A stretch of DNA of 50,204 nucleotides, taken from Candidatus Cloacimonadaceae bacterium. Its GTDB lineage: Bacteria; Cloacimonadota; Cloacimonadia; Cloacimonadales; Cloacimonadaceae. The notes beneath the pieces are model-generated. The model was not told the DNA's origin and ran no database searches. It saw nothing but the letters and a program-made list of their open reading frames with translations. Where the stretch lies: assembly GCA_030693415.1 (NCBI GenBank), contig JAUYAR010000052.1, positions 1 to 50,204 on the forward strand, in the 5' to 3' direction. This document shows, in pieces, positions 1 to 50,204 of the stretch (position 1 is the stretch's first letter; the number at the start of each line of letters is the position of its first letter). A program made the translations under genes and the position numbers.

Positions 1-138
1 TATCCTACGGACTGGTCATTCGCTTCCAGTTGCTCTCCACCCCACCTCACGGTGACGCAGTTACCTTCGGCTACAGAGTTTTAACGGTGCTCTGAACAGG
101 ACTTTCACCTGTCTGATATGTATCGCTCACAGGCGCAC
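1..138 (-). mobile_element. Group II intron, 5' end (runs off left edge)
   Basis: Read on the minus strand from 138, the sequence starts GTGCGCC, the usual 5' boundary of bacterial group II introns. It continues with the domain-I-like motifs GGTGAAAGTCC, GGTAACTGCGTC, GTGAGGTGGGGTGGA and GGAAGCGAA. It follows three bases (TTC) after a strong hairpin at 142-161, the target architecture of group IIC introns, which insert behind terminator-like stems. The reverse transcriptase gene and the 3' end would lie beyond base 1. The exact boundary is slightly uncertain because another hairpin in the window (13099-13125) is also followed by TTCGTGCGC. Confidence 0.78.
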
Positions 139-141
139 GAA

Positions 142-161
142 CGCCGACGTCCTCGTCGGCG
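142..161 (-). terminator. Hairpin, probable terminator and intron target
   Basis: A perfect 8-bp stem (CGCCGACG / CGTCGGCG) closes a 4-nt loop. It lies about 125 bp downstream of the minus-strand lipoprotein gene ending at 287 and directly precedes the intron start. There is no long T-run after it, because the intron begins three bases later, so its terminator role is inferred. A related stem is found at 13099-13116. Confidence 0.5.
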
Positions 162-286
162 ACACGAAGGGACTCTATCCCGTTTACGACAGTAGCGATG
201 ATACTCTCACATCCGACAAAGAAATTGACTTTTCGTGCAAAATCCCTTTACGGCTATGGGAGATAATGGTGCGCAAACTCCAAGTC

Positions 287-727
287 TTAGAAATAGCTCT
301 GATTTCCATAGAGCCGCCATTTATTTCCGTCGTAATAGAAATAGGAGGCATCGCCGCTAATGTTTGGTTCATCCAGAATGAGTGTATCGGAGGCGGATTG
401 AAAGCGCATTAGCATGGTCGCGGTGGCGCGCTCTCCATTCACAGAAATGAGAATGTTTTCCATATTGAGCATGGAATAAAGTGCCATGCGGTCGAGCCAG
501 AGTTCACGTAGCTGATAGTCCCGCATGCCTTTGTGCAAATAGTCCGGATGGGCATGACGCATGATTCCGGTAATGTTGCCGAAATTGAAACTGACCGAGA
601 TGTCATAGAGGATATCCCGGATCTCGGAAATGGCGGTGTCGTCGGGATCGTTCCAACCGCAAGAACCTATCATAAGTGCTATGATCAGCAATATAATAAG
701 CCGGATGAGCAGAACCCGTGAGGGCAT
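287..727 (-). CDS. Small lipoprotein, possibly NTF2-like
   Basis: The 146-residue protein begins with a hydrophobic segment (about residues 5-22) ending in a lipobox-like LMIGSC, so it is probably lipidated at Cys23 and anchored in the envelope. The rest (about 25-146) alternates helices and strands and ends in a strand rich in Tyr and Trp. This resembles the size and pattern of SnoaL/NTF2-like domains, but no catalytic motif is visible and the fold assignment is a guess. Its ATG overlaps the stop of the upstream methyltransferase gene by one base (TAATG), so it is probably the last gene of an htpX-rlmD-lipoprotein operon. No specific function can be assigned. Confidence 0.7.
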   Translation of the reverse strand: MPSRVLLIRLIILLIIALMIGSCGWNDPDDTAISEIRDILYDISVSFNFGNITGIMRHAHPDYLHKGMRDYQLRELWLDRMALYSMLNMENILISVNGERATATMLMRFQSASDTLILDEPNISGDASYFYYDGNKWRLYGNQSYF

Positions 728-2082
728 TATTTATTCCTGGTCAGCAGTGCCAGGCACTCAATGTGCCAGGTTTGGGGAAACATGTCGAAGGGTTGGATGA
801 ATTCGACGCGGTAGGCGTCTTTGGCGATGAAGAGTTTCATGTCCCGCGCCATGGTCATGGGCGAGCAGCTTAAATATATGATCCTGGGGATCTTGGCGCT
901 TAAAACAGCTTCAATGACCGAAGCTTCCAAACCCCCGCGAGGTGGATCGAAAACGATGGTGCTGAATCTGCCTTGTTCCTTGTCCGCCAATAGTTTCGGA
1001 AGCTGATCCTCCACCCGCGCGCGGATGAAGGAAAGATTGGTCAATCCGCTCAGATCGGCATTGAATTCTCCATCCATGCAAGCGAACTCGTTTTCCTCGA
1101 TACAGACTACTGTTTCAGCATGCTGGGCAAGGGGAATACCGATCGCGCCAATGCCGCTAAAGGCATCTATCACTCTATCCCGCTTGGAGATAAGCCCCGC
1201 GATCTGGTTCACGATCAGGTCCGCTGAATAGGGATTGACCTGCCAAAAACTGCGATAGTGAACTCTGAAGCGGCTGCCGCCAAGCTCGTCGATCATTGAA
1301 GGTTCGCCCCAAAGGAGCTTTTCCTCGGTGCCGAGAATAATGTTTCCGCGCTCGCGGTTGATGTTTTGCACGATGCCGCAAAGCGTTGGAAATTCTGCGG
1401 TTAGCTGTTTCACTAATAATCCTGAAAAAGGCAGTTTGGCGCTGAGGGTGACGAGCACGAGCAGTATCTGGCTGCCGTCTTTGTTCATCCGGAGACCGAG
1501 ATGCCTCAGGTTACCTTTGTGGCGCAATTCGTCATAGTCATCAATTCCGGAATTGAGGCAGATATCGGTCACGCGTTTGGCGATGGCGTCAAAGACCGGC
1601 GGGTGTATCTGGCATTCATTGTGGGAAACGATGTGGTGGGAGAATCTGGCAAAAATGCCGTATTCCATGCCTCCGGCACTTTTGCCGACGGGCATGAAGA
1701 CCTTGTTGCGATAGTGCTTTTCCTTTGGAGAAGGGATGATGTCGGCGATTTTGTCCGCAGCGATGAAGGGCTCAAAGACTTCGCGGAGCAGCGAGTTTTT
1801 CCACTTCAATTGATGGGTATAATCCGCCATCAGCCAATCGCAGCCTCCGCAGGCAGGGTCTTTGGTGAAGGCATCACAGGGTGGGGGAAGATATCCTTCT
1901 CCACGTGAGATATAGCGCAACACTCTGGCAAAGACGATCTCCTTACGCTCATGGCTGACGTTGGCGTCAATGACATCTCCGGGAAGGGTTTGGGAGACAA
2001 AAACGGCTTTGGAATTGGCAAATCCGATGCCATAACCGTTCATCGTCATTCTTTCGATCTTGAGCTGATAGATCTGTTTCAT
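727..2082 (-). CDS. rlmD: 23S rRNA (uracil-C5)-methyltransferase, RlmD/RumA type
   Basis: This 451-residue SAM-dependent RNA methyltransferase would methylate C5 of a uridine in 23S rRNA. A TRAM-like OB domain occupies about residues 1-60. A Cys cluster (CDAFTKDPACGGC near 75-90, with a fourth Cys in HNECQ near 155) matches the [4Fe-4S] site of RumA-type enzymes. The SAM site is DAFSGIGAIG, followed by the FDPPRGG motif and the catalytic cysteine in YLSCSPMTMARD. Length is normal for the family. Its ATG overlaps the htpX stop by four bases (ATGA), indicating translational coupling. RlmC, or TrmA-family enzymes acting on tRNA, are the alternatives; the Cys cluster favours RlmD. Confidence 0.88.
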   Translation of the reverse strand: MKQIYQLKIERMTMNGYGIGFANSKAVFVSQTLPGDVIDANVSHERKEIVFARVLRYISRGEGYLPPPCDAFTKDPACGGCDWLMADYTHQLKWKNSLLREVFEPFIAADKIADIIPSPKEKHYRNKVFMPVGKSAGGMEYGIFARFSHHIVSHNECQIHPPVFDAIAKRVTDICLNSGIDDYDELRHKGNLRHLGLRMNKDGSQILLVLVTLSAKLPFSGLLVKQLTAEFPTLCGIVQNINRERGNIILGTEEKLLWGEPSMIDELGGSRFRVHYRSFWQVNPYSADLIVNQIAGLISKRDRVIDAFSGIGAIGIPLAQHAETVVCIEENEFACMDGEFNADLSGLTNLSFIRARVEDQLPKLLADKEQGRFSTIVFDPPRGGLEASVIEAVLSAKIPRIIYLSCSPMTMARDMKLFIAKDAYRVEFIQPFDMFPQTWHIECLALLTRNK

Positions 2083-2951
2083 ATCATCTTCCTAAGCCGC
2101 TCAATGCGGTCTTTCATGGCTGGGTGTGTGGCATAGAGCGATGCCTTGCGAGTATTGTTGATCTTTGCCGTGGCATAGGCGTCCGTCTTCTTTTCCGGAA
2201 CGTGGAGACGTCCGATCTTTTCCAGCGCGTTGATCATGTTTGCGGCACCGGTGAGCCTTGCTGCTCCACCGTCCGCGCGGTATTCGCGAAAGCGTGAATA
2301 ACTGCAGATGGGGATGTATGCAAGCAGGAAAAGCACGTTTTGCAAAAGCATTACCACAATGAAATAGCCGAAAAAGCCAAGTCCGCCTCTGCCGTTTTTG
2401 TCGCGCATGGCGACATCCAGCGCGAAGGCAAGAACTCTTGCCAAAAACATCACGAAGGTATTGACCAAGCCCATCAGCAGAGTCATCGTAACCATGTCTC
2501 CCTGTGTGATATGCGTCATTTCGTGTCCGGCTACGGCGGCGATCTCCTCTTCGGAAAGATTGTCTAAAAGACCACTGGAAAAGGCGATCAGGGAGCTGTT
2601 TCGCGTGGCACCGGTGGCGAAGGCGTTTGCATCCTGTGATGGATAGATCCCCACTTCCGGCATTTTGATCTTCTCAAAGGCTGCCATCTTTTCGATCGTA
2701 TCATAGAGAAAGCGGGCTTTCCCACTCGCCTCTTCGGGTTTGACGAGCTTGACCTTGTATGCCAGCTTGACGGCGAACTTGCTCGTCCACAAGGAGATAA
2801 AGGATCCGGCAAAGCCGAAAATGGCACAGATGGCAAGCAGTCCCCACAATTGATCCATGGGGATATTGATCAGGGACAGAATGACGGAGATCACCATCAT
2901 CACCAAAAGGTTCGTAATGATGAAGATCCCGAAGCGTTTTAAACCGGTCAT
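2079..2951 (-). CDS. htpX: HtpX-type membrane zinc metalloprotease
   Basis: This 290-residue M48-family protease would degrade misfolded membrane proteins. Two N-terminal membrane segments (about 8-28 and 35-53) are followed by the zinc motif in AGHEMTH (HExxH, near residue 140), two further hydrophobic segments (about 150-172 and 190-215), and the third zinc ligand Glu in FREYRADGGAA. The order is typical of HtpX. It lies 11 bp behind the large secreted protein gene and overlaps the start of rlmD. A stress-response role is inferred from the family; no heat-shock promoter was recognised. Confidence 0.9.
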   Translation of the reverse strand: MTGLKRFGIFIITNLLVMMVISVILSLINIPMDQLWGLLAICAIFGFAGSFISLWTSKFAVKLAYKVKLVKPEEASGKARFLYDTIEKMAAFEKIKMPEVGIYPSQDANAFATGATRNSSLIAFSSGLLDNLSEEEIAAVAGHEMTHITQGDMVTMTLLMGLVNTFVMFLARVLAFALDVAMRDKNGRGGLGFFGYFIVVMLLQNVLFLLAYIPICSYSRFREYRADGGAARLTGAANMINALEKIGRLHVPEKKTDAYATAKINNTRKASLYATHPAMKDRIERLRKMI

Positions 2952-2962
2952 TAATACTCCAA

Positions 2963-5749
2963 TTATTTCAGCATCAACATCTTGCGTGTGCTGCCATAGC
3001 TTCCGCTCTGCATACGGTAGTAGTAGATCCCGCTGCTTACAGGCTTGCCGTTGTTGTCATTTCCGTTCCAGACCGCACTATGGACACCGGCGTTTTTGCT
3101 TTCGTCGAGAAGGTTCTTGACCAATTGACCCTTTTGATTATAGATATCAATGTGCACGATTCCCGCTTCCTTGAGGGAGAAGGAGATGCTCGTGCTGGGA
3201 TTGAAGGGATTGGGATGGTTTCCGATCAACGCAGTTAACAGATTTGGTGTTCCGGGGTCGTCATTGGAGGATCCGGTAATCACGCTGGCGGTTTGGGATG
3301 GTGGAGACGCGTATTCTCCGAAATAGATTGCTTTCACGAAGAAGGTGTAAGTTCCTGGGGGCGGGACATCTACGAGATTAGTGAGGTTGGGATCATTTTC
3401 CGTAGCGATAAGTTGGTTGTTGCGAAAGATCTGGAATCCGCTCAAGCCCCAAGGCAGACCGCCTGTGAAACCCCATGTGAGCAGAACATGCGTTCCGGCA
3501 AAGACTTCCGCAGTGAGAAATGAAGGTGCCAGGAATTCTGCCAGGAAGAAGTCATTCGCATTTCGGGGTGTGAGATAGTTTCCGTCCGTGCGGGAATTGG
3601 GGATTCCGGTGAGCCGGACGGGGACGTTTGGCATCTGCGTTCCGATGTAGTTCACGTCATAGAAAGTGGTGCGAAGATTGATCGTCTGGCTGCCGTCGAG
3701 ATTGGCGATCGGATAGACGGTGCCGTTGGCAAAGTTCTCTCCGGTATCGGGGAAAAGCACTCCGTCGAAGGTTACCAGCTCGGATTCATAGTCCTCGAAA
3801 TTATTGATAAAGCTCTGGAAAGTGATCACTTGGGGGACGACTACGTTGCCGGTGGAGCTGGGTGCGCCGGGATTGATCGTGGGAACTAATTGCAGCATTC
3901 CTCCATAGACGGATAGGGTGCCCACAAGGTTGCTAAAGGCGTCGCCGACAAAGTAGGGACTGGCGATCACGCCATTCAGATCGTCGATCAGGATTCCGGC
4001 ACTGCCGTCCTGGATGAATTTCTGGTTACGATATGCTTGGGCAAAAGTCACCACCGCTTCACCGGTTAGGCGATAGATCGTTGTCCCTGTGGGAGATAGA
4101 CGCAAAGCGGCGATGGTGGATACATTTACCGGGAAGGTATAGGTAGCCGAGCTAATGGAGGAAGGAGGGAATCCGGTGAGAAATGCAATCGCTTTCAATG
4201 TGGTGGTGGCGGAGATATTGATCGGGGTTGAATACAACGCCGATGAGGTGGTCGGGTTGCTGCCGTCCAAGGTATAATAAATCGCCGCGCCGGTAGTTGT
4301 CGTGCTGATGGAAACAGTTATGGGAGAATAGTATGAGCCGGCGGGGACGCTGAAGGTGGGAGCTGCGACGTTGCCTGTAGTGGTTTCAAAATCGGAAAGC
4401 CACCGTGGTGTGAAATATGCTCCGTCCGTGCGGGAAGTGGGAATGCCGGTGATGTGCCTCGGCGATGTGGGCAGAGGGGTTCCGATATAATCCACGTCAT
4501 AGAAGGTAGTGCGGATGTTATAGTCCGAATCCTGATCATAGCTGGGATAGACGATGCCGTTGGCAAAATTGCCCGTGGGGGTGGTGAAGGATACTTCCGT
4601 CACCTTGATCAGCCTGGATTCATAGGTTTCAAAGCTGCTGATAAGCTGTTCATAACTGACGGTGAGAGGGGTCACGGTATTATTCGTCGAGCTTGCCGCG
4701 GGGGCATTCAAAGTGGGCACAAATTGCAGCATTCCACCAAACTCGCTGAGCTTTCCGGTGAACCCGGTAATCCCGTCATAGACGTTGTATATTGTGGTGA
4801 TTATCCCGTTTACGTCATCGATGAGCAATCCCGCGCCGGTATCCTGCACATATTTCTGGTTGCGGAAAGTCTGTTTGAAGGTCAAAATCACTTGGCTAAC
4901 AATTACATAGACGGTGACTCCATCCACAGGCATGGTTCTGAGCTGAGCGAGCGAATTGACCGTCACCGGGAAGCTGTAGGTGCCCGTGGCGATGTTTGAA
5001 TTGTTGTGCCCGGGGGCGGTGGCGATGGCTTTCACCGTGGTGGTTTGCGAGATCGTGAAAGGAGCGGTGTAGGGTGTGGAAGCCGGTGTGGGCGTCGTGC
5101 CATTAGTGGTATAGAAGATGCTTGAGCCCGCTGTGGAACAGGATATCGAGACCGAAACCGGCGCCGCGAAAAATCCGGGCAGGGGCGCAAAAATGGGTGT
5201 CGCGGTCGTGGGTGTTCCGCCTCCGAAGGCAGTCCATTGGAGGTTGTCGATAGTGAGCTGCCGGTTCACGGCTCCACCGGTGATATGCCTGATCTCAATC
5301 ACAACGTTGCCGGAGACATTGATGCCATTCACTGCAAAGGTATGAACCGTCGGATCTCCACCGGTAGGTTCGCCAAATTCCTGCGAGTTGGCGATGAATA
5401 CGTTGTTCACATAGAGCGCTACCTGACGCACTCCAGAGGAAGTATATGCCTTGCGCATCTGCACGCTGAAATCACCGATTCCGTTTGGAATCGGATCGGA
5501 GATGGTCCTGCTGGGGGCGTCGGAGCGGCGTAAAAGCATGCCGTTGCCCTCAATCTGGTTGACGTTCGTTCCGGCGGTGGAACCGGTAACATGCCAGTAA
5601 TTCCAGGTCACACCGTTGTCTCCGACGAAGTTTCCGTCGATATATGCGGTGCCGGTATAGGTAAAATTGGTAAAGGTCTCCAGACCTTGGGCGTTCAGGA
5701 TCCCGATCAATGCGATCAGGATCAGGGCGAATAGTACTAGCTTTTTCAT
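2963..5749 (-). CDS. Large secreted modular protein with C-terminal sorting domain
   Basis: Starting at the ATG at 5749, which follows an AAGGAG site and opens a clear signal peptide (MKKLVLFALILIALIGILNA), the protein has 928 residues. A longer upstream reading is possible but lacks these signals. An N-terminal domain (about 20-180) is followed by two tandem modules. Each has a chitobiase/hexosaminidase C-terminal-like repeat (YYTLDGSNPTTSS type, near 181-255 and 463-540) and a larger beta domain with the conserved pattern FRNQK(Y/F)(V/I)QD.(G/S)AG.LIDD, resembling DUF5689. A fibronectin-III-like domain (about 740-820) and the FlgD-like sorting module (NPFNPSTS near 845, ending in KMLMLK) close it. 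It is probably exported to the cell surface. The ligand is unknown. Confidence 0.82.
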   Translation of the reverse strand: MKKLVLFALILIALIGILNAQGLETFTNFTYTGTAYIDGNFVGDNGVTWNYWHVTGSTAGTNVNQIEGNGMLLRRSDAPSRTISDPIPNGIGDFSVQMRKAYTSSGVRQVALYVNNVFIANSQEFGEPTGGDPTVHTFAVNGINVSGNVVIEIRHITGGAVNRQLTIDNLQWTAFGGGTPTTATPIFAPLPGFFAAPVSVSISCSTAGSSIFYTTNGTTPTPASTPYTAPFTISQTTTVKAIATAPGHNNSNIATGTYSFPVTVNSLAQLRTMPVDGVTVYVIVSQVILTFKQTFRNQKYVQDTGAGLLIDDVNGIITTIYNVYDGITGFTGKLSEFGGMLQFVPTLNAPAASSTNNTVTPLTVSYEQLISSFETYESRLIKVTEVSFTTPTGNFANGIVYPSYDQDSDYNIRTTFYDVDYIGTPLPTSPRHITGIPTSRTDGAYFTPRWLSDFETTTGNVAAPTFSVPAGSYYSPITVSISTTTTGAAIYYTLDGSNPTTSSALYSTPINISATTTLKAIAFLTGFPPSSISSATYTFPVNVSTIAALRLSPTGTTIYRLTGEAVVTFAQAYRNQKFIQDGSAGILIDDLNGVIASPYFVGDAFSNLVGTLSVYGGMLQLVPTINPGAPSSTGNVVVPQVITFQSFINNFEDYESELVTFDGVLFPDTGENFANGTVYPIANLDGSQTINLRTTFYDVNYIGTQMPNVPVRLTGIPNSRTDGNYLTPRNANDFFLAEFLAPSFLTAEVFAGTHVLLTWGFTGGLPWGLSGFQIFRNNQLIATENDPNLTNLVDVPPPGTYTFFVKAIYFGEYASPPSQTASVITGSSNDDPGTPNLLTALIGNHPNPFNPSTSISFSLKEAGIVHIDIYNQKGQLVKNLLDESKNAGVHSAVWNGNDNNGKPVSSGIYYYRMQSGSYGSTRKMLMLK

Positions 5750-5973
5750 CTTCAACTCCTTGAAGGGGTATTTATTTATCTCATTTATTCTTTGCTCACT
5801 ATCTATACAATAAGCGAAAGGACAGATTTGAGGAATGTGGATTATCGGCAAGGAAAATCTTTTTCAGGGATCAAAAATCCGTTTCACAAGCCTTGCCCGC
5901 AGTTCTTGCTTGACAGATTTTGCCACTCCTGATGATTTACCATAGAATGAAAATGGAGATTAGGAACATAACA

Positions 5974-7455
5974 ATGAATAAACTGTTTGTTAGTATCCTG
6001 CTGAGCGCGATAATGCTAAGTGTGGCTTTTGCACAAAGCCCCGCGGCGGAATTTAAACAAAAGATGATGGCTGCCGATACCGAAGCCAAAGCGCTGGCTT
6101 TGATCCATGAATATCTGCCCAAGCTGAGCGATCTGGAAGACTTGCGTGCTTTGCAAAACTACTGGATGCGTCTGGATGCCAATGCCTGCCGTGCTTTTTT
6201 TGCACGGAAGCATCGTGAAGAACCAGAATCCCCCGCCTATAATTATCTCTATTTGCGCAACCATGAGGAAAACTCCGTGCAGCTTTCCGGTTCGCGCTCC
6301 TTGATCGCCCAAGCGCCTGAGTTTTATTGGGCATACCGGCTTTTCTATTCCACCTATGCCCAAATTATGATCAATGAAGATGAAAAAGCCGCCTTGACAG
6401 AAGATCTGAATCGGCATCGTTCCACCGATCTTGCACTTATGCAGGACGGACTGGGACGTTTTCCGGCAGACGACTATGCGCTGCTCGCCCTGTTTCACTA
6501 CTTCAATCACGCCAAGGATCATAGCCGGGCGGAATCCTATCTCATTCAGTTGCGGGACATCGGCGCCCTCGAAACGAATTTTAACCTCATGCTCCAATTT
6601 ATCAAGGAATCCAAGCGCATCCGTGCCTTCGAAATCCTCTTTCCGCGCATGCTTTCCTCCGCGGTCGCGAACCGCAAGATTCCCGCGGCGGACAGCATCC
6701 GGGTCTATAACAACTACCTGATGTTCGTCTATCAATCCGCCAGCCTCTGGGATGAGCTGGAAAGCTGGCTGAACGCCAACCCGGAGTATCTAAACAGCGA
6801 TTCCACCATCCTGATCCGCATCGAACTGGCGATCGTCCGCAAACAATATGATGCCGCAATGAATCTGATCGATCTGGCGTTGGCAACAAATAGCGTCACC
6901 GTGGACGACCTCGTCGATCACGAACGCTATGCACCCTTGAGAGAACGCCCCAATTGGGATATCTATGTCAAAACGGCGCGCGCCAACGAGGACATAGCCA
7001 AAGCCCAACGCCGCGTGGAAACCATTGCCAAAAGGATATCCAAGCCCTCGCCGGATTGGGAACTGCCCGACGAAAAGGGAAACATCGTCAAACTGAACGA
7101 TCTCAAAGGCACGCCGATACTGCTCTATTTTTGGGCTACCTGGTGTACGCCATGCCGCACGGACATGCCTCTGATCGAGAGTTGGATGAAGACTTTTACC
7201 ATGGATAGAATCAAGGTCTTTGCCGTCAATACCTGGGAAAACGATTCCCCAAAAGCAGTAGCCTACATGAAAGAAAATCGGCTCAGCATGCCCTTGCTCT
7301 TTGGTAATAACGATCTGATGACCGCTTTCAACATTTCAGGCATCCCTTATATCTGCGCTATCGACAAGGATGGAAAGATCGCCTTCGAGGAAAGAGGGTT
7401 CGGTGATTTCATGCCGGAAAAGCTCACGGTTTGGATGGAAGAACTTCTGAAATAA
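5974..7455 (+). CDS. Secreted TlpA/ResA-like thioredoxin with helical N-terminal region
   Basis: The chosen ATG at 5974 follows AGGA by eight bases and opens a signal peptide (MNKLFVSILLSAIMLSVAFA); in-frame ATGs upstream lack both. The 493-residue product has an alpha-helical, TPR-like region (about 25-350) and a thioredoxin domain (about 360-493) with the redox motif WCTPC near residue 390 and the conserved cis-Pro in SGIPY. It probably acts in the periplasm as a thiol-disulfide reductase; the helical part may bind a partner. An exact TTGACA lies at 5910-5915 in the divergent gap, but no convincing -10 box was found. The helix-hairpin-helix gene follows after 12 bp. Confidence 0.84.
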   Translation: MNKLFVSILLSAIMLSVAFAQSPAAEFKQKMMAADTEAKALALIHEYLPKLSDLEDLRALQNYWMRLDANACRAFFARKHREEPESPAYNYLYLRNHEENSVQLSGSRSLIAQAPEFYWAYRLFYSTYAQIMINEDEKAALTEDLNRHRSTDLALMQDGLGRFPADDYALLALFHYFNHAKDHSRAESYLIQLRDIGALETNFNLMLQFIKESKRIRAFEILFPRMLSSAVANRKIPAADSIRVYNNYLMFVYQSASLWDELESWLNANPEYLNSDSTILIRIELAIVRKQYDAAMNLIDLALATNSVTVDDLVDHERYAPLRERPNWDIYVKTARANEDIAKAQRRVETIAKRISKPSPDWELPDEKGNIVKLNDLKGTPILLYFWATWCTPCRTDMPLIESWMKTFTMDRIKVFAVNTWENDSPKAVAYMKENRLSMPLLFGNNDLMTAFNISGIPYICAIDKDGKIAFEERGFGDFMPEKLTVWMEELLK

Positions 7456-7467
7456 GGAGATATCGCA

Positions 7468-8121
7468 ATGCGCAACCCGATCAACAATCTCCTCACGCCT
7501 CAAGAGCAGAAAGTGCTGCTCTATCTGGCATGCTTTTTCATGCTGGGAGGGGCTTTGAACCTGATGGGATGGACTCCTTTGGCGGCTTCGAAACGCCCCG
7601 TCTCGACCTCCGAGATCAAGGAAACCGTCAAGACCGACGCCGAGATCAAAATCGACATTCGCACTGCCACGAAAGAGGAATTGATCCTACTGCCCGGCAT
7701 CGGTGAAAAACGCGCCGCGGACATCATCGCCCGCCGCAAGGAAAAGCCTTTTCAAAATGTGAGCGAGATCATGGATATCAAAGGCATCGGGCAGGGCACC
7801 TACGAAAAGATGAAACCGATGCTGATTATCTTCGGCGATAGCGAGATCGTCGCCCCCGTTGCCAAAAGCCCATCCACAAAGGAAAACGGCGGCACAAAAA
7901 AGTCAACACTCAGCAAAGCGGACGATGACTCCATCGTCAATATCAACTCCGGTGGCATATCCGAACTCACCAAACTCAGCGGCATCGGCGAAGTCAAAGC
8001 AAGAGCGATCATTGATTACCGCAAGGAAAACGGCGCCTTCGGCAGCATCGAGGACCTCGTCAAGGTCAAAGGCATCGGCGCTAAGACGCTGGAAAAGATC
8101 CGTCACCGCCTTGCGATTTGA
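7468..8121 (+). CDS. Membrane-anchored double helix-hairpin-helix protein, ComEA-like
   Basis: The 217-residue protein has one N-terminal membrane segment (about 14-36) and two ComEA-type helix-hairpin-helix domains. The first (about 55-115) contains LLPGIGEKRAADIIARR and IKGIGQGTYEKM. The second (about 150-216) contains LSGIGEVKARAIIDYR and VKGIGAKTLEKI. Such domains bind DNA through the Gly-rich hairpins, and membrane-anchored ComEA proteins take part in DNA uptake. No other competence genes lie next to it, although comM is at 42293. Duplication of the domain is somewhat unusual; the classical ComEA has one tandem unit. Start chosen at ATG 7468 after AAGGAG. Confidence 0.82.
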   Translation: MRNPINNLLTPQEQKVLLYLACFFMLGGALNLMGWTPLAASKRPVSTSEIKETVKTDAEIKIDIRTATKEELILLPGIGEKRAADIIARRKEKPFQNVSEIMDIKGIGQGTYEKMKPMLIIFGDSEIVAPVAKSPSTKENGGTKKSTLSKADDDSIVNINSGGISELTKLSGIGEVKARAIIDYRKENGAFGSIEDLVKVKGIGAKTLEKIRHRLAI

Positions 8122-8209
8122 TGTTTTGAAACGGATTATACGTTTTTAATTGACATAAAATGGCATTGTGTCAGCATGGTTTCATTAAATAAGGTTATTG
8201 GGAGAAATG

Positions 8210-8782
8210 ATGAAAAATACAGGACGCAGTTGGGTGCCGACCGTCACGCTGGCAAAGCTCTTCGAGGAACAAAACCAGTTCTTCGACGCTATTGCCGCCT
8301 ATGAATTGATCAGCCAAAACGATGCCTCGCCCGCAGTGCGGGAGCGCATCGAAGCTCTGCACATCCGCATATTAAACGATCCCAGCAACCGTTATGATCC
8401 CCGCATTGAAAAGCTCTTTACGCCTGAGGAGCTGGCATATCTCAAAATCTTGAACCACAACGGTTTTGAGAATATGGCACAAGCCGCGCAAAAGATCAGT
8501 GAAGGCGCCCTCGATGCCGATATCTTTTTCGATGATGATGAGGATTTTGGCTTCGAAGAACCCGAACAGCGCGACCTGCTCACCCAGATGCTGATGGAGA
8601 TCGAACAGCAAGCCCAGATGAACATCTTAGACACCGCCACCGAATATTCCGAATACACCGTTCGGGATCTCATGATCGCCCTTTTGGGCAAATTCGATCC
8701 CAAACAAAAGCTCAACGACATCAAATTTAGCGAACTTATCTCAATCTTTGTGGAGATGCAGAGCTTCAAACCCAGAGATTGA
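8210..8782 (+). CDS. Acidic protein of unknown function
   Basis: I do not recognise the family. The ATG at 8210 is preceded by GGGAG at a good distance; a TTG at 8198 would add four residues. The 190-residue product begins with a helix-turn-helix-like repeat (LAKLFEEQNQFFDAIAAYELIS, consistent with a TPR) and carries a strongly acidic stretch (FFDDDEDFGFEEPEQRD) near residues 105-121. It ends in a helical region. No signal peptide or membrane segment is visible, so it is probably cytoplasmic. Its stop overlaps the next small gene by ATGA, which implies co-translation with the Cys-rich protein and possibly rsmD. Confidence 0.65.
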   Translation: MKNTGRSWVPTVTLAKLFEEQNQFFDAIAAYELISQNDASPAVRERIEALHIRILNDPSNRYDPRIEKLFTPEELAYLKILNHNGFENMAQAAQKISEGALDADIFFDDDEDFGFEEPEQRDLLTQMLMEIEQQAQMNILDTATEYSEYTVRDLMIALLGKFDPKQKLNDIKFSELISIFVEMQSFKPRD

Positions 8783-8949
8783 TGAACAACAAGGACTTGA
8801 GCAAATACAACAAGCTTTGCGCGCGCTGCCGCAAGAAGTGTAAGCAGGAAAAACGCATCATCGTGATCTCCTGTCCGCGTTTCGTTGCCGAGCCCGTGCA
8901 ACTGATGGTCAAGCTGAAGTTTCCCCCCGGCAGACCCAAAAAGCTCTGA
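8782..8949 (+). CDS. Small Cys-rich (zinc-ribbon-like) protein, 55 aa
   Basis: The short frame starts at an ATG overlapping the preceding stop (ATGA) and encodes 55 residues. It has four cysteines in the order CARC, CKQ and SCPRF, followed by a basic, Pro-rich tail ending PPGRPKKL. The spacing could hold one zinc ion, and the basic charge suggests nucleic-acid or ribosome contact. That is inference; no family was recognised. Support for a real gene comes from the stop-start overlap, the absence of another frame on either strand that explains the interval, and the 15-bp distance to rsmD. Confidence 0.6.
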   Translation: MNNKDLSKYNKLCARCRKKCKQEKRIIVISCPRFVAEPVQLMVKLKFPPGRPKKL

Positions 8950-8964
8950 TTTTCCGGAGCCCCG

Positions 8965-9522
8965 ATGCGCATCATCACCGGCAATTTCAAGGGCAGAAAT
9001 CTCTTTATGGTACCGGGTGCGACTACGCGTCCCACCTCCGCTTTCAACCGTGAAATGATCTTTTCCGTGCACCAGGATTATCAAGGCGCGCGCGTGCTCG
9101 ATCTCTTTGCCGGAACGGGTTCGTTGGGTTTGGAAGCTCTTTCCCGCGGAGCTGCTTGGGTGGACTTTGTGGAGTTTTCCTCAAACGCGATCTCAGTTCT
9201 GCTCAAAAACATCAAATTGCTCGGTTGTGCCGATCAATGCCACGTTTTTCGCAAACGCGCGGAAGTCTTTTTGACCGATCCGCGCGAGCGCTATGACATC
9301 ATTTTCCTCGATCCCCCCTACGATAAAAGCCTGCTCAACCCCATCCTGAAAACCATTTTTGCCCACGATCTGTTGCTCATTGGCGGCATCGTCATTGCGG
9401 AACATAGCCCCAAGGAGCCCGTCGCGGAAGAGCTTAGCTCCTTTGTCTATAAGGATAAATGCACCAAAACCTCCAGTTTCAGCTTTCTGAGCAGAGCTGA
9501 AAACGAGTCAACGGCAAGATAG
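8965..9522 (+). CDS. rsmD: 16S rRNA (guanine966-N2)-methyltransferase
   Basis: The 185-residue enzyme matches RsmD in length and motifs. It opens with MRIITGNFKGRNL, then RPTS (substrate-side loop), the SAM-binding LDLFAGTGSLGLEALSRGA near residues 45-63, and the catalytic DPPY in IIFLDPPYDKS near 112. It would methylate N2 of G966 in 16S rRNA during 30S assembly. It is the last gene of the plus-strand group that starts at 5974 or 8210 and converges with the secreted protein gene ending at 9576. The 53-bp gap contains a weak GGAGC / GCTCC stem without a T-run. Confidence 0.9.
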   Translation: MRIITGNFKGRNLFMVPGATTRPTSAFNREMIFSVHQDYQGARVLDLFAGTGSLGLEALSRGAAWVDFVEFSSNAISVLLKNIKLLGCADQCHVFRKRAEVFLTDPRERYDIIFLDPPYDKSLLNPILKTIFAHDLLLIGGIVIAEHSPKEPVAEELSSFVYKDKCTKTSSFSFLSRAENESTAR

Positions 9523-9575
9523 ATATTGGCGTTTCGGAAGCAGGGAGCCCAAGCTCCAGATTCCACGACCCCAAA

Positions 9576-10832
9576 TCAATGCAGCAGGATCAATCTCTTT
9601 GTGAGCGTGGTTTTCCCGGCGTGGACGCGGTAGAAGTAGATTCCCGAAGGACAGGTTTTCCCCGCTGAATCCCTGGTATCCCATTGCAGCAGATGGACTT
9701 TGGCTTGATTGTCACTATGCAGGCTGCGCACTTTCTGCCCCCTCAGATTGAATATATCCACCCGTGCCGGCATCGGTTTTACCAACCTTAACTCTATGCT
9801 ACACATACCATATACTGGATTTGGGTGATGGTTTACACTCAGCGGGTCTGGCAGCAGGTTCTCATTACTGTTTCCCGAAGTATAGGGAATGAGGTAGAAG
9901 GTTGTTTTGGGCATGAAACCAATATGTTGATTGGGGTTGGCGGCAGGATTGTTCATGGGATTCAGATTTAGGTGGTCGCTAAAGAGTTTTCGGGAGCGCA
10001 GGGGATCGGCAGCCTGTGCCTGAAATGGCTCCACCCCTGTCTGATAGGAACTTGGGATGGGGCGAAACACCACCAGTCCGAGGTTGTGGATTCCATTGTA
10101 ATAAATGGCGGAAGACAGTGGGATATTGATTTCGTTTGATCCAATGGGAAAATCCACCAAGCCGTTAAATACCGGAATCAGGATACCGCTCTCGATCAAT
10201 CCAGCGGCAAGATCGTCCTGAACCACGTGTGCCAGATAGACATGGATCAATTGGTTTAGGAAACTCTGCAGGGGAAAATTGTTGTAGAACGAGATTGAAG
10301 TGATCCATCCGGAAGTGTGGTTCATCTCTTCTGCGGTGAAAACGCACTCATAGAGGGTGGATCGCCAGTAAAAATCTATCGGGATGCGGGAAAGCTGATC
10401 CCCGGCTCCGATAGTGATGGGAATAGCATCTCCGATGATTACCGTTTGGGGGTCTCCAATCGGCATGGGATTGCCCTGTTCATCGATGATAGCCAGGTAG
10501 CCTTGAATCACATACACACCCGGATCAAGCGGATGGTTGTGCGTCATATTAAAGATGAAACTGGCTCCGGGGTCAAGTGTAAACGGAATCACCACTGGTA
10601 ATACCATTTCGTGGACAGCCTCTCCATTGATGCTGTAATAGCTCATCTCGGAATCCGGGAATTCATAGCTAAAGGTCTGATCTCCGATGTTTTCCACGAT
10701 CAGCCGCATCTGGATTATGTAGCCGCTCACGGAATCAATCACCAGCTCGCCGACAAGCTGCGCCTGCGCGCTCAGTGGGATCGCCCCAAAAAGCAGCGCA
10801 ACAATCACAAGAGACAACGCAAGATATTTCAT
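9576..10832 (-). CDS. Secreted protein with C-terminal sorting domain
   Basis: The ATG at 10832 follows AAGGAG and opens a signal peptide (MKYLALSLVIVALLFGAIPL); an upstream in-frame start at 10898 lacks these. The 418-residue product has an N-terminal beta domain (about 25-135) resembling intracellular-proteinase-inhibitor/BsuPI-like folds, with a pattern of the type FEYEFPDSEMSYY...P..LDPGASF. A middle beta domain (about 140-300) and the FlgD-like sorting module with LRGQKVRSL and GKTCPSGIYFYRVHAG (about 335-418) follow. It is probably surface-exposed or cleaved after export. The substrate or ligand is unknown. No promoter was recognised in the gap to 10924. Confidence 0.78.
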   Translation of the reverse strand: MKYLALSLVIVALLFGAIPLSAQAQLVGELVIDSVSGYIIQMRLIVENIGDQTFSYEFPDSEMSYYSINGEAVHEMVLPVVIPFTLDPGASFIFNMTHNHPLDPGVYVIQGYLAIIDEQGNPMPIGDPQTVIIGDAIPITIGAGDQLSRIPIDFYWRSTLYECVFTAEEMNHTSGWITSISFYNNFPLQSFLNQLIHVYLAHVVQDDLAAGLIESGILIPVFNGLVDFPIGSNEINIPLSSAIYYNGIHNLGLVVFRPIPSSYQTGVEPFQAQAADPLRSRKLFSDHLNLNPMNNPAANPNQHIGFMPKTTFYLIPYTSGNSNENLLPDPLSVNHHPNPVYGMCSIELRLVKPMPARVDIFNLRGQKVRSLHSDNQAKVHLLQWDTRDSAGKTCPSGIYFYRVHAGKTTLTKRLILLH

Positions 10833-10923
10833 GATCAGCTCCTTATTATTCTGTTTATAATAAAGCAATTTTTGTTCCGTATCGGCATTCCACCTCATAG
10901 TATCTGTTCTTGGCGTGCCTTAC

Positions 10924-10952
10924 AAAAAAGCCTCGCCATGATGACGAGGCTT
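10924..10952 (-). terminator. Rho-independent terminator
   Basis: On the minus strand the sequence reads AAGCCTCG, a 9-nt loop, CGAGGCTTTTTT: an 8-bp perfect stem running into a T-tract. It lies 29 bp after the stop of the gene at 10981-12486 and separates it from the similar secreted-protein gene downstream, so these two genes are probably transcribed separately. Confidence 0.88.
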
Positions 10953-10980
10953 CTTCATTTATCCCATAGTCATTATGATA

Positions 10981-12486
10981 CTATTTCAGCAAGATGATTT
11001 TCCTTGTAGCAGAATGCTGCCCGGTAATCATCTTCACAAGGTAAACCCCGGATGTACACAAGCGGTTATCCTCATCCATGCCATTCCATCTCACCCGGTA
11101 ATTGCCGGCGTTCATCGTACCGGATATCAACGTGCTGATGCGCTGACCCCGGATATTGTATATCTCGATTTTAACGTCTCCCGCTTTGTCCAAACCGTAG
11201 GCGATGGTTGTAACAGGATTAAACGGATTGGGATAGATACTTTGGATGCTGGTAATGAGCGGTATTTCAGGAGTGACCGGTACGTCAATGCCGCCGGTCA
11301 AAGTGGCGCTCACAGGTCCGTGATAATTGAACTCTCCGTTCATATCCATGTTTTGCAACCAATAATACCAGGTACCGAGCTGAACTTCTCGATCCGTAAA
11401 TCGATAGCTTTGCTCCTGAGATGTGTTCGTTGCCGCAATTAAAGGACTGACCATCTCAGCGCTTTCCAGATTGCTAATGGTGTTGCGATAGATATAGAAA
11501 CCCAAAACTTCTGTTTCTGATTGTGTTATCCAATCTAACTGAACAAAGTTCTGTTGAGTGGCAAGCGCAGTAAAGGATGACAATTCGACGGGACATGTGT
11601 CAGGCACATTTATCCAGTATAATGCAAGAGCAATTGGAGGAATTGTCCATGGATAAAATTCTGGAGGAGGCTGTGTTAGATTAGCTGGAAGGACTATGAT
11701 ATCCCACGCTTCGAAGTAGCCAGCACTCCACAAATTAGAATCGTATATTGAGCCCCAGTTAGAAGACCACCAATTAGCAATATCAAGCAAACTCACATCA
11801 CCTTCGTTTCCAATGCTCGGAGGCCAGATTCCCACGTGTACGGTTCTTGGGCATTCTATATCTGTTAAATTGATATCACCACCACCTCCAGGAATAATCT
11901 CGAAAACAAGACCATCGGGATTATAGAAAGCTGTGCTAGTGGTAAATACACTTCTATCCAAAGCCAAAGCATCAACCCCATTAGTTAACCCAGGTGGTAA
12001 AGTAGATTCCTCAAAAGTGAATGCTTCATTTTGCCATCCACCACCGCTAAAGTTTACAGCTGTGATAAACGTGGGATTATTAATCGAACCTTGGTAGCAA
12101 ATTATTTGATCACCGGCAAGCAAAGTTGATGTTCCGAATATTCCTAAAACCCTAATCCAGTCACTTACAATTGGGGCATAAATGACGAATGGTAAATATG
12201 CAGGATAGAATTCCGGCACAGTCAATTTAATGTGCCCTTCATCAGATGAGTTTGCTGGCAAGAAAGTACCGTTACTCCTAACTCCACAGTCAGTAAAATA
12301 TAGTTCCGTTCCTGGTTCCAGAGCTACTCGACATTTGAAATAGAAGGGGTCACATATTGCTTCTCCCTCGTACCCGATTTTGAGAATCTTAATGTCCCCC
12401 GGCAATAATACAGTTTGTGCGTATAGCGTTGTTAGGCTCGTAAGTGCAGCGAGAATAACCACAAAGGCCACAATGGTAGTTTTCAT
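10981..12486 (-). CDS. Secreted protein with C-terminal sorting domain
   Basis: The ATG at 12486 follows AAGGAGG and opens a signal peptide (MKTTIVAFVVILAALTSLTTLYA). The 501-residue protein has an N-terminal beta domain (about 25-180) of the type PGDIKIL...PGTELYFTDCG, found in lamin-tail-like surface proteins of this group of phyla. A fibronectin-like domain with VELSSFTALA...LDWITQSETEVLGFYIYR follows at about 298-395. The FlgD-like sorting module is IYPNPFNPVTTIAYGLD near 418 to the end (IILLK). The N-terminal two thirds look richer in A+T and rare codons than the C-terminal module, suggesting domain shuffling. Function unknown. Confidence 0.8.
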   Translation of the reverse strand: MKTTIVAFVVILAALTSLTTLYAQTVLLPGDIKILKIGYEGEAICDPFYFKCRVALEPGTELYFTDCGVRSNGTFLPANSSDEGHIKLTVPEFYPAYLPFVIYAPIVSDWIRVLGIFGTSTLLAGDQIICYQGSINNPTFITAVNFSGGGWQNEAFTFEESTLPPGLTNGVDALALDRSVFTTSTAFYNPDGLVFEIIPGGGGDINLTDIECPRTVHVGIWPPSIGNEGDVSLLDIANWWSSNWGSIYDSNLWSAGYFEAWDIIVLPANLTQPPPEFYPWTIPPIALALYWINVPDTCPVELSSFTALATQQNFVQLDWITQSETEVLGFYIYRNTISNLESAEMVSPLIAATNTSQEQSYRFTDREVQLGTWYYWLQNMDMNGEFNYHGPVSATLTGGIDVPVTPEIPLITSIQSIYPNPFNPVTTIAYGLDKAGDVKIEIYNIRGQRISTLISGTMNAGNYRVRWNGMDEDNRLCTSGVYLVKMITGQHSATRKIILLK

Positions 12487-12805
12487 CTTTCCTCCTTATA
12501 AAACTTTTCATTGATGACATTGCCCTTTTTATTTAGAACCATACAGGCTGTCGAGTATTATTTTATATAATTCACATCTTTATTGGAGTGGTTGTTGAAA
12601 TTCATCCACAAAACTACGCGGCAGTTATTGTATTCCTGCATAGATAGTGGTCTTGAGTGCCATTAATCAGCGATAAACCCTCCCGCGATTTTGGATTTAT
12701 CCTTTCCTGTTCCAACTATGTCCCAATCATGGACTGTCAGGTATCTTTCTGAATGAGGTAGTTTTCAGGCTAACTCATTGCAGGATAAGTCATAGCATGT
12801 TTCTC

Positions 12806-12827
12806 CGCAGCATCGGCATGCTGCGCT
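12806..12827. repeat. GCAG.AT dispersed hairpin, copy 1
   Basis: The stem GCAGCAT / ATGCTGC with a CGGC-containing centre matches the hairpins at 29398, 36618, 36698, 44105, 49971 and 50012. It lies nine bases before the 56-bp palindrome, forming a composite seen again at 44038-44125 and 50012-50067. Confidence 0.8.
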
Positions 12828-12836
12828 ACTCCTTAG

Positions 12837-12892
12837 CATTACGGAGTCAATACGGACTTAGTCCGTAATGAGTCCGTATTGATTCCGTAATG
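12837..12892. repeat. 56-bp dispersed palindrome, copy 1
   Basis: The element begins CATTACGGAGTCAATACGGA and ends TTGATTCCGTAATG. Its outer 22-base arms pair with a single mismatch around a 12-base centre (TAGTCCGTAATG), which itself repeats part of the arm. Copies in inverted orientation are at 36760-36815 and 44038-44093, and a truncated copy is at 50044-50067. It is followed by GCGAAGGGGGAAG, also conserved at the other complete copies. It is a non-coding dispersed element; function unknown. Confidence 0.88.
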
Positions 12893-12958
12893 CGAAGGGG
12901 GAAGAACCGGAATTTTTGGGTGCGAGTGAACGGGTGAACCAGTCATACCAGCGTGTCA

Positions 12959-12976
12959 TTCCAGCGAAGGCTGGAA
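12959..12976. repeat. TTCCAGC hairpin
   Basis: A perfect 7-bp stem (TTCCAGC / GCTGGAA) with a GAAG loop is followed by ACTGGAATCCAG. Short ATTCCAGC..GCTGGAAT palindromes of this type are common intergenic repeats in many bacteria. Only one copy was noticed in this window. Confidence 0.55.
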
Positions 12977-13098
12977 CTGGAATCCAGTCTTGACTTAAAA
13001 CTCAGCCTGACAAGGTTTTAGTGCAGCAATCAGATGTCAACGGCGGAGTTTTGGTTCAAAGCGAAGTTTCAGCTAAATTGAGGCGTGAATATGGAATT

Positions 13099-13125
13099 AC
13101 CGACGTCCCCGTCGGTTCGTGCGCG
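13099..13125 (+). repeat. CCGACG hairpin followed by TTCGTGCGC
   Basis: The stem ACCGACG / CGTCGGT with a TCCC loop is followed by TTCGTGCGCGG. The 6-bp core and the following TTCGTGCGC match the group II intron junction at the left edge (minus strand, 161-133), but the intron motifs GGTGAAAGTCC and GGTAACTGCGTC do not follow. It may be an empty target, a related repeat or a decayed element. Confidence 0.5.
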
Positions 13126-13487
13126 GCAGCTTGAAAATTAAGGGTGTGAAGCTTACACGCCAGCTTTTCCAGATCCGTAAATCTGGTTATAACTCAATAT
13201 AAGCCCTTTATCATCAGCGGGGTACGCCATATCTTACGTAGGGCTATTATTAAGTCTCAACTGAAAAGGAAAGCGTAAAACTGCAGGCGAAAAGCCATAG
13301 CAGAAAGCGAAAGCTTAAGACTGAAATGAACCAAATGTCAACTAGTGTCAACTATATTAGGACTTGAGGTTGAATCTCATTGGAGAAAATACTTGACCTG
13401 AGGAGAATGCCTGAGAAAGAGTGATCGGATCAAGGCGCAGGCTTTGAAACGCAAATACTCTTTACATACCAGTAAAAAAGGGATCGT

Positions 13488-14366
13488 ATGACACACTCGG
13501 ACTCAAGACCGGACAAACGCATCCTCGCGGTGCACGATCTTTCGGGATTCGGACACACTTCGCTGATGGCGATCATGCCGATCATGTATCGCATGGGGCT
13601 GCAAACAGCGGTTTTACCCAGCGCGCTGCTTTCTGCAAATACGGATTTTCCGGGATTCCGGATGGTGGATTTCGGTGATAGCATGATGGATTTCATCGGG
13701 CACTGGAAAAAACTCGGTTTGCGCTTTGACGCCATCTACACAGGCTTTTTGGGCAATCCGGCTCAGGCGGAGATGTTGGTTTCCGCATTTGGTGATCTTG
13801 TGGCAAAGGATGGGATCATCCTCGTCGATCCGGTCTTGGGAGATGCGGGAAAGCTTTATTCCTGCTATGATGAATCCATGATCGACGCGATGAAAATGCT
13901 CGTAAAGTATGCCGATATCATCAGTCCAAACGTCTTTGAAGCGGCGATGCTTGTGGGAGCCGATCCCAATGCTTCAATAGATTCCGAGGCTTGCGGTTGC
14001 TGGGCAAAGCAGCTTTGTATGGACAGAACAAAGCATTGCATCATCACCAGCGTGCCTTCCGCGGATCCGCGCTACACCCACGTCGGACATTATGACCGGG
14101 AGATGGATGTCTATTGTGAATACAGTTGTGAATACGTGCCGGTCTGGTTTCCGGGGACTGGAGATTGCTTTTCGGCATTTCTGATAGCGGGGATAATGAA
14201 CGGGTTCCCGATCGGGATTTCGATCCAGGCGACGATGGTTTTGCTCAGGGATGCGATCCGGCTCAGCATACCTTTGGTGAAGGATCCCAGAACTGGAATC
14301 GCGCTTCAGCGGGTAATGGATCTGGATATTATGGGATATTTTACCGGAGTTTCATCTGGTAGATAA
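13488..14366 (+). CDS. Pyridoxal/pyridoxamine kinase-like protein
   Basis: The 292-residue protein matches the PdxY/ThiD-like branch of the ribokinase fold. It opens with ILAVHDLSGFGHTSL and has NTDFPGF in the substrate region, DAIYTGFLGNP, IILVDPVLGD near residue 118, SPNVFEAAMLVG near 165, and a C-terminal GTGDCFSAFLIAG (near 222-234) with the catalytic Asp of the anion hole. It would phosphorylate pyridoxal, pyridoxamine or a similar hydroxymethyl substrate with ATP. It follows the 1-kb repeat region alone and converges with the alcohol dehydrogenase gene. A hydroxymethylpyrimidine kinase is the alternative, but overall similarity is closer to PdxY. The ATG at 13488 has a GGGA six bases upstream. 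Confidence 0.82.
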   Translation: MTHSDSRPDKRILAVHDLSGFGHTSLMAIMPIMYRMGLQTAVLPSALLSANTDFPGFRMVDFGDSMMDFIGHWKKLGLRFDAIYTGFLGNPAQAEMLVSAFGDLVAKDGIILVDPVLGDAGKLYSCYDESMIDAMKMLVKYADIISPNVFEAAMLVGADPNASIDSEACGCWAKQLCMDRTKHCIITSVPSADPRYTHVGHYDREMDVYCEYSCEYVPVWFPGTGDCFSAFLIAGIMNGFPIGISIQATMVLLRDAIRLSIPLVKDPRTGIALQRVMDLDIMGYFTGVSSGR

Positions 14367-14386
14367 GATGTGTCGCCCCCGCGAGA

Positions 14387-14422
14387 CTCACTTGTTCACT
14401 TGCTCACCTATTCACCCGTTCA
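14387..14422. repeat. 8-bp degenerate tandem repeat (TTCACTTG type)
   Basis: About four imperfect units of TCACNNGT/C occur between the convergent pdxY-like and alcohol dehydrogenase genes. On the other strand they read GTGAACAG-like, the unit repeated at 29204-29280 and 29606-29646. Confidence 0.65.
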
Positions 14423-14441
14423 TCAGTGAAGTGTCTGCTAT

Positions 14442-15542
14442 TCATAGCGTATCCCGTAGAGTTTTGCGATAAAGCGTTTTGACCTGATCGGCATCCACGA
14501 CAAAGGGGTTGCTTGCCATGTTGCGGCTTGCCATCACTTCGGTGGTGCAGCACTCGATCTCCTCTTCCGTCAATGGGATATAGGTATCGGGGAGAAGCTT
14601 TTCCAGCCAGGCAAAGAAATCGGCTTTGCTCATGCCAAGATGAGCGAACATTGCGTTCAGTTCCGTCTCGACCGCGGGAAAATAGAGCTCCATCATGTCT
14701 TTCATCACGATGCCGTTGGCAAGCCCGTGCGGAACGCCAAATAGCGAGGTCAGCGGATAACCGATGGAGTGCTGAAGCGTGGTTCCGGCATGGGCGATGG
14801 TCATTCCGCCATAGAGCGATGCGCGCATCAGTTCCTCGCGCACTTTCAGGTTCCCGGGTTCGTTTAAGGCGATGGGAAGGTTTAGGATGATTGATTTGAC
14901 GCCGCTTTGGATCAAGGGATAGAGTAAAGGATTGCGCTTTACCGAATAGATGCCTTCCAATAGGTGGCTTAGGGCGTCGATGCCGGTATTGAGAGTCACA
15001 TTTTGCGGCAAAGAGAGAGTGTATCTGGGAACGCAGATCGCCAGACTGGGGAAAACCAGTTCGCTGCCGAAACCAGCTTTCTTTTGTTTGGCGTTATCGG
15101 TCAAAACTGAATACTGGGTTGTTTCGGTGCCCGTTCCGGAGGTGGTGGGAATGGCGATGATCGGATAGGCTTTTTTGAAACGACTCACGTCATAGACATC
15201 ATCAATGCCCAGATCGTTTGCCGCTGCCAAAGAGATCGCTTTGGCAGCGTCGATTGGGCTGCCTCCTCCGATGCCGATGAGAAAATCGCAGTCCTCCTGC
15301 AGGAATCGCTTTTTGCCGGAGATAACTTGTTCAAGGACGGGATTTTCCGTGATCTCGTCAAAGTGAGACCATTTGGAGCCGAGATCGTCTAACAGAGCAC
15401 ATGTTTCGTCCAGAGCGCCGCATTGTTTTGCGCCGGCTTTTCCGGTGACGATCAAGGCTTTGCGTCCCAATGGCTGGATGTGATCTCTGCTCTGTTCCAG
15501 AGCATCGGCTCCGAAAAATATCCTTGTGGGAAGGTAAAACAT
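14442..15542 (-). CDS. Iron-containing alcohol dehydrogenase
   Basis: The 366-residue enzyme belongs to the iron-dependent group III alcohol dehydrogenases. The NAD(P) site is GIGGGSPIDAAKAI near residues 90-103, with IPTTSGTGTET near 132. The metal ligands are the Asp and His of GIDALSHLLEGI and the two His of QHSIGYPLTSLFGVPHG. Family members reduce semialdehydes or oxidise short alcohols and hydroxy acids such as 4-hydroxybutyrate. The substrate here is unknown. It is the last gene of the ten-gene minus-strand operon, four bp behind the amidase gene, so it probably handles a product of that pathway. A short repeat array lies just downstream. Confidence 0.85.
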   Translation of the reverse strand: MFYLPTRIFFGADALEQSRDHIQPLGRKALIVTGKAGAKQCGALDETCALLDDLGSKWSHFDEITENPVLEQVISGKKRFLQEDCDFLIGIGGGSPIDAAKAISLAAANDLGIDDVYDVSRFKKAYPIIAIPTTSGTGTETTQYSVLTDNAKQKKAGFGSELVFPSLAICVPRYTLSLPQNVTLNTGIDALSHLLEGIYSVKRNPLLYPLIQSGVKSIILNLPIALNEPGNLKVREELMRASLYGGMTIAHAGTTLQHSIGYPLTSLFGVPHGLANGIVMKDMMELYFPAVETELNAMFAHLGMSKADFFAWLEKLLPDTYIPLTEEEIECCTTEVMASRNMASNPFVVDADQVKTLYRKTLRDTL

Positions 15543-15546
15543 GTTT

Positions 15547-16788
15547 TTATCCTGTAAATAGTTTATTTGTAATGTGTTTGGCAGCGTTGAGCAGATAGTG
15601 ATCCTTCAAGAATTCTGCGGAAATCTGGATACCAAATGGAAGCCCGTGAGCGCTTTTTCCATGGGGTATAGTGATTGACGGCAAACCGCAAAAAGTGAAG
15701 GGCAGACTCATCAAGGGACTGCCGGTGGATTCGAGTCCGCGGGGCGCGGCGGAGGTCGTTGAGGGGCTGATCCACAGTTTGATGCCGGTGTCGCGCATCG
15801 TTTCACTCACCTGTTGTCTGATGCGCTTTTGCTCTGTTCTCGCTTGATCGGCTCTATAATCCGGAATCGCCTTTCCTTTGTGGAACAGGTCTTTTGACGG
15901 TTGAGAATACAATGATCCATAGCTTGAGTAAAGCTGCTCGTGATTGAGGTAAAACTCTCTTGCGATCAGATCCTGATGCAACTTGTTGATGCTTTCAATG
16001 TCTTCAAACACCGTGGTTTCGATTTCTCTGCATCCGCTTGAGACAAGCTTATTCCTTGATTCTTGGAATGCGGCGCGGGCTTCCTCGTTCGCTTGCCCCA
16101 GAAAGTATTCGGAAGGAATACCGAGGGTCGGTTCATCGGTTTCCTCATCTTTCCAACCCGGCAACAGGGCTTTCATGATCCGGATCATGGCATCGATGCT
16201 TAAGGAAAAAAAGCCGGGATGATCGGCGGACTGGGAGAAAGGGAGGACTCCGTCCAACGGGAAGATGCCATAGCTTGGTTTGAACCCCACGATCCCGCAA
16301 TATGCCGCAGGACGGATCACGGAAGCGATAGTTTGGGTACCGATGGAAAAATCGCAAAAACCTGCCGCCACCGCAGCAGCCGAACCGCTGGATGAACCAC
16401 CGGGGCTATGGTTGGGATCAATGGGGTTGCGCGTCTCTCCGGGTTGAAAATAGGCAAACTCCGTGCTGACCGTCTTTCCCACGATGAGTACTCCGAGAGC
16501 TTTGAGCATGGTGACCAAGGATGATTCTTCGCCAATAAATGCCTCTTCCGGAAGCTGTGAACCGGCACGGGTGGGCATGCCTTCCACGTTGTAGATATCC
16601 TTGATGCCGGCTAACAATCCATAGAGCAGTGGTTTCTGAGCGGGATAGCGGTCGATCAGTTGTTGTGCTTGTTTTTTCAAGCGTTCGCGGCGCCCCGTTT
16701 CAGGCAGGAAAGCATTGATGAGAGAATCGCGCTGCTCCAAGAGCCTGCAGATTTCTTCAACGCGCTGCAGCAGGATATCAGGAGGCAT
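15547..16788 (-). CDS. Amidase-signature family hydrolase
   Basis: The 413-residue protein carries the amidase-signature triad: Lys in LLAGIKDIYN (near residue 62), the cis-Ser in SPGGSSSGSAAAVAAG (near 131) and the nucleophile Ser in TQTIASVIRPAA (near 154). The usual GTDTGGS loop is altered to GTQTIAS but keeps the Ser. Such enzymes release ammonia from amides; relatives include allophanate hydrolase, mandelamide hydrolase and GatA. The lack of gatB/gatC nearby and the short length argue against GatA. It abuts the CoA-transferase gene with no gap, suggesting that it deamidates an intermediate of the same pathway before CoA activation. Confidence 0.85.
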   Translation of the reverse strand: MPPDILLQRVEEICRLLEQRDSLINAFLPETGRRERLKKQAQQLIDRYPAQKPLLYGLLAGIKDIYNVEGMPTRAGSQLPEEAFIGEESSLVTMLKALGVLIVGKTVSTEFAYFQPGETRNPIDPNHSPGGSSSGSAAAVAAGFCDFSIGTQTIASVIRPAAYCGIVGFKPSYGIFPLDGVLPFSQSADHPGFFSLSIDAMIRIMKALLPGWKDEETDEPTLGIPSEYFLGQANEEARAAFQESRNKLVSSGCREIETTVFEDIESINKLHQDLIAREFYLNHEQLYSSYGSLYSQPSKDLFHKGKAIPDYRADQARTEQKRIRQQVSETMRDTGIKLWISPSTTSAAPRGLESTGSPLMSLPFTFCGLPSITIPHGKSAHGLPFGIQISAEFLKDHYLLNAAKHITNKLFTG

Positions 16789-17979
16789 TCAGATCACGCC
16801 CTCGCTGCGTAGATGATTGATTTCGTCAACGCTCATAAGAAGCAACTCACTGAGCACTTGATGGTTATGTTCGCCGATCTCGGGTATCTTCTCTCGTGTG
16901 GGGGATTCCGGGATGCTGTCCATCTTGATCGGATTACCGGCGATTTTGATCTTTCCGGCGATGCCGTCCTCCACCTCGACGAGCATGTTGCGGGCTCTGA
17001 TTTGATCGTCCTGCATGATCTGATCAATCTTGTTGATCGGAGCAGAGGGTATCTGATGCGTTTCAAACAGGCAGAGCCACTCGCCGGCGGGTTTGCTTTC
17101 AAACATCGGTTCCAGGATTTGGTTCAGCGTCTCCAGATTCTCAGCGCGGGCTTTGTTTGTAGCAAAAAGCTCGTGCGTGATCAGCTCTTCATGTTCGATT
17201 GCCTGGCAGAAAGCCTTCCACAGGCTGTCGTTGCCGATGGCGATCACGAAATATTCGTCCCTTGCCTGATATGCCTGGAAGGGAGCAATGGTGGGATGCC
17301 GGTTGCCGATCGGTTGCGGGTTCTTTCCCTCAGCCTGAAAGCGAACCAATGCGTTTTCGAGGATCGCAATCTGGCAATCGAGCATGGCGATGTCGATTTT
17401 TTGTCCCAAACCGGTCTTCTCTCTCTGGAAAAGAGCCGCGTTGATGCCGATGGCGGTGAAAAGAGATGCCGTGATATCCCCAAGGGACATGCCCACCCGC
17501 GTGGGCGCCATGCCCTGCCACCCGGTGATGCTCATGATCCCGCCCATGGCTTGGGCGAGGATATCGTATGCCGGTTTTTCAGAATAGGGACCGCTATGGC
17601 CGAATCCCGAGGACGCGGCATAGATCAGACGCGGATTGATGGTTTTGAGAGTTTCGTATCCGAGTCCGAGGCGTTCCATCGTTCCGGGGCGGAAGTTTTC
17701 CACTAACACGTCGCAGTGTTTTGCCAATTCCTTTAGAATCTCTTTACCTTTTGGCGTTTTTAGGTTGAGTGAAACGCTCTTCTTGCCGCGGTTGATGCTG
17801 ATGAAATAGAGGCTTCTCCCATTTATAAATGGTCCATAGCCACGTGAATCGTCACCCCCTGCGGGATTTTCCACCTTGATGATCTCAGCTCCGAGATCGC
17901 TCAGGATCAATGTGCAGTAAGGTCCTGCCAGCACTCTGGTCAGATCGAGGACGCGGATTCCGGATAGGGGTTTATCCAT
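16789..17979 (-). CDS. Class III CoA-transferase (CaiB/BaiF family)
   Basis: The ATG at 17979 (MDKPLSGIRVLDLTRVLAG) is the usual family start; a longer frame from 18066 would run through the end of the upstream gene. The 396-residue protein carries the catalytic Asp139 in KPAYDILAQAMGG, which forms the acyl anhydride, and VENFRPGTMERLGLGY typical of the family. These enzymes move CoA between carboxylic acids, for example formyl/oxalyl or carnitine derivatives. The acceptor here is unknown. Its start overlaps the Mo-subunit stop by eight bases and its stop abuts the amidase gene, placing it firmly in the ten-gene operon. Confidence 0.88.
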   Translation of the reverse strand: MDKPLSGIRVLDLTRVLAGPYCTLILSDLGAEIIKVENPAGGDDSRGYGPFINGRSLYFISINRGKKSVSLNLKTPKGKEILKELAKHCDVLVENFRPGTMERLGLGYETLKTINPRLIYAASSGFGHSGPYSEKPAYDILAQAMGGIMSITGWQGMAPTRVGMSLGDITASLFTAIGINAALFQREKTGLGQKIDIAMLDCQIAILENALVRFQAEGKNPQPIGNRHPTIAPFQAYQARDEYFVIAIGNDSLWKAFCQAIEHEELITHELFATNKARAENLETLNQILEPMFESKPAGEWLCLFETHQIPSAPINKIDQIMQDDQIRARNMLVEVEDGIAGKIKIAGNPIKMDSIPESPTREKIPEIGEHNHQVLSELLLMSVDEINHLRSEGVI

Positions 17980-20323
17980 CTGTTTTTCCGCCTTTGTCGA
18001 GGATCGCCAGGGCAACCTTTTCGGCAGTGATCGGCATCTGTCTGATCCTGATGCCGAGCGCGTCAAAGACAGCGTTGGCGATCATCGGAGCCGCCGGCAG
18101 CATGGTATGTTCGCCGATTCCGCGGGCGCCGAAAGGTCCGTCCGGTTGAGGCACTTCCACGATGATGGGTATGATCTCGTCCGGCACGTCCATCGAAGTG
18201 GGAATCTTGTAATCGGTGAAATTGGGATTGAGCAGCCTGCCGTGCTTGTCATAGCGCATGTCTTCATAGAGCACGGTCGCCAAGCCCTGCAGTAAGCCGC
18301 CGGTGATCTGTCCTTTGATTAGATCGGGGTTAATCGCCTTTCCGGCATCGATTGCCTCCGCTACCTTGAGGACTTTCATCTTGCCGGTCTCTTTGTCGAT
18401 TTCGAGGATGAGTGCTCCGGCGCCGACGGTGTAATGCACGTTTGGATGCCCCCCCTGACTGGTTTCCGGATCTCCCGCGGCGGATGAATATTCCGGCATG
18501 AACATCCCGCGTCCGTTGATCGGCCCGCCTTTGTAAGTGCCGTCTTTAGTTGCTATTCCTTCCACTATGAAGGAGCGCAAAGGTAGGTTGAAGCTCTTGT
18601 CGGTATTGCATTTGACCGCTTCGTCCTCAAGAAAAAGCTCATCGATGGGCAGGTTGAAAACGCGGTGTACGAGGGCAAAAATCTGCTCGCGCGCATCGAT
18701 GGCGGCTTTCTTGACCGCGTTGCCGCTGCTCCACGTGATGTGCGATGCAACCGTCTGCCATTCATAGGGGTTGCGATCCGTGTCGGGAGTCTCCACCCTG
18801 ATCTTGTCAGGCGGCACGCTCAAAATCTCAGCGGCGATCTGTGCCATCACTGTTTGGTAGCCCTGACCGATATCCATGCCCGAGATGATGAGATTGATGC
18901 TGGCATCCTCGTTGAACTTCAAAAACGCGGAGGAAGAAGCGTTGGGCGGCATCGCCGGAGCTTTCCAGAAAAGGGAAAAGCCCTTTCCCAAAGCCTTGGT
19001 CGGGTCTTTGGAAACCAGCTTTTTATCCCAATCGATCGCCTTTTTGACCTTGTCGATCGCTTCCAAAAGACCGTTGGGATTCATCTTTACGCCATAGGCT
19101 GTCGTATCTCCTTCGAGGATGGCGTTGTGGCGGCGGAAAGCGATCTCGTCCATGCCGATCTTGTTGGCGACTGTCGTGATCAGGGATTCCAGACCGAAGA
19201 GCATCTCCGAATAGCCAAAACCGCGATATGCTCCTCCCGGAGGCAGATTTGTGTAAACGCATACGGAATCTATCGATACATTCGGGATGCGGTAAGGTCC
19301 GATGGCGGAAAGACCAACGGCGTTCACTACGTTCGCGCCGTATTCCACATAAGCTCCCGCGTCCCAATAAATCTTGTGATCGAGGGCGGTGATGGTGCCA
19401 TCATTTTTGACCCCGATCTTGAGCTTTGCCACGACTCCGAGACGCTGATATGTATTCACAAATTCTTGTTCCCGTGTCCAACGCAGTTTCACGGCATAGC
19501 CTTTGAGCTTGGTTGCCAGCGCCGCGGGAATGATTTCCATGGTGACTCCCGCCTTGCCGCCAAAACCTCCTCCCACGTGCGGAGCGATCACTCTCACGTC
19601 CTTGTGGGTGAGTCCTAAGGGTGCCAACGCTTCGGCAAAAAGATGTCTCTGCGTGTGCGGGGATTGGGATGAACTCCAAACCGTCAGTCTGCCGGAGAGG
19701 TCATATTTGCCGATCGCCACGTGGGTCTCGATGGCGCAGTGGGCATAGCGCGGAACCTCATAAGTCTCCTCAAGTATCACGTCCGCATCCGCGAACCCCT
19801 TTTCCAGATCGCCTTTGCGGGTCTTGCGCCAGTGGGCGATATTGGTTTTTTCTTTGGGGAAAAACCACGGAACGTGAGGATAATCCGCCAAGTCCGGATG
19901 CAATAGAACAGCGCCGTCCTTGAGAGCGTCCATTTGATCCAGCACGACGGGTAGGGCTTCATATTCGATCTCTATCAATAGTGCCGCTCTTTTGGCGATC
20001 TGCGGAGTGCGGGCAACCACTGCGGCAACTTGTTCTCCGACGAAGCGAACCCGATCCTGGGCAAAGACATAGCGGTCTTTCATATAAAGCCCGAACTTGA
20101 AAGGAAAGTCCTTGCCGGTGAAGACCTTGACCACGCCTTCGAGTTTTTCCGCCCGGGATGTGTCTATGGATTTGATGAGCGCGTGTGCCTTGGTGCTGGA
20201 TATTATCTCCGCGTAGAGTAGGTTGGCGCCAAAATCGATGTCATCGCCAAAGATGGCGGCTCCGGAGACCTTTTCCTTCCCGTCGATGCGGGGAACCGAT
20301 TTGCCGATGTATTTGTAGTCCAT
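17972..20323 (-). CDS. Molybdenum hydroxylase large subunit, non-purine type
   Basis: This 783-residue subunit of the xanthine dehydrogenase family binds the molybdopterin cofactor and hydroxylates a carbon next to nitrogen or an aldehyde. It has PRIDGKEKVSGAAIFGDDI at the start, HVGGGFGGKAG near 250-258, NLPPGGAYRGFGYSEM near 355, GMDIGQGYQTVMAQIAAEIL near 490, and the catalytic Glu in GARGIGEHTMLPAAP near 738. The position held by the purine-binding Glu of xanthine dehydrogenase is Ala (GGKA), and the Arg expected 78 residues later is absent. The substrate is therefore probably not a purine. FeS and FAD subunits are encoded immediately upstream. Confidence 0.88.
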   Translation of the reverse strand: MDYKYIGKSVPRIDGKEKVSGAAIFGDDIDFGANLLYAEIISSTKAHALIKSIDTSRAEKLEGVVKVFTGKDFPFKFGLYMKDRYVFAQDRVRFVGEQVAAVVARTPQIAKRAALLIEIEYEALPVVLDQMDALKDGAVLLHPDLADYPHVPWFFPKEKTNIAHWRKTRKGDLEKGFADADVILEETYEVPRYAHCAIETHVAIGKYDLSGRLTVWSSSQSPHTQRHLFAEALAPLGLTHKDVRVIAPHVGGGFGGKAGVTMEIIPAALATKLKGYAVKLRWTREQEFVNTYQRLGVVAKLKIGVKNDGTITALDHKIYWDAGAYVEYGANVVNAVGLSAIGPYRIPNVSIDSVCVYTNLPPGGAYRGFGYSEMLFGLESLITTVANKIGMDEIAFRRHNAILEGDTTAYGVKMNPNGLLEAIDKVKKAIDWDKKLVSKDPTKALGKGFSLFWKAPAMPPNASSSAFLKFNEDASINLIISGMDIGQGYQTVMAQIAAEILSVPPDKIRVETPDTDRNPYEWQTVASHITWSSGNAVKKAAIDAREQIFALVHRVFNLPIDELFLEDEAVKCNTDKSFNLPLRSFIVEGIATKDGTYKGGPINGRGMFMPEYSSAAGDPETSQGGHPNVHYTVGAGALILEIDKETGKMKVLKVAEAIDAGKAINPDLIKGQITGGLLQGLATVLYEDMRYDKHGRLLNPNFTDYKIPTSMDVPDEIIPIIVEVPQPDGPFGARGIGEHTMLPAAPMIANAVFDALGIRIRQMPITAEKVALAILDKGGKTDG

Positions 20324-20791
20324 CTATTTCTCCTTCTTGGTAGCTGCGAGAATGGCATCGAAAATGGGAGTGTAACCCGTGCAGCGACAAAGATTTCCGG
20401 ATAAAGCTTCCTTGATTTCGTCCAGCGAAGGATGAGGATTTGCCTTGAGCAATTCGGTGGCGCTGATGATCACCCCCGGAGCGCAATATCCGCATTGGAA
20501 GGAACTGAATTCGATGAAGGCTTCCTGCAATTTGTTCATTCCATCCTGCGAGATACCTTCCAAAGTAGTGATCTCCACGCCGTCGCATTCGATTGCCAGG
20601 ATGAGGCAGGAGCGAACGCTCTTGCCACTAAGCAGCACGGCGCAGGAGCCGCAATCTCCGCGGTCGCACCCGCATTTGGGACTTTTCATGCCCAGTTTAT
20701 CCCGCAGAACTTCCAATAATGTCTCGTTCGTTTCCACGTCCAAGCGGCGTTTTTCTTTGTTCAAAGTGATTCTGATCTTTGCCATCATCAA
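20324..20791 (-). CDS. Molybdenum hydroxylase [2Fe-2S] subunit
   Basis: The 155-residue subunit has the two iron-sulfur sites of the family. The plant-ferredoxin-like site is CGCDRGDCGSC plus the Cys of SVRSC (about residues 40-62). The alpha-helical site is QCGYCAPG with CRCTGY (about 100-136). It passes electrons from the Mo centre to the FAD subunit. Its stop abuts the Mo subunit start without a gap, and its start overlaps the FAD gene by four bases. Three ATGs stand in a row at the start (20791, 20788, 20785), so the true first residue is uncertain by two codons. Confidence 0.92.
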   Translation of the reverse strand: MMMAKIRITLNKEKRRLDVETNETLLEVLRDKLGMKSPKCGCDRGDCGSCAVLLSGKSVRSCLILAIECDGVEITTLEGISQDGMNKLQEAFIEFSSFQCGYCAPGVIISATELLKANPHPSLDEIKEALSGNLCRCTGYTPIFDAILAATKKEK

Positions 20792-21681
20792 CCTCCCAAA
20801 ATCCCTGTATTATCGATTTCGACGCCATTGAGACGATCGACAGCCGCGGGTAATCCTCTCTGCATCATCACTTTGCAGATGTGGGTGCGGTATCGCGCGC
20901 TGGAGCGGATATCATTGATCGGAGCGATCTCGGTCGGAATCAGATTCTGCACCTGGAGAATCAGTTCCGGATTGAGTTTCTTGCCAAAGAGCAAGCCCTC
21001 GATGGAACTCGCCCTTGCCGGAATCGGTGCCACGGCGCAAAAAGCCAAACGATATTCCCATTTTTCCGTCACGAGGATACCCAAACCCGCCTGGGCAAGG
21101 TCTTCACCCTTGTAGCGTCCGAGCTTGAGATAGATCCCGGCATGTTTGTCCGCAGGTTTTTTCAAAGATATCCCAGCCACGATCTCATCCGGTTTCCGCA
21201 AAGTCTTTCGGGGAGCGACAAACCACTGCTGGATCGGAACTTCGCGTTCGCTGCCGAGAGAGATCAGATGCACCACCGCATCATAGCAAAGCAGTGCGGG
21301 AGCGGCATCCATCGATGGAATCGCGCTGCAGATGTTTCCCACGACCGTGGCGCGGTTGCGGATCCCCACGGAAGCTACGCTGTGCGCGGATTCCCAAAGC
21401 AGACGATATTCGCGCTTGATGATCTGTGAATTCACCAGATCGCTGAATGTCGTATTCGCTCCGAGAAAAAGCCCCTCCGCCTTGATTTCCAGAGCCTTCA
21501 GATCCTTGACACGTTTGAGGTCGATCACCGCCGCGGGCGTGATCATACCTTCTTTGATAAAGACGATCAGATCGGTTCCACCGGCAAGCGGAGCCGCTTT
21601 TTTGCCAAACTGTGAAAGAATCTGAGTGGCTTCAAACAAGCTTGCCGGAGCGAAATATTCATATTCGTGCGCGATTGCCAT
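20788..21681 (-). CDS. Molybdenum hydroxylase FAD-binding subunit
   Basis: The 297-residue flavoprotein subunit of the three-subunit Mo-hydroxylase opens with YFAPASLFEATQILSQFG. It has the FAD-binding PLAGGTDLIVFIKEG near residues 35-50 and RNRATVVGNICSAIPSMDAAPALL near 108-130. It passes electrons from the [2Fe-2S] subunit to NAD+ or ferredoxin; the acceptor cannot be read from the sequence. It lies one base behind the cyclase gene and overlaps the FeS gene (ATGA). The order FAD-FeS-Mo is common for bacterial three-subunit hydroxylases such as CoxMSL-like and nicotinate-type enzymes. Confidence 0.9.
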   Translation of the reverse strand: MAIAHEYEYFAPASLFEATQILSQFGKKAAPLAGGTDLIVFIKEGMITPAAVIDLKRVKDLKALEIKAEGLFLGANTTFSDLVNSQIIKREYRLLWESAHSVASVGIRNRATVVGNICSAIPSMDAAPALLCYDAVVHLISLGSEREVPIQQWFVAPRKTLRKPDEIVAGISLKKPADKHAGIYLKLGRYKGEDLAQAGLGILVTEKWEYRLAFCAVAPIPARASSIEGLLFGKKLNPELILQVQNLIPTEIAPINDIRSSARYRTHICKVMMQRGLPAAVDRLNGVEIDNTGILGG

Positions 21682-21682
21682 T

Positions 21683-22495
21683 TCAGGGCTCCAAAGCGAT
21701 GACGCGGCACATGGAGGATTCCAGTTCGATCCCTCTCAGGGGAAAGAGCCCGATCCAGAGCCTTTTGTTGCTGACCTTATCTATCTCTCCGCCAAGGTTT
21801 TCGGCATGCACGAGTTTCTTTGGAAAGAGTTTCAGATGCATCACCTGATAATATTCTTCGGGGTCAAAAAGCTCGTCCCAGGCTTTGCCATGTTTCTCGA
21901 TCAGTTTCTTTTCCGCGTCGATGAAGGATTTGGGATGCCAGGTGCGGATGATCGTATTCATCGGATGATCCGCCGAACCGCAATCGACTCCGATCCATTT
22001 CAGTTTCATCTCCAAAGCCCATTTATGGAAGGAAGGATCGGGTCCCGGGTGTTTCACGAAATAGCGCAGCTCGTCGGATTCCGGTTGATCCCAGCTATAT
22101 TTGTGGTAGCCGGTATTGATGATGAGGATGTCCCCTTTGCGGATATCGGCTTTCTGCATCAGCAGTTCGGGGGAATAGAGATCATAATCTCCCACGGAAT
22201 CGGAGATATCGACGACCACTCCGTCGCCCACCCATTCGTGCATTGGCACCTCGCCGATGGTTCTGCCGCTGGCGTGGAAATGAATCTCGCCATCGATGTG
22301 GGTGCCCACGTGATTGCTGGTTTGGATGATCTGTCCGTTTGCGCCCTGACCCATGTGTGCGCCCGCGATACGTTTGAAATACTGGATCCCGAGCGGCATA
22401 TAGCTTGGCCATGGCGGCGTGTGGATGCTCAGCCTCTGGGTGAGGTCATACATCTTCACTTGGCTCATCAATGTCAAAAAGTCTTGCGTATTCAT
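21683..22495 (-). CDS. Cyclase-family metal-dependent hydrolase
   Basis: The 270-residue protein carries the signature HVGTHIDGEIHFHASG (near residues 62-77), matching HxGTHxDxPxHF of the kynurenine formamidase / isatin hydrolase family (PF04199). These His and Asp residues bind Mn or Zn. Members hydrolyse formamides or open small lactam and imide rings. There are no kynurenine genes here, so ring opening of the product of the adjacent Mo-hydroxylase is more likely. That is an inference from operon position. It overlaps the DUF1116 gene by four bases and lies one base from the FAD gene. Confidence 0.85.
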   Translation of the reverse strand: MNTQDFLTLMSQVKMYDLTQRLSIHTPPWPSYMPLGIQYFKRIAGAHMGQGANGQIIQTSNHVGTHIDGEIHFHASGRTIGEVPMHEWVGDGVVVDISDSVGDYDLYSPELLMQKADIRKGDILIINTGYHKYSWDQPESDELRYFVKHPGPDPSFHKWALEMKLKWIGVDCGSADHPMNTIIRTWHPKSFIDAEKKLIEKHGKAWDELFDPEEYYQVMHLKLFPKKLVHAENLGGEIDKVSNKRLWIGLFPLRGIELESSMCRVIALEP

Positions 22496-23892
22496 TCTTT
22501 TCCTCCTGATAGGGATTCGGCTAAGGTCAGATATGCCGAGACGAATGGTTCGATCGGTGCTTGAAGGACTCCCGCGCCGATCTGTCCGATGCCCGGCTCT
22601 TTATGTGCCACGCCGGTATCGAGAAATGGCGTGGTATTGAGTTCGACCACTTTTCTGATGTCGATTCCCAGCGGTGTTCCGCGAAAGTCCAATGCCGGAA
22701 TCTGATAGCTTCCGCTTTCGCCAAAGCAGATATCATACATCTTCAAGGTATAATCTAACGCATCTGAAGCGTTTCCGCCAACAAATTGCACGATTGCGGG
22801 AGCCGCGGCGATGGCAAATCCTCCAAGTCCTCCGGTCTCGGTGATGGTGCTGTCTCCGATATCCGGATTGGCGTCGGCAATCGTATATCCCGGAAAGAAC
22901 AGCGCCTCCGGCACCAAGGCTTTGCCAACGAACCAATCGTTTCTACCGGCGAGTTTGATGCCAAAATCCGTGCCGTTTCGTGCCATGGCGATGGCTATAC
23001 TGCTATTGGGGATGTCTTTAGCCGCGTCCAAAATCGCCTTGCAAGCCGGCATGGATAGATTGAGAAAAAAATGGTCGTTGCCGTTGATAAATTCCAGCGC
23101 GGCGGCAGAATCTTCTCTCTCGACGGAGCTGCGAAGCACCGCGGGAGCGAACTGACGGATCAGAAGCGAGGTGGCGGCACGGTTTCGGTTGTGAACTTCG
23201 TCCCCCATGTGCAAAGCTTGGGAAATGATAGAGCTCAAGTCGATCTTGCCCAATAGCTTGAGCGCGTTCTTCAATACCGGATAGAGCACTTTTTCCATCC
23301 ATTTCAGGCGCGCGATCACCTCTTCTGAAAAAGCTCCATAGCGCAGCACTTTCCCAAGTCCTTCGTTCAAGGTGCAATATGCCTGATTGCCAAAGCTTTC
23401 GTTGCGAACGATATAGACCGGCATCGAGGGGGAAATGATCCCCGCCATGGGACCTACGGACGAGTGGTCGTGACAGGGCGCAAACTCGATCTCTCCCGAT
23501 GCGGCAAGCTTTTCCGCTTTGGCATAATCCTCTGCCTTGCCTTCATAGATCAGCGCTCCGATCACAGCTCCGCGCATCGGACCGCACATTCGATCCCAAG
23601 TGATGGGCGGGCCTGCATGCAGGATCAGCTTTTCGTGCATTCCGGGAATCACGTTTCCCGCGATATCCAACCCGACCAGAGACGCTTTTCCTTTCTGAAT
23701 GATCTCCATTGTTTCCCGGTTGGCGGCATCGATCAACTCGCTGCGGGCTTCCAAGGACTCAAAAGCCCAAAAAGGCGTTTGGGCGGGAGGATGCCAATTT
23801 ATCTGCGACACCTGATATCCCTGGCGCTCCAGGTCGTCCTTGAAGCCCTCAATTCCGATGTTGATGATCGAAAGCGTTTTATCCAGTTTCAT
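22492..23892 (-). CDS. DUF1116 protein (YlbE/AllG-like carbamoyltransferase subunit)
   Basis: The ATG at 23892 follows GGGAGG; a longer in-frame start at 23937 would lie inside fdrA. The 466-residue protein matches the DUF1116 family (E. coli YlbE/YahG), with GPPITWDRMCGPMRGAVIGA, APCHDHSSVGPMAGIISPSM, MGDEVHNRNRAATSLL and GGLGGFAIAAAP as conserved blocks. In E. coli, YlbE works with FdrA and YlbF in the allantoin regulon and has been linked to oxamate carbamoyltransferase, which splits oxalurate with phosphate to oxamate and carbamoyl phosphate. All three partners are present here, and this gene overlaps fdrA by four bases. Confidence 0.85.
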   Translation of the reverse strand: MKLDKTLSIINIGIEGFKDDLERQGYQVSQINWHPPAQTPFWAFESLEARSELIDAANRETMEIIQKGKASLVGLDIAGNVIPGMHEKLILHAGPPITWDRMCGPMRGAVIGALIYEGKAEDYAKAEKLAASGEIEFAPCHDHSSVGPMAGIISPSMPVYIVRNESFGNQAYCTLNEGLGKVLRYGAFSEEVIARLKWMEKVLYPVLKNALKLLGKIDLSSIISQALHMGDEVHNRNRAATSLLIRQFAPAVLRSSVEREDSAAALEFINGNDHFFLNLSMPACKAILDAAKDIPNSSIAIAMARNGTDFGIKLAGRNDWFVGKALVPEALFFPGYTIADANPDIGDSTITETGGLGGFAIAAAPAIVQFVGGNASDALDYTLKMYDICFGESGSYQIPALDFRGTPLGIDIRKVVELNTTPFLDTGVAHKEPGIGQIGAGVLQAPIEPFVSAYLTLAESLSGGKE

Positions 23893-25427
23893 TGCTGCCT
23901 CCCGATCTCGAGGATCAGCTTTGCCGCCAGCGCGCAAGCTTCTGAATTTGAGGTCGTTACGATCGCTCCGGCATCGCGCAGACCATCAATGACAGCTTGC
24001 ATGTTTTGCGGATCATTCTCGGTGCCGATCACGCTGCAAATAGTGACAATGCAGGTGTCCTTTTTGATCTGTTTCAGCATGGGAATGAGCTCTTCATGCG
24101 GCTTTGGATGGGCGCCGAAACCCAAAACGACGTCCAGGAGGATGACGGCACATTCGATATCCGTCTTTTCCTCCGCCATCTTCTTGAGCCGCAGGGCATA
24201 ATCTATCATCGGATGCGGTCTGCCCACGGTAAACTCATCCGCGCCCAGGTCGATGATCGTATGCTCAAAGCTCTGCCACGCGCTGGTTAGCTGATGTTCA
24301 GATGCCAGCGGGGCGTTGCTGAACGCGTGCATGCCGGTGGCTTGATGAAAGATCAGTTGCGCTTCATAGCAGAGGGTTCCGCCGCTGAAAAGACCGCGCA
24401 GATACTTTCGGGTGGCTCTTTGAGGAAGCTGAACCAGCGAGCGGTTGTTAAATTGGTGGGCATCGAAAGCGGAATCATTTTCATGCTCCACCAGGCGGCA
24501 GGCTCTTTGTGCTGTATCGCTCAAGGTATTGGTATAATAGATATTGGGAATATCTTGCCCTGGCGGGGCGCCAAGGAAATTGACCACCCAAGGTTTGGGT
24601 GAAGTCTTCAGTTTTGCCATGATCTTTTCTATCACTTCCCCGTCCGGCAACTTGCAGATCAAGATTATCACCTCTGTGGCGGGATCATCGATGAGGAAAT
24701 CAAGGCACTGCAGGATCATCAATCCGCCGATCTCCTTTTTGCCGTCGCGTCCGCCAGTACCAAAAGCCTGGGAAATTCCTTCTCCGCGTCTGTGGATATC
24801 GCAGCAGACTGCTTGCAAACCGGTTCCGGCAGCGGAAACGATGCCTATCCTACCGCCACGCACCTTGTTGGCAAAGGCGAGCGGAACTCCGTTGATGATG
24901 GCGGTGCCGCAATCTGGCCCCATCATCAGCAATTGTTTCGAGACGGCGAGTTGTTTGAGTTTCAGCTCATCTTCAAGGCTCACGTTATCCGAAAACAGCA
25001 TCACGTGCAAACCGAGCCTCAAAGCTCTGAAAGCCTCGCGGGCAGCGTGTTTTCCCGCCACCGAGATCAATGCCATGTTCGCTTCCGGCATGGTTTTCAT
25101 GCTGCTTTCGATGCTGGAGGGGAGTAGCTTGGCTTGCCCGGCGCGCGCTTCCGGTTTGCGGGACAAAATCTCTTTGGCGTCGGCGATCGCAGCTTTGCAG
25201 AGTTCCATGCTATCCGCCAAAATTGCGATCAGGATGGAACTCTCCGGCGCTTTCGCAAACTCCGGCAGCAGCATGTTCGTCGCTGCCAGGATCGCCTTGT
25301 TTTCCGTGCTCGCGCTGATCGCCACAGCTTCCGTGACGCCTTCTTTTGCCTTGAGCTCTTTGGAAATCGTCATCAATTTCACCGAGTCCAGATATTTGCC
25401 CTCGACGATCGTTCCGATCAGCGGCAT
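23889..25427 (-). CDS. fdrA: FdrA-like acyl-CoA-synthetase-fold protein (AllF-like)
   Basis: The 512-residue protein resembles FdrA, whose fold comes from the alpha and beta chains of succinyl-CoA synthetase. Conserved blocks are VTEAVAISASTENKAILA near residue 35, MLFSDNVSLEDELKLK near 143, MGPDCGTAIINGVPLAFAN near 172 and GIVSAAGTGLQAVCCDIHRRG near 198, then GFGAHPKPHEELIP near 430. It would be the central subunit of a carbamoyltransferase that makes carbamoyl phosphate from a carbamoylated acid amide. The ATG at 25427 follows TGGAGG. It is the second gene of the ten-gene operon, ten bp behind the DUF2877 gene. Confidence 0.88.
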   Translation of the reverse strand: MPLIGTIVEGKYLDSVKLMTISKELKAKEGVTEAVAISASTENKAILAATNMLLPEFAKAPESSILIAILADSMELCKAAIADAKEILSRKPEARAGQAKLLPSSIESSMKTMPEANMALISVAGKHAAREAFRALRLGLHVMLFSDNVSLEDELKLKQLAVSKQLLMMGPDCGTAIINGVPLAFANKVRGGRIGIVSAAGTGLQAVCCDIHRRGEGISQAFGTGGRDGKKEIGGLMILQCLDFLIDDPATEVIILICKLPDGEVIEKIMAKLKTSPKPWVVNFLGAPPGQDIPNIYYTNTLSDTAQRACRLVEHENDSAFDAHQFNNRSLVQLPQRATRKYLRGLFSGGTLCYEAQLIFHQATGMHAFSNAPLASEHQLTSAWQSFEHTIIDLGADEFTVGRPHPMIDYALRLKKMAEEKTDIECAVILLDVVLGFGAHPKPHEELIPMLKQIKKDTCIVTICSVIGTENDPQNMQAVIDGLRDAGAIVTTSNSEACALAAKLILEIGRQQ

Positions 25428-25437
25428 AATACCTCCA

Positions 25438-26280
25438 TTAAGTGTTAATATACCATGCGCTTATGAATCCTGTCAAAGTATCCGCGCCGGAGCTGGCACC
25501 GTGCTTGATCACATCCATACCGGCAGTTTCCAACTCTCCCGATCCGCCGATGGCATAGATCAATCTGCGCCAATTTTCATCCGGTCTCATCTGCATTGAT
25601 TGATGCAGCAACGTATTGACCAATAGATTCTTAGCCAAGGATTCTTTGTATATCAAGCTACGGATTTTGCGCAAGTCTTTTTTTTCGGAGATTTCCCGAA
25701 CTCCCAAACCCAGCAGCAAACCGATCAGAAAATCGTCTCCAGAGGGGGTCAGTCCAATGCCGCAACCGCGAAATCCATTCACCGCGGACTGAATATCCCC
25801 ACTGCACAGATGCTCAAACGCGAAACACAAGTTCGTATTTACCACCACATTAAAAGGCGAGCCTCCGGGAGCGGATGCACAATCCCTCATGAGCCATGCG
25901 AGGCTTTCGGGAGCGGAGTTTTCATCCACAAGGTCTCTCAATATGGGGATATTTTCCCAAATTATCTTCGGTATCAGAAAACTCAAATCGACCCCGGATT
26001 CAAAACGACGAGCCGGATCGACGGGAATCTTTATCCGGTCATTGACAGTGATTTCATTCTCTGAGACCAGAACCCGCTCAATCGATGCTATCCCAATATC
26101 CTTCAGACAGATACGAAATGGTCCAGGACAAATGCTCCCATCCCCGACGCTGAGCACTCTCTCCTGAAAAGCGAAATTGACAACTCTGGCATGCCGAGAC
26201 CAGACGCTATGAAAATCTCCGGGCGGAACCATGTCTCCGAACGAGAGCAAATTATCAACGGACTGTGCTTGAAAACTCAT
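25438..26280 (-). CDS. DUF2877 protein (YlbF/AllH-like carbamoyltransferase subunit)
   Basis: The protein carries the DUF2877 signature GCGIGLTPSGDDFLIGLLLG (near residue 185) and the C-terminal block GASSGADTLTGFISAW. E. coli YlbF (AllH), the partner of FdrA and YlbE, has the same features. The start is uncertain: the frame is open to a TTG at 26343 (301 residues). The ATG at 26280 gives 280 residues, closer to the length of YlbF, but neither has a clear ribosome site. It is the first gene of the ten-gene minus-strand operon and is divergent from mtnA. The shared promoter region is only about 70-130 bp long and no operator was recognised. Confidence 0.78.
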   Translation of the reverse strand: MSFQAQSVDNLLSFGDMVPPGDFHSVWSRHARVVNFAFQERVLSVGDGSICPGPFRICLKDIGIASIERVLVSENEITVNDRIKIPVDPARRFESGVDLSFLIPKIIWENIPILRDLVDENSAPESLAWLMRDCASAPGGSPFNVVVNTNLCFAFEHLCSGDIQSAVNGFRGCGIGLTPSGDDFLIGLLLGLGVREISEKKDLRKIRSLIYKESLAKNLLVNTLLHQSMQMRPDENWRRLIYAIGGSGELETAGMDVIKHGASSGADTLTGFISAWYINT

Positions 26281-26412
26281 TTGCACAAGCGAATCCAGCC
26301 CTCGATCTTTGTCAAGCAAAGCCTTGTCCGCTATCGAAAGCAAGAAAGCTATTGACGAAAACAGCCCCGCCGCAACATGGTTCTCAGACCCGATAACTTC
26401 AATGGAGACATA

Positions 26413-27447
26413 ATGTTAATAAATGGACAACAATATCGCAGCGTGTGGTGGGAACACATGCGGCTCAAGATGATCGACCAGAATCTGCTGCCCTTCGAAT
26501 TTGGCATCATCGAATATGTGAACTATATCGAAGTGGCAAACGCGATCCGCACCATGACCGTGCGCGGAGCTCCTGCAATCGGAGCTGCAGGCGCTTTTGG
26601 CATCGCGCTGGCGGCTCAAAACGCCCCGGAGGAAAAGTTCCGCGCCTATATGCGCAGTGCCAGAGAAGAACTCATTTCCACGCGTCCGACGGCGATCGAT
26701 CTCCTCAACGGCGTCAGCTACGTCTATGAAAGCACGATCAAATTCATTCCGGATATTCCGCATGCCCGTCAAGTGGCGATCCTTGCTGCAAACGAATTTG
26801 CCAACAAAAGTGCCGAAGATTGCAGAATGATCGGCGTGATCGGAAACGACATCGTTCCCCATGGCGCCAGGATTTTGACCCACTGCAACGCCGGGGCTCT
26901 GGCAACCGTGGATTGGGGGACTGCACTGTCCGTGATCCGCATGGCGCATCGCAAAGACAAGAACATCTTCGTCTATGTGGACGAAACCCGTCCGCGCTTT
27001 CAGGGAGCGAGACTCACCGCCTTCGAACTCGAGCAGGAAGGCATTCCCCACGCTATTATTTCGGATGCAGCAGCAGGTTTCTATTTCTACAAAAACGAGA
27101 TCGACCTCGTCATCACCGGAGCCGACCGCATCTGCATCAACGGCGATATTGCGAATAAAATAGGCACCTATGAAAAAGCCATCCTCGCCCATGAACACAA
27201 GATCCCGTTTTATGTCGCCGCGCCGCTCACCACCTTCGATTTTTCCTGCAACCGCGGCTCCCAGATCCCGATCGAGATTCGCGACGAAGATGAGATCAAG
27301 CGTTTCAACGGCTGTCTGTTGGCAAATCCGGGTTCGCCCGCTCTGAATCCCGCTTTTGACATCACGCCCGCCAAGTATATCACCGGAATCATCACTCACA
27401 AAGGCATATACAAACCGAAAGACGCCGCCCAACTTGTGCAGGGATAG
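26413..27447 (+). CDS. mtnA: S-methyl-5-thioribose-1-phosphate isomerase
   Basis: The ATG at 26413, six bases after GGAG, gives 344 residues, the usual length. The enzyme converts methylthioribose 1-phosphate to the ribulose form in methylthioadenosine salvage. It has RTMTVRGAPAIGAAGAFG near residues 45-62, the catalytic Cys in THCNAGALAT (near 158) and the catalytic Asp in ITGADRI (near 239), plus NKIGTY and FYVAAPLTTFD. eIF2B-like relatives lack this Cys-Asp pair. Three bp later follows the MTA/SAH deaminase gene. No phosphorylase gene is present between deaminase and isomerase steps. Confidence 0.92.
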   Translation: MLINGQQYRSVWWEHMRLKMIDQNLLPFEFGIIEYVNYIEVANAIRTMTVRGAPAIGAAGAFGIALAAQNAPEEKFRAYMRSAREELISTRPTAIDLLNGVSYVYESTIKFIPDIPHARQVAILAANEFANKSAEDCRMIGVIGNDIVPHGARILTHCNAGALATVDWGTALSVIRMAHRKDKNIFVYVDETRPRFQGARLTAFELEQEGIPHAIISDAAAGFYFYKNEIDLVITGADRICINGDIANKIGTYEKAILAHEHKIPFYVAAPLTTFDFSCNRGSQIPIEIRDEDEIKRFNGCLLANPGSPALNPAFDITPAKYITGIITHKGIYKPKDAAQLVQG

Positions 27448-27450
27448 ACA

Positions 27451-28776
27451 ATGGAATCAATCACTTACGACATCCTGATCCGCGGCGGCACCATCCTCAC
27501 TATGGATGATGCGATGCAGGTATTGGAAGGTTTTGAGATCGCTATTCTGAATGGAAAGATCGTCGCCCTCCAAACTGAGGGGAACTCACAAACTTCTGCG
27601 GCGCAGATCATTGACGCGCGAGGGTGCATCGTCATCCCCGGTTTGATCAATGCCCATTCCCATCTCCCGATGACCTATTTTCGAGGGTTGGCAGACGATC
27701 TCCCCCTCAATATCTGGCTGAACGAATACATCTGGCCTCTGGAAGCGAAACTGCTCAAACGGGACTTTATCTTTGACGCAGCCTTGCACGGTGCATCCGA
27801 GATGATCAAAAACGGTATCACCATGACGCACGACATGTATTTTGACATGCCAGCCATCGCCGACGCCTGTTCTAAAGCAGGTTTGCGTGCCCTGATCGGC
27901 GAAGCGATCATCGAACTTGGCGATGTTTCTGATGATTCGCTCAATTTCATCGGCAGCAAGATGATAGAACAAAAAGCTGCATATTCATCCAATCCTTTGA
28001 TCGATTTCAACCTCTCCCCACACGCGATTTATACCTGTTCGCGCAAAACTCTCGAGCGCTGCGCGGAAGTAGCTCTTCAAAACGATATTCTGCTGCACAT
28101 GCACCTTTCGGAATCTGATACGGAAGTGGATAACTGCATCAAGCAGAATGGTTTGAGACCGGTTCATTATTTGAAAGAGATCGGCTTTTTGGACTGCCGA
28201 AACATCTTTGCCCATGGCATCTTGATCAATGAAGAGGAGATGGAAATCCTCGCGCAGAGCCATTCCTCGATCGCCATTTGCACCGAAAGCAATCTCAAGC
28301 TCTGTTCCGGCATCGCGCCGCTCAAAGCTTATCATGACCACGGCATCAACACTTGTTTCGCGACAGACGGAGTCGCCAGCAACAACAATCTCGACCTGTT
28401 AGCGGAAATGGATATCACGGCAAAACTACACAAAACCGTCAACAACGACCCCGCTTTTCTCCCCGCCGCCGAAACGCTCAAAATGGCTACCAGAAACGCC
28501 GCCAGGGCTTTGGGAGTCTTTGACAAGCGCGGCTCGATCGAAATTGGCAAAGATGCCGATATCACAATCCTCGCCCTCGACGAACTCAATTCCCAACCGA
28601 TCTACAATCCCTATTCGCATGTGGTCTATGCACTTGGCGCGCGCGCCGTGCGGGACGTCATCATCAATGGCAAAGCGGTACTCCGCGACCGCAAACTTGT
28701 GAACGTGGACGAAAGCGAACTGATCGCCACCGCCAAGCGTTACAAATCCATAGTCAGCAAGGAGTTGGCACGATGA
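27451..28776 (+). CDS. mtaD: 5'-methylthioadenosine/S-adenosylhomocysteine deaminase
   Basis: The 441-residue amidohydrolase belongs to the MtaD/TrzA/AtzA group. The metal site is NAHSHLPMTYFRG (near residues 66-78), with later ligands in LHMHLSESDTEVD, FAHGILINEEEM and FATDGVASNNNLDLLAEM. It would remove the 6-amino group of methylthioadenosine, S-adenosylhomocysteine or adenosine to give the inosine analogue. Its position directly behind mtnA supports a role in methylthioadenosine recycling by deamination. Guanine deaminase (SsnA type) is an alternative, which would also fit the purine-type xanthine dehydrogenase at 29734. Its stop overlaps smpB by four bases. Confidence 0.85.
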   Translation: MESITYDILIRGGTILTMDDAMQVLEGFEIAILNGKIVALQTEGNSQTSAAQIIDARGCIVIPGLINAHSHLPMTYFRGLADDLPLNIWLNEYIWPLEAKLLKRDFIFDAALHGASEMIKNGITMTHDMYFDMPAIADACSKAGLRALIGEAIIELGDVSDDSLNFIGSKMIEQKAAYSSNPLIDFNLSPHAIYTCSRKTLERCAEVALQNDILLHMHLSESDTEVDNCIKQNGLRPVHYLKEIGFLDCRNIFAHGILINEEEMEILAQSHSSIAICTESNLKLCSGIAPLKAYHDHGINTCFATDGVASNNNLDLLAEMDITAKLHKTVNNDPAFLPAAETLKMATRNAARALGVFDKRGSIEIGKDADITILALDELNSQPIYNPYSHVVYALGARAVRDVIINGKAVLRDRKLVNVDESELIATAKRYKSIVSKELAR

Positions 28777-29207
28777 GACCGATCAAAAACCGCAAAGCCT
28801 CCCATGACTATTTCTTCGAGCAGAAGTTTGAAGCCGGGATCGTCCTCAAGGGTACCGAGATCAAATCCATCCGCGCCGGCAAGATCAACTTCAAGGACAG
28901 CCATGCCCGCATCGTCGATGGCGAATGCTGGCTGCACAATTTTCACATCAGCCCCTGGGAAAATGCCGCTTTCTTTAACCATCAGCCGGAGCGTAAACGT
29001 AAGCTGCTCCTGCACAAACACGAGATTCGCCGCCTGTGCACCAAGGTCGAGGAACAAGGCATGACCATCATCCCCCTGGATATCTTCATCAACGAAAATG
29101 GCTTCTGCAAACTCACTATCGCCCTCGCCAAAGGCAAGAAATCCTACGACAAACGCGAAACTCTGCACAAGAAGGACTTGCAACGGGAAAAAGAACGCAG
29201 CGAGTGA
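28773..29207 (+). CDS. smpB: SsrA-binding protein SmpB
   Basis: The 144-residue protein binds tmRNA and brings it to stalled ribosomes. It has NRKASHDYFFEQKFEAGIVL at the start, then LKGTEIKSIRAGKINFKDSH and the C-terminal ALAKGKKSYDKRETLHKKDL, followed by the basic tail KEKERSE. Length is at the short end of the family. Its ATG overlaps the mtaD stop (ATGA), an unusual coupling for a translation-quality gene. The tail runs straight into a GTGAAC repeat array, which begins at the stop codon, so the repeat may have replaced a few C-terminal residues. Confidence 0.93.
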   Translation: MRPIKNRKASHDYFFEQKFEAGIVLKGTEIKSIRAGKINFKDSHARIVDGECWLHNFHISPWENAAFFNHQPERKRKLLLHKHEIRRLCTKVEEQGMTIIPLDIFINENGFCKLTIALAKGKKSYDKRETLHKKDLQREKERSE

Positions 29208-29280
29208 ACGGGGGAGCAGGTGAACAGGTGTACAGATGAGTAGGTGAGCAAGTGAACAAGTGAACAGGTGAACAGGTGAG
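29204..29280. repeat. 8-bp tandem repeat (GTGAACAG), array A
   Basis: About nine imperfect 8-bp units of GTGAACAG (variants GTGAGCAA, GTGAACAA, GTGTACAG) start at the smpB stop codon. The units drift by single substitutions. Inverted copies lie at 29289-29301 and 29606-29646, and related units at 12923-12940 and 14387-14422. They do not encode a plausible protein. Confidence 0.85.
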
Positions 29281-29397
29281 GCTGCGCCCCCTCACCTGTT
29301 CATTGGACTGCAATGCTGTAAATTAATCTATCGAGGTCAATAACATGATCAATTATCGAGAAATCCGGCGCTTGCAGGGAATCGGACGGGACAATGT

Positions 29398-29420
29398 AGC
29401 GCAGCATGCCGATGCTGCGG
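29398..29420. repeat. GCAG.AT dispersed hairpin, copy 2
   Basis: AGCGCAGCATGCCGATGCTG forms a 7-bp GCAGCAT / ATGCTGC stem. The following GGAGGAAAAAC and a CATGAGTTAGC segment resemble the surroundings of copy 1 read in reverse. No 56-bp palindrome lies beside this copy. Confidence 0.8.
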
Positions 29421-29605
29421 AGGAAAAACCCCCGGCATGAGTTAGCTTATGACTTTGTTAAGTCCTTTCATTTCTTTAGACTATGATAGTGACATGTCAC
29501 GCTTGGGGTGGGGAATTCCGATTCCCCACAGTTTATCAAACCATAGCCGAATCGGAGTTCGGCATTCTCAAAAAGCCCCTCCATGAAAAGGTTGAAGGGA
29601 CGCAG

Positions 29606-29646
29606 CCTCACCTGTTCACCTGCTCACTCGTTCACCAGTTCGCTCA
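29606..29646. repeat. 8-bp tandem repeat (CTGTTCAC), array B, inverted
   Basis: About five imperfect units of CACCTGTT/TCACCTGC are the reverse complement of array A at 29204-29280. Together they could form a long imperfect inverted repeat around the 300-bp spacer. Confidence 0.75.
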
Positions 29647-29733
29647 CAAACATCTCTCATCTCTGAATAAATATCTTTACAAATTATCAGCCTCACCGGA
29701 ACTATGCCCAAAAGAGAGAATTGAGAGACGATC

Positions 29734-31233
29734 ATGAATGAAAGCAAGATGGATATCGAGGTTTTGAACGCCAATCCGAGGCGCTGCCAATTTAACCGCA
29801 TCGAGTTTTGGCTGAATGGAAAACGGGTGCGGGAAGAGATTCCGCCAGCGATGACCACCCTGGAGTTTTTGCACCGGCAGCGGCATCTTTATGGTACCAA
29901 ATGCAGTTGCAACGAAGGTGATTGCGGTGCCTGCACAGTCGTTTTGGCATATCCACGCGAAGGCGGGATCGTCTATGAATCGGTGAATTCATGTCTGTTC
30001 AACGCCGCCAAGCTGCATGGCAAGCATCTGATCACGGTTGAGGCATTGGGCACACCTGAGGCTTTGCATCCCATCCAAAGCGCGATGTTGGCATTTCACG
30101 GAATCCAGTGCGGCTATTGCACACCGGGGTTTGTGATGAGCATGTTCGCCCTTTTTGCCTCGGTGACAAACCCTTCCGCGGAAGGCATTCTCGCAAATCT
30201 GGAAGGAAATCTTTGCCGTTGCACCGGCTACGATTCGATCCTCAAGGCAGCACGTTTCATCGCCGACAATTATCGCTCCTCGGACATCGTTCCAGCTTGG
30301 TGCAGAGCTATCGAGGCGGAACTTCTCGCCTTTGATCTGCCGATGGAATACATTGAAAGAGAAACAGATAGGCTCTACCCCTGTCAGGCATACCATGTTC
30401 CGGCAAGCCTCAGAGAATTGTTTCTGGTCACATCTCAAAACGAGGTGCATACACTGATTAACGGCGGGACGGACATCATGGTGCAGATGAGTATCCAAAG
30501 GCGGCATTATCCCATTTTGATCGATCTTTCGCAGATCGAAGGCTTGGACATTATCTATCCACGGGAAGAAGGAATCTATATCGGTGCGAATGTAACTTAT
30601 TCGCAGATAATGCGTTCTGAAGTCATCAAGACCGGTCTGCCCATCCTGATTGAGATGACCAGAAAGATCGCCTCCGAACAGATCCGCAATTTTGGCACGC
30701 TGACGGGGAACATCGCCAACGCCTCTCCGGTCGGGGACATGCTGCCTCTTTTGTTGGTTCTCAATGCCGAATTGGTTCTGGAATCCAAAGACGCAATGCG
30801 CAAGCTTCCACTCGCGGAGTATTTCCTCGAATATCGCAAGACCGCTCTGGAGGAGGGAGAAATCATCGTTGGGGTTTTGATACCGTCTTTGCCGCCCAAC
30901 GTCTTCGTGCGTTGTCAAAAAGCAGCGAAACGCAAGGCAGTGGATATTTCGGCAGTCGCCTCCGCCATCTATATCAATACGGTCGATGGAATCGTCCAAG
31001 CTGCGCGGCTTGCCTATGGCGGCGTGGCGGAAGTGCCGATTCTATCCAAACAGTTCCATAAAGCAATGATAAATATGGAGTTGCAAGGTCTGCACGTGGA
31101 CGCGATCGCGGATTTTGTGGCAAATGAATTCAATCCGATATCGGATGTGCGCGGTAGCGAAGAATATCGCAGGAAAGCGGTGCGCAACCAGCTTTTCGTC
31201 TATCTGAAAGAGTTTTTGGGGGTTGCACGATGA
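29734..31233 (+). CDS. xdhA: Xanthine dehydrogenase small subunit (FeS + FAD fused)
   Basis: The 499-residue protein fuses the [2Fe-2S] and FAD modules in one chain, as in XdhA of two-subunit bacterial xanthine dehydrogenases. The FeS part (about 20-170) has CSCNEGDCGAC, QCGYCTPGFVMSM and GNLCRCTGYDSI. The FAD part (about 205-495) has LINGGTDIMVQM and RNFGTLTGNIANASPVGDMLP. It would pass electrons from the Mo subunit to NAD+. The ATG at 29734 was chosen; an in-frame ATG at 29749 is also possible. Its stop overlaps the large-subunit ATG by four bases. Confidence 0.9.
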   Translation: MNESKMDIEVLNANPRRCQFNRIEFWLNGKRVREEIPPAMTTLEFLHRQRHLYGTKCSCNEGDCGACTVVLAYPREGGIVYESVNSCLFNAAKLHGKHLITVEALGTPEALHPIQSAMLAFHGIQCGYCTPGFVMSMFALFASVTNPSAEGILANLEGNLCRCTGYDSILKAARFIADNYRSSDIVPAWCRAIEAELLAFDLPMEYIERETDRLYPCQAYHVPASLRELFLVTSQNEVHTLINGGTDIMVQMSIQRRHYPILIDLSQIEGLDIIYPREEGIYIGANVTYSQIMRSEVIKTGLPILIEMTRKIASEQIRNFGTLTGNIANASPVGDMLPLLLVLNAELVLESKDAMRKLPLAEYFLEYRKTALEEGEIIVGVLIPSLPPNVFVRCQKAAKRKAVDISAVASAIYINTVDGIVQAARLAYGGVAEVPILSKQFHKAMINMELQGLHVDAIADFVANEFNPISDVRGSEEYRRKAVRNQLFVYLKEFLGVAR

Positions 31234-33509
31234 AGAAAGCTCCTTTTCACATCAGCGGAAAACTCCTGCTCACCGGAAACGCGAGATTTGTCGGCGACGA
31301 AGCTCCGCTGCCCGAAATGCTGCACGCGAAGTTTCTCTTTTCCCCCGTCGCCCATGCTTTGATCACCAAACTCGATGTCTCCAAAGCCGCAAATATCAAG
31401 GGCATCGCGCGAATCATCACTGCTGATGATGTTCCGGGTGAAAATCAGATCGGGCACGTGATCAAGGACGAGCCGCTCTTTCCCATAAGTAAGATCATGT
31501 TCTATGGACAGCCTTTGGCAATAGTGCTTTCAGAGGACGAGCGCTTGGCGGAGGCGGCGGCAAAAGAGATCGAGCTTGAGTATCAAGAATTGCCTCCACT
31601 GCTGGAAATCGATGATGCGGAAGCAGCATGCGAGTGGTATATTCCCGAACGCAAAATCGAATGCGGAGAGGTCGATAAAGCATTGATGGAAGCTGAATTC
31701 ACTATTTCAGGAGAGACCAAATCCGGCGCGCAGGAACATTTTTATATGGAGACCCAGCGTTGCCGCGCGGTTCCCGGAGAGGGGAATCAGCTAACTATTC
31801 ACACCGCCACGCAAAGCACTATGGAAGTGCAGGAAGTGCTTTCCCACGTGCTTGGCATCCCCGCGCACAATGTCATCGTCGAGGTTCTCCGCTTGGGTGG
31901 AGCCTTTGGCGGAAAAGAGCGCAATGCAACGATCTGGGCTTGTATGGCTGGCTTGGCGGCTTTTCTATGCAAGCGTCCGGTGCAGGTATTGTTGACAAGA
32001 GACGAGGATATGTCGGTCACCGGCAAACGCCATCCCTTCAAAAGCAGATGGAAGGCCGGATATGACTCAAGGGGAAGGATTTGTGCCTATGACCTCGAAC
32101 TGATGTGCAACGGCGGTGCCTATGCCGATCTCTCCATCGCCATCCTCGAACGCGCCATGTTCCATGCCGAAAACTGCTATCACATTCCCAATGCCCGCAT
32201 CCGAGGACGCGCCTGCCGGACAAATCTTCCGCCCAACACGGCTTTCAGGGGTTTCGGCGCGCCGCAGGGCATCTTTGTGATCGAATCCGTGATCGAAGAA
32301 ATCGCTGATTTGCTCAAACTGGATCCGATCGAGGTCAGAAAAGTAAATCTCTATCAAAACAAAGACTTCACTCCGTATGGTCAACAAGTCTTTGAAATCA
32401 GAAGTAATGAACTGTTTGACAAGCTCTTGGCTAATGCGGATTACACGAGGCTGAAGAGCAAAACAGAGCTTTTCAACAAACAAAACCAATACCTGAAACA
32501 AGGCATCGGCTTCGTGCCGGTCAAGTTTGGCATCTCGTTCACCACCGCGCTGCTCAATCAGGGCTCTGCTTTGATTTGGGTCTATATCGATGGCAGCGTG
32601 TCGGTTAGCACTGGCGGTATTGAAATGGGGCAGGAACTTTCCACCAAAGTCGCCATCGTCGTTTCGCGCGTGCTGGGCATTTCCATTTCCCTGATCAGGA
32701 TCGAAAGCGCCAATTCCCAGAGAGTGGGAAACGCTTCTCCCACAGCAGCATCCACAGGCAGCGACATCAATGCAAACGCTGCGCGCATTGCTGCTGAAAA
32801 GATCAAAACCAGCTTAACCCCGGCAGCGCGTAAGCTACTGCAGCAGAAGTATCAACAAGAATTTGAGCTGAAAGAAATCGTCTTTGATGATTCTCTCATC
32901 CACAGCGCGGAGGAGCCGGACAAATCCATCACCTTCGTGGAACTGATCCGCTTTGCTTACAACGAGCGTGTGCCTTTGGCGGCTTATGGATATTATGCCA
33001 CGCCGGGCTTGTACTTCGACCGCGAAAAAGGCAGGGGAAACCCTTTCCACTATTATGTTTCCGGTTGCGCGCTTTCGAGGGTTCAGATCGATCTGCTCAG
33101 CGGCGAACATCGCGTAAGGGATACCTATATCGTGCATGAAAACGGATCGGCTTTGAGCATGGAAATCGATCGTGGACAGATCATCGGCGCCTTTGTGCAA
33201 GGCTATGGATGGTGCACGATGGAAGAGCTTCTCTTCAATACCGACGGACGCTATCTGGCTGTGAATCCATCTACATACAAAATCCCCACGGTGCGCGATA
33301 TCCCCGAAAACCTGCAGGTGGAGATCTTGGCATCGCAGGATGAACACGCCAGCGTCATGGGCAGCAAAGCAACCGGAGAACCGCCATTCATCTATGGACT
33401 CTCGGTGTATTTTGCCATCCGGAACGCTTTGCGAAGTATCAATGCCGACGCGGTGCTTGGCTTTCCCGCAACTCCGGAAGCGGTTTTGAAGGCGCTTGAC
33501 CGACAGTGA
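31230..33509 (+). CDS. xdhB: Xanthine dehydrogenase large (Mo) subunit
   Basis: The 759-residue subunit holds the molybdopterin centre and oxidises hypoxanthine and xanthine. It has GGAFGGKERN with Glu near residue 230 and an Arg exactly 78 residues later in AILERAMFH (near 308). This reproduces the Glu232/Arg310 purine-binding pair and spacing of Rhodobacter XdhB. TNLPPNTAFRGFGAPQG follows near 330, and the catalytic Glu is in GSKATGEPPFIYG near 715. This supports true purine specificity, in contrast to the Mo subunit at 17972-20323. Its stop overlaps the GTG start of the phosphatase gene. Confidence 0.92.
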   Translation: MKKAPFHISGKLLLTGNARFVGDEAPLPEMLHAKFLFSPVAHALITKLDVSKAANIKGIARIITADDVPGENQIGHVIKDEPLFPISKIMFYGQPLAIVLSEDERLAEAAAKEIELEYQELPPLLEIDDAEAACEWYIPERKIECGEVDKALMEAEFTISGETKSGAQEHFYMETQRCRAVPGEGNQLTIHTATQSTMEVQEVLSHVLGIPAHNVIVEVLRLGGAFGGKERNATIWACMAGLAAFLCKRPVQVLLTRDEDMSVTGKRHPFKSRWKAGYDSRGRICAYDLELMCNGGAYADLSIAILERAMFHAENCYHIPNARIRGRACRTNLPPNTAFRGFGAPQGIFVIESVIEEIADLLKLDPIEVRKVNLYQNKDFTPYGQQVFEIRSNELFDKLLANADYTRLKSKTELFNKQNQYLKQGIGFVPVKFGISFTTALLNQGSALIWVYIDGSVSVSTGGIEMGQELSTKVAIVVSRVLGISISLIRIESANSQRVGNASPTAASTGSDINANAARIAAEKIKTSLTPAARKLLQQKYQQEFELKEIVFDDSLIHSAEEPDKSITFVELIRFAYNERVPLAAYGYYATPGLYFDREKGRGNPFHYYVSGCALSRVQIDLLSGEHRVRDTYIVHENGSALSMEIDRGQIIGAFVQGYGWCTMEELLFNTDGRYLAVNPSTYKIPTVRDIPENLQVEILASQDEHASVMGSKATGEPPFIYGLSVYFAIRNALRSINADAVLGFPATPEAVLKALDRQ

Positions 33510-34420
33510 GAAAAGCGGTCATCGACATCGGCACCAATTCGATCAAGTGCCTGATCGCGGATCTTAATGCGGGACATATAATTCCCGTGTTGGACATAAT
33601 CAGAACCACGCGCCTGGGCGCTGATCTCCACAAATCCGCAATCATCAGTCCGTCATCGATGCAGCGCAGCTTCGAGGCAATTCGTGAACTGAAGGAGCTA
33701 TGCAATCTATACCAAGCTGAAAAGATCATTTGCGTGGGCGCCATGACTTTGCGGCTGGCATCAAACGCGGAGGAATTCATCCATCGGGTAAAAACGGAAA
33801 TGGGCTTGGATATCATTGTCCTTTCAGGAGATAAAGAAGCGGAGCTATCTTTTCTGGCGGCGGCGGAGCTTGCTGAATATGACTCCGATGAGATCATGGT
33901 GATCGATATTGGCGGAGGCAGCACGGAGATCGCAATCGGTACCAAAAAGCAGGTCACCCGCGTCAAAAGCCTATGCTTGGGAGCGGTTTCTCTCACAACG
34001 AAGCTCCTGCACAGCGATCCACCATCTCCACAAGAGCTTGGCTCGCTGCAAAAGCAGATTCAAGAAACGCTGGAAAAGCACTATCCCGATCCGAAATCAT
34101 ATCCCGGCATCGGTTGCGGCGGCACGCTCACGTCTTTGGCAGCGGTCTTTCACAGCCTGAACAGCTATAATGCCCAGATCGTTCACGGGACAATGCTTTC
34201 AAGGGAAGAAATCCGCCGACAGATAGATATCTACATGAGCCGGAATCTGGAAGAAAGAAAACATATCCAGGGCTTGGATCCCCAACGAGCAGATATCATT
34301 ATCGCTGGAACGGCAATCATATACGGCATCATGGAGCACTTTTCGCGCTCAGATATCACAGTCTCGGATCGTGGTCTGCGCCACGGCGCTCTGATCAAAT
34401 CCGCTCTTGGTCAGCTCTAA
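33506..34420 (+). CDS. ppx: Ppx/GppA-family exopolyphosphatase / pppGpp phosphatase
   Basis: The 304-residue protein has the ASKHA phosphatase blocks: IDIGTNSIKCLIAD at the start, VLSGDKEAELSFLAA near 110, VIDIGGGSTEIAIG near 132 and GCGGTLTSLAAV near 207. It is the short, two-domain form without the C-terminal HD domain. It would hydrolyse terminal phosphates of polyphosphate or pppGpp. The start is a GTG overlapping the xdhB stop (GTGA), so it is co-transcribed with xanthine dehydrogenase. The reason is unclear. It converges with the transporter genes at 34433. Confidence 0.88.
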   Translation: MRKAVIDIGTNSIKCLIADLNAGHIIPVLDIIRTTRLGADLHKSAIISPSSMQRSFEAIRELKELCNLYQAEKIICVGAMTLRLASNAEEFIHRVKTEMGLDIIVLSGDKEAELSFLAAAELAEYDSDEIMVIDIGGGSTEIAIGTKKQVTRVKSLCLGAVSLTTKLLHSDPPSPQELGSLQKQIQETLEKHYPDPKSYPGIGCGGTLTSLAAVFHSLNSYNAQIVHGTMLSREEIRRQIDIYMSRNLEERKHIQGLDPQRADIIIAGTAIIYGIMEHFSRSDITVSDRGLRHGALIKSALGQL

Positions 34421-34432
34421 ACCAGAACAAGC

Positions 34433-34951
34433 TCAACCAAAGAAGAATCCGACCACTCCCGCACCCAGCAACATATAGAAAGGATTGATCTTGAAACGCA
34501 TGTAGATCGTAAAACACAGCAAAAACACTCCCACCGAAAAGACATCGCCAAAGCTGCTTTGTCCGATCAGGATCATCGCCGCGCCGATCAATCCCAGGCT
34601 CAGCCAGCGCAGTTTCTGCATCACGTTCTTGAACCAGGGCTGATGTTTCAACTTCATGTAGGTCAAGGTGATAGCCAGCATGATCACCAGCGAGGGCAAG
34701 ATCAGCGAAAAGGTGCAAACAACACTGCCGAGGATTCCGCCTTTTTGAAAACCGATGAAGGTGGCGGCATTGATCGCGATCGGTCCCGGAGTCATTTGCG
34801 AGATCGCGACGATGTCTGTGAATTCCGCTTGTGTGAGCCAGCCGTGCTTGATCACTGTTTCCTGTTGGATCATCGCCAAAATCGCGTAGCCCCCGCCGAA
34901 GCTGAACAATCCTATCTTCATGAAACTGAATATCATAGCCAACGGGATCAT
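34433..34951 (-). CDS. Chromate-transporter-family half protein (second half)
   Basis: The 172-residue membrane protein has about five or six hydrophobic segments and the CHR motif FGGGYAILAMIQQETV near the start, with QMTPGPIAINAATFIGF near residues 50-66. Two short CHR proteins encoded together form one transporter. Members of the family move chromate or sulfate-like oxyanions, but the natural substrate of most is unknown. Its ATG overlaps the stop of the partner gene by four bases. No chromate regulator or reductase lies nearby, so the substrate is left open. Confidence 0.87.
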   Translation of the reverse strand: MIPLAMIFSFMKIGLFSFGGGYAILAMIQQETVIKHGWLTQAEFTDIVAISQMTPGPIAINAATFIGFQKGGILGSVVCTFSLILPSLVIMLAITLTYMKLKHQPWFKNVMQKLRWLSLGLIGAAMILIGQSSFGDVFSVGVFLLCFTIYMRFKINPFYMLLGAGVVGFFFG

Positions 34952-35487
34952 GCTTTTCTCCGCTGCCTGCGCAAGCTTTGCAGCACCGCAAAGAGGATCG
35001 TTAAAGCGATCAGATAGACGGGGCTGATAAAAAATATCGCCACCAACGCGGCAGAGAGCAGCGGAAACCAGAAATTGCCGGCATTGATCCCCGCCTTTTT
35101 CGTCATTTGGATCAGAGGAACGGCGATCAAAGCCACCACAGCAGGTCTCAAGGCATGAAACACCCGCTGTATCGCATCCAAATGCGCATAACGCGTAAAT
35201 ACGGAAGCGATTAGAATAATGCTGATCGTCGAGGGCAATAAAGTTCCCAAGACCGCCATCGCCATTCCGTTTCTGCCCCGGATCTGAATACCGAGATAGA
35301 CTGCCAGGTTGACCGCGAGCGGACCGGGACAGGATTGCGCTGCCGCAAGACCGTCCAGAAATTCATCGTCACTAATCCACCGGCGCTTGAAACAGACTTC
35401 GTCGCGGATCAGAGGGATCATCGCATAGGCTCCGCCGATTGTGAGTGCCCCGATTTTGAAGAAGGTTTTGAATATCTGCCAGAGCAT
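34948..35487 (-). CDS. Chromate-transporter-family half protein (first half)
   Basis: The 179-residue membrane protein is the partner of the 34433-34951 product. It has FKIGALTIGGAYAMIPLIRDEV near the start and AAAQSCPGPLAVNLAVYLG near residues 48-66, the first-half versions of the GGG and PGP motifs. It begins two bp after the ispG stop, so it is probably co-transcribed with ispG. It ends in a basic tail (QSLRRQRRKA) consistent with a cytoplasmic C-terminus. Confidence 0.87.
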   Translation of the reverse strand: MLWQIFKTFFKIGALTIGGAYAMIPLIRDEVCFKRRWISDDEFLDGLAAAQSCPGPLAVNLAVYLGIQIRGRNGMAMAVLGTLLPSTISIILIASVFTRYAHLDAIQRVFHALRPAVVALIAVPLIQMTKKAGINAGNFWFPLLSAALVAIFFISPVYLIALTILFAVLQSLRRQRRKA

Positions 35488-35489
35488 GC

Positions 35490-36557
35490 CTAATCCGCTA
35501 TGACGTCAGATTCGATCAATGCCATCAGTTCCTCTACCAGTCTGTCCTCCGGCACTTTTTTGACGATCTTGCCGTGCGCAAAAAGCAAGCCTTCTCCATC
35601 TCCACCGGCGATGCCATAATCCGCTTCGCGCGCCTCTCCGGGTCCGTTCACTGCGCAGCCCATAACCGCAACGGTGATAGGCAGATCGGCATATTTCTGC
35701 AATGCTGTTTCCACCTTTTCGGTTAAAGCGATCAGATCGATGCGGGTGCGTCCGCAAGTGGGACAGGAGATGATATTGAGTCCTTTGCGAAGCTCCAACG
35801 CCTTCAGAATCTCTTTTGCCACAATCACTTCCTGCACCGGATCGGAGGTCAGGGACACGCGGATCGTATCCCCGATCCCTTCGGCAAGCAGGATTCCCAA
35901 CGCGAGGGAGGATTTGACGCTGCCGGAAAGCAAAGTGCCGGATTCAGTGATGCCAAGATGCAGCGGATAATCGCACTTGGCGCTCAAAAGACGGTAGCTT
36001 TCCAGCATCAAGGGCACGTGTGAAGCCTTGACGGAGATCTTGATGCGGTCATAATTCAGGTCTTCAAGGATGCGAACGTGCCGCAGCGCCGCCTCAACCA
36101 TCGCATTCGCAGTAAGTCCATATTTATCAAGTAGATCGCGAGGTAAAGAACCACTGTTGACGCCAATGCGGATTGGAACGCCGCGATCCTTGGCTGCCGC
36201 CACAAGAGTTTCCACGTGATTGCGCTTTTCAATGTTTCCAGGGTTGATGCGCAAGCCGTCGATGCCGCCATCCATTGCCGCCAAAGCCAAACGGTGGTCA
36301 AAATGGATATCCGCCACCATCGGCATGGAACTGATCCTCTTCAATATCGGAATCGCGGCAGCATCGTCAAGATCAACCACACTGAACCGTATGATATCGC
36401 AACCCGCTGTCTGAAGACGAATTAGTTGCTGCCGAGCTTCGCCGATATCGGATGTTCGCACCGAAAGCATACTCTGAATGCTGATCGGAGCGTCTCCTCC
36501 GATGAGAATGCCGCCAAGGCTGATCTGACGTGTTTTTCTACGCTTTATATCACTCAT
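35490..36557 (-). CDS. ispG: 4-hydroxy-3-methylbut-2-enyl diphosphate synthase (IspG/GcpE)
   Basis: The ATG at 36557 (MSDIKRRKTRQISLG) gives 355 residues; a TTG at 36581 would add eight. The enzyme makes HMBPP in the MEP isoprenoid pathway. It has PISIQSMLSV near residue 25, VADIHFDHRLALAA near 80 and RINPGNIEKRNHV near 98. The [4Fe-4S] ligands are the two Cys of ISCPTCGRT and the Cys of GCAVNGPGEAREAD near 300, with the conserved Glu of that last motif. Its length matches the bacterial two-domain type. The upstream gap is occupied by repeats, and no promoter was recognised. Confidence 0.95.
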   Translation of the reverse strand: MSDIKRRKTRQISLGGILIGGDAPISIQSMLSVRTSDIGEARQQLIRLQTAGCDIIRFSVVDLDDAAAIPILKRISSMPMVADIHFDHRLALAAMDGGIDGLRINPGNIEKRNHVETLVAAAKDRGVPIRIGVNSGSLPRDLLDKYGLTANAMVEAALRHVRILEDLNYDRIKISVKASHVPLMLESYRLLSAKCDYPLHLGITESGTLLSGSVKSSLALGILLAEGIGDTIRVSLTSDPVQEVIVAKEILKALELRKGLNIISCPTCGRTRIDLIALTEKVETALQKYADLPITVAVMGCAVNGPGEAREADYGIAGGDGEGLLFAHGKIVKKVPEDRLVEELMALIESDVIAD

Positions 36558-36617
36558 GTTCCAAGCGGATAGAATTGTCAAAATCTGTCAATTCTTTTCA
36601 ATCGATGTTTTCGCTGT

Positions 36618-36640
36618 AGCGCAGGATGCCGATCCTGCGA
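36618..36640. repeat. GCAG.AT dispersed hairpin, copy 3
   Basis: The stem is GCAGGAT / ATCCTGC. The fifth base pair is swapped relative to copy 1 (C-G to G-C), keeping the pairing. Confidence 0.8.
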
Positions 36641-36697
36641 AGGAAAACCCCTATCAACATACCATCAAATTCGCAGCATGCGGACAGCATTTACCGG

Positions 36698-36720
36698 TTC
36701 GCAGCATCGGCATGCTGCGC
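36698..36720. repeat. GCAG.AT dispersed hairpin, copy 4
   Basis: The stem GCAGCAT / ATGCTGC is followed by GCGCTACATTTTGCACCCC. It lies 40 bp before the 56-bp palindrome, in the same order but with a longer spacer than at 12806. Confidence 0.8.
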
Positions 36721-36759
36721 TACATTTTGCACCCCAAAAATTCGTTTCTTCCCCCTTTG

Positions 36760-36815
36760 CATTACGGAATCAATACGGACTCATTACGGACTAAGTCCGT
36801 ATTGACTCCGTAATG
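36760..36815. repeat. 56-bp dispersed palindrome, copy 2
   Basis: The copy begins CATTACGGAATCAATACGGA and ends TTGACTCCGTAATG. It is the exact reverse complement of copy 1 and is preceded by CTTCCCCCTTTG, the reverse complement of the flank at 12893. Confidence 0.88.
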
Positions 36816-36950
36816 CTCACGAGGAAGGATATGAATCGAACGGCTAAGAATTTGAAATTAATAGCAGTTGGATGATAATGGCAGGTTTCCGGAATTGATC
36901 CAGCTTCTGATCAATATTTTCAAGCTTGGTCAATCTTGCTTTGGCTTAAG

Positions 36951-38120
36951 TTAATTCACCATTTGTTTGCGTGAAAACACAAAAATGGCTGCCCCTGCCA
37001 TACTTGCGAAAGCAGCCAGATAAATGGCAGCGTCGAAGTTACCATACATATCATACAGATAACCGCCGGTCGCGGGACCAAATATTCCACCGATGGCGTA
37101 TCCCACAAACACGTATGGATATACGGCTAACAGATTGTCCATGCCAAATACCTTGGCTGTTTTTTTGGCAAAAAGCACGAAGTTTCCACCAAACCCAAAA
37201 CCAACCAATAAAGAAAGCATTAGATAGGTTTCGGAAGTTATCGCCACATAATTGAGCAAATAAATCGCTATTCCCTGGAGAGCAAGTGAGAAAAATATGG
37301 TTAGATTTGCCCCAAGATGATCGCTAATGCCTCCCCATGAAATCCTGCCAAGAAAATTGGCTATTGCCAGGATGGATACTCCCATAATCAAAGTATTGTT
37401 GGGGACATTGTGGACTGCACCAATCGATCTGAGATTTCCGATGATCAGCAAACCTGCAAAAGTGCCTAAGAAAATCCCGATCAAGAGCTTGTAGAAAGCT
37501 TTGTTATTGATTAGATTCCGAAATTTGACTTTGTCGGATAGCGAGATGGAATCAGGAGATTTTACCATAAAAGACATTGTCAGCAGCAGCAATCCATACA
37601 CCACCCCGAGTACTTTAAAAATCTCAAGGACATGATAGCCTTGCAGGAGCAATTTATTGGCAAAATAAGATAGAATTAGGGCGGCGAAACCAAACCCCGC
37701 GGTAACAATACCGGTTATCGATCCGCTTTTTTCAGGGAACCACCTTGCCGGAGTCGTGATTGATACCAGATAGCCAAAACCGGTTCCAATGCCACCCAAA
37801 ACTCCAATCCCCATCAGCACCAATAAAAAGCTACCCTGCGAAAAACCGGCTATAATGTATCCGCAGCTATAGAACAGCGCGGAAATTGTGATGAGTTGGC
37901 GGGGAGACAGCTTTTCCGCCAGCTTGGCGACAAATATCATACTGACCGGAAATACGCAGATAAGAGTGCCAAATATAAGCTGCGCTTGGGCATTGGTAAA
38001 TCCCACGCTGATACGAAGCTCATGGGCAAAAACGCTCCATGCGTAAACGCCGCCAAGACATAGCATAACCACAAAGCAAGCGCATGTTGAGATGTATTTA
38101 TTCATCGGTGATTTCATCAT
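36951..38120 (-). CDS. OFA-type major facilitator transporter
   Basis: The 389-residue protein has about twelve hydrophobic segments. Its sequence resembles the oxalate:formate antiporter (OFA) branch of the MFS, with LGGVYAWSVFAHEL near residue 22, GVLGGIGTGFGYLVSITTPARWFPEKSG near 108 and NFLGRISWGGISDHLG near 245. OFA members carry small carboxylates such as oxalate, formate or lactate. The substrate is not determined by the sequence. It lies 38 bp behind purE, so it is probably in the purK-purE operon. Another start at 38105 (MNKYISTCA) is possible. Confidence 0.82.
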   Translation of the reverse strand: MMKSPMNKYISTCACFVVMLCLGGVYAWSVFAHELRISVGFTNAQAQLIFGTLICVFPVSMIFVAKLAEKLSPRQLITISALFYSCGYIIAGFSQGSFLLVLMGIGVLGGIGTGFGYLVSITTPARWFPEKSGSITGIVTAGFGFAALILSYFANKLLLQGYHVLEIFKVLGVVYGLLLLTMSFMVKSPDSISLSDKVKFRNLINNKAFYKLLIGIFLGTFAGLLIIGNLRSIGAVHNVPNNTLIMGVSILAIANFLGRISWGGISDHLGANLTIFFSLALQGIAIYLLNYVAITSETYLMLSLLVGFGFGGNFVLFAKKTAKVFGMDNLLAVYPYVFVGYAIGGIFGPATGGYLYDMYGNFDAAIYLAAFASMAGAAIFVFSRKQMVN

Positions 38121-38158
38121 TTCAGCTCAAATGCAGTTCATTGGTGACAATAATCGCG

Positions 38159-38815
38159 CTACCTTGGATTTTCTAGTGTCTTTTGTCCGGATACTACAAT
38201 AGAATCTTCAGCCACGATGCACCGAACCCCAGGCTCCCTTTCGCAAAGCGGTGCAATGATAGTTTCTTTGCTGTGTCTGGAAGCTATTACAAGTGTTCCA
38301 CCATTGAAAAATCCGTCTTTGCCTGATCTGTCAATCGCACTTGCTGCATCAATAACTTGTTTTTCAAGGTATTTCTTGTAATTGATTATTTTCTCTCTGA
38401 TTTCAGGATTACCTACAGAAACTATTTGTGCCGCTAAAATTCCAGCATTCTTGCTTCCGTTTAAGGCTACCGTCGCCACCGGCACTCCATTCGGCATCTG
38501 GAGAATGGATAGCACTGAATCCCAGCCGTCTATGGAGTTTGAGGACTTGATGGGTACTCCGATCACCGGTAAAGGAGAAATCGCAGCCACCATGCCCGGT
38601 AAATGAGCTGCACCGCCGGCGCCGGCAATAATAACCTGGATATCGCGTTTGTGAGCATTTGCGGCATAATGAAACAGCTTTTGAGGAGTTCGATGCGCAG
38701 ACACGATGTCTATTTCATAGCCTATATCGAAAAAATCCAATATTTCTGCAGCCTGCTTCATTATGGGCATATCCGAGTTTGATCCCATGATAATACTTAC
38801 GCATAGTTTTTTCAT
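38159..38815 (-). CDS. purE: N5-carboxyaminoimidazole ribonucleotide mutase with C-terminal extension
   Basis: PurE converts N5-CAIR to CAIR in purine synthesis. The core (about residues 1-165) has IIMGSNSDMPIMKQ, VSAHRTPQKL, IAGAGGAAHLPGMVA and VGVPIKSSNSIDGWDSVLSI-type blocks of class I PurE. At 218 residues it is about 50 longer than the usual 160-170. The extra tail (FFNGGTLVIASRHSKET and onward) has no recognised domain, and no frameshift is obvious because the stop is followed by a normal gap. Its start overlaps purK by four bases, and both act in one step pair. Confidence 0.92.
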   Translation of the reverse strand: MKKLCVSIIMGSNSDMPIMKQAAEILDFFDIGYEIDIVSAHRTPQKLFHYAANAHKRDIQVIIAGAGGAAHLPGMVAAISPLPVIGVPIKSSNSIDGWDSVLSILQMPNGVPVATVALNGSKNAGILAAQIVSVGNPEIREKIINYKKYLEKQVIDAASAIDRSGKDGFFNGGTLVIASRHSKETIIAPLCEREPGVRCIVAEDSIVVSGQKTLENPR

Positions 38816-39954
38816 GATTGCACCTTGATGAGTTTTTTGACTGTCAGGGCTTTTTGCAGGGCATCCTCCAAGCTTGTTGACAGTATCGTTACATGCCCCA
38901 TTTTACGATTGTAGCTCGTAATTTGTTTTCCGTAGAGGTGGATTTTTACACCCTCTATCGCCAAGCTTTCGGCTATTCCCCGATACACTACAGGTCCTGT
39001 AAATCCTTTTTCTCCCAATAAGTTTAGCATCACAGAGGGCATAATTACACTTGTGCTGCCAAGCGGAAGATTGAATATCGCCCTGAGGTGTTGCTCAAAT
39101 TGAGATGTAGCCACACTTTCAATGGTATGGTGTCCGCTGTTGTGGGGACGGGGAGATACTTCGTTCACATAGATATCGTCATGCTGGTCGATAAATAGCT
39201 CGACCGCCAATAACCCTTCCATATTCAATTTCTTGATCACTTCCAAAGCTATCGATTCTGCCTTTTTTGCTAAGGTTGGACTGAATCTCGCCGGGCAGAG
39301 TAATTTCTCCACAAGATTTGCCTCTTGCTCTATAATCAATTCCACAGCGGGGAAACAACGGATTTCTCCTTGTCTATTTCTGGCGGCTATCACCGATATT
39401 TCTTTGGAGACGTCGATTTTGCTTTCGATTACGGAATCACAATCCATAATATCTTTCAGCTCATTTTCCGCATTGATAATCACTACTCCCCGTCCGTCAT
39501 AACCCCCTTTCCGAGCTTTCTGTACAAAAGGATAGCGGATTCGATTACAAGCTATGGCTTCAATGATCTCCGCCTTGGATTTGCACAATTGAAACGGAGA
39601 TGTGATGATCTCATGATCAGCAAAAAACTGCTTTTGAGTGCCTTTATCTTGGATAATTTCGAGAACCGATGGGTCTGGGACTATCTGAACGCCTTCCGAT
39701 TTCAGTTTTAACAAGGCACCAATGTTTACGCTCTCAATCTCGAATGTCAACAAATCAACCTGTTTCCCAAAATCATACACTGCTGCATAGTCACGATGGT
39801 CGCCTTGAATAAAAACCGAGGCAACACCGCTTGCCGGACAATTCTGCTCATTATCGAGGACAAAAGTGACTATATCCCATTTACTGGCTTCTTGAACCAG
39901 CATTTTTGCCAGTTGTCCACCGGCTATAATTCCTAACTTTAAACTATTTAACAT
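38812..39954 (-). CDS. purK: N5-carboxyaminoimidazole ribonucleotide synthase
   Basis: The ATG at 39954 follows AAAGGA; an upstream TTG at 39960 is less likely. The 380-residue ATP-grasp ligase carboxylates AIR with bicarbonate and ATP. It has LGIIAGGQLAKMLVQEA near the start, VDLLTFEIESVN near 75, RKGGYDGRGV near 153 and EVSPRPHNSGHHTIE near 263, the usual metal and ATP blocks. The purK-purE-OFA segment looks richer in A+T than the surrounding genes and holds no other purine genes. The 179-bp gap upstream contains TTGACA at 40032-40027 (minus), but without a matching -10 box. Confidence 0.93.
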   Translation of the reverse strand: MLNSLKLGIIAGGQLAKMLVQEASKWDIVTFVLDNEQNCPASGVASVFIQGDHRDYAAVYDFGKQVDLLTFEIESVNIGALLKLKSEGVQIVPDPSVLEIIQDKGTQKQFFADHEIITSPFQLCKSKAEIIEAIACNRIRYPFVQKARKGGYDGRGVVIINAENELKDIMDCDSVIESKIDVSKEISVIAARNRQGEIRCFPAVELIIEQEANLVEKLLCPARFSPTLAKKAESIALEVIKKLNMEGLLAVELFIDQHDDIYVNEVSPRPHNSGHHTIESVATSQFEQHLRAIFNLPLGSTSVIMPSVMLNLLGEKGFTGPVVYRGIAESLAIEGVKIHLYGKQITSYNRKMGHVTILSTSLEDALQKALTVKKLIKVQS

Positions 39955-40133
39955 GGGCAATCCTTTAACTTCTCTGATTTTGAATGCGCACCCCCCCGAC
40001 TACCAAAAATCTGTATCCTATTATATTGTCAATGCATTTTGTGGCCTGCATACCCCGATTTCTGCAGGTAAGCTCCGCCAAATGCAGGCAGAAAAACCAA
40101 CTCAACGTGCTTTTACATCGATCCGGCGCGGAA

Positions 40134-40889
40134 TCATACCTCATGGATAAAGAGGCTATCGTCCAGAAGTGAATGCGATGCAAGCAATCCGGCTTCCCTT
40201 GAGAAAACCCAGGCTCCGCCACAATAGGCATCGTGCCCGTCTCTGAACATCGCTTGGATGGCGTTGACGGAGAGCACCAAACCGCCAAGCTTTGTCCATT
40301 CATCTGTGTAATAGGGTAGCTCCCAGGCATCCCACTTTGGTTGAGTTTCATCTGAGACGGGATAGCTGCGAGCCATGATGTGAAGGGACAAATCCGGTTT
40401 TTCAGCGTTGACCTGATCCGTAATCGAAGCATCGAAAAGGTCTCCACAGACGATCAGGGTCGTCTTGCCAAACTTCGTGTCCGCATACTCGACAGTGTCT
40501 CCACATGGATTGAATTCTTCGCTCATCCCGGGCAGGAGCCATCCGGGACTGATTCTGCGATAATGAATGACGATATCGCCTTTGTCGTCAATCAAAACCG
40601 CGCTGTCATAGACCTTCCCATCCGTAAGCTCCAGGAAACCAAAACAAATATGGATGCTTAGTTTTTGTGCCATATTCCGTAATGATTGGATTTCACGGGA
40701 ATTGATAGCGAGGCTGAGTTTGGTATCTTTTTCCGGCACACCGGTGATGTCCAGACCGCTCAAACAGGCTTCGGGGAATACGATCAGCTCGCACCCCAGA
40801 CTCACAGCCTGGACGATCTTTTCCTGCATCACCCCAAGCGCTTTGCGGATTGTCGAGTAAATAGGAAACACGCACAGAGCGACTTTCAT
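40134..40889 (-). CDS. Nitrilase-superfamily protein with altered catalytic Lys
   Basis: The 251-residue protein has the nitrilase fold blocks: the Glu in IVFPEACLSG near residue 39, a YRR segment in VIHYRRISPGW near 111, and the Cys in LIVCGDLFDA near 147. In active carbon-nitrogen hydrolases the middle motif is YRK, with Lys as the catalytic base partner; here it is Arg (codon AGA). The Glu and Cys are kept. It may be inactive, have a changed mechanism or act as a binding protein. Its start at 40889 lies just before a duplicated fragment of the comM 3' end (40909-40964). Confidence 0.78.
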   Translation of the reverse strand: MKVALCVFPIYSTIRKALGVMQEKIVQAVSLGCELIVFPEACLSGLDITGVPEKDTKLSLAINSREIQSLRNMAQKLSIHICFGFLELTDGKVYDSAVLIDDKGDIVIHYRRISPGWLLPGMSEEFNPCGDTVEYADTKFGKTTLIVCGDLFDASITDQVNAEKPDLSLHIMARSYPVSDETQPKWDAWELPYYTDEWTKLGGLVLSVNAIQAMFRDGHDAYCGGAWVFSREAGLLASHSLLDDSLFIHEV

Positions 40890-40908
40890 GCCCGATCCCT
40901 ATGGATGA

Positions 40909-40964
40909 TCAGCTCCAGTATTTCCGATCCAGGGTGCGGTATTGGATCGCTTCGGAGATGTGTT
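40909..40964 (-). repeat. Duplicate of comM 3' end (56 bp)
   Basis: This segment is identical, except for one base, to 42293-42348, the last 18 codons and stop of comM. It still reads DRKYWS and a stop on the minus strand. The two copies bracket the Fic gene, as direct repeats left by insertion of a 1.4-kb segment at the end of comM would. It is not expected to be translated. Confidence 0.88.
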
Positions 40965-41031
40965 GGCAATAACCATATTTAAACTTATTGACCTGAGGGT
41001 TAATTTAAGAATATCCATATATACCTTTGGG

Positions 41032-41148
41032 GTGCGTAAGATACAATTTGGGAATCTATATGTCGAGTTGTGGCTAATTTTTCGAAATAAGGGAATCTAT
41101 ATGTTGACTTCATGCGCCTATCTCATAATATGGGAAACTATGTTATGA
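41032..41148. repeat. Short repeats GGGAATCTATATGT downstream of fic
   Basis: The motif GGGAATCTATATGT occurs at 41049-41062 and 41092-41105, with a weaker GGGAAACTATGTTA at 41131-41144. Spacing is about 40 bp. They lie between the fic stop and the comM fragment and could be degenerate operator, recombination or decayed coding repeats. No function recognised. Confidence 0.5.
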
Positions 41149-41154
41149 CTTTCA

Positions 41155-42282
41155 TCAGAAAACGCTTACATACTTTTCAAATATAAACACACGATTTCTG
41201 GCATAACCGGTAATCTCACGAAGAATTCCAATTTCAACCAATCTGCTAATCAGATGATTTACAGATGCATAGTTCAGGTTCAGCAACAACTTGGCATTTT
41301 TTACGGTGATGATAGGAGACTGATACATGTGGATAATCAGTTTTCTGGCATGAGAAGCTTGTCTCCCAAGTGTCACAATCTCATTTTCCGTGTTTCTATG
41401 AAGCTCGAGGATTCTGTTAAAAGTGGTCTTCCCTTTTTCTGCCGTAACGATCACAGACTGTAAAAAGAACCTAACCCAGTGCCCCAGATCATGAGATTCC
41501 CTGACCCTTGTTAGCGCATCGTAATATGCTCCTCTATGACTGTCAAAATAATCCGAGATATATAATGTAGGTTTATTCAAAAGCCTGTTGCGAACCAGAT
41601 AAAGAGTAATGAGCAGCCTGCCGATGCGGCCATTCCCGTCCAAAAACGGGTGTATGGTCTCAAACTGATAATGCATAATCGCGCATTTGATCAAGTGAGG
41701 AGTATTTATGTTTACATTATGCAGAAAACTCTCAAAATCGCCCAACATATCTGGCATATCTTCGATATGCGGTGGTATGAAAGCTGCGTCAGAAAGCGAT
41801 GAACCACCAATCCAGTTCTGGCTTCTACGAAACTCGCCTGGTGTTTTATTCTCTCCCCGAACACTGTGCATTAATATCGAGTGAGTTTCCCTGATCAATC
41901 TTAGAGATAAAGGTAGTGTGTCCAATTTCTCAATAGCGAAATTAATTGCATTAACATAATTTTGAACCTCAATCCAGTCGTCCCTTTTTTCCGGCAACAC
42001 CAAATCCTCATCCAAGATAACGTCTTCAATTTCCGTATTTGTCCCCTCAATGCGGCTGGATGTGTTTGCCTCTTTCAGAATATGCATCTGTATAAATAGA
42101 TTAACATTGGGCACGATCAGCGAGAAAGCGTTCAATTCTCCCAAAGATTGGGTTGCTTGTTCCAGCAACACGTTGACGCGTGGATCCTCCCAAGTCCATA
42201 CTTGATTGATCTTGGCAGGCAGGAAACTACTGTATTGATACTGTTTCTTGTAAACTCCCGATTTGAATTCTTCAAACTTCAT
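41155..42282 (-). CDS. Fic-domain AMP-transferase-like protein
   Basis: The ATG at 42282 follows GGAGGG; a longer frame to 42537 only reads through comM in another frame. The 375-residue protein has an N-terminal inhibitory motif SSRIEG near residue 74, matching (S/T)xxxE(G/N) of class II Fic proteins. The active motif HPFLDGNGRIGR is near 209, and a C-terminal winged helix lies at about 300-375 (NAKLLLNLNYASVNHLISRLVEIGIL). It would transfer AMP, or another nucleotide group, to a target hydroxyl. The motif is complete, so activity is likely. It is A+T-rich and bracketed by a duplication, suggesting recent gain. Confidence 0.9.
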   Translation of the reverse strand: MKFEEFKSGVYKKQYQYSSFLPAKINQVWTWEDPRVNVLLEQATQSLGELNAFSLIVPNVNLFIQMHILKEANTSSRIEGTNTEIEDVILDEDLVLPEKRDDWIEVQNYVNAINFAIEKLDTLPLSLRLIRETHSILMHSVRGENKTPGEFRRSQNWIGGSSLSDAAFIPPHIEDMPDMLGDFESFLHNVNINTPHLIKCAIMHYQFETIHPFLDGNGRIGRLLITLYLVRNRLLNKPTLYISDYFDSHRGAYYDALTRVRESHDLGHWVRFFLQSVIVTAEKGKTTFNRILELHRNTENEIVTLGRQASHARKLIIHMYQSPIITVKNAKLLLNLNYASVNHLISRLVEIGILREITGYARNRVFIFEKYVSVF

Positions 42283-42292
42283 GATCCCTCCC

Positions 42293-43834
42293 TCAGCTCC
42301 AATATTTCCGATCCAGGGTGCGGTATTGGATCGCTTCGGAGATGTGTTCGCTGCGGATATCGGCACATCCTTCGAGATCGGCGATGGTGCGCGAAACCTT
42401 GAGGATGCGGTCAAAGACCCTCGCGGAATAGCCCATTTTGTCGATGGCGTTTTGCATGAGGCGGTGGCTTTCCTCGTCCAATTTGCAGTATTTGCGCAGC
42501 AACTTTGACCCCATCTGGGAATTACAGTAGATGCCATCCGCTTGATAGCGTTGCATTTGGATGCCCCTTGCCTTGTTCACGCGGCTGCGGATCTCATTGG
42601 ATTTGTCACCAGAGGGAAGGGAAGTGAGGTCTGAATAGCTGACGGTGGGGACTTCCACGTGGATATCGATGCGATCCAGAAGGGGTCCTGATATTCTGTT
42701 GCGATAGCGTTGGATGACGCCAAATTCGCAATTGCAGGAATGGTTGGGGATGTTTGATCCATAATAGCCGCAGGGACATGGATTCATCGATGCAATGAGC
42801 ATAAACTCCGCGGGAAAGGTCAAACTGGAAGCGGCGCGGGAAATGGTGACCACTCCGTCTTCGAGGGGTTGACGCAACACTTCCAGCACTGCGCGTTTAA
42901 ATTCCGGCAATTCGTCCAAAAAGAGAACGCCGCGGTGGGAAAGAGACACTTCTCCCGGACGGGGAAAGGCGCCGCCGCCGATTAACGCAATATCTGAAAT
43001 AGTATGATGCGGGGAACGAAAGGGTCGAGTAGTCAGAATCCCATTGCGGAAAAGCTTGGCATTGCCGGCAACGGAGTGGATCTTGGTGGCTTCCAAAGCC
43101 TCGTCCAGAGAGAGTTCCGGCAGGATGGTAGGCACACGGCGCGCCAGCATGGTTTTGCCGCTGCCGGGAGGACCGATCATCAGCAGGTTGTGACCTCCGG
43201 CTGCCGCCACTTCGAGAGAGCGTTTGACCTGAAACTGTCCTTTGACATCGTGCATATCCAGCGGAAAATCGTTGAGAACCTGAAATATCTTGTCGCGATC
43301 GACGGTTGCTTCCGGAATCGTGATCTTACCCAGGATAAAATCCGCCGCCTCTCTCAATGATGTGACCGGGATCACCCTCAAACCTTCGATGATGGCGGCT
43401 TCCTCGGCATTTTCAAAAGGCAGGATCAAAGCATCGAGATTATCCCGTTTCGCGCCAATGGCGATGGGCAATACTCCTTTGACGGGGCGCACGTTTCCAT
43501 CCAGAGAAAGCTCGCCGATGATGCCATATTTTTTCAAGTATTCCACCGGAAGCTGCTTGATGCTTTGCAATACGGAGATGGCGATGGGAAGATCGAGCGC
43601 GGCGCTGTCTTTTTTGATGTCCGCAGGAGCGAGATTGATGGTGAATCTGCGGATCGCAGCATCCCAGCCGGAGTTTTTGAGCGCGGCAAAGATGCGGTCT
43701 TTGCTTTCCTTGACCGCGTTTGACGCCATGCCGACGATGTTTACGTAATAGACGTTTCCGCTGCCGTCGCATTCCACAGTGAGCTGTTGCGCGTCGATGC
43801 CCACGGTGGTGTATGTGGTTACGATTCCTACCAT
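42293..43834 (-). CDS. comM: ComM/YifB-type Mg-chelatase-like AAA+ ATPase
   Basis: The 513-residue protein has the Lon-protease-like N-terminal domain (about 1-170, with DLPIAISVLQSIKQLP), Walker A GPPGSGKTMLARRVP near 219, Walker B LFLDELPEF near 300 and the MCM-like block SMNPCPCGYYG near 352. The C-terminal domain ends SEAIQYRTLDRKYWS. ComM is a hexameric helicase that promotes branch migration during natural transformation. The intact gene lies directly upstream of fic, ten bp away. A copy of its last 56 bp is left at 40909-40964. Confidence 0.93.
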   Translation of the reverse strand: MVGIVTTYTTVGIDAQQLTVECDGSGNVYYVNIVGMASNAVKESKDRIFAALKNSGWDAAIRRFTINLAPADIKKDSAALDLPIAISVLQSIKQLPVEYLKKYGIIGELSLDGNVRPVKGVLPIAIGAKRDNLDALILPFENAEEAAIIEGLRVIPVTSLREAADFILGKITIPEATVDRDKIFQVLNDFPLDMHDVKGQFQVKRSLEVAAAGGHNLLMIGPPGSGKTMLARRVPTILPELSLDEALEATKIHSVAGNAKLFRNGILTTRPFRSPHHTISDIALIGGGAFPRPGEVSLSHRGVLFLDELPEFKRAVLEVLRQPLEDGVVTISRAASSLTFPAEFMLIASMNPCPCGYYGSNIPNHSCNCEFGVIQRYRNRISGPLLDRIDIHVEVPTVSYSDLTSLPSGDKSNEIRSRVNKARGIQMQRYQADGIYCNSQMGSKLLRKYCKLDEESHRLMQNAIDKMGYSARVFDRILKVSRTIADLEGCADIRSEHISEAIQYRTLDRKYWS

Positions 43835-44037
43835 TAGGATTTCTCCTGACTACTCAATTTTTTGCACTTTCGAGCTGCCGCTCAATCGAGCTGAGCTTAT
43901 TTTACACAGGACAAAATATCTCCGAATGTGTCAATATCTTTTTCCATGAACCGTCGTTTTGACCGTGCAATGTTGACGGGATTTTTCATCTTGCACTTAA
44001 AAAATCTCACCTATAAAATCCGGCTCTTCCCCCTTTG

Positions 44038-44093
44038 CATTACGGAATCAATACGGACTCATTACGGACTAAGTCCGTATTGACTCCGTAATG
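44038..44093. repeat. 56-bp dispersed palindrome, copy 3
   Basis: Identical to copy 2 at 36760-36815 and in the same orientation, again preceded by CTTCCCCCTTTG. It is followed by CTAAGGAGGAAGCGCAAGAT, linking it to a hairpin as at 12806-12892 in reverse. Confidence 0.88.
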
Positions 44094-44104
44094 CTAAGGA
44101 GGAA

Positions 44105-44125
44105 GCGCAAGATGCCGATCCTGCG
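44105..44125. repeat. GCAG.AT dispersed hairpin, copy 5 (one mismatch)
   Basis: GCGCAAGATGCCGATCCTGC has one unpaired position (A opposite C) in the stem, unlike the other copies. It is otherwise in the same place relative to the palindrome. Confidence 0.7.
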
Positions 44126-44176
44126 GAGAAGCACGCAATGAGTCGATTTACGGCTCTGAAACGATGTTTATAGATA

Positions 44177-45382
44177 TTAGACGGCAGGGGCGGTGCCCGC
44201 TTTGATGATCTTGTTCGTCAGCCGCGCGAGCCTTTGATTCAGTTCCGTGATGATCTTCGCCTCTTCTCCCACGCGGCTGCTGTGCCAAAGCAACAGTTTT
44301 TCCGTCCAGGCTTTCGCGGCACTGAATTCCTTTTTCTTTTCCAGCAACTTTGTGAGTTCCAGCACCGAAGGCGGATGAAAGAGCGCTGCGCTCATGGCAA
44401 AGCAGCTTTCAGCGCTTTGAAGGTCTTTTTCCTTTTTATAGATACGTCCCAGTTCAAAAGCGGTTTCCGGGCAAAGCAGGTCTTTCGCGATTAGATCAAT
44501 GAGGATGTTTTTACCGATGTCCGCGTGTCCCTGGCTCAGATAAAGCTTTGCCAGAGCGTGATAATCGATGCGATGGTCGCTGCCGACCTTGACGGGAGTG
44601 TCGATGCAGTCGCAGATCAGGGCAAAAAGCGCGGCAGTGTGCAGGATGTCAAACTGGTTATGGACAAAGATTCTGCGAATCAGTTCCGGATCGCCGTTGA
44701 TCAGGAATTGGAAATAGGTCTGTGGGATGTCGCCGCCTTCAATATCCAGCTCTTTGTCGCGGATATGACCCATGATATAGTATTCGATGGATTCCAGCGC
44801 GCAGGACGGAAGCTTGTTTTTCCACAGCCTGCGGGCGATGTGCAATAGGTCGAGATGCTGTTTTTCACGCAGATTCAACCACAGGCGATGATAGAGGATG
44901 CGGGATTCCAGCACGGGGATATCGAAAGTCTTGCCGTTGAAGGTGATGAGCAGGCTTTTCTTTTCCAGCAGTTCGATCAGGCGGTCAAAGGAATTGCATT
45001 CCGCCTCCGGCTCCGGCAGAAAGATCTGCTCCACGATGTATTGACCGTCGTCATAATAGCCGAGTCCGATCATAAACGCAATCGTGCCTCCGCGTCCCAA
45101 GCCGGTTGTTTCCAGATCCAGAACGAGGATGTCCTCTTTCTGCCAGGCAACCGAAGCGTCCAGCTTCGCCCAATCGAGCAAGACCCGCGGAAGTGTTTTG
45201 GGATAAAGCGGCAGCCCCTCCACCTCGGTGAACATGTCATAAGCCCTGCGCGTGGAGAAAAAGGGATGGTCATTATGGGCGGAAAAATCTCCCTCGATGG
45301 CGGCGGAAAGCGCTTCCCTGATGAGAAGGCACAGTTCCACGCCATATAAATCGCGATCGTCGTTCATATCTCTGATATCCAT
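44177..45382 (-). CDS. YprB-like ribonuclease-H-fold exonuclease
   Basis: The 401-residue protein has a DEDD-type 3'-5' exonuclease domain (about 75-250). The acidic ligands are in VLDLETTGLG near residue 86, ITFNGKTFDIPVLESR near 150 and HNQFDILHTAALF near 240, with HLDLLHIARRLW between. A helical TPR-like tail (about 265-395, QGHADIGKNILIDLIAKD) follows. Similar Bacillus YprB-type proteins are predicted nucleases of unknown substrate. The first 75 residues resemble the usual YprB leader (VEGLPLYPKTLP). The gene is divergent from csoR, and the start could also be 45367. Confidence 0.85.
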   Translation of the reverse strand: MDIRDMNDDRDLYGVELCLLIREALSAAIEGDFSAHNDHPFFSTRRAYDMFTEVEGLPLYPKTLPRVLLDWAKLDASVAWQKEDILVLDLETTGLGRGGTIAFMIGLGYYDDGQYIVEQIFLPEPEAECNSFDRLIELLEKKSLLITFNGKTFDIPVLESRILYHRLWLNLREKQHLDLLHIARRLWKNKLPSCALESIEYYIMGHIRDKELDIEGGDIPQTYFQFLINGDPELIRRIFVHNQFDILHTAALFALICDCIDTPVKVGSDHRIDYHALAKLYLSQGHADIGKNILIDLIAKDLLCPETAFELGRIYKKEKDLQSAESCFAMSAALFHPPSVLELTKLLEKKKEFSAAKAWTEKLLLWHSSRVGEEAKIITELNQRLARLTNKIIKAGTAPAV

Positions 45383-45499
45383 ATAGTTTCATGTTTTCAA
45401 AGCTGCCTTGGCTGGCAATAAAAATCGTTAATACAGACCGGACATCCTGCTCTACCAAAAAAACAATTTGCGCGGCGCGAAACTTGCATTACTCTATAA

Positions 45500-45516
45500 A
45501 TACCCCCCAGGGGTAT
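45500..45516 (+). promoter_or_regulatory. CsoR-type operator upstream of csoR
   Basis: ATACCCC-CCA-GGGGTAT has perfect 7-bp arms around three bases, matching the G/C-tract palindromes (TACCC..GGGTA) bound by CsoR/RcnR-family repressors. It lies 18 bp before the csoR ATG and directly after TATAAA, a possible -10 box at 45494-45499. Binding there would block transcription of the six-gene operon until metal is bound. Confidence 0.72.
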
Positions 45517-45534
45517 CATAAAGGAGCGATAGAT

Positions 45535-45834
45535 ATGGAACATTGCCCTGCCGACACACGCAAGGCGCATCATCAAGATGCCTTCAAAAAGAAGCTGCTG
45601 AACCGCCTCAAACGGATCGAGGGACAGGTGCGCGGCATCCAGAAAATGCTCTCCGACAACGTTTATTGCGACGACATCATCACCCAGATCACTGCTACGC
45701 GCAGCGCCCTGGCATCAGTCGCCAAGGAGCTTTTTGAAGCGCATCTCAATTCTTGCATTCTCGAACAAATCCAATCCGGCTCTCCGGACATTCTGGACGA
45801 GCTGAAAAAGACCATAGACCGAATGACAAAATAA
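45535..45834 (+). CDS. csoR: CsoR/RcnR-family metal-sensing repressor
   Basis: The ATG at 45535 follows AAGGAG; an upstream ATG in the same frame runs through the operator. The 99-residue all-helical protein has LLNRLKRIEGQVRGIQKML typical of the DUF156 family. The metal ligands Cys (VYCDD near residue 42), His and Cys (EAHLNSC near 67-71) match the C-H-C set of copper-sensing CsoR, not the Ni type. It probably represses its own operon through the palindrome at 45500-45516 and releases it when Cu(I) binds. Two His and a Cys at the N-terminus (MEHCPADTRKAHH) are extra. Spacing to the next gene is 17 bp. Confidence 0.88.
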   Translation: MEHCPADTRKAHHQDAFKKKLLNRLKRIEGQVRGIQKMLSDNVYCDDIITQITATRSALASVAKELFEAHLNSCILEQIQSGSPDILDELKKTIDRMTK

Positions 45835-45851
45835 AAATACTGGAGCTTAAA

Positions 45852-46319
45852 ATGAAGAAATTCATCGTAATCATTCTCGCTGCCTGGATCCTAATGCCTT
45901 TATTGGCACAACATTGCGGATACTGTGCCAAAGGCTTGGAAGCCAAATCCGCCACCGTCAGCCAGACGGACGCCAAACAAGTCATCCCCGCCGCCAAGAA
46001 AGCGCACTGGATCGATAAAGACCACTACGTCACCTACGAATGGAACAAAAGCCCCAAGATTGGAAGCTTTCTCCTGCTCGTGAACGTCTTTGACAAAAAC
46101 AAAAACCGCATAACTCACCTGAACCTGACCGCGAATGCCTATATGCCTTCGATGAAAGGCTCTCACGATACCGGTGACAAGCCCATGAAATTGAACAAAA
46201 AGAACCAATATGCTATCCCCGTCTATTTCATGATGCTTGGTGATTGGGAGATCGAGCTCAAATTTAACAAAGACAAACGCCAGATTGGCAACGCCTTCGT
46301 CCAGCTCGACATCAAGTAG
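45852..46319 (+). CDS. Secreted YtkA/FixH-like protein
   Basis: The ATG at 45852 opens a signal peptide (MKKFIVIILAAWILMPLLA). The 155-residue product then has a CGYC pair near residue 22 and a beta-sandwich with FLLLVNVFDKNKNRI, then ANAYMPSMKGSHDTGDKPM and GDWEIELKF. The YMPSMKGSH pattern matches the MPxMxxH segment of YtkA/FixH-like domains, some of which bind copper. The Met, His and Cys residues suggest a periplasmic metal-binding role, consistent with CsoR control. The frame is open further upstream, but only this start has a signal peptide and a GGAG site. Confidence 0.78.
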   Translation: MKKFIVIILAAWILMPLLAQHCGYCAKGLEAKSATVSQTDAKQVIPAAKKAHWIDKDHYVTYEWNKSPKIGSFLLLVNVFDKNKNRITHLNLTANAYMPSMKGSHDTGDKPMKLNKKNQYAIPVYFMMLGDWEIELKFNKDKRQIGNAFVQLDIK

Positions 46320-46332
46320 CAGGGAGCACACC

Positions 46333-47361
46333 ATGACACACCATGTAATCAATTCCGGCAAAAACCGGAAGGGGGTTTTCATCGCCTTCTTTTTGATCGC
46401 AATCTTCACTCTGCTGCCTATGATCTCCGCCGCCCAAAACAACATGCTTTTCTTTGAAGCACAGGGAGTTGCCGGCTATGGAACCGCCACCGAGGAGTGG
46501 CAGTTCTATTCTCATCATCCTCACGAAGCCATGCAGAAACCATCCCTCGGCTTCGATTACGTCGGCAGAATCGGAGGCAGATCAAAAGACCTTGGATACT
46601 TCGCCGTGCAGGCTCGCCTTGCCTATGATGAAAACGAATCCAAGAGTATCCAGCCACAGCTCTATAACGCCTTTTTCAACTGGAAGGCACCCATCGTGGA
46701 TATCTGGGTGGGACACAACAAAACCGCCATCGGTCTCTCCTCATATCTGGATAACCACGCTTTGCTACTTAAAGACAACTCCATGAGCGGCTTGAATTTC
46801 GATCGTGATTGGGGTGCCGGAATCAATTATGACGGGGATCATTTCAATCTCTCCACTTCCGCCACCACTGGTTCCGGGATGCCATTATACGTCGGTGAAA
46901 ACCGCCTTTTTGCCATCCGTGGCGGCTTTGGCGATCTGGTTAGAGACAATTTCACCATCGGAATATCCGGTGCGGAAGGAAAGATCCTGAAAAGCATGGG
47001 CTATGAAGTGATGCACAACAACAAAAAGCACGATCTGCTCTTCGGCGGCCTCGATACCGGTTTCAGATACCTGAACCTGGAGCTCAAATCCGATCTTCTC
47101 TATGGAGAATATGACGGCGAGAGAGCATACGCTGTTTTGAAACGGCTCAGCTTGTTTCTGCTGCCGGAAGAACGCGCCGCTTTGGAAGTTCAGAGTCAAT
47201 TCACGGAGCTTAAAAACGACGCAAACCAATACTTTTCTGCGGGGCTCAGCTATAGGATCACTCCCGATCTCACGCTCCGCTCCACCTATACCTATCACTA
47301 TCCCGGTGAGCACCACACCGTCGTGCTTCAGGCATATTTCTATAAAGGAATAGTCTTTTAG
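46333..47361 (+). CDS. Predicted outer-membrane beta-barrel protein
   Basis: The ATG at 46333 follows AGGGAG and gives a basic N-terminus plus hydrophobic stretch (FIAFFLIAIFTLLPMISA) as a signal peptide. The 342-residue product has many alternating hydrophobic strands (for example LTLRSTYTYHYPGEHHTVVLQAYFY) and ends in Phe (KGIVF), the usual C-terminal signal for barrel insertion. I recognise no family. It resembles a small porin or DUF-type barrel. Between the YtkA-like and FMN-binding-like genes of the csoR operon, it may carry the exported metal or ligand across the outer membrane; that is an inference. Confidence 0.72.
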   Translation: MTHHVINSGKNRKGVFIAFFLIAIFTLLPMISAAQNNMLFFEAQGVAGYGTATEEWQFYSHHPHEAMQKPSLGFDYVGRIGGRSKDLGYFAVQARLAYDENESKSIQPQLYNAFFNWKAPIVDIWVGHNKTAIGLSSYLDNHALLLKDNSMSGLNFDRDWGAGINYDGDHFNLSTSATTGSGMPLYVGENRLFAIRGGFGDLVRDNFTIGISGAEGKILKSMGYEVMHNNKKHDLLFGGLDTGFRYLNLELKSDLLYGEYDGERAYAVLKRLSLFLLPEERAALEVQSQFTELKNDANQYFSAGLSYRITPDLTLRSTYTYHYPGEHHTVVLQAYFYKGIVF

Positions 47362-47372
47362 GGGGATAAACC

Positions 47373-47981
47373 ATGAAAAAGCTATATTTGCTCCTGCTCG
47401 CAGCACTTCTATTGATTCCGCTGAATGCTGCAGTAGGCTGCGATCTGAACGATCCCGATAAAGACGTGAAGCGCCTTTTCCCCGGTTCCACAGGCTACAA
47501 AACCTTTTACCGATCCGTCTCCAAAGAAGGCGGAAAGCCGCTGTTGGACAAAGTGGAAAAGCGCCTCGGAGACAAATTCACCGGACTCTTTGAAACGATG
47601 GACGTTCCCTATACCCTCTATGAAATCTATCGTGGAAAAACCAGTATCGGCTATATCCACGGCGTCAATCAAAAGGGGCGTTTTGGCGGATTGCAGGTCT
47701 TTCTGGTCTTCGATACCAAAGGCACTATCACAAACATGTATATGCAAAAACTCAGCAGCAAAAACAGCAAGAACTTCAAAGCCGCCGCCTTCACCAATCA
47801 GTTCAATGGTCTGTCCATCAAGGACTTTGATGCCTATGACGTCGTGAAACAAAAAGGAAGCGGCAAAGCCGCCAACATCAAAAACCCCGTCGCCAACGAT
47901 GCCGATTTTCACTTCATCATGCGCGGCGTGAAAAAGAACCTGGTCCTGATGGAACTTTTCGGTTCCTGGGGCTCGCTCTAA
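47373..47981 (+). CDS. Periplasmic FMN-binding-domain-like protein
   Basis: The 202-residue protein starts with a signal peptide (MKKLYLLLLAALLLIPLNAA). Its main domain (about 60-165), with SIGYIHGVNQKGRFGGLQVF and FTNQFNGLSIKDF, resembles RnfG/NosR-type FMN-binding domains. The SGAT motif that attaches FMN covalently in those proteins is not visible; KQKGSGKAANIKN stands near that position. A Cys follows the signal (VGCDLN), but no standard lipobox is present. It lies 11 bp behind the barrel gene and 12 bp before the permease gene. A redox or ligand-binding role in the csoR operon is possible; the family assignment is tentative. Confidence 0.65.
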   Translation: MKKLYLLLLAALLLIPLNAAVGCDLNDPDKDVKRLFPGSTGYKTFYRSVSKEGGKPLLDKVEKRLGDKFTGLFETMDVPYTLYEIYRGKTSIGYIHGVNQKGRFGGLQVFLVFDTKGTITNMYMQKLSSKNSKNFKAAAFTNQFNGLSIKDFDAYDVVKQKGSGKAANIKNPVANDADFHFIMRGVKKNLVLMELFGSWGSL

Positions 47982-47993
47982 TGGAGAATTGCC

Positions 47994-49190
47994 ATGCCAA
48001 CAATAAATAAAATCGCCTATAAGAATCTGCGCCGCAAGCGCTTTCGCAGCATCCTGACCCTCTTTGGGATCACGCTTTCCACTTGGGTGCTGATCAGTCT
48101 TTTGGGCTTCAATCAGGGCTATGAAAAGTCCCTGGATAGCGACATCGACAACCTCGGATTCCAGGTCTTGCTCACCGCCAAGGGCTGTCCTTACGAAGCG
48201 GCGACCTTGATGATGCAGGGCGGAGCGGGCTTGCGTTATCTTCCTGAAACCACGTTGGACGGTCTATCACAGCATCCCGAGGTCGTGGGTCTCACGCCAA
48301 TGCTCATGCAGGCGGTCTTTGATCCCATGATCGGTGAAAGCGGAGGCATCGCTGCCTACACGGGAGTCGATCCACTCACGTTTCCCGGCATGAAAACCTA
48401 TCTGGAATTTGCCCAGGGCGGTTGGTTCACCGATCCCAACAAACTGGAAGCCGTAATCGGCTATGAAGCCGCGGAGCTTGAGCAGCGCGAAGTGGGCGAC
48501 ATCCTGTTGATCCCGGAAAAAGAAGTCGAACTCACGGTTGTGGGTGTCCTCAAACGCAGCGGCACTCAGGACGACGGCACTATCTTCGTTCCCTACAAGG
48601 CTTTGCAGACCGTTTTCGGAGTGGAGGGAAAGCTCACCTCCATCGGAATCAAGGTAGATAAGAACACGGACGTGAACGCCTTTGAAGAAAGGCTCTATAA
48701 ACTTCCGGACGTCCAGGTCGTCTCCATGGCGCAGGTCAAAAGCACTATCTCCAATCTTGTGGGCACTGCGCGCATCATGGTGATGTCCATTGCCCTGATC
48801 GCCATCTTGATCGCGATGATCGGAGTGATGAATACGATCCTGATGTCCGTTTTGGAACGCTATCAGGAGATCGGCATCATGAAATCCATGGGCGCCTCGG
48901 CATGGCATATCTTCAGATTGATCTGGACGGAAACCGTGATCATTTGTCTTGCCGGAGGCATCCTCGGAGCCCTGCTTTCAGTGGGTCTCGCCGCCGTCAC
49001 GGAAGGTCTGATTCGCCATATTTTGCCCTTCTCGCCCAAGGGTTCATTGGTTCTGATCGATCTGCCTCTGGTTTTGCGCTCCATCGGTATCATCGTCGGC
49101 ATCGGTCTTATCAGCGGAATCTATCCGGCATACAGAGCTTCAAAGATCAAACCCATTGAAGCAATCCGCAGCAGCGAGGGGGAAATATGA
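47994..49190 (+). CDS. MacB/LolC-like ABC transporter permease
   Basis: The 398-residue protein has the FtsX/MacB layout: a first membrane helix (about 20-40, FGITLSTWVLISLLG), a large periplasmic domain (about 42-255) and three C-terminal helices (near 262-285, 310-335, 360-380) ending in GIYPAYRASKIKPIEAIRS. Such permeases drive periplasmic partners mechanically and export or extract lipoproteins, peptides or metal-loaded factors. The periplasmic part includes AKGCPYEAATLMMQGG, a Cys/Met-containing loop that I do not know from MacB proper. It overlaps the ATPase gene by four bases. Confidence 0.88.
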   Translation: MPTINKIAYKNLRRKRFRSILTLFGITLSTWVLISLLGFNQGYEKSLDSDIDNLGFQVLLTAKGCPYEAATLMMQGGAGLRYLPETTLDGLSQHPEVVGLTPMLMQAVFDPMIGESGGIAAYTGVDPLTFPGMKTYLEFAQGGWFTDPNKLEAVIGYEAAELEQREVGDILLIPEKEVELTVVGVLKRSGTQDDGTIFVPYKALQTVFGVEGKLTSIGIKVDKNTDVNAFEERLYKLPDVQVVSMAQVKSTISNLVGTARIMVMSIALIAILIAMIGVMNTILMSVLERYQEIGIMKSMGASAWHIFRLIWTETVIICLAGGILGALLSVGLAAVTEGLIRHILPFSPKGSLVLIDLPLVLRSIGIIVGIGLISGIYPAYRASKIKPIEAIRSSEGEI

Positions 49191-49864
49191 ACATCATCAA
49201 CGCGCTTGACCTCAGCAAGGTGTATCTTCGCGGAGCCGAAGAAATCCGTGCGGTGAACAAAATCAGCATCGACATCGAGGAAGGAGATTTTGTCTCCTTC
49301 GTGGGTGCCTCTGGTTCAGGAAAAACTACTCTGCTCCACCTGCTTGGCTGTCTGGACGACCCCAGCGGCGGATATCTGAATATCGCCGGTCAGGTCGTCT
49401 TCGAAAACGGCAAAGCCATGCCGGAAAGCAAACTCACCAAAGTCCGTCGAAACTTTTTCGGCTATATCTTCCAAAAATTCTACCTGATTCCCACCCTCAC
49501 CGTCAAGGAAAACATCATGGTGCCCTTCGCCTTTCACCGCAATCCCGATATCCGCATCAACGTGAACGACGTAGCCAAATTGTTAGGGCTGGAAAAACGC
49601 CTCAACCACCTGCCCAAAGAGATCTCCGGAGGGGAAATGCAGCGCGTCGCCATCGCCCGTGCCCTGATCAACAACCCCAAGGTGATCCTTGCCGACGAAC
49701 CCACCGGAAACCTGGACAGCAAACGCAGCGAAGAAATCGCGGATATCCTCACCGGTTTGAACCGCGACCGCGGCATCACCATCATCCTCGTTACCCACAA
49801 TCACGAGTTGGCAAAAAGAGCCGGCAGGATTATGGAACTCATCGATGGCAACCTGATAACGTAG
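49187..49864 (+). CDS. LolD/MacB-like ABC transporter ATPase
   Basis: The 225-residue subunit has Walker A GASGSGKTT near residue 45, the Q-loop in GYIFQKFYLIPTLT near 94, signature ISGGEMQRVAIARAL near 146, Walker B VILADEPTGNLDS near 167, and the H-loop His in LVTHNHELA. It belongs to the LolD/MacB/FtsE-type group that pairs with FtsX-like permeases. Together with the overlapping permease gene it forms a complete transporter driven by ATP. A terminator-like hairpin follows at 49909-49944. Confidence 0.9.
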   Translation: MNIINALDLSKVYLRGAEEIRAVNKISIDIEEGDFVSFVGASGSGKTTLLHLLGCLDDPSGGYLNIAGQVVFENGKAMPESKLTKVRRNFFGYIFQKFYLIPTLTVKENIMVPFAFHRNPDIRINVNDVAKLLGLEKRLNHLPKEISGGEMQRVAIARALINNPKVILADEPTGNLDSKRSEEIADILTGLNRDRGITIILVTHNHELAKRAGRIMELIDGNLIT

Positions 49865-49908
49865 ATTGGACACCTCCTTAAACTTCACTCCATAAGGGAG
49901 AACCCGGA

Positions 49909-49944
49909 CGGGGCTTTGGAACTTTGTATCCGAAGCCCCGTTTG
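49909..49944 (+). terminator. Hairpin terminator of csoR operon
   Basis: The stem CGGGGCTTTGG / CCGAAGCCCCG has ten pairs and one mismatch around a 10-nt loop and is followed by TTTG. It lies 45 bp behind the ATPase stop. The T-run is short, so termination may be moderate. Confidence 0.72.
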
Positions 49945-49970
49945 CATAGCTAACGAGTGTGTCAATATGT

Positions 49971-49992
49971 AGCGCAGCATGCCGATGCTGCG
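49971..49992. repeat. GCAG.AT dispersed hairpin, copy 6
   Basis: AGCGCAGCATGCCGATGCTG, same stem as copies 1, 2 and 4. Confidence 0.8.
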
Positions 49993-50011
49993 GAAACGAT
50001 GGGAACAGTTT

Positions 50012-50031
50012 CGCAGGATCGGCATCCTGCG
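50012..50031. repeat. GCAG.AT dispersed hairpin, copy 7
   Basis: CGCAGGATCGGCATCCTGCG has the swapped base pair, as in copy 3, and is followed after 12 bp by the truncated palindrome, as at 12806-12892. Confidence 0.8.
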
Positions 50032-50043
50032 CTTTCTCCTTAG

Positions 50044-50067
50044 CATTACGGAGTCAATACGGACTTA
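50044..50067. repeat. 56-bp dispersed palindrome, copy 4 (interrupted)
   Basis: The first 24 bases, ending in ACGGACTTA, match copy 1 exactly, then the match stops. The break coincides with the left end of the insertion sequence at 50068. The right half is expected beyond the window. Confidence 0.85.
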
Positions 50068-50204
50068 TACTAATTCGCTTGCATAAATCCAAATTATGAT
50101 TATAGTATCTCCAGAACAACAATAGCTGGAGGTACAGATGAACCGTATCCATGTTAACGACACATTGCCTGCTGAAGAGCTAAGGCATAGAATGCTTGCC
50201 AGTA
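50068..50204 (+). mobile_element. Insertion sequence, left end (partial)
   Basis: Sequence unlike any palindrome copy begins at TACTAATTCGC, directly after a TTA within the palindrome, and leads into a gene start at 50138. A TA target is usual for IS630/Tc1-mariner elements. The other end lies outside the window, so the target duplication and terminal repeats could not be checked. Confidence 0.62.
50138..50204 (+). CDS. N-terminal fragment of probable transposase
   Basis: The ATG at 50138 follows GGAGG with good spacing. The first 22 codons read MNRIHVNDTLPAEELRHRML-AS, then the window ends. The LPAEELRHRM segment resembles the N-terminal helix of IS630-type transposases, before their helix-turn-helix domain. 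With so little sequence the family is a guess based on this and the TA insertion point. Confidence 0.5.
   Translation, partial: MNRIHVNDTLPAEELRHRMLAS

Follow-up and report, generated by a model that had tools for sequence, protein, structure and literature searches.

A conserved operon of mostly uncultured bacteria with a probable role in the oxidative, ATP-yielding breakdown of pyrimidine bases

Introduction

Oxidative degradation of uracil is regarded as rare. It is one of four recognised strategies for breaking down this base, the others being the reductive, Rut and URC routes (PMC12507026). A different anaerobic chemistry is performed by AllFGH of E. coli, which phosphorolyses oxalurate, reversibly, to oxamate and carbamoyl phosphate (PMC11326118). 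Here we describe an operon from a Candidatus Cloacimonadaceae bacterium in which homologues of these three subunits have other partners than in E. coli, namely a Mo hydroxylase, a cyclase, an amidase and a CoA-transferase. A literature search found no description of this gene set. From the identity of the genes, their conservation, their sequence motifs and their association with pyrimidine genes and uracil permeases we infer the catalytic steps and the substrate, and we propose that the operon probably serves to oxidize pyrimidine bases while conserving energy, with uracil the probable substrate.

Results

The window, that is, the whole analysed stretch of 50,204 nucleotides from contig JAUYAR010000052.1, carries ten minus-strand open reading frames at 14442-26343, in which every pair of neighbours overlaps or lies at most 10 bases apart, and searches with Pfam and NCBIfam profiles confirmed the families of all ten. 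The run begins with homologues of the three AllFGH subunits, encoded adjacently at 22492-26343: AllH (DUF2877, PF11392; 25438..26343; 72 bits against a cut-off of 25), the third subunit of an AllFGH-type carbamoyltransferase and the least conserved gene, with about 24-34% identity between phyla; AllF (FdrA; 23889..25427), with CoA-binding and CoA-ligase domains (PRK06091, 453 bits, cut-off 433); and AllG (DUF1116, PF06545; 22492..23892; 318 bits). They are followed by a PF04199 cyclase, a metal-dependent ring hydrolase (21683..22495), and by the FAD (20788..21681), 2Fe-2S (20324..20791) and molybdopterin-binding (17972..20323) subunits of a hydroxylase of the xanthine dehydrogenase family, assigned with Pfam and, for the FAD and 2Fe-2S subunits, NCBIfam. 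A class III CoA-transferase (16789..17979; Pfam, NCBIfam and a PDB match), an amidase-signature enzyme (15547..16788) and an iron-containing alcohol dehydrogenase (14442..15542; Pfam) complete the run. Two starts are likely to lie inside the listed frames. The AllG frame opens at 23937 but more likely starts with the ATG at 23892, where an ATGA joins it to the stop codon of AllF; the CoA-transferase frame opens at 18066, the more likely start being the ATG at 17979, which gives an 8-base overlap with the stop of the Mo subunit. The ten genes, their order and their spacing are thus as the earlier note had read them. Elsewhere in the window lie a bona fide xanthine dehydrogenase pair, 3 kb from the operon (29734-33509), and an OxlT/lactate-type MFS gene (36951-38120).

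In the proposed route, the three-subunit Mo hydroxylase, which is of a class suited to this step, would oxidize uracil at C6 to barbiturate (and thymine to 5-methylbarbiturate), and the cyclase, acting as a metal-dependent ring amidohydrolase and thus as a barbiturase, would open barbiturate to ureidomalonate. AllFGH would then split this acylurea with phosphate, so that malonamate is formed along with carbamoyl phosphate, in the type of reaction that the E. coli enzyme performs on oxalurate. The amidase would release ammonia from malonamate, the CoA-transferase would convert the resulting malonate to malonyl-CoA, and a carbamate kinase encoded outside the operon would turn carbamoyl phosphate into ATP. 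No carbamate kinase is present in the operon of the window, and one copy lies elsewhere in the same genome (G000:C71; 359.5 bits, over the cut-off). We rejected this kinase as a specific marker, as it is near-ubiquitous and also occurs in relatives that do not have the operon.

The order AllH-AllF-AllG-cyclase-FAD-FeS-Mo-CoA-transferase-amidase is the same, up to the contig ends, in all 13 AllG-positive relatives. A seven-gene core was found in 80 loci, scored for gene content with tblastn; by their record labels these come from about 20 phyla, whose members are mostly uncultured. Core order is kept in 66 of the 71 testable loci (those with at least four core genes), and because both the nine-gene order and the core order recur, the operon is far beyond chance. 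Many of the linked genomes are MAGs and they are related to one another, so independent events are fewer than the genome counts. A homologue of the Mo subunit at 40% identity or more occurs in 17 of the 18 genomes checked, including those in which the Mo gene is not adjacent. Four cyclase loci (L057, L059, L061 and L070) do not have most of the gene set, and in Bacteroidia the system is rare, with the cyclase found in 1 of 247 genomes. The earlier note had taken a gene set confined to close relatives as grounds for refuting its reading, and retention of the set across many phyla leaves that reading standing. Nine of the genes that it had counted as one system are conserved; the tenth, the iron-containing alcohol dehydrogenase, is missing from all 80 related loci, so it probably lies outside the conserved system, and we exclude it.

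A search for nucleobase genes that travel with the set, as the earlier note had suggested, found UraA-type permeases, dihydropyrimidine dehydrogenase and dihydropyrimidinase linked to it. In 11 genomes, which belong to two phyla, the operon includes a gene for a UraA-type uracil permease. Eight of these are among the 80 loci, with the gene on the same strand and 129-875 bases away from the closest gene of the operon; the others are two Spirochaetota (L117, L118) and genome G040 (L149). The operon-linked permease scores 360 bits against uracil permease and 222 against xanthine permease, and 261 bits against the solved UraA and 54 against the UapA type. As evidence against uracil, the genome of the window has no UraA-type permease and only one of its operon-bearing relatives has one; uracil would therefore have to come there from RNA turnover or through another transporter. 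In two Spirochaetota, AllF-AllG-cyclase and a Mo hydroxylase lie within a cluster for reductive pyrimidine catabolism or next to it. The G322 run, all on one strand, reads AtzE-type amidase, AllF, AllG, cyclase, MMSDH, carbamoylase, PreT-like protein, dihydropyrimidinase (503 bits, cut-off 393), aminotransferase, NCS1 permease and FAD-FeS-Mo, and in G333 genes for PreA (567 bits, cut-off 335), dihydropyrimidinase (575 bits) and an NCS2 permease lie directly upstream of AllH-Mo-AllFG-cyclase. No dihydropyrimidinase passes the 393-bit cut-off in the genome of the window, where the best match (179 bits) is PyrC; its presence in other operon genomes means that the reductive and the proposed routes can coexist. 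In a verrucomicrobial variant (L143), AllG and a fused double cyclase belong to a single run of genes on one strand that also encodes methylmalonyl-CoA mutase (777 bits), MeaB (250 bits, cut-off 241) and a malonyl-CoA-synthase-like ligase, an arrangement that would fit thymine as the substrate.

The cyclase, with the motif HVGTHIDGEIH in the window, is the best conserved gene of the operon (76-89% across phyla), and the HxGTHxD metal-binding motif is present in 114 of 118 copies. Its predicted structure (pLDDT 74) matched isatin hydrolase and kynurenine formamidase in Foldseek searches (E values of 1e-9 to 1e-11, TM up to 0.63), which suggests a common fold; the HxGTHxDGxxH metal motif is also common to these enzymes, with less than 20% identity in the structural alignment. 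The operon cyclases form a separate, highly conserved subfamily in which we found no characterised member. Isatin hydrolase belongs to this fold family, as does kynurenine formamidase, so the fold does not reveal ring specificity, and the closest subfamily has no solved structure (best PDB sequence match, 40 bits). Both points leave room for another ring, such as a cyclic imide, a lactam or a xenobiotic (e.g., a substituted uracil, orotate or a succinimide-like compound), handled by the same logic of hydroxylation, opening and carbamoyl transfer. We regard this as very unlikely, however: the cyclase and the Mo subunit are extremely conserved from phylum to phylum, which suggests that a single natural substrate is shared by all, and the linked genes point to nucleobases. 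Among more distant cyclases, those of haloarchaea (44-48% identical) have hydantoinase-like genes as neighbours and also NCS2 permeases of the xanthine type (pbuX scores of 454 and 445 bits), which counts against the uracil reading. These haloarchaeal plasmid loci were ruled out as the same operon, the Mo subunit being only 25% identical and AllFGH missing, and a Rhodococcus plasmid cyclase (36%) has an unrelated dioxygenase/nitrilase context.

The Mo subunit of the window carries the motif GGGFGGKAG, and GGGFG[GS]KAG is found in all 66 operon Mo subunits. The hallmark Glu that follows GGGFGGK in xanthine dehydrogenase, which we take to be the purine-binding residue (bovine Glu802), is absent from all 66, with Ala in its place. 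This bears on the possibility that the Mo hydroxylase and the cyclase act on a purine, or on an imidazole or pyrimidine fragment derived from one, to supply a ureido compound to AllFGH. The nearby xanthine dehydrogenase pair, the permease and hydantoinase-like neighbours of the haloarchaeal cyclases, and the part played by AllFGH in the allantoin catabolism of E. coli are consistent with such a substrate. We nevertheless consider it improbable: besides the Ala substitution, the uracil type dominates among linked transporters, genome G069 holds a separate urate-type cluster on another contig, and the amidase and CoA steps are not expected from purines. The genome of the window has no allantoinase over the cut-off of 358 bits either, the best match (227 bits) being PyrC in a pyrBCKD cluster. 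The absence of allantoin genes claimed by the earlier note therefore holds for the window and, genome-wide, for allantoinase, the one gene checked at that scale.

The last two steps bear on malonate versus oxalate as the product. The closest solved relative of the amidase is malonamidase E2 (156 bits over 354 residues, the best PDB match). Alignment and motif counts place the Ser-cisSer-Lys triad loop and the Ser-x-x-Arg motif of that enzyme in the operon amidases, with G[IV]KD, PGGSSSGS and SxxRPA each conserved in 37-38 of the 39 copies, and in 37 for SxxRPA. The two enzymes thus share the Lys, the SSS loop and the Ser-x-x-Arg motif, and malonamate amidohydrolase is the predicted activity. 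The CoA-transferase, our candidate malonate CoA-transferase, is closest among solved structures to YfdE, an acetyl-CoA:oxalate CoA-transferase (344 bits), and then to succinate-HMG CoA-transferase, and its best NCBIfam model is CoA:oxalate CoA-transferase (386 bits, below the 522 cut-off), that is, oxalate and not malonate. Other genes replace it in many loci, and in 17 of 80 a thiolase-like/OB-fold module, a trio with one unassigned member, that the proposed scheme does not explain takes its position. These matches, the proven activity of E. coli AllFGH on oxalurate (PMC11326118) and the OxlT/lactate-type gene in the window would suit a route in which hydantoin or a similar compound is oxidized by the Mo hydroxylase to parabanate, opened by the cyclase to oxalurate and phosphorolysed by AllFGH, with carbamoyl phosphate and oxamate as products, the latter then being deamidated to oxalate and activated to oxalyl-CoA. 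Such a route is unlikely in our judgement, as the linked permeases are of the uracil type, the amidase is malonamidase-like, and oxalurate does not predict the clusters with dihydropyrimidinase and methylmalonyl-CoA mutase. Oxalyl-CoA decarboxylase, moreover, was over its cut-off in none of 35 operon genomes, with a positive E. coli control, and its absence disfavours oxalurate. Ureidomalonate derived from barbiturate, the substrate that the earlier note had preferred, gains support from genomic context, namely the UraA permeases, the Spirochaetota pyrimidine genes, the malonamidase-E2-like amidase, the L143 variant and the missing decarboxylase.

Discussion

On balance, we lean towards regarding the operon as a new ATP-yielding oxidative pyrimidine pathway of many mostly uncultured phyla, which would combine a barbiturase that has the cyclase fold and no relationship to the known enzyme, a three-subunit ureidomalonate phosphorolase and a paralogous thymine branch leading to methylmalonyl-CoA/succinyl-CoA. 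If this is correct, the oxidative uracil route has a second form, which is much more widespread and whose barbiturase is not homologous to the first, one phosphate bond is saved per base, and the AllFGH carbamoyltransferase family gains a second substrate. It would also give a function to hundreds of genes named "cyclase family protein", DUF1116 or DUF2877, and explain how uncultured anaerobes of the Cloacimonadota, Verrucomicrobiota, Spirochaetota and other phyla could live on RNA bases.

The proposed route can be compared with several described systems. The oxidative pathway of Rhodococcus and Nocardia (uracil/thymine dehydrogenase, barbiturase and ureidomalonase) passes through the same barbiturate, ureidomalonate and malonate that we propose here, with oxidation likewise preceding ring cleavage (PMC3758960, PMC4051656). 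The known barbiturase, in contrast, is a Toblerone-family enzyme, related to AtzD and cyanuric acid hydrolase, in place of which we propose the PF04199 cyclase; the AtzD/TrzD-family profile (PF09663) matched none of the 35 genomes, nor any control genome. Ureidomalonate is hydrolysed to urea in the known pathway, whereas here it would be phosphorolysed to carbamoyl phosphate, and malonate would come from a separate amidase. The reductive uric acid cluster (XdhD, YgfK, SsnA, HyuA, YgeW, YqeA, YgeY and YgeX) also achieves anaerobic nucleobase breakdown through a xanthine dehydrogenase homologue and gains ATP from carbamoyl phosphate (PMC12507026), but with other ring hydrolases and with YgeW, not AllFGH, as its transcarbamylase; the separate urate-type cluster of G069 is similar to it. 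With AllFGH itself, which in E. coli is the oxamic transcarbamylase used when allantoin is broken down anaerobically, the locus shares three homologous, adjacently encoded subunits, for which a like acylurea chemistry is expected (PMC11326118). It differs from the E. coli system in having neither a carbamate kinase nor allantoin genes in the operon, and in a proposed substrate that is one CH2 longer.

Results

The ten minus-strand reading frames at 14442-26343, which encode AllH (DUF2877), AllF (FdrA), AllG (DUF1116), a cyclase, FAD, FeS and Mo hydroxylase subunits, a CoA-transferase, an amidase and an iron alcohol dehydrogenase (Fe-ADH), proved on ORF reading and family searches to have the coordinates, families and spacing first claimed for them. 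Neighbouring genes either overlap, by a 4-base ATGA or another short stretch, or are separated by no more than 10 bases, and the starts of AllG and the CoA-transferase are better placed at 23892 and 17979. The divergent plus-strand neighbour is mtnA. Beyond it come an MTA/SAH-deaminase-like amidohydrolase, SmpB and, 3.4 kb away from the operon and on the strand opposite to it, a second, genuine two-subunit xanthine dehydrogenase (29734-33509), which scores 447 and 803 bits with the xdhA/xdhB models, marginally under cut-off. Elsewhere in the window, an MFS transporter of oxalate/formate or lactate type (36951-38120, minus strand), unlinked to the operon, might carry a carboxylic acid into or out of the cell, and two adjoining minus-strand ORFs (38159-39960) have starts resembling PurE and PurK by sequence. 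The genome comprises 2.81 Mb in 185 contigs and is 99.8% complete.

AllG, single-copy in this genome, was present in 14 of the 61 genomes searched (this one and 60 relatives). Some relatives' contigs stop within the operon; wherever the contig suffices, the wider loci share the order AllH-AllF-AllG-cyclase-FAD-FeS-Mo-CoA-transferase-amidase. The ten-gene operon of the earlier note stands for nine genes, which recur in fixed order near home, but not for the Fe-ADH, found at none of the operon loci of AllG-positive relatives. Conservation among relatives is uneven: identity is 78-89% for the cyclase and about 78-86% for the Mo subunit, but far lower for AllF (about 44-61%) and AllH (about 25-34%). 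Some Cloacimonadota loci carry a small protein that reads as HIT-like between the Mo subunit and CoA-transferase (L020:3751-4218, L026:15482-15919, L029:4199-4630).

A more distant scan, with one genome per species and the cyclase as query, gave 272 relatives, the best 80 of which (76-89% identity) were analysed as loci. These 80 are labelled Cloacimonadota, Bacteroidota, Ignavibacteria, Elusimicrobia, Verrucomicrobia, Kiritimatiellae, Lentisphaerae, Planctomycetota, Spirochaetota, Myxococcota, KSB1, Eisenbacteria, Zixibacteria and others, although nearly all are MAGs, so individual labels may be binning errors. Despite contig ends, tblastn located FAD in 71 loci, AllG in 67, FeS in 65, AllF in 63, Mo in 60, AllH in 51, the CoA-transferase in 27 and the amidase in 24. 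The gene set is retained well beyond close relatives, with the order of the seven core genes (AllH to Mo) kept in 66 of the 71 loci holding at least four of them; the remaining five have the same genes rearranged. The Mo subunit was also found in all 18 more distant genomes checked, at 40% identity or more in 17, even where non-adjacent.

In 17 of the 80 loci (L045, L049, L050, L051, L055, L058, L062, L077 and L078 among others) the CoA-transferase is replaced by three proteins: one thiolase-like, one with an OB fold (DUF35) and one of ~230-260 aa that had no Pfam or NCBIfam match. Module and CoA-transferase never occur together in the 80 (hypergeometric P = 3e-4, phylogeny ignored), and three of the 17 also have an amidase match. 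The thiolase-like protein has Pro in place of its catalytic Cys (NGPASG) in 22/22 copies.

Discussion

Oxidative uracil/thymine breakdown via barbiturate and ureidomalonate to malonyl-CoA is the best-supported mechanism for this operon; the genes, their order, conservation, linkage and motifs are observed, and from them we infer every reaction. The search for co-travelling nucleobase genes that the earlier note proposed found both uracil-type permeases and pyrimidine-catabolism genes beside operon genes. Among the 80 loci, eight have an NCS2 permease on the same strand, separated from the closest operon gene by 129-875 bases, and three more are linked in two Spirochaetota loci (L117, L118) and in G040 (L149); if a 2.7 Mb genome has a single such gene, the chance of its lying within 10 kb is ~0.7% per locus (phylogeny ignored). 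The linked permease scores 360 bits to the uracil permease model versus 222 to the xanthine model, and 261 bits to solved UraA versus 54 to solved urate-xanthine permeases; in the window's own family a UraA-type permease is missing from the window's genome and from all but one of the relatives with the operon. The spirochaete G322 encodes on one strand an AtzE-type amidase, AllF, AllG, cyclase, methylmalonate-semialdehyde dehydrogenase (545 bits, cut-off 448), hydantoinase/carbamoylase amidase (296, cut-off 204), PreT-like protein, dihydropyrimidinase (503, cut-off 393), aminotransferase, NCS1 permease, GntR regulator and FAD-FeS-Mo. In G333, also Spirochaetota, dihydropyrimidinase (575 bits), PreA (567, cut-off 335), a PreT-like protein, a nitrilase-family carbamoyl amidase and an NCS2 permease stand directly upstream of AllH-FAD-FeS-Mo-AllF-AllG-cyclase, after which come an aminotransferase and an acylating aldehyde dehydrogenase.

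A verrucomicrobial genome (G825) carries a canonical copy and also a second locus, L143, which encodes on one strand a malonyl-CoA-synthase-like ligase (384 bits, below cut-off), a 132-aa protein read as a B12-binding subunit, MeaB (250 bits, cut-off 241), methylmalonyl-CoA mutase large subunit (777 bits), a truncated NCS2 gene, AllG and a double cyclase, a 557-aa tandem in-frame fusion of two cyclase domains (L143:9427-11100, minus strand). This set would suit the needs of thymine, through methylmalonate, methylmalonyl-CoA and succinyl-CoA.

Among solved structures the amidase comes closest to malonamidase E2 (156 bits, E 9e-45) and shares its lysine, SSS loop and Ser-Val-Ile-Arg segment; the S-x-x-R-P-A motif occurs in 37/39 copies. 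The nearest solved relatives of the CoA-transferase are YfdE and succinate-HMG CoA-transferase, so homology does not fix its acid. The cyclase carries the PF04199 metal motif. An AlphaFold model of it, which has a mean pLDDT of 74 but is weak over residues 25-78, metal motif included, comes nearest in fold to isatin hydrolase and kynurenine formamidase.

Against a purine-derived substrate, the Mo subunit motif GGGFG[GS]KAG (66/66 copies) has Ala at what we take to be the position of the purine-binding Glu of xanthine dehydrogenases. On haloarchaeal plasmids a cyclase of 44-48% identity has beside it xanthine-type permeases, a hydantoinase-like gene, a CoA-transferase (38%) and a Mo protein that is only distantly related (25%), but no AllFGH, so purines may also be substrates for the wider cyclase family. 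In L128, L129, L131 and L132 the haloarchaeal cyclase has about 45% identity; a distant Mo hydroxylase, CoA-transferase and XdhC lie near it in L128, L131 and L132, the NCS2-type permeases are of xanthine type in L129 and L131, and L131 also has a thiolase/OB-fold pair. Separately, L156 (G069:C14:15001-33000) reads as a urate-type purine cluster, with a YgfK-like flavoenzyme, three YgeW-like transcarbamylases, carbamate kinase, a PLP lyase and Mo hydroxylases.

Against an oxalurate route from a five-membered ring, oxalyl-CoA decarboxylase exceeded its cut-off in 0/35 operon genomes (E. coli control positive). Neither allantoinase nor dihydropyrimidinase passed cut-off in the window's genome, where the top match for both is PyrC in a pyrBCKD cluster. 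Carbamate kinase is carried by this genome and almost every other one, regardless of whether the operon is there.

In uracil/thymine breakdown, AllFGH would act as an acylurea phosphorolase, and the route would end in malonyl-CoA. The full-text literature searched has no description of this gene set. The only biochemically proven relative is E. coli AllFGH, acting on oxalurate (PMC11326118). In the known oxidative pyrimidine route the barbiturase is a rare one of the AtzD family (PMC3758960, PMC4051656), whereas the operon described here encodes a PF04199 cyclase.
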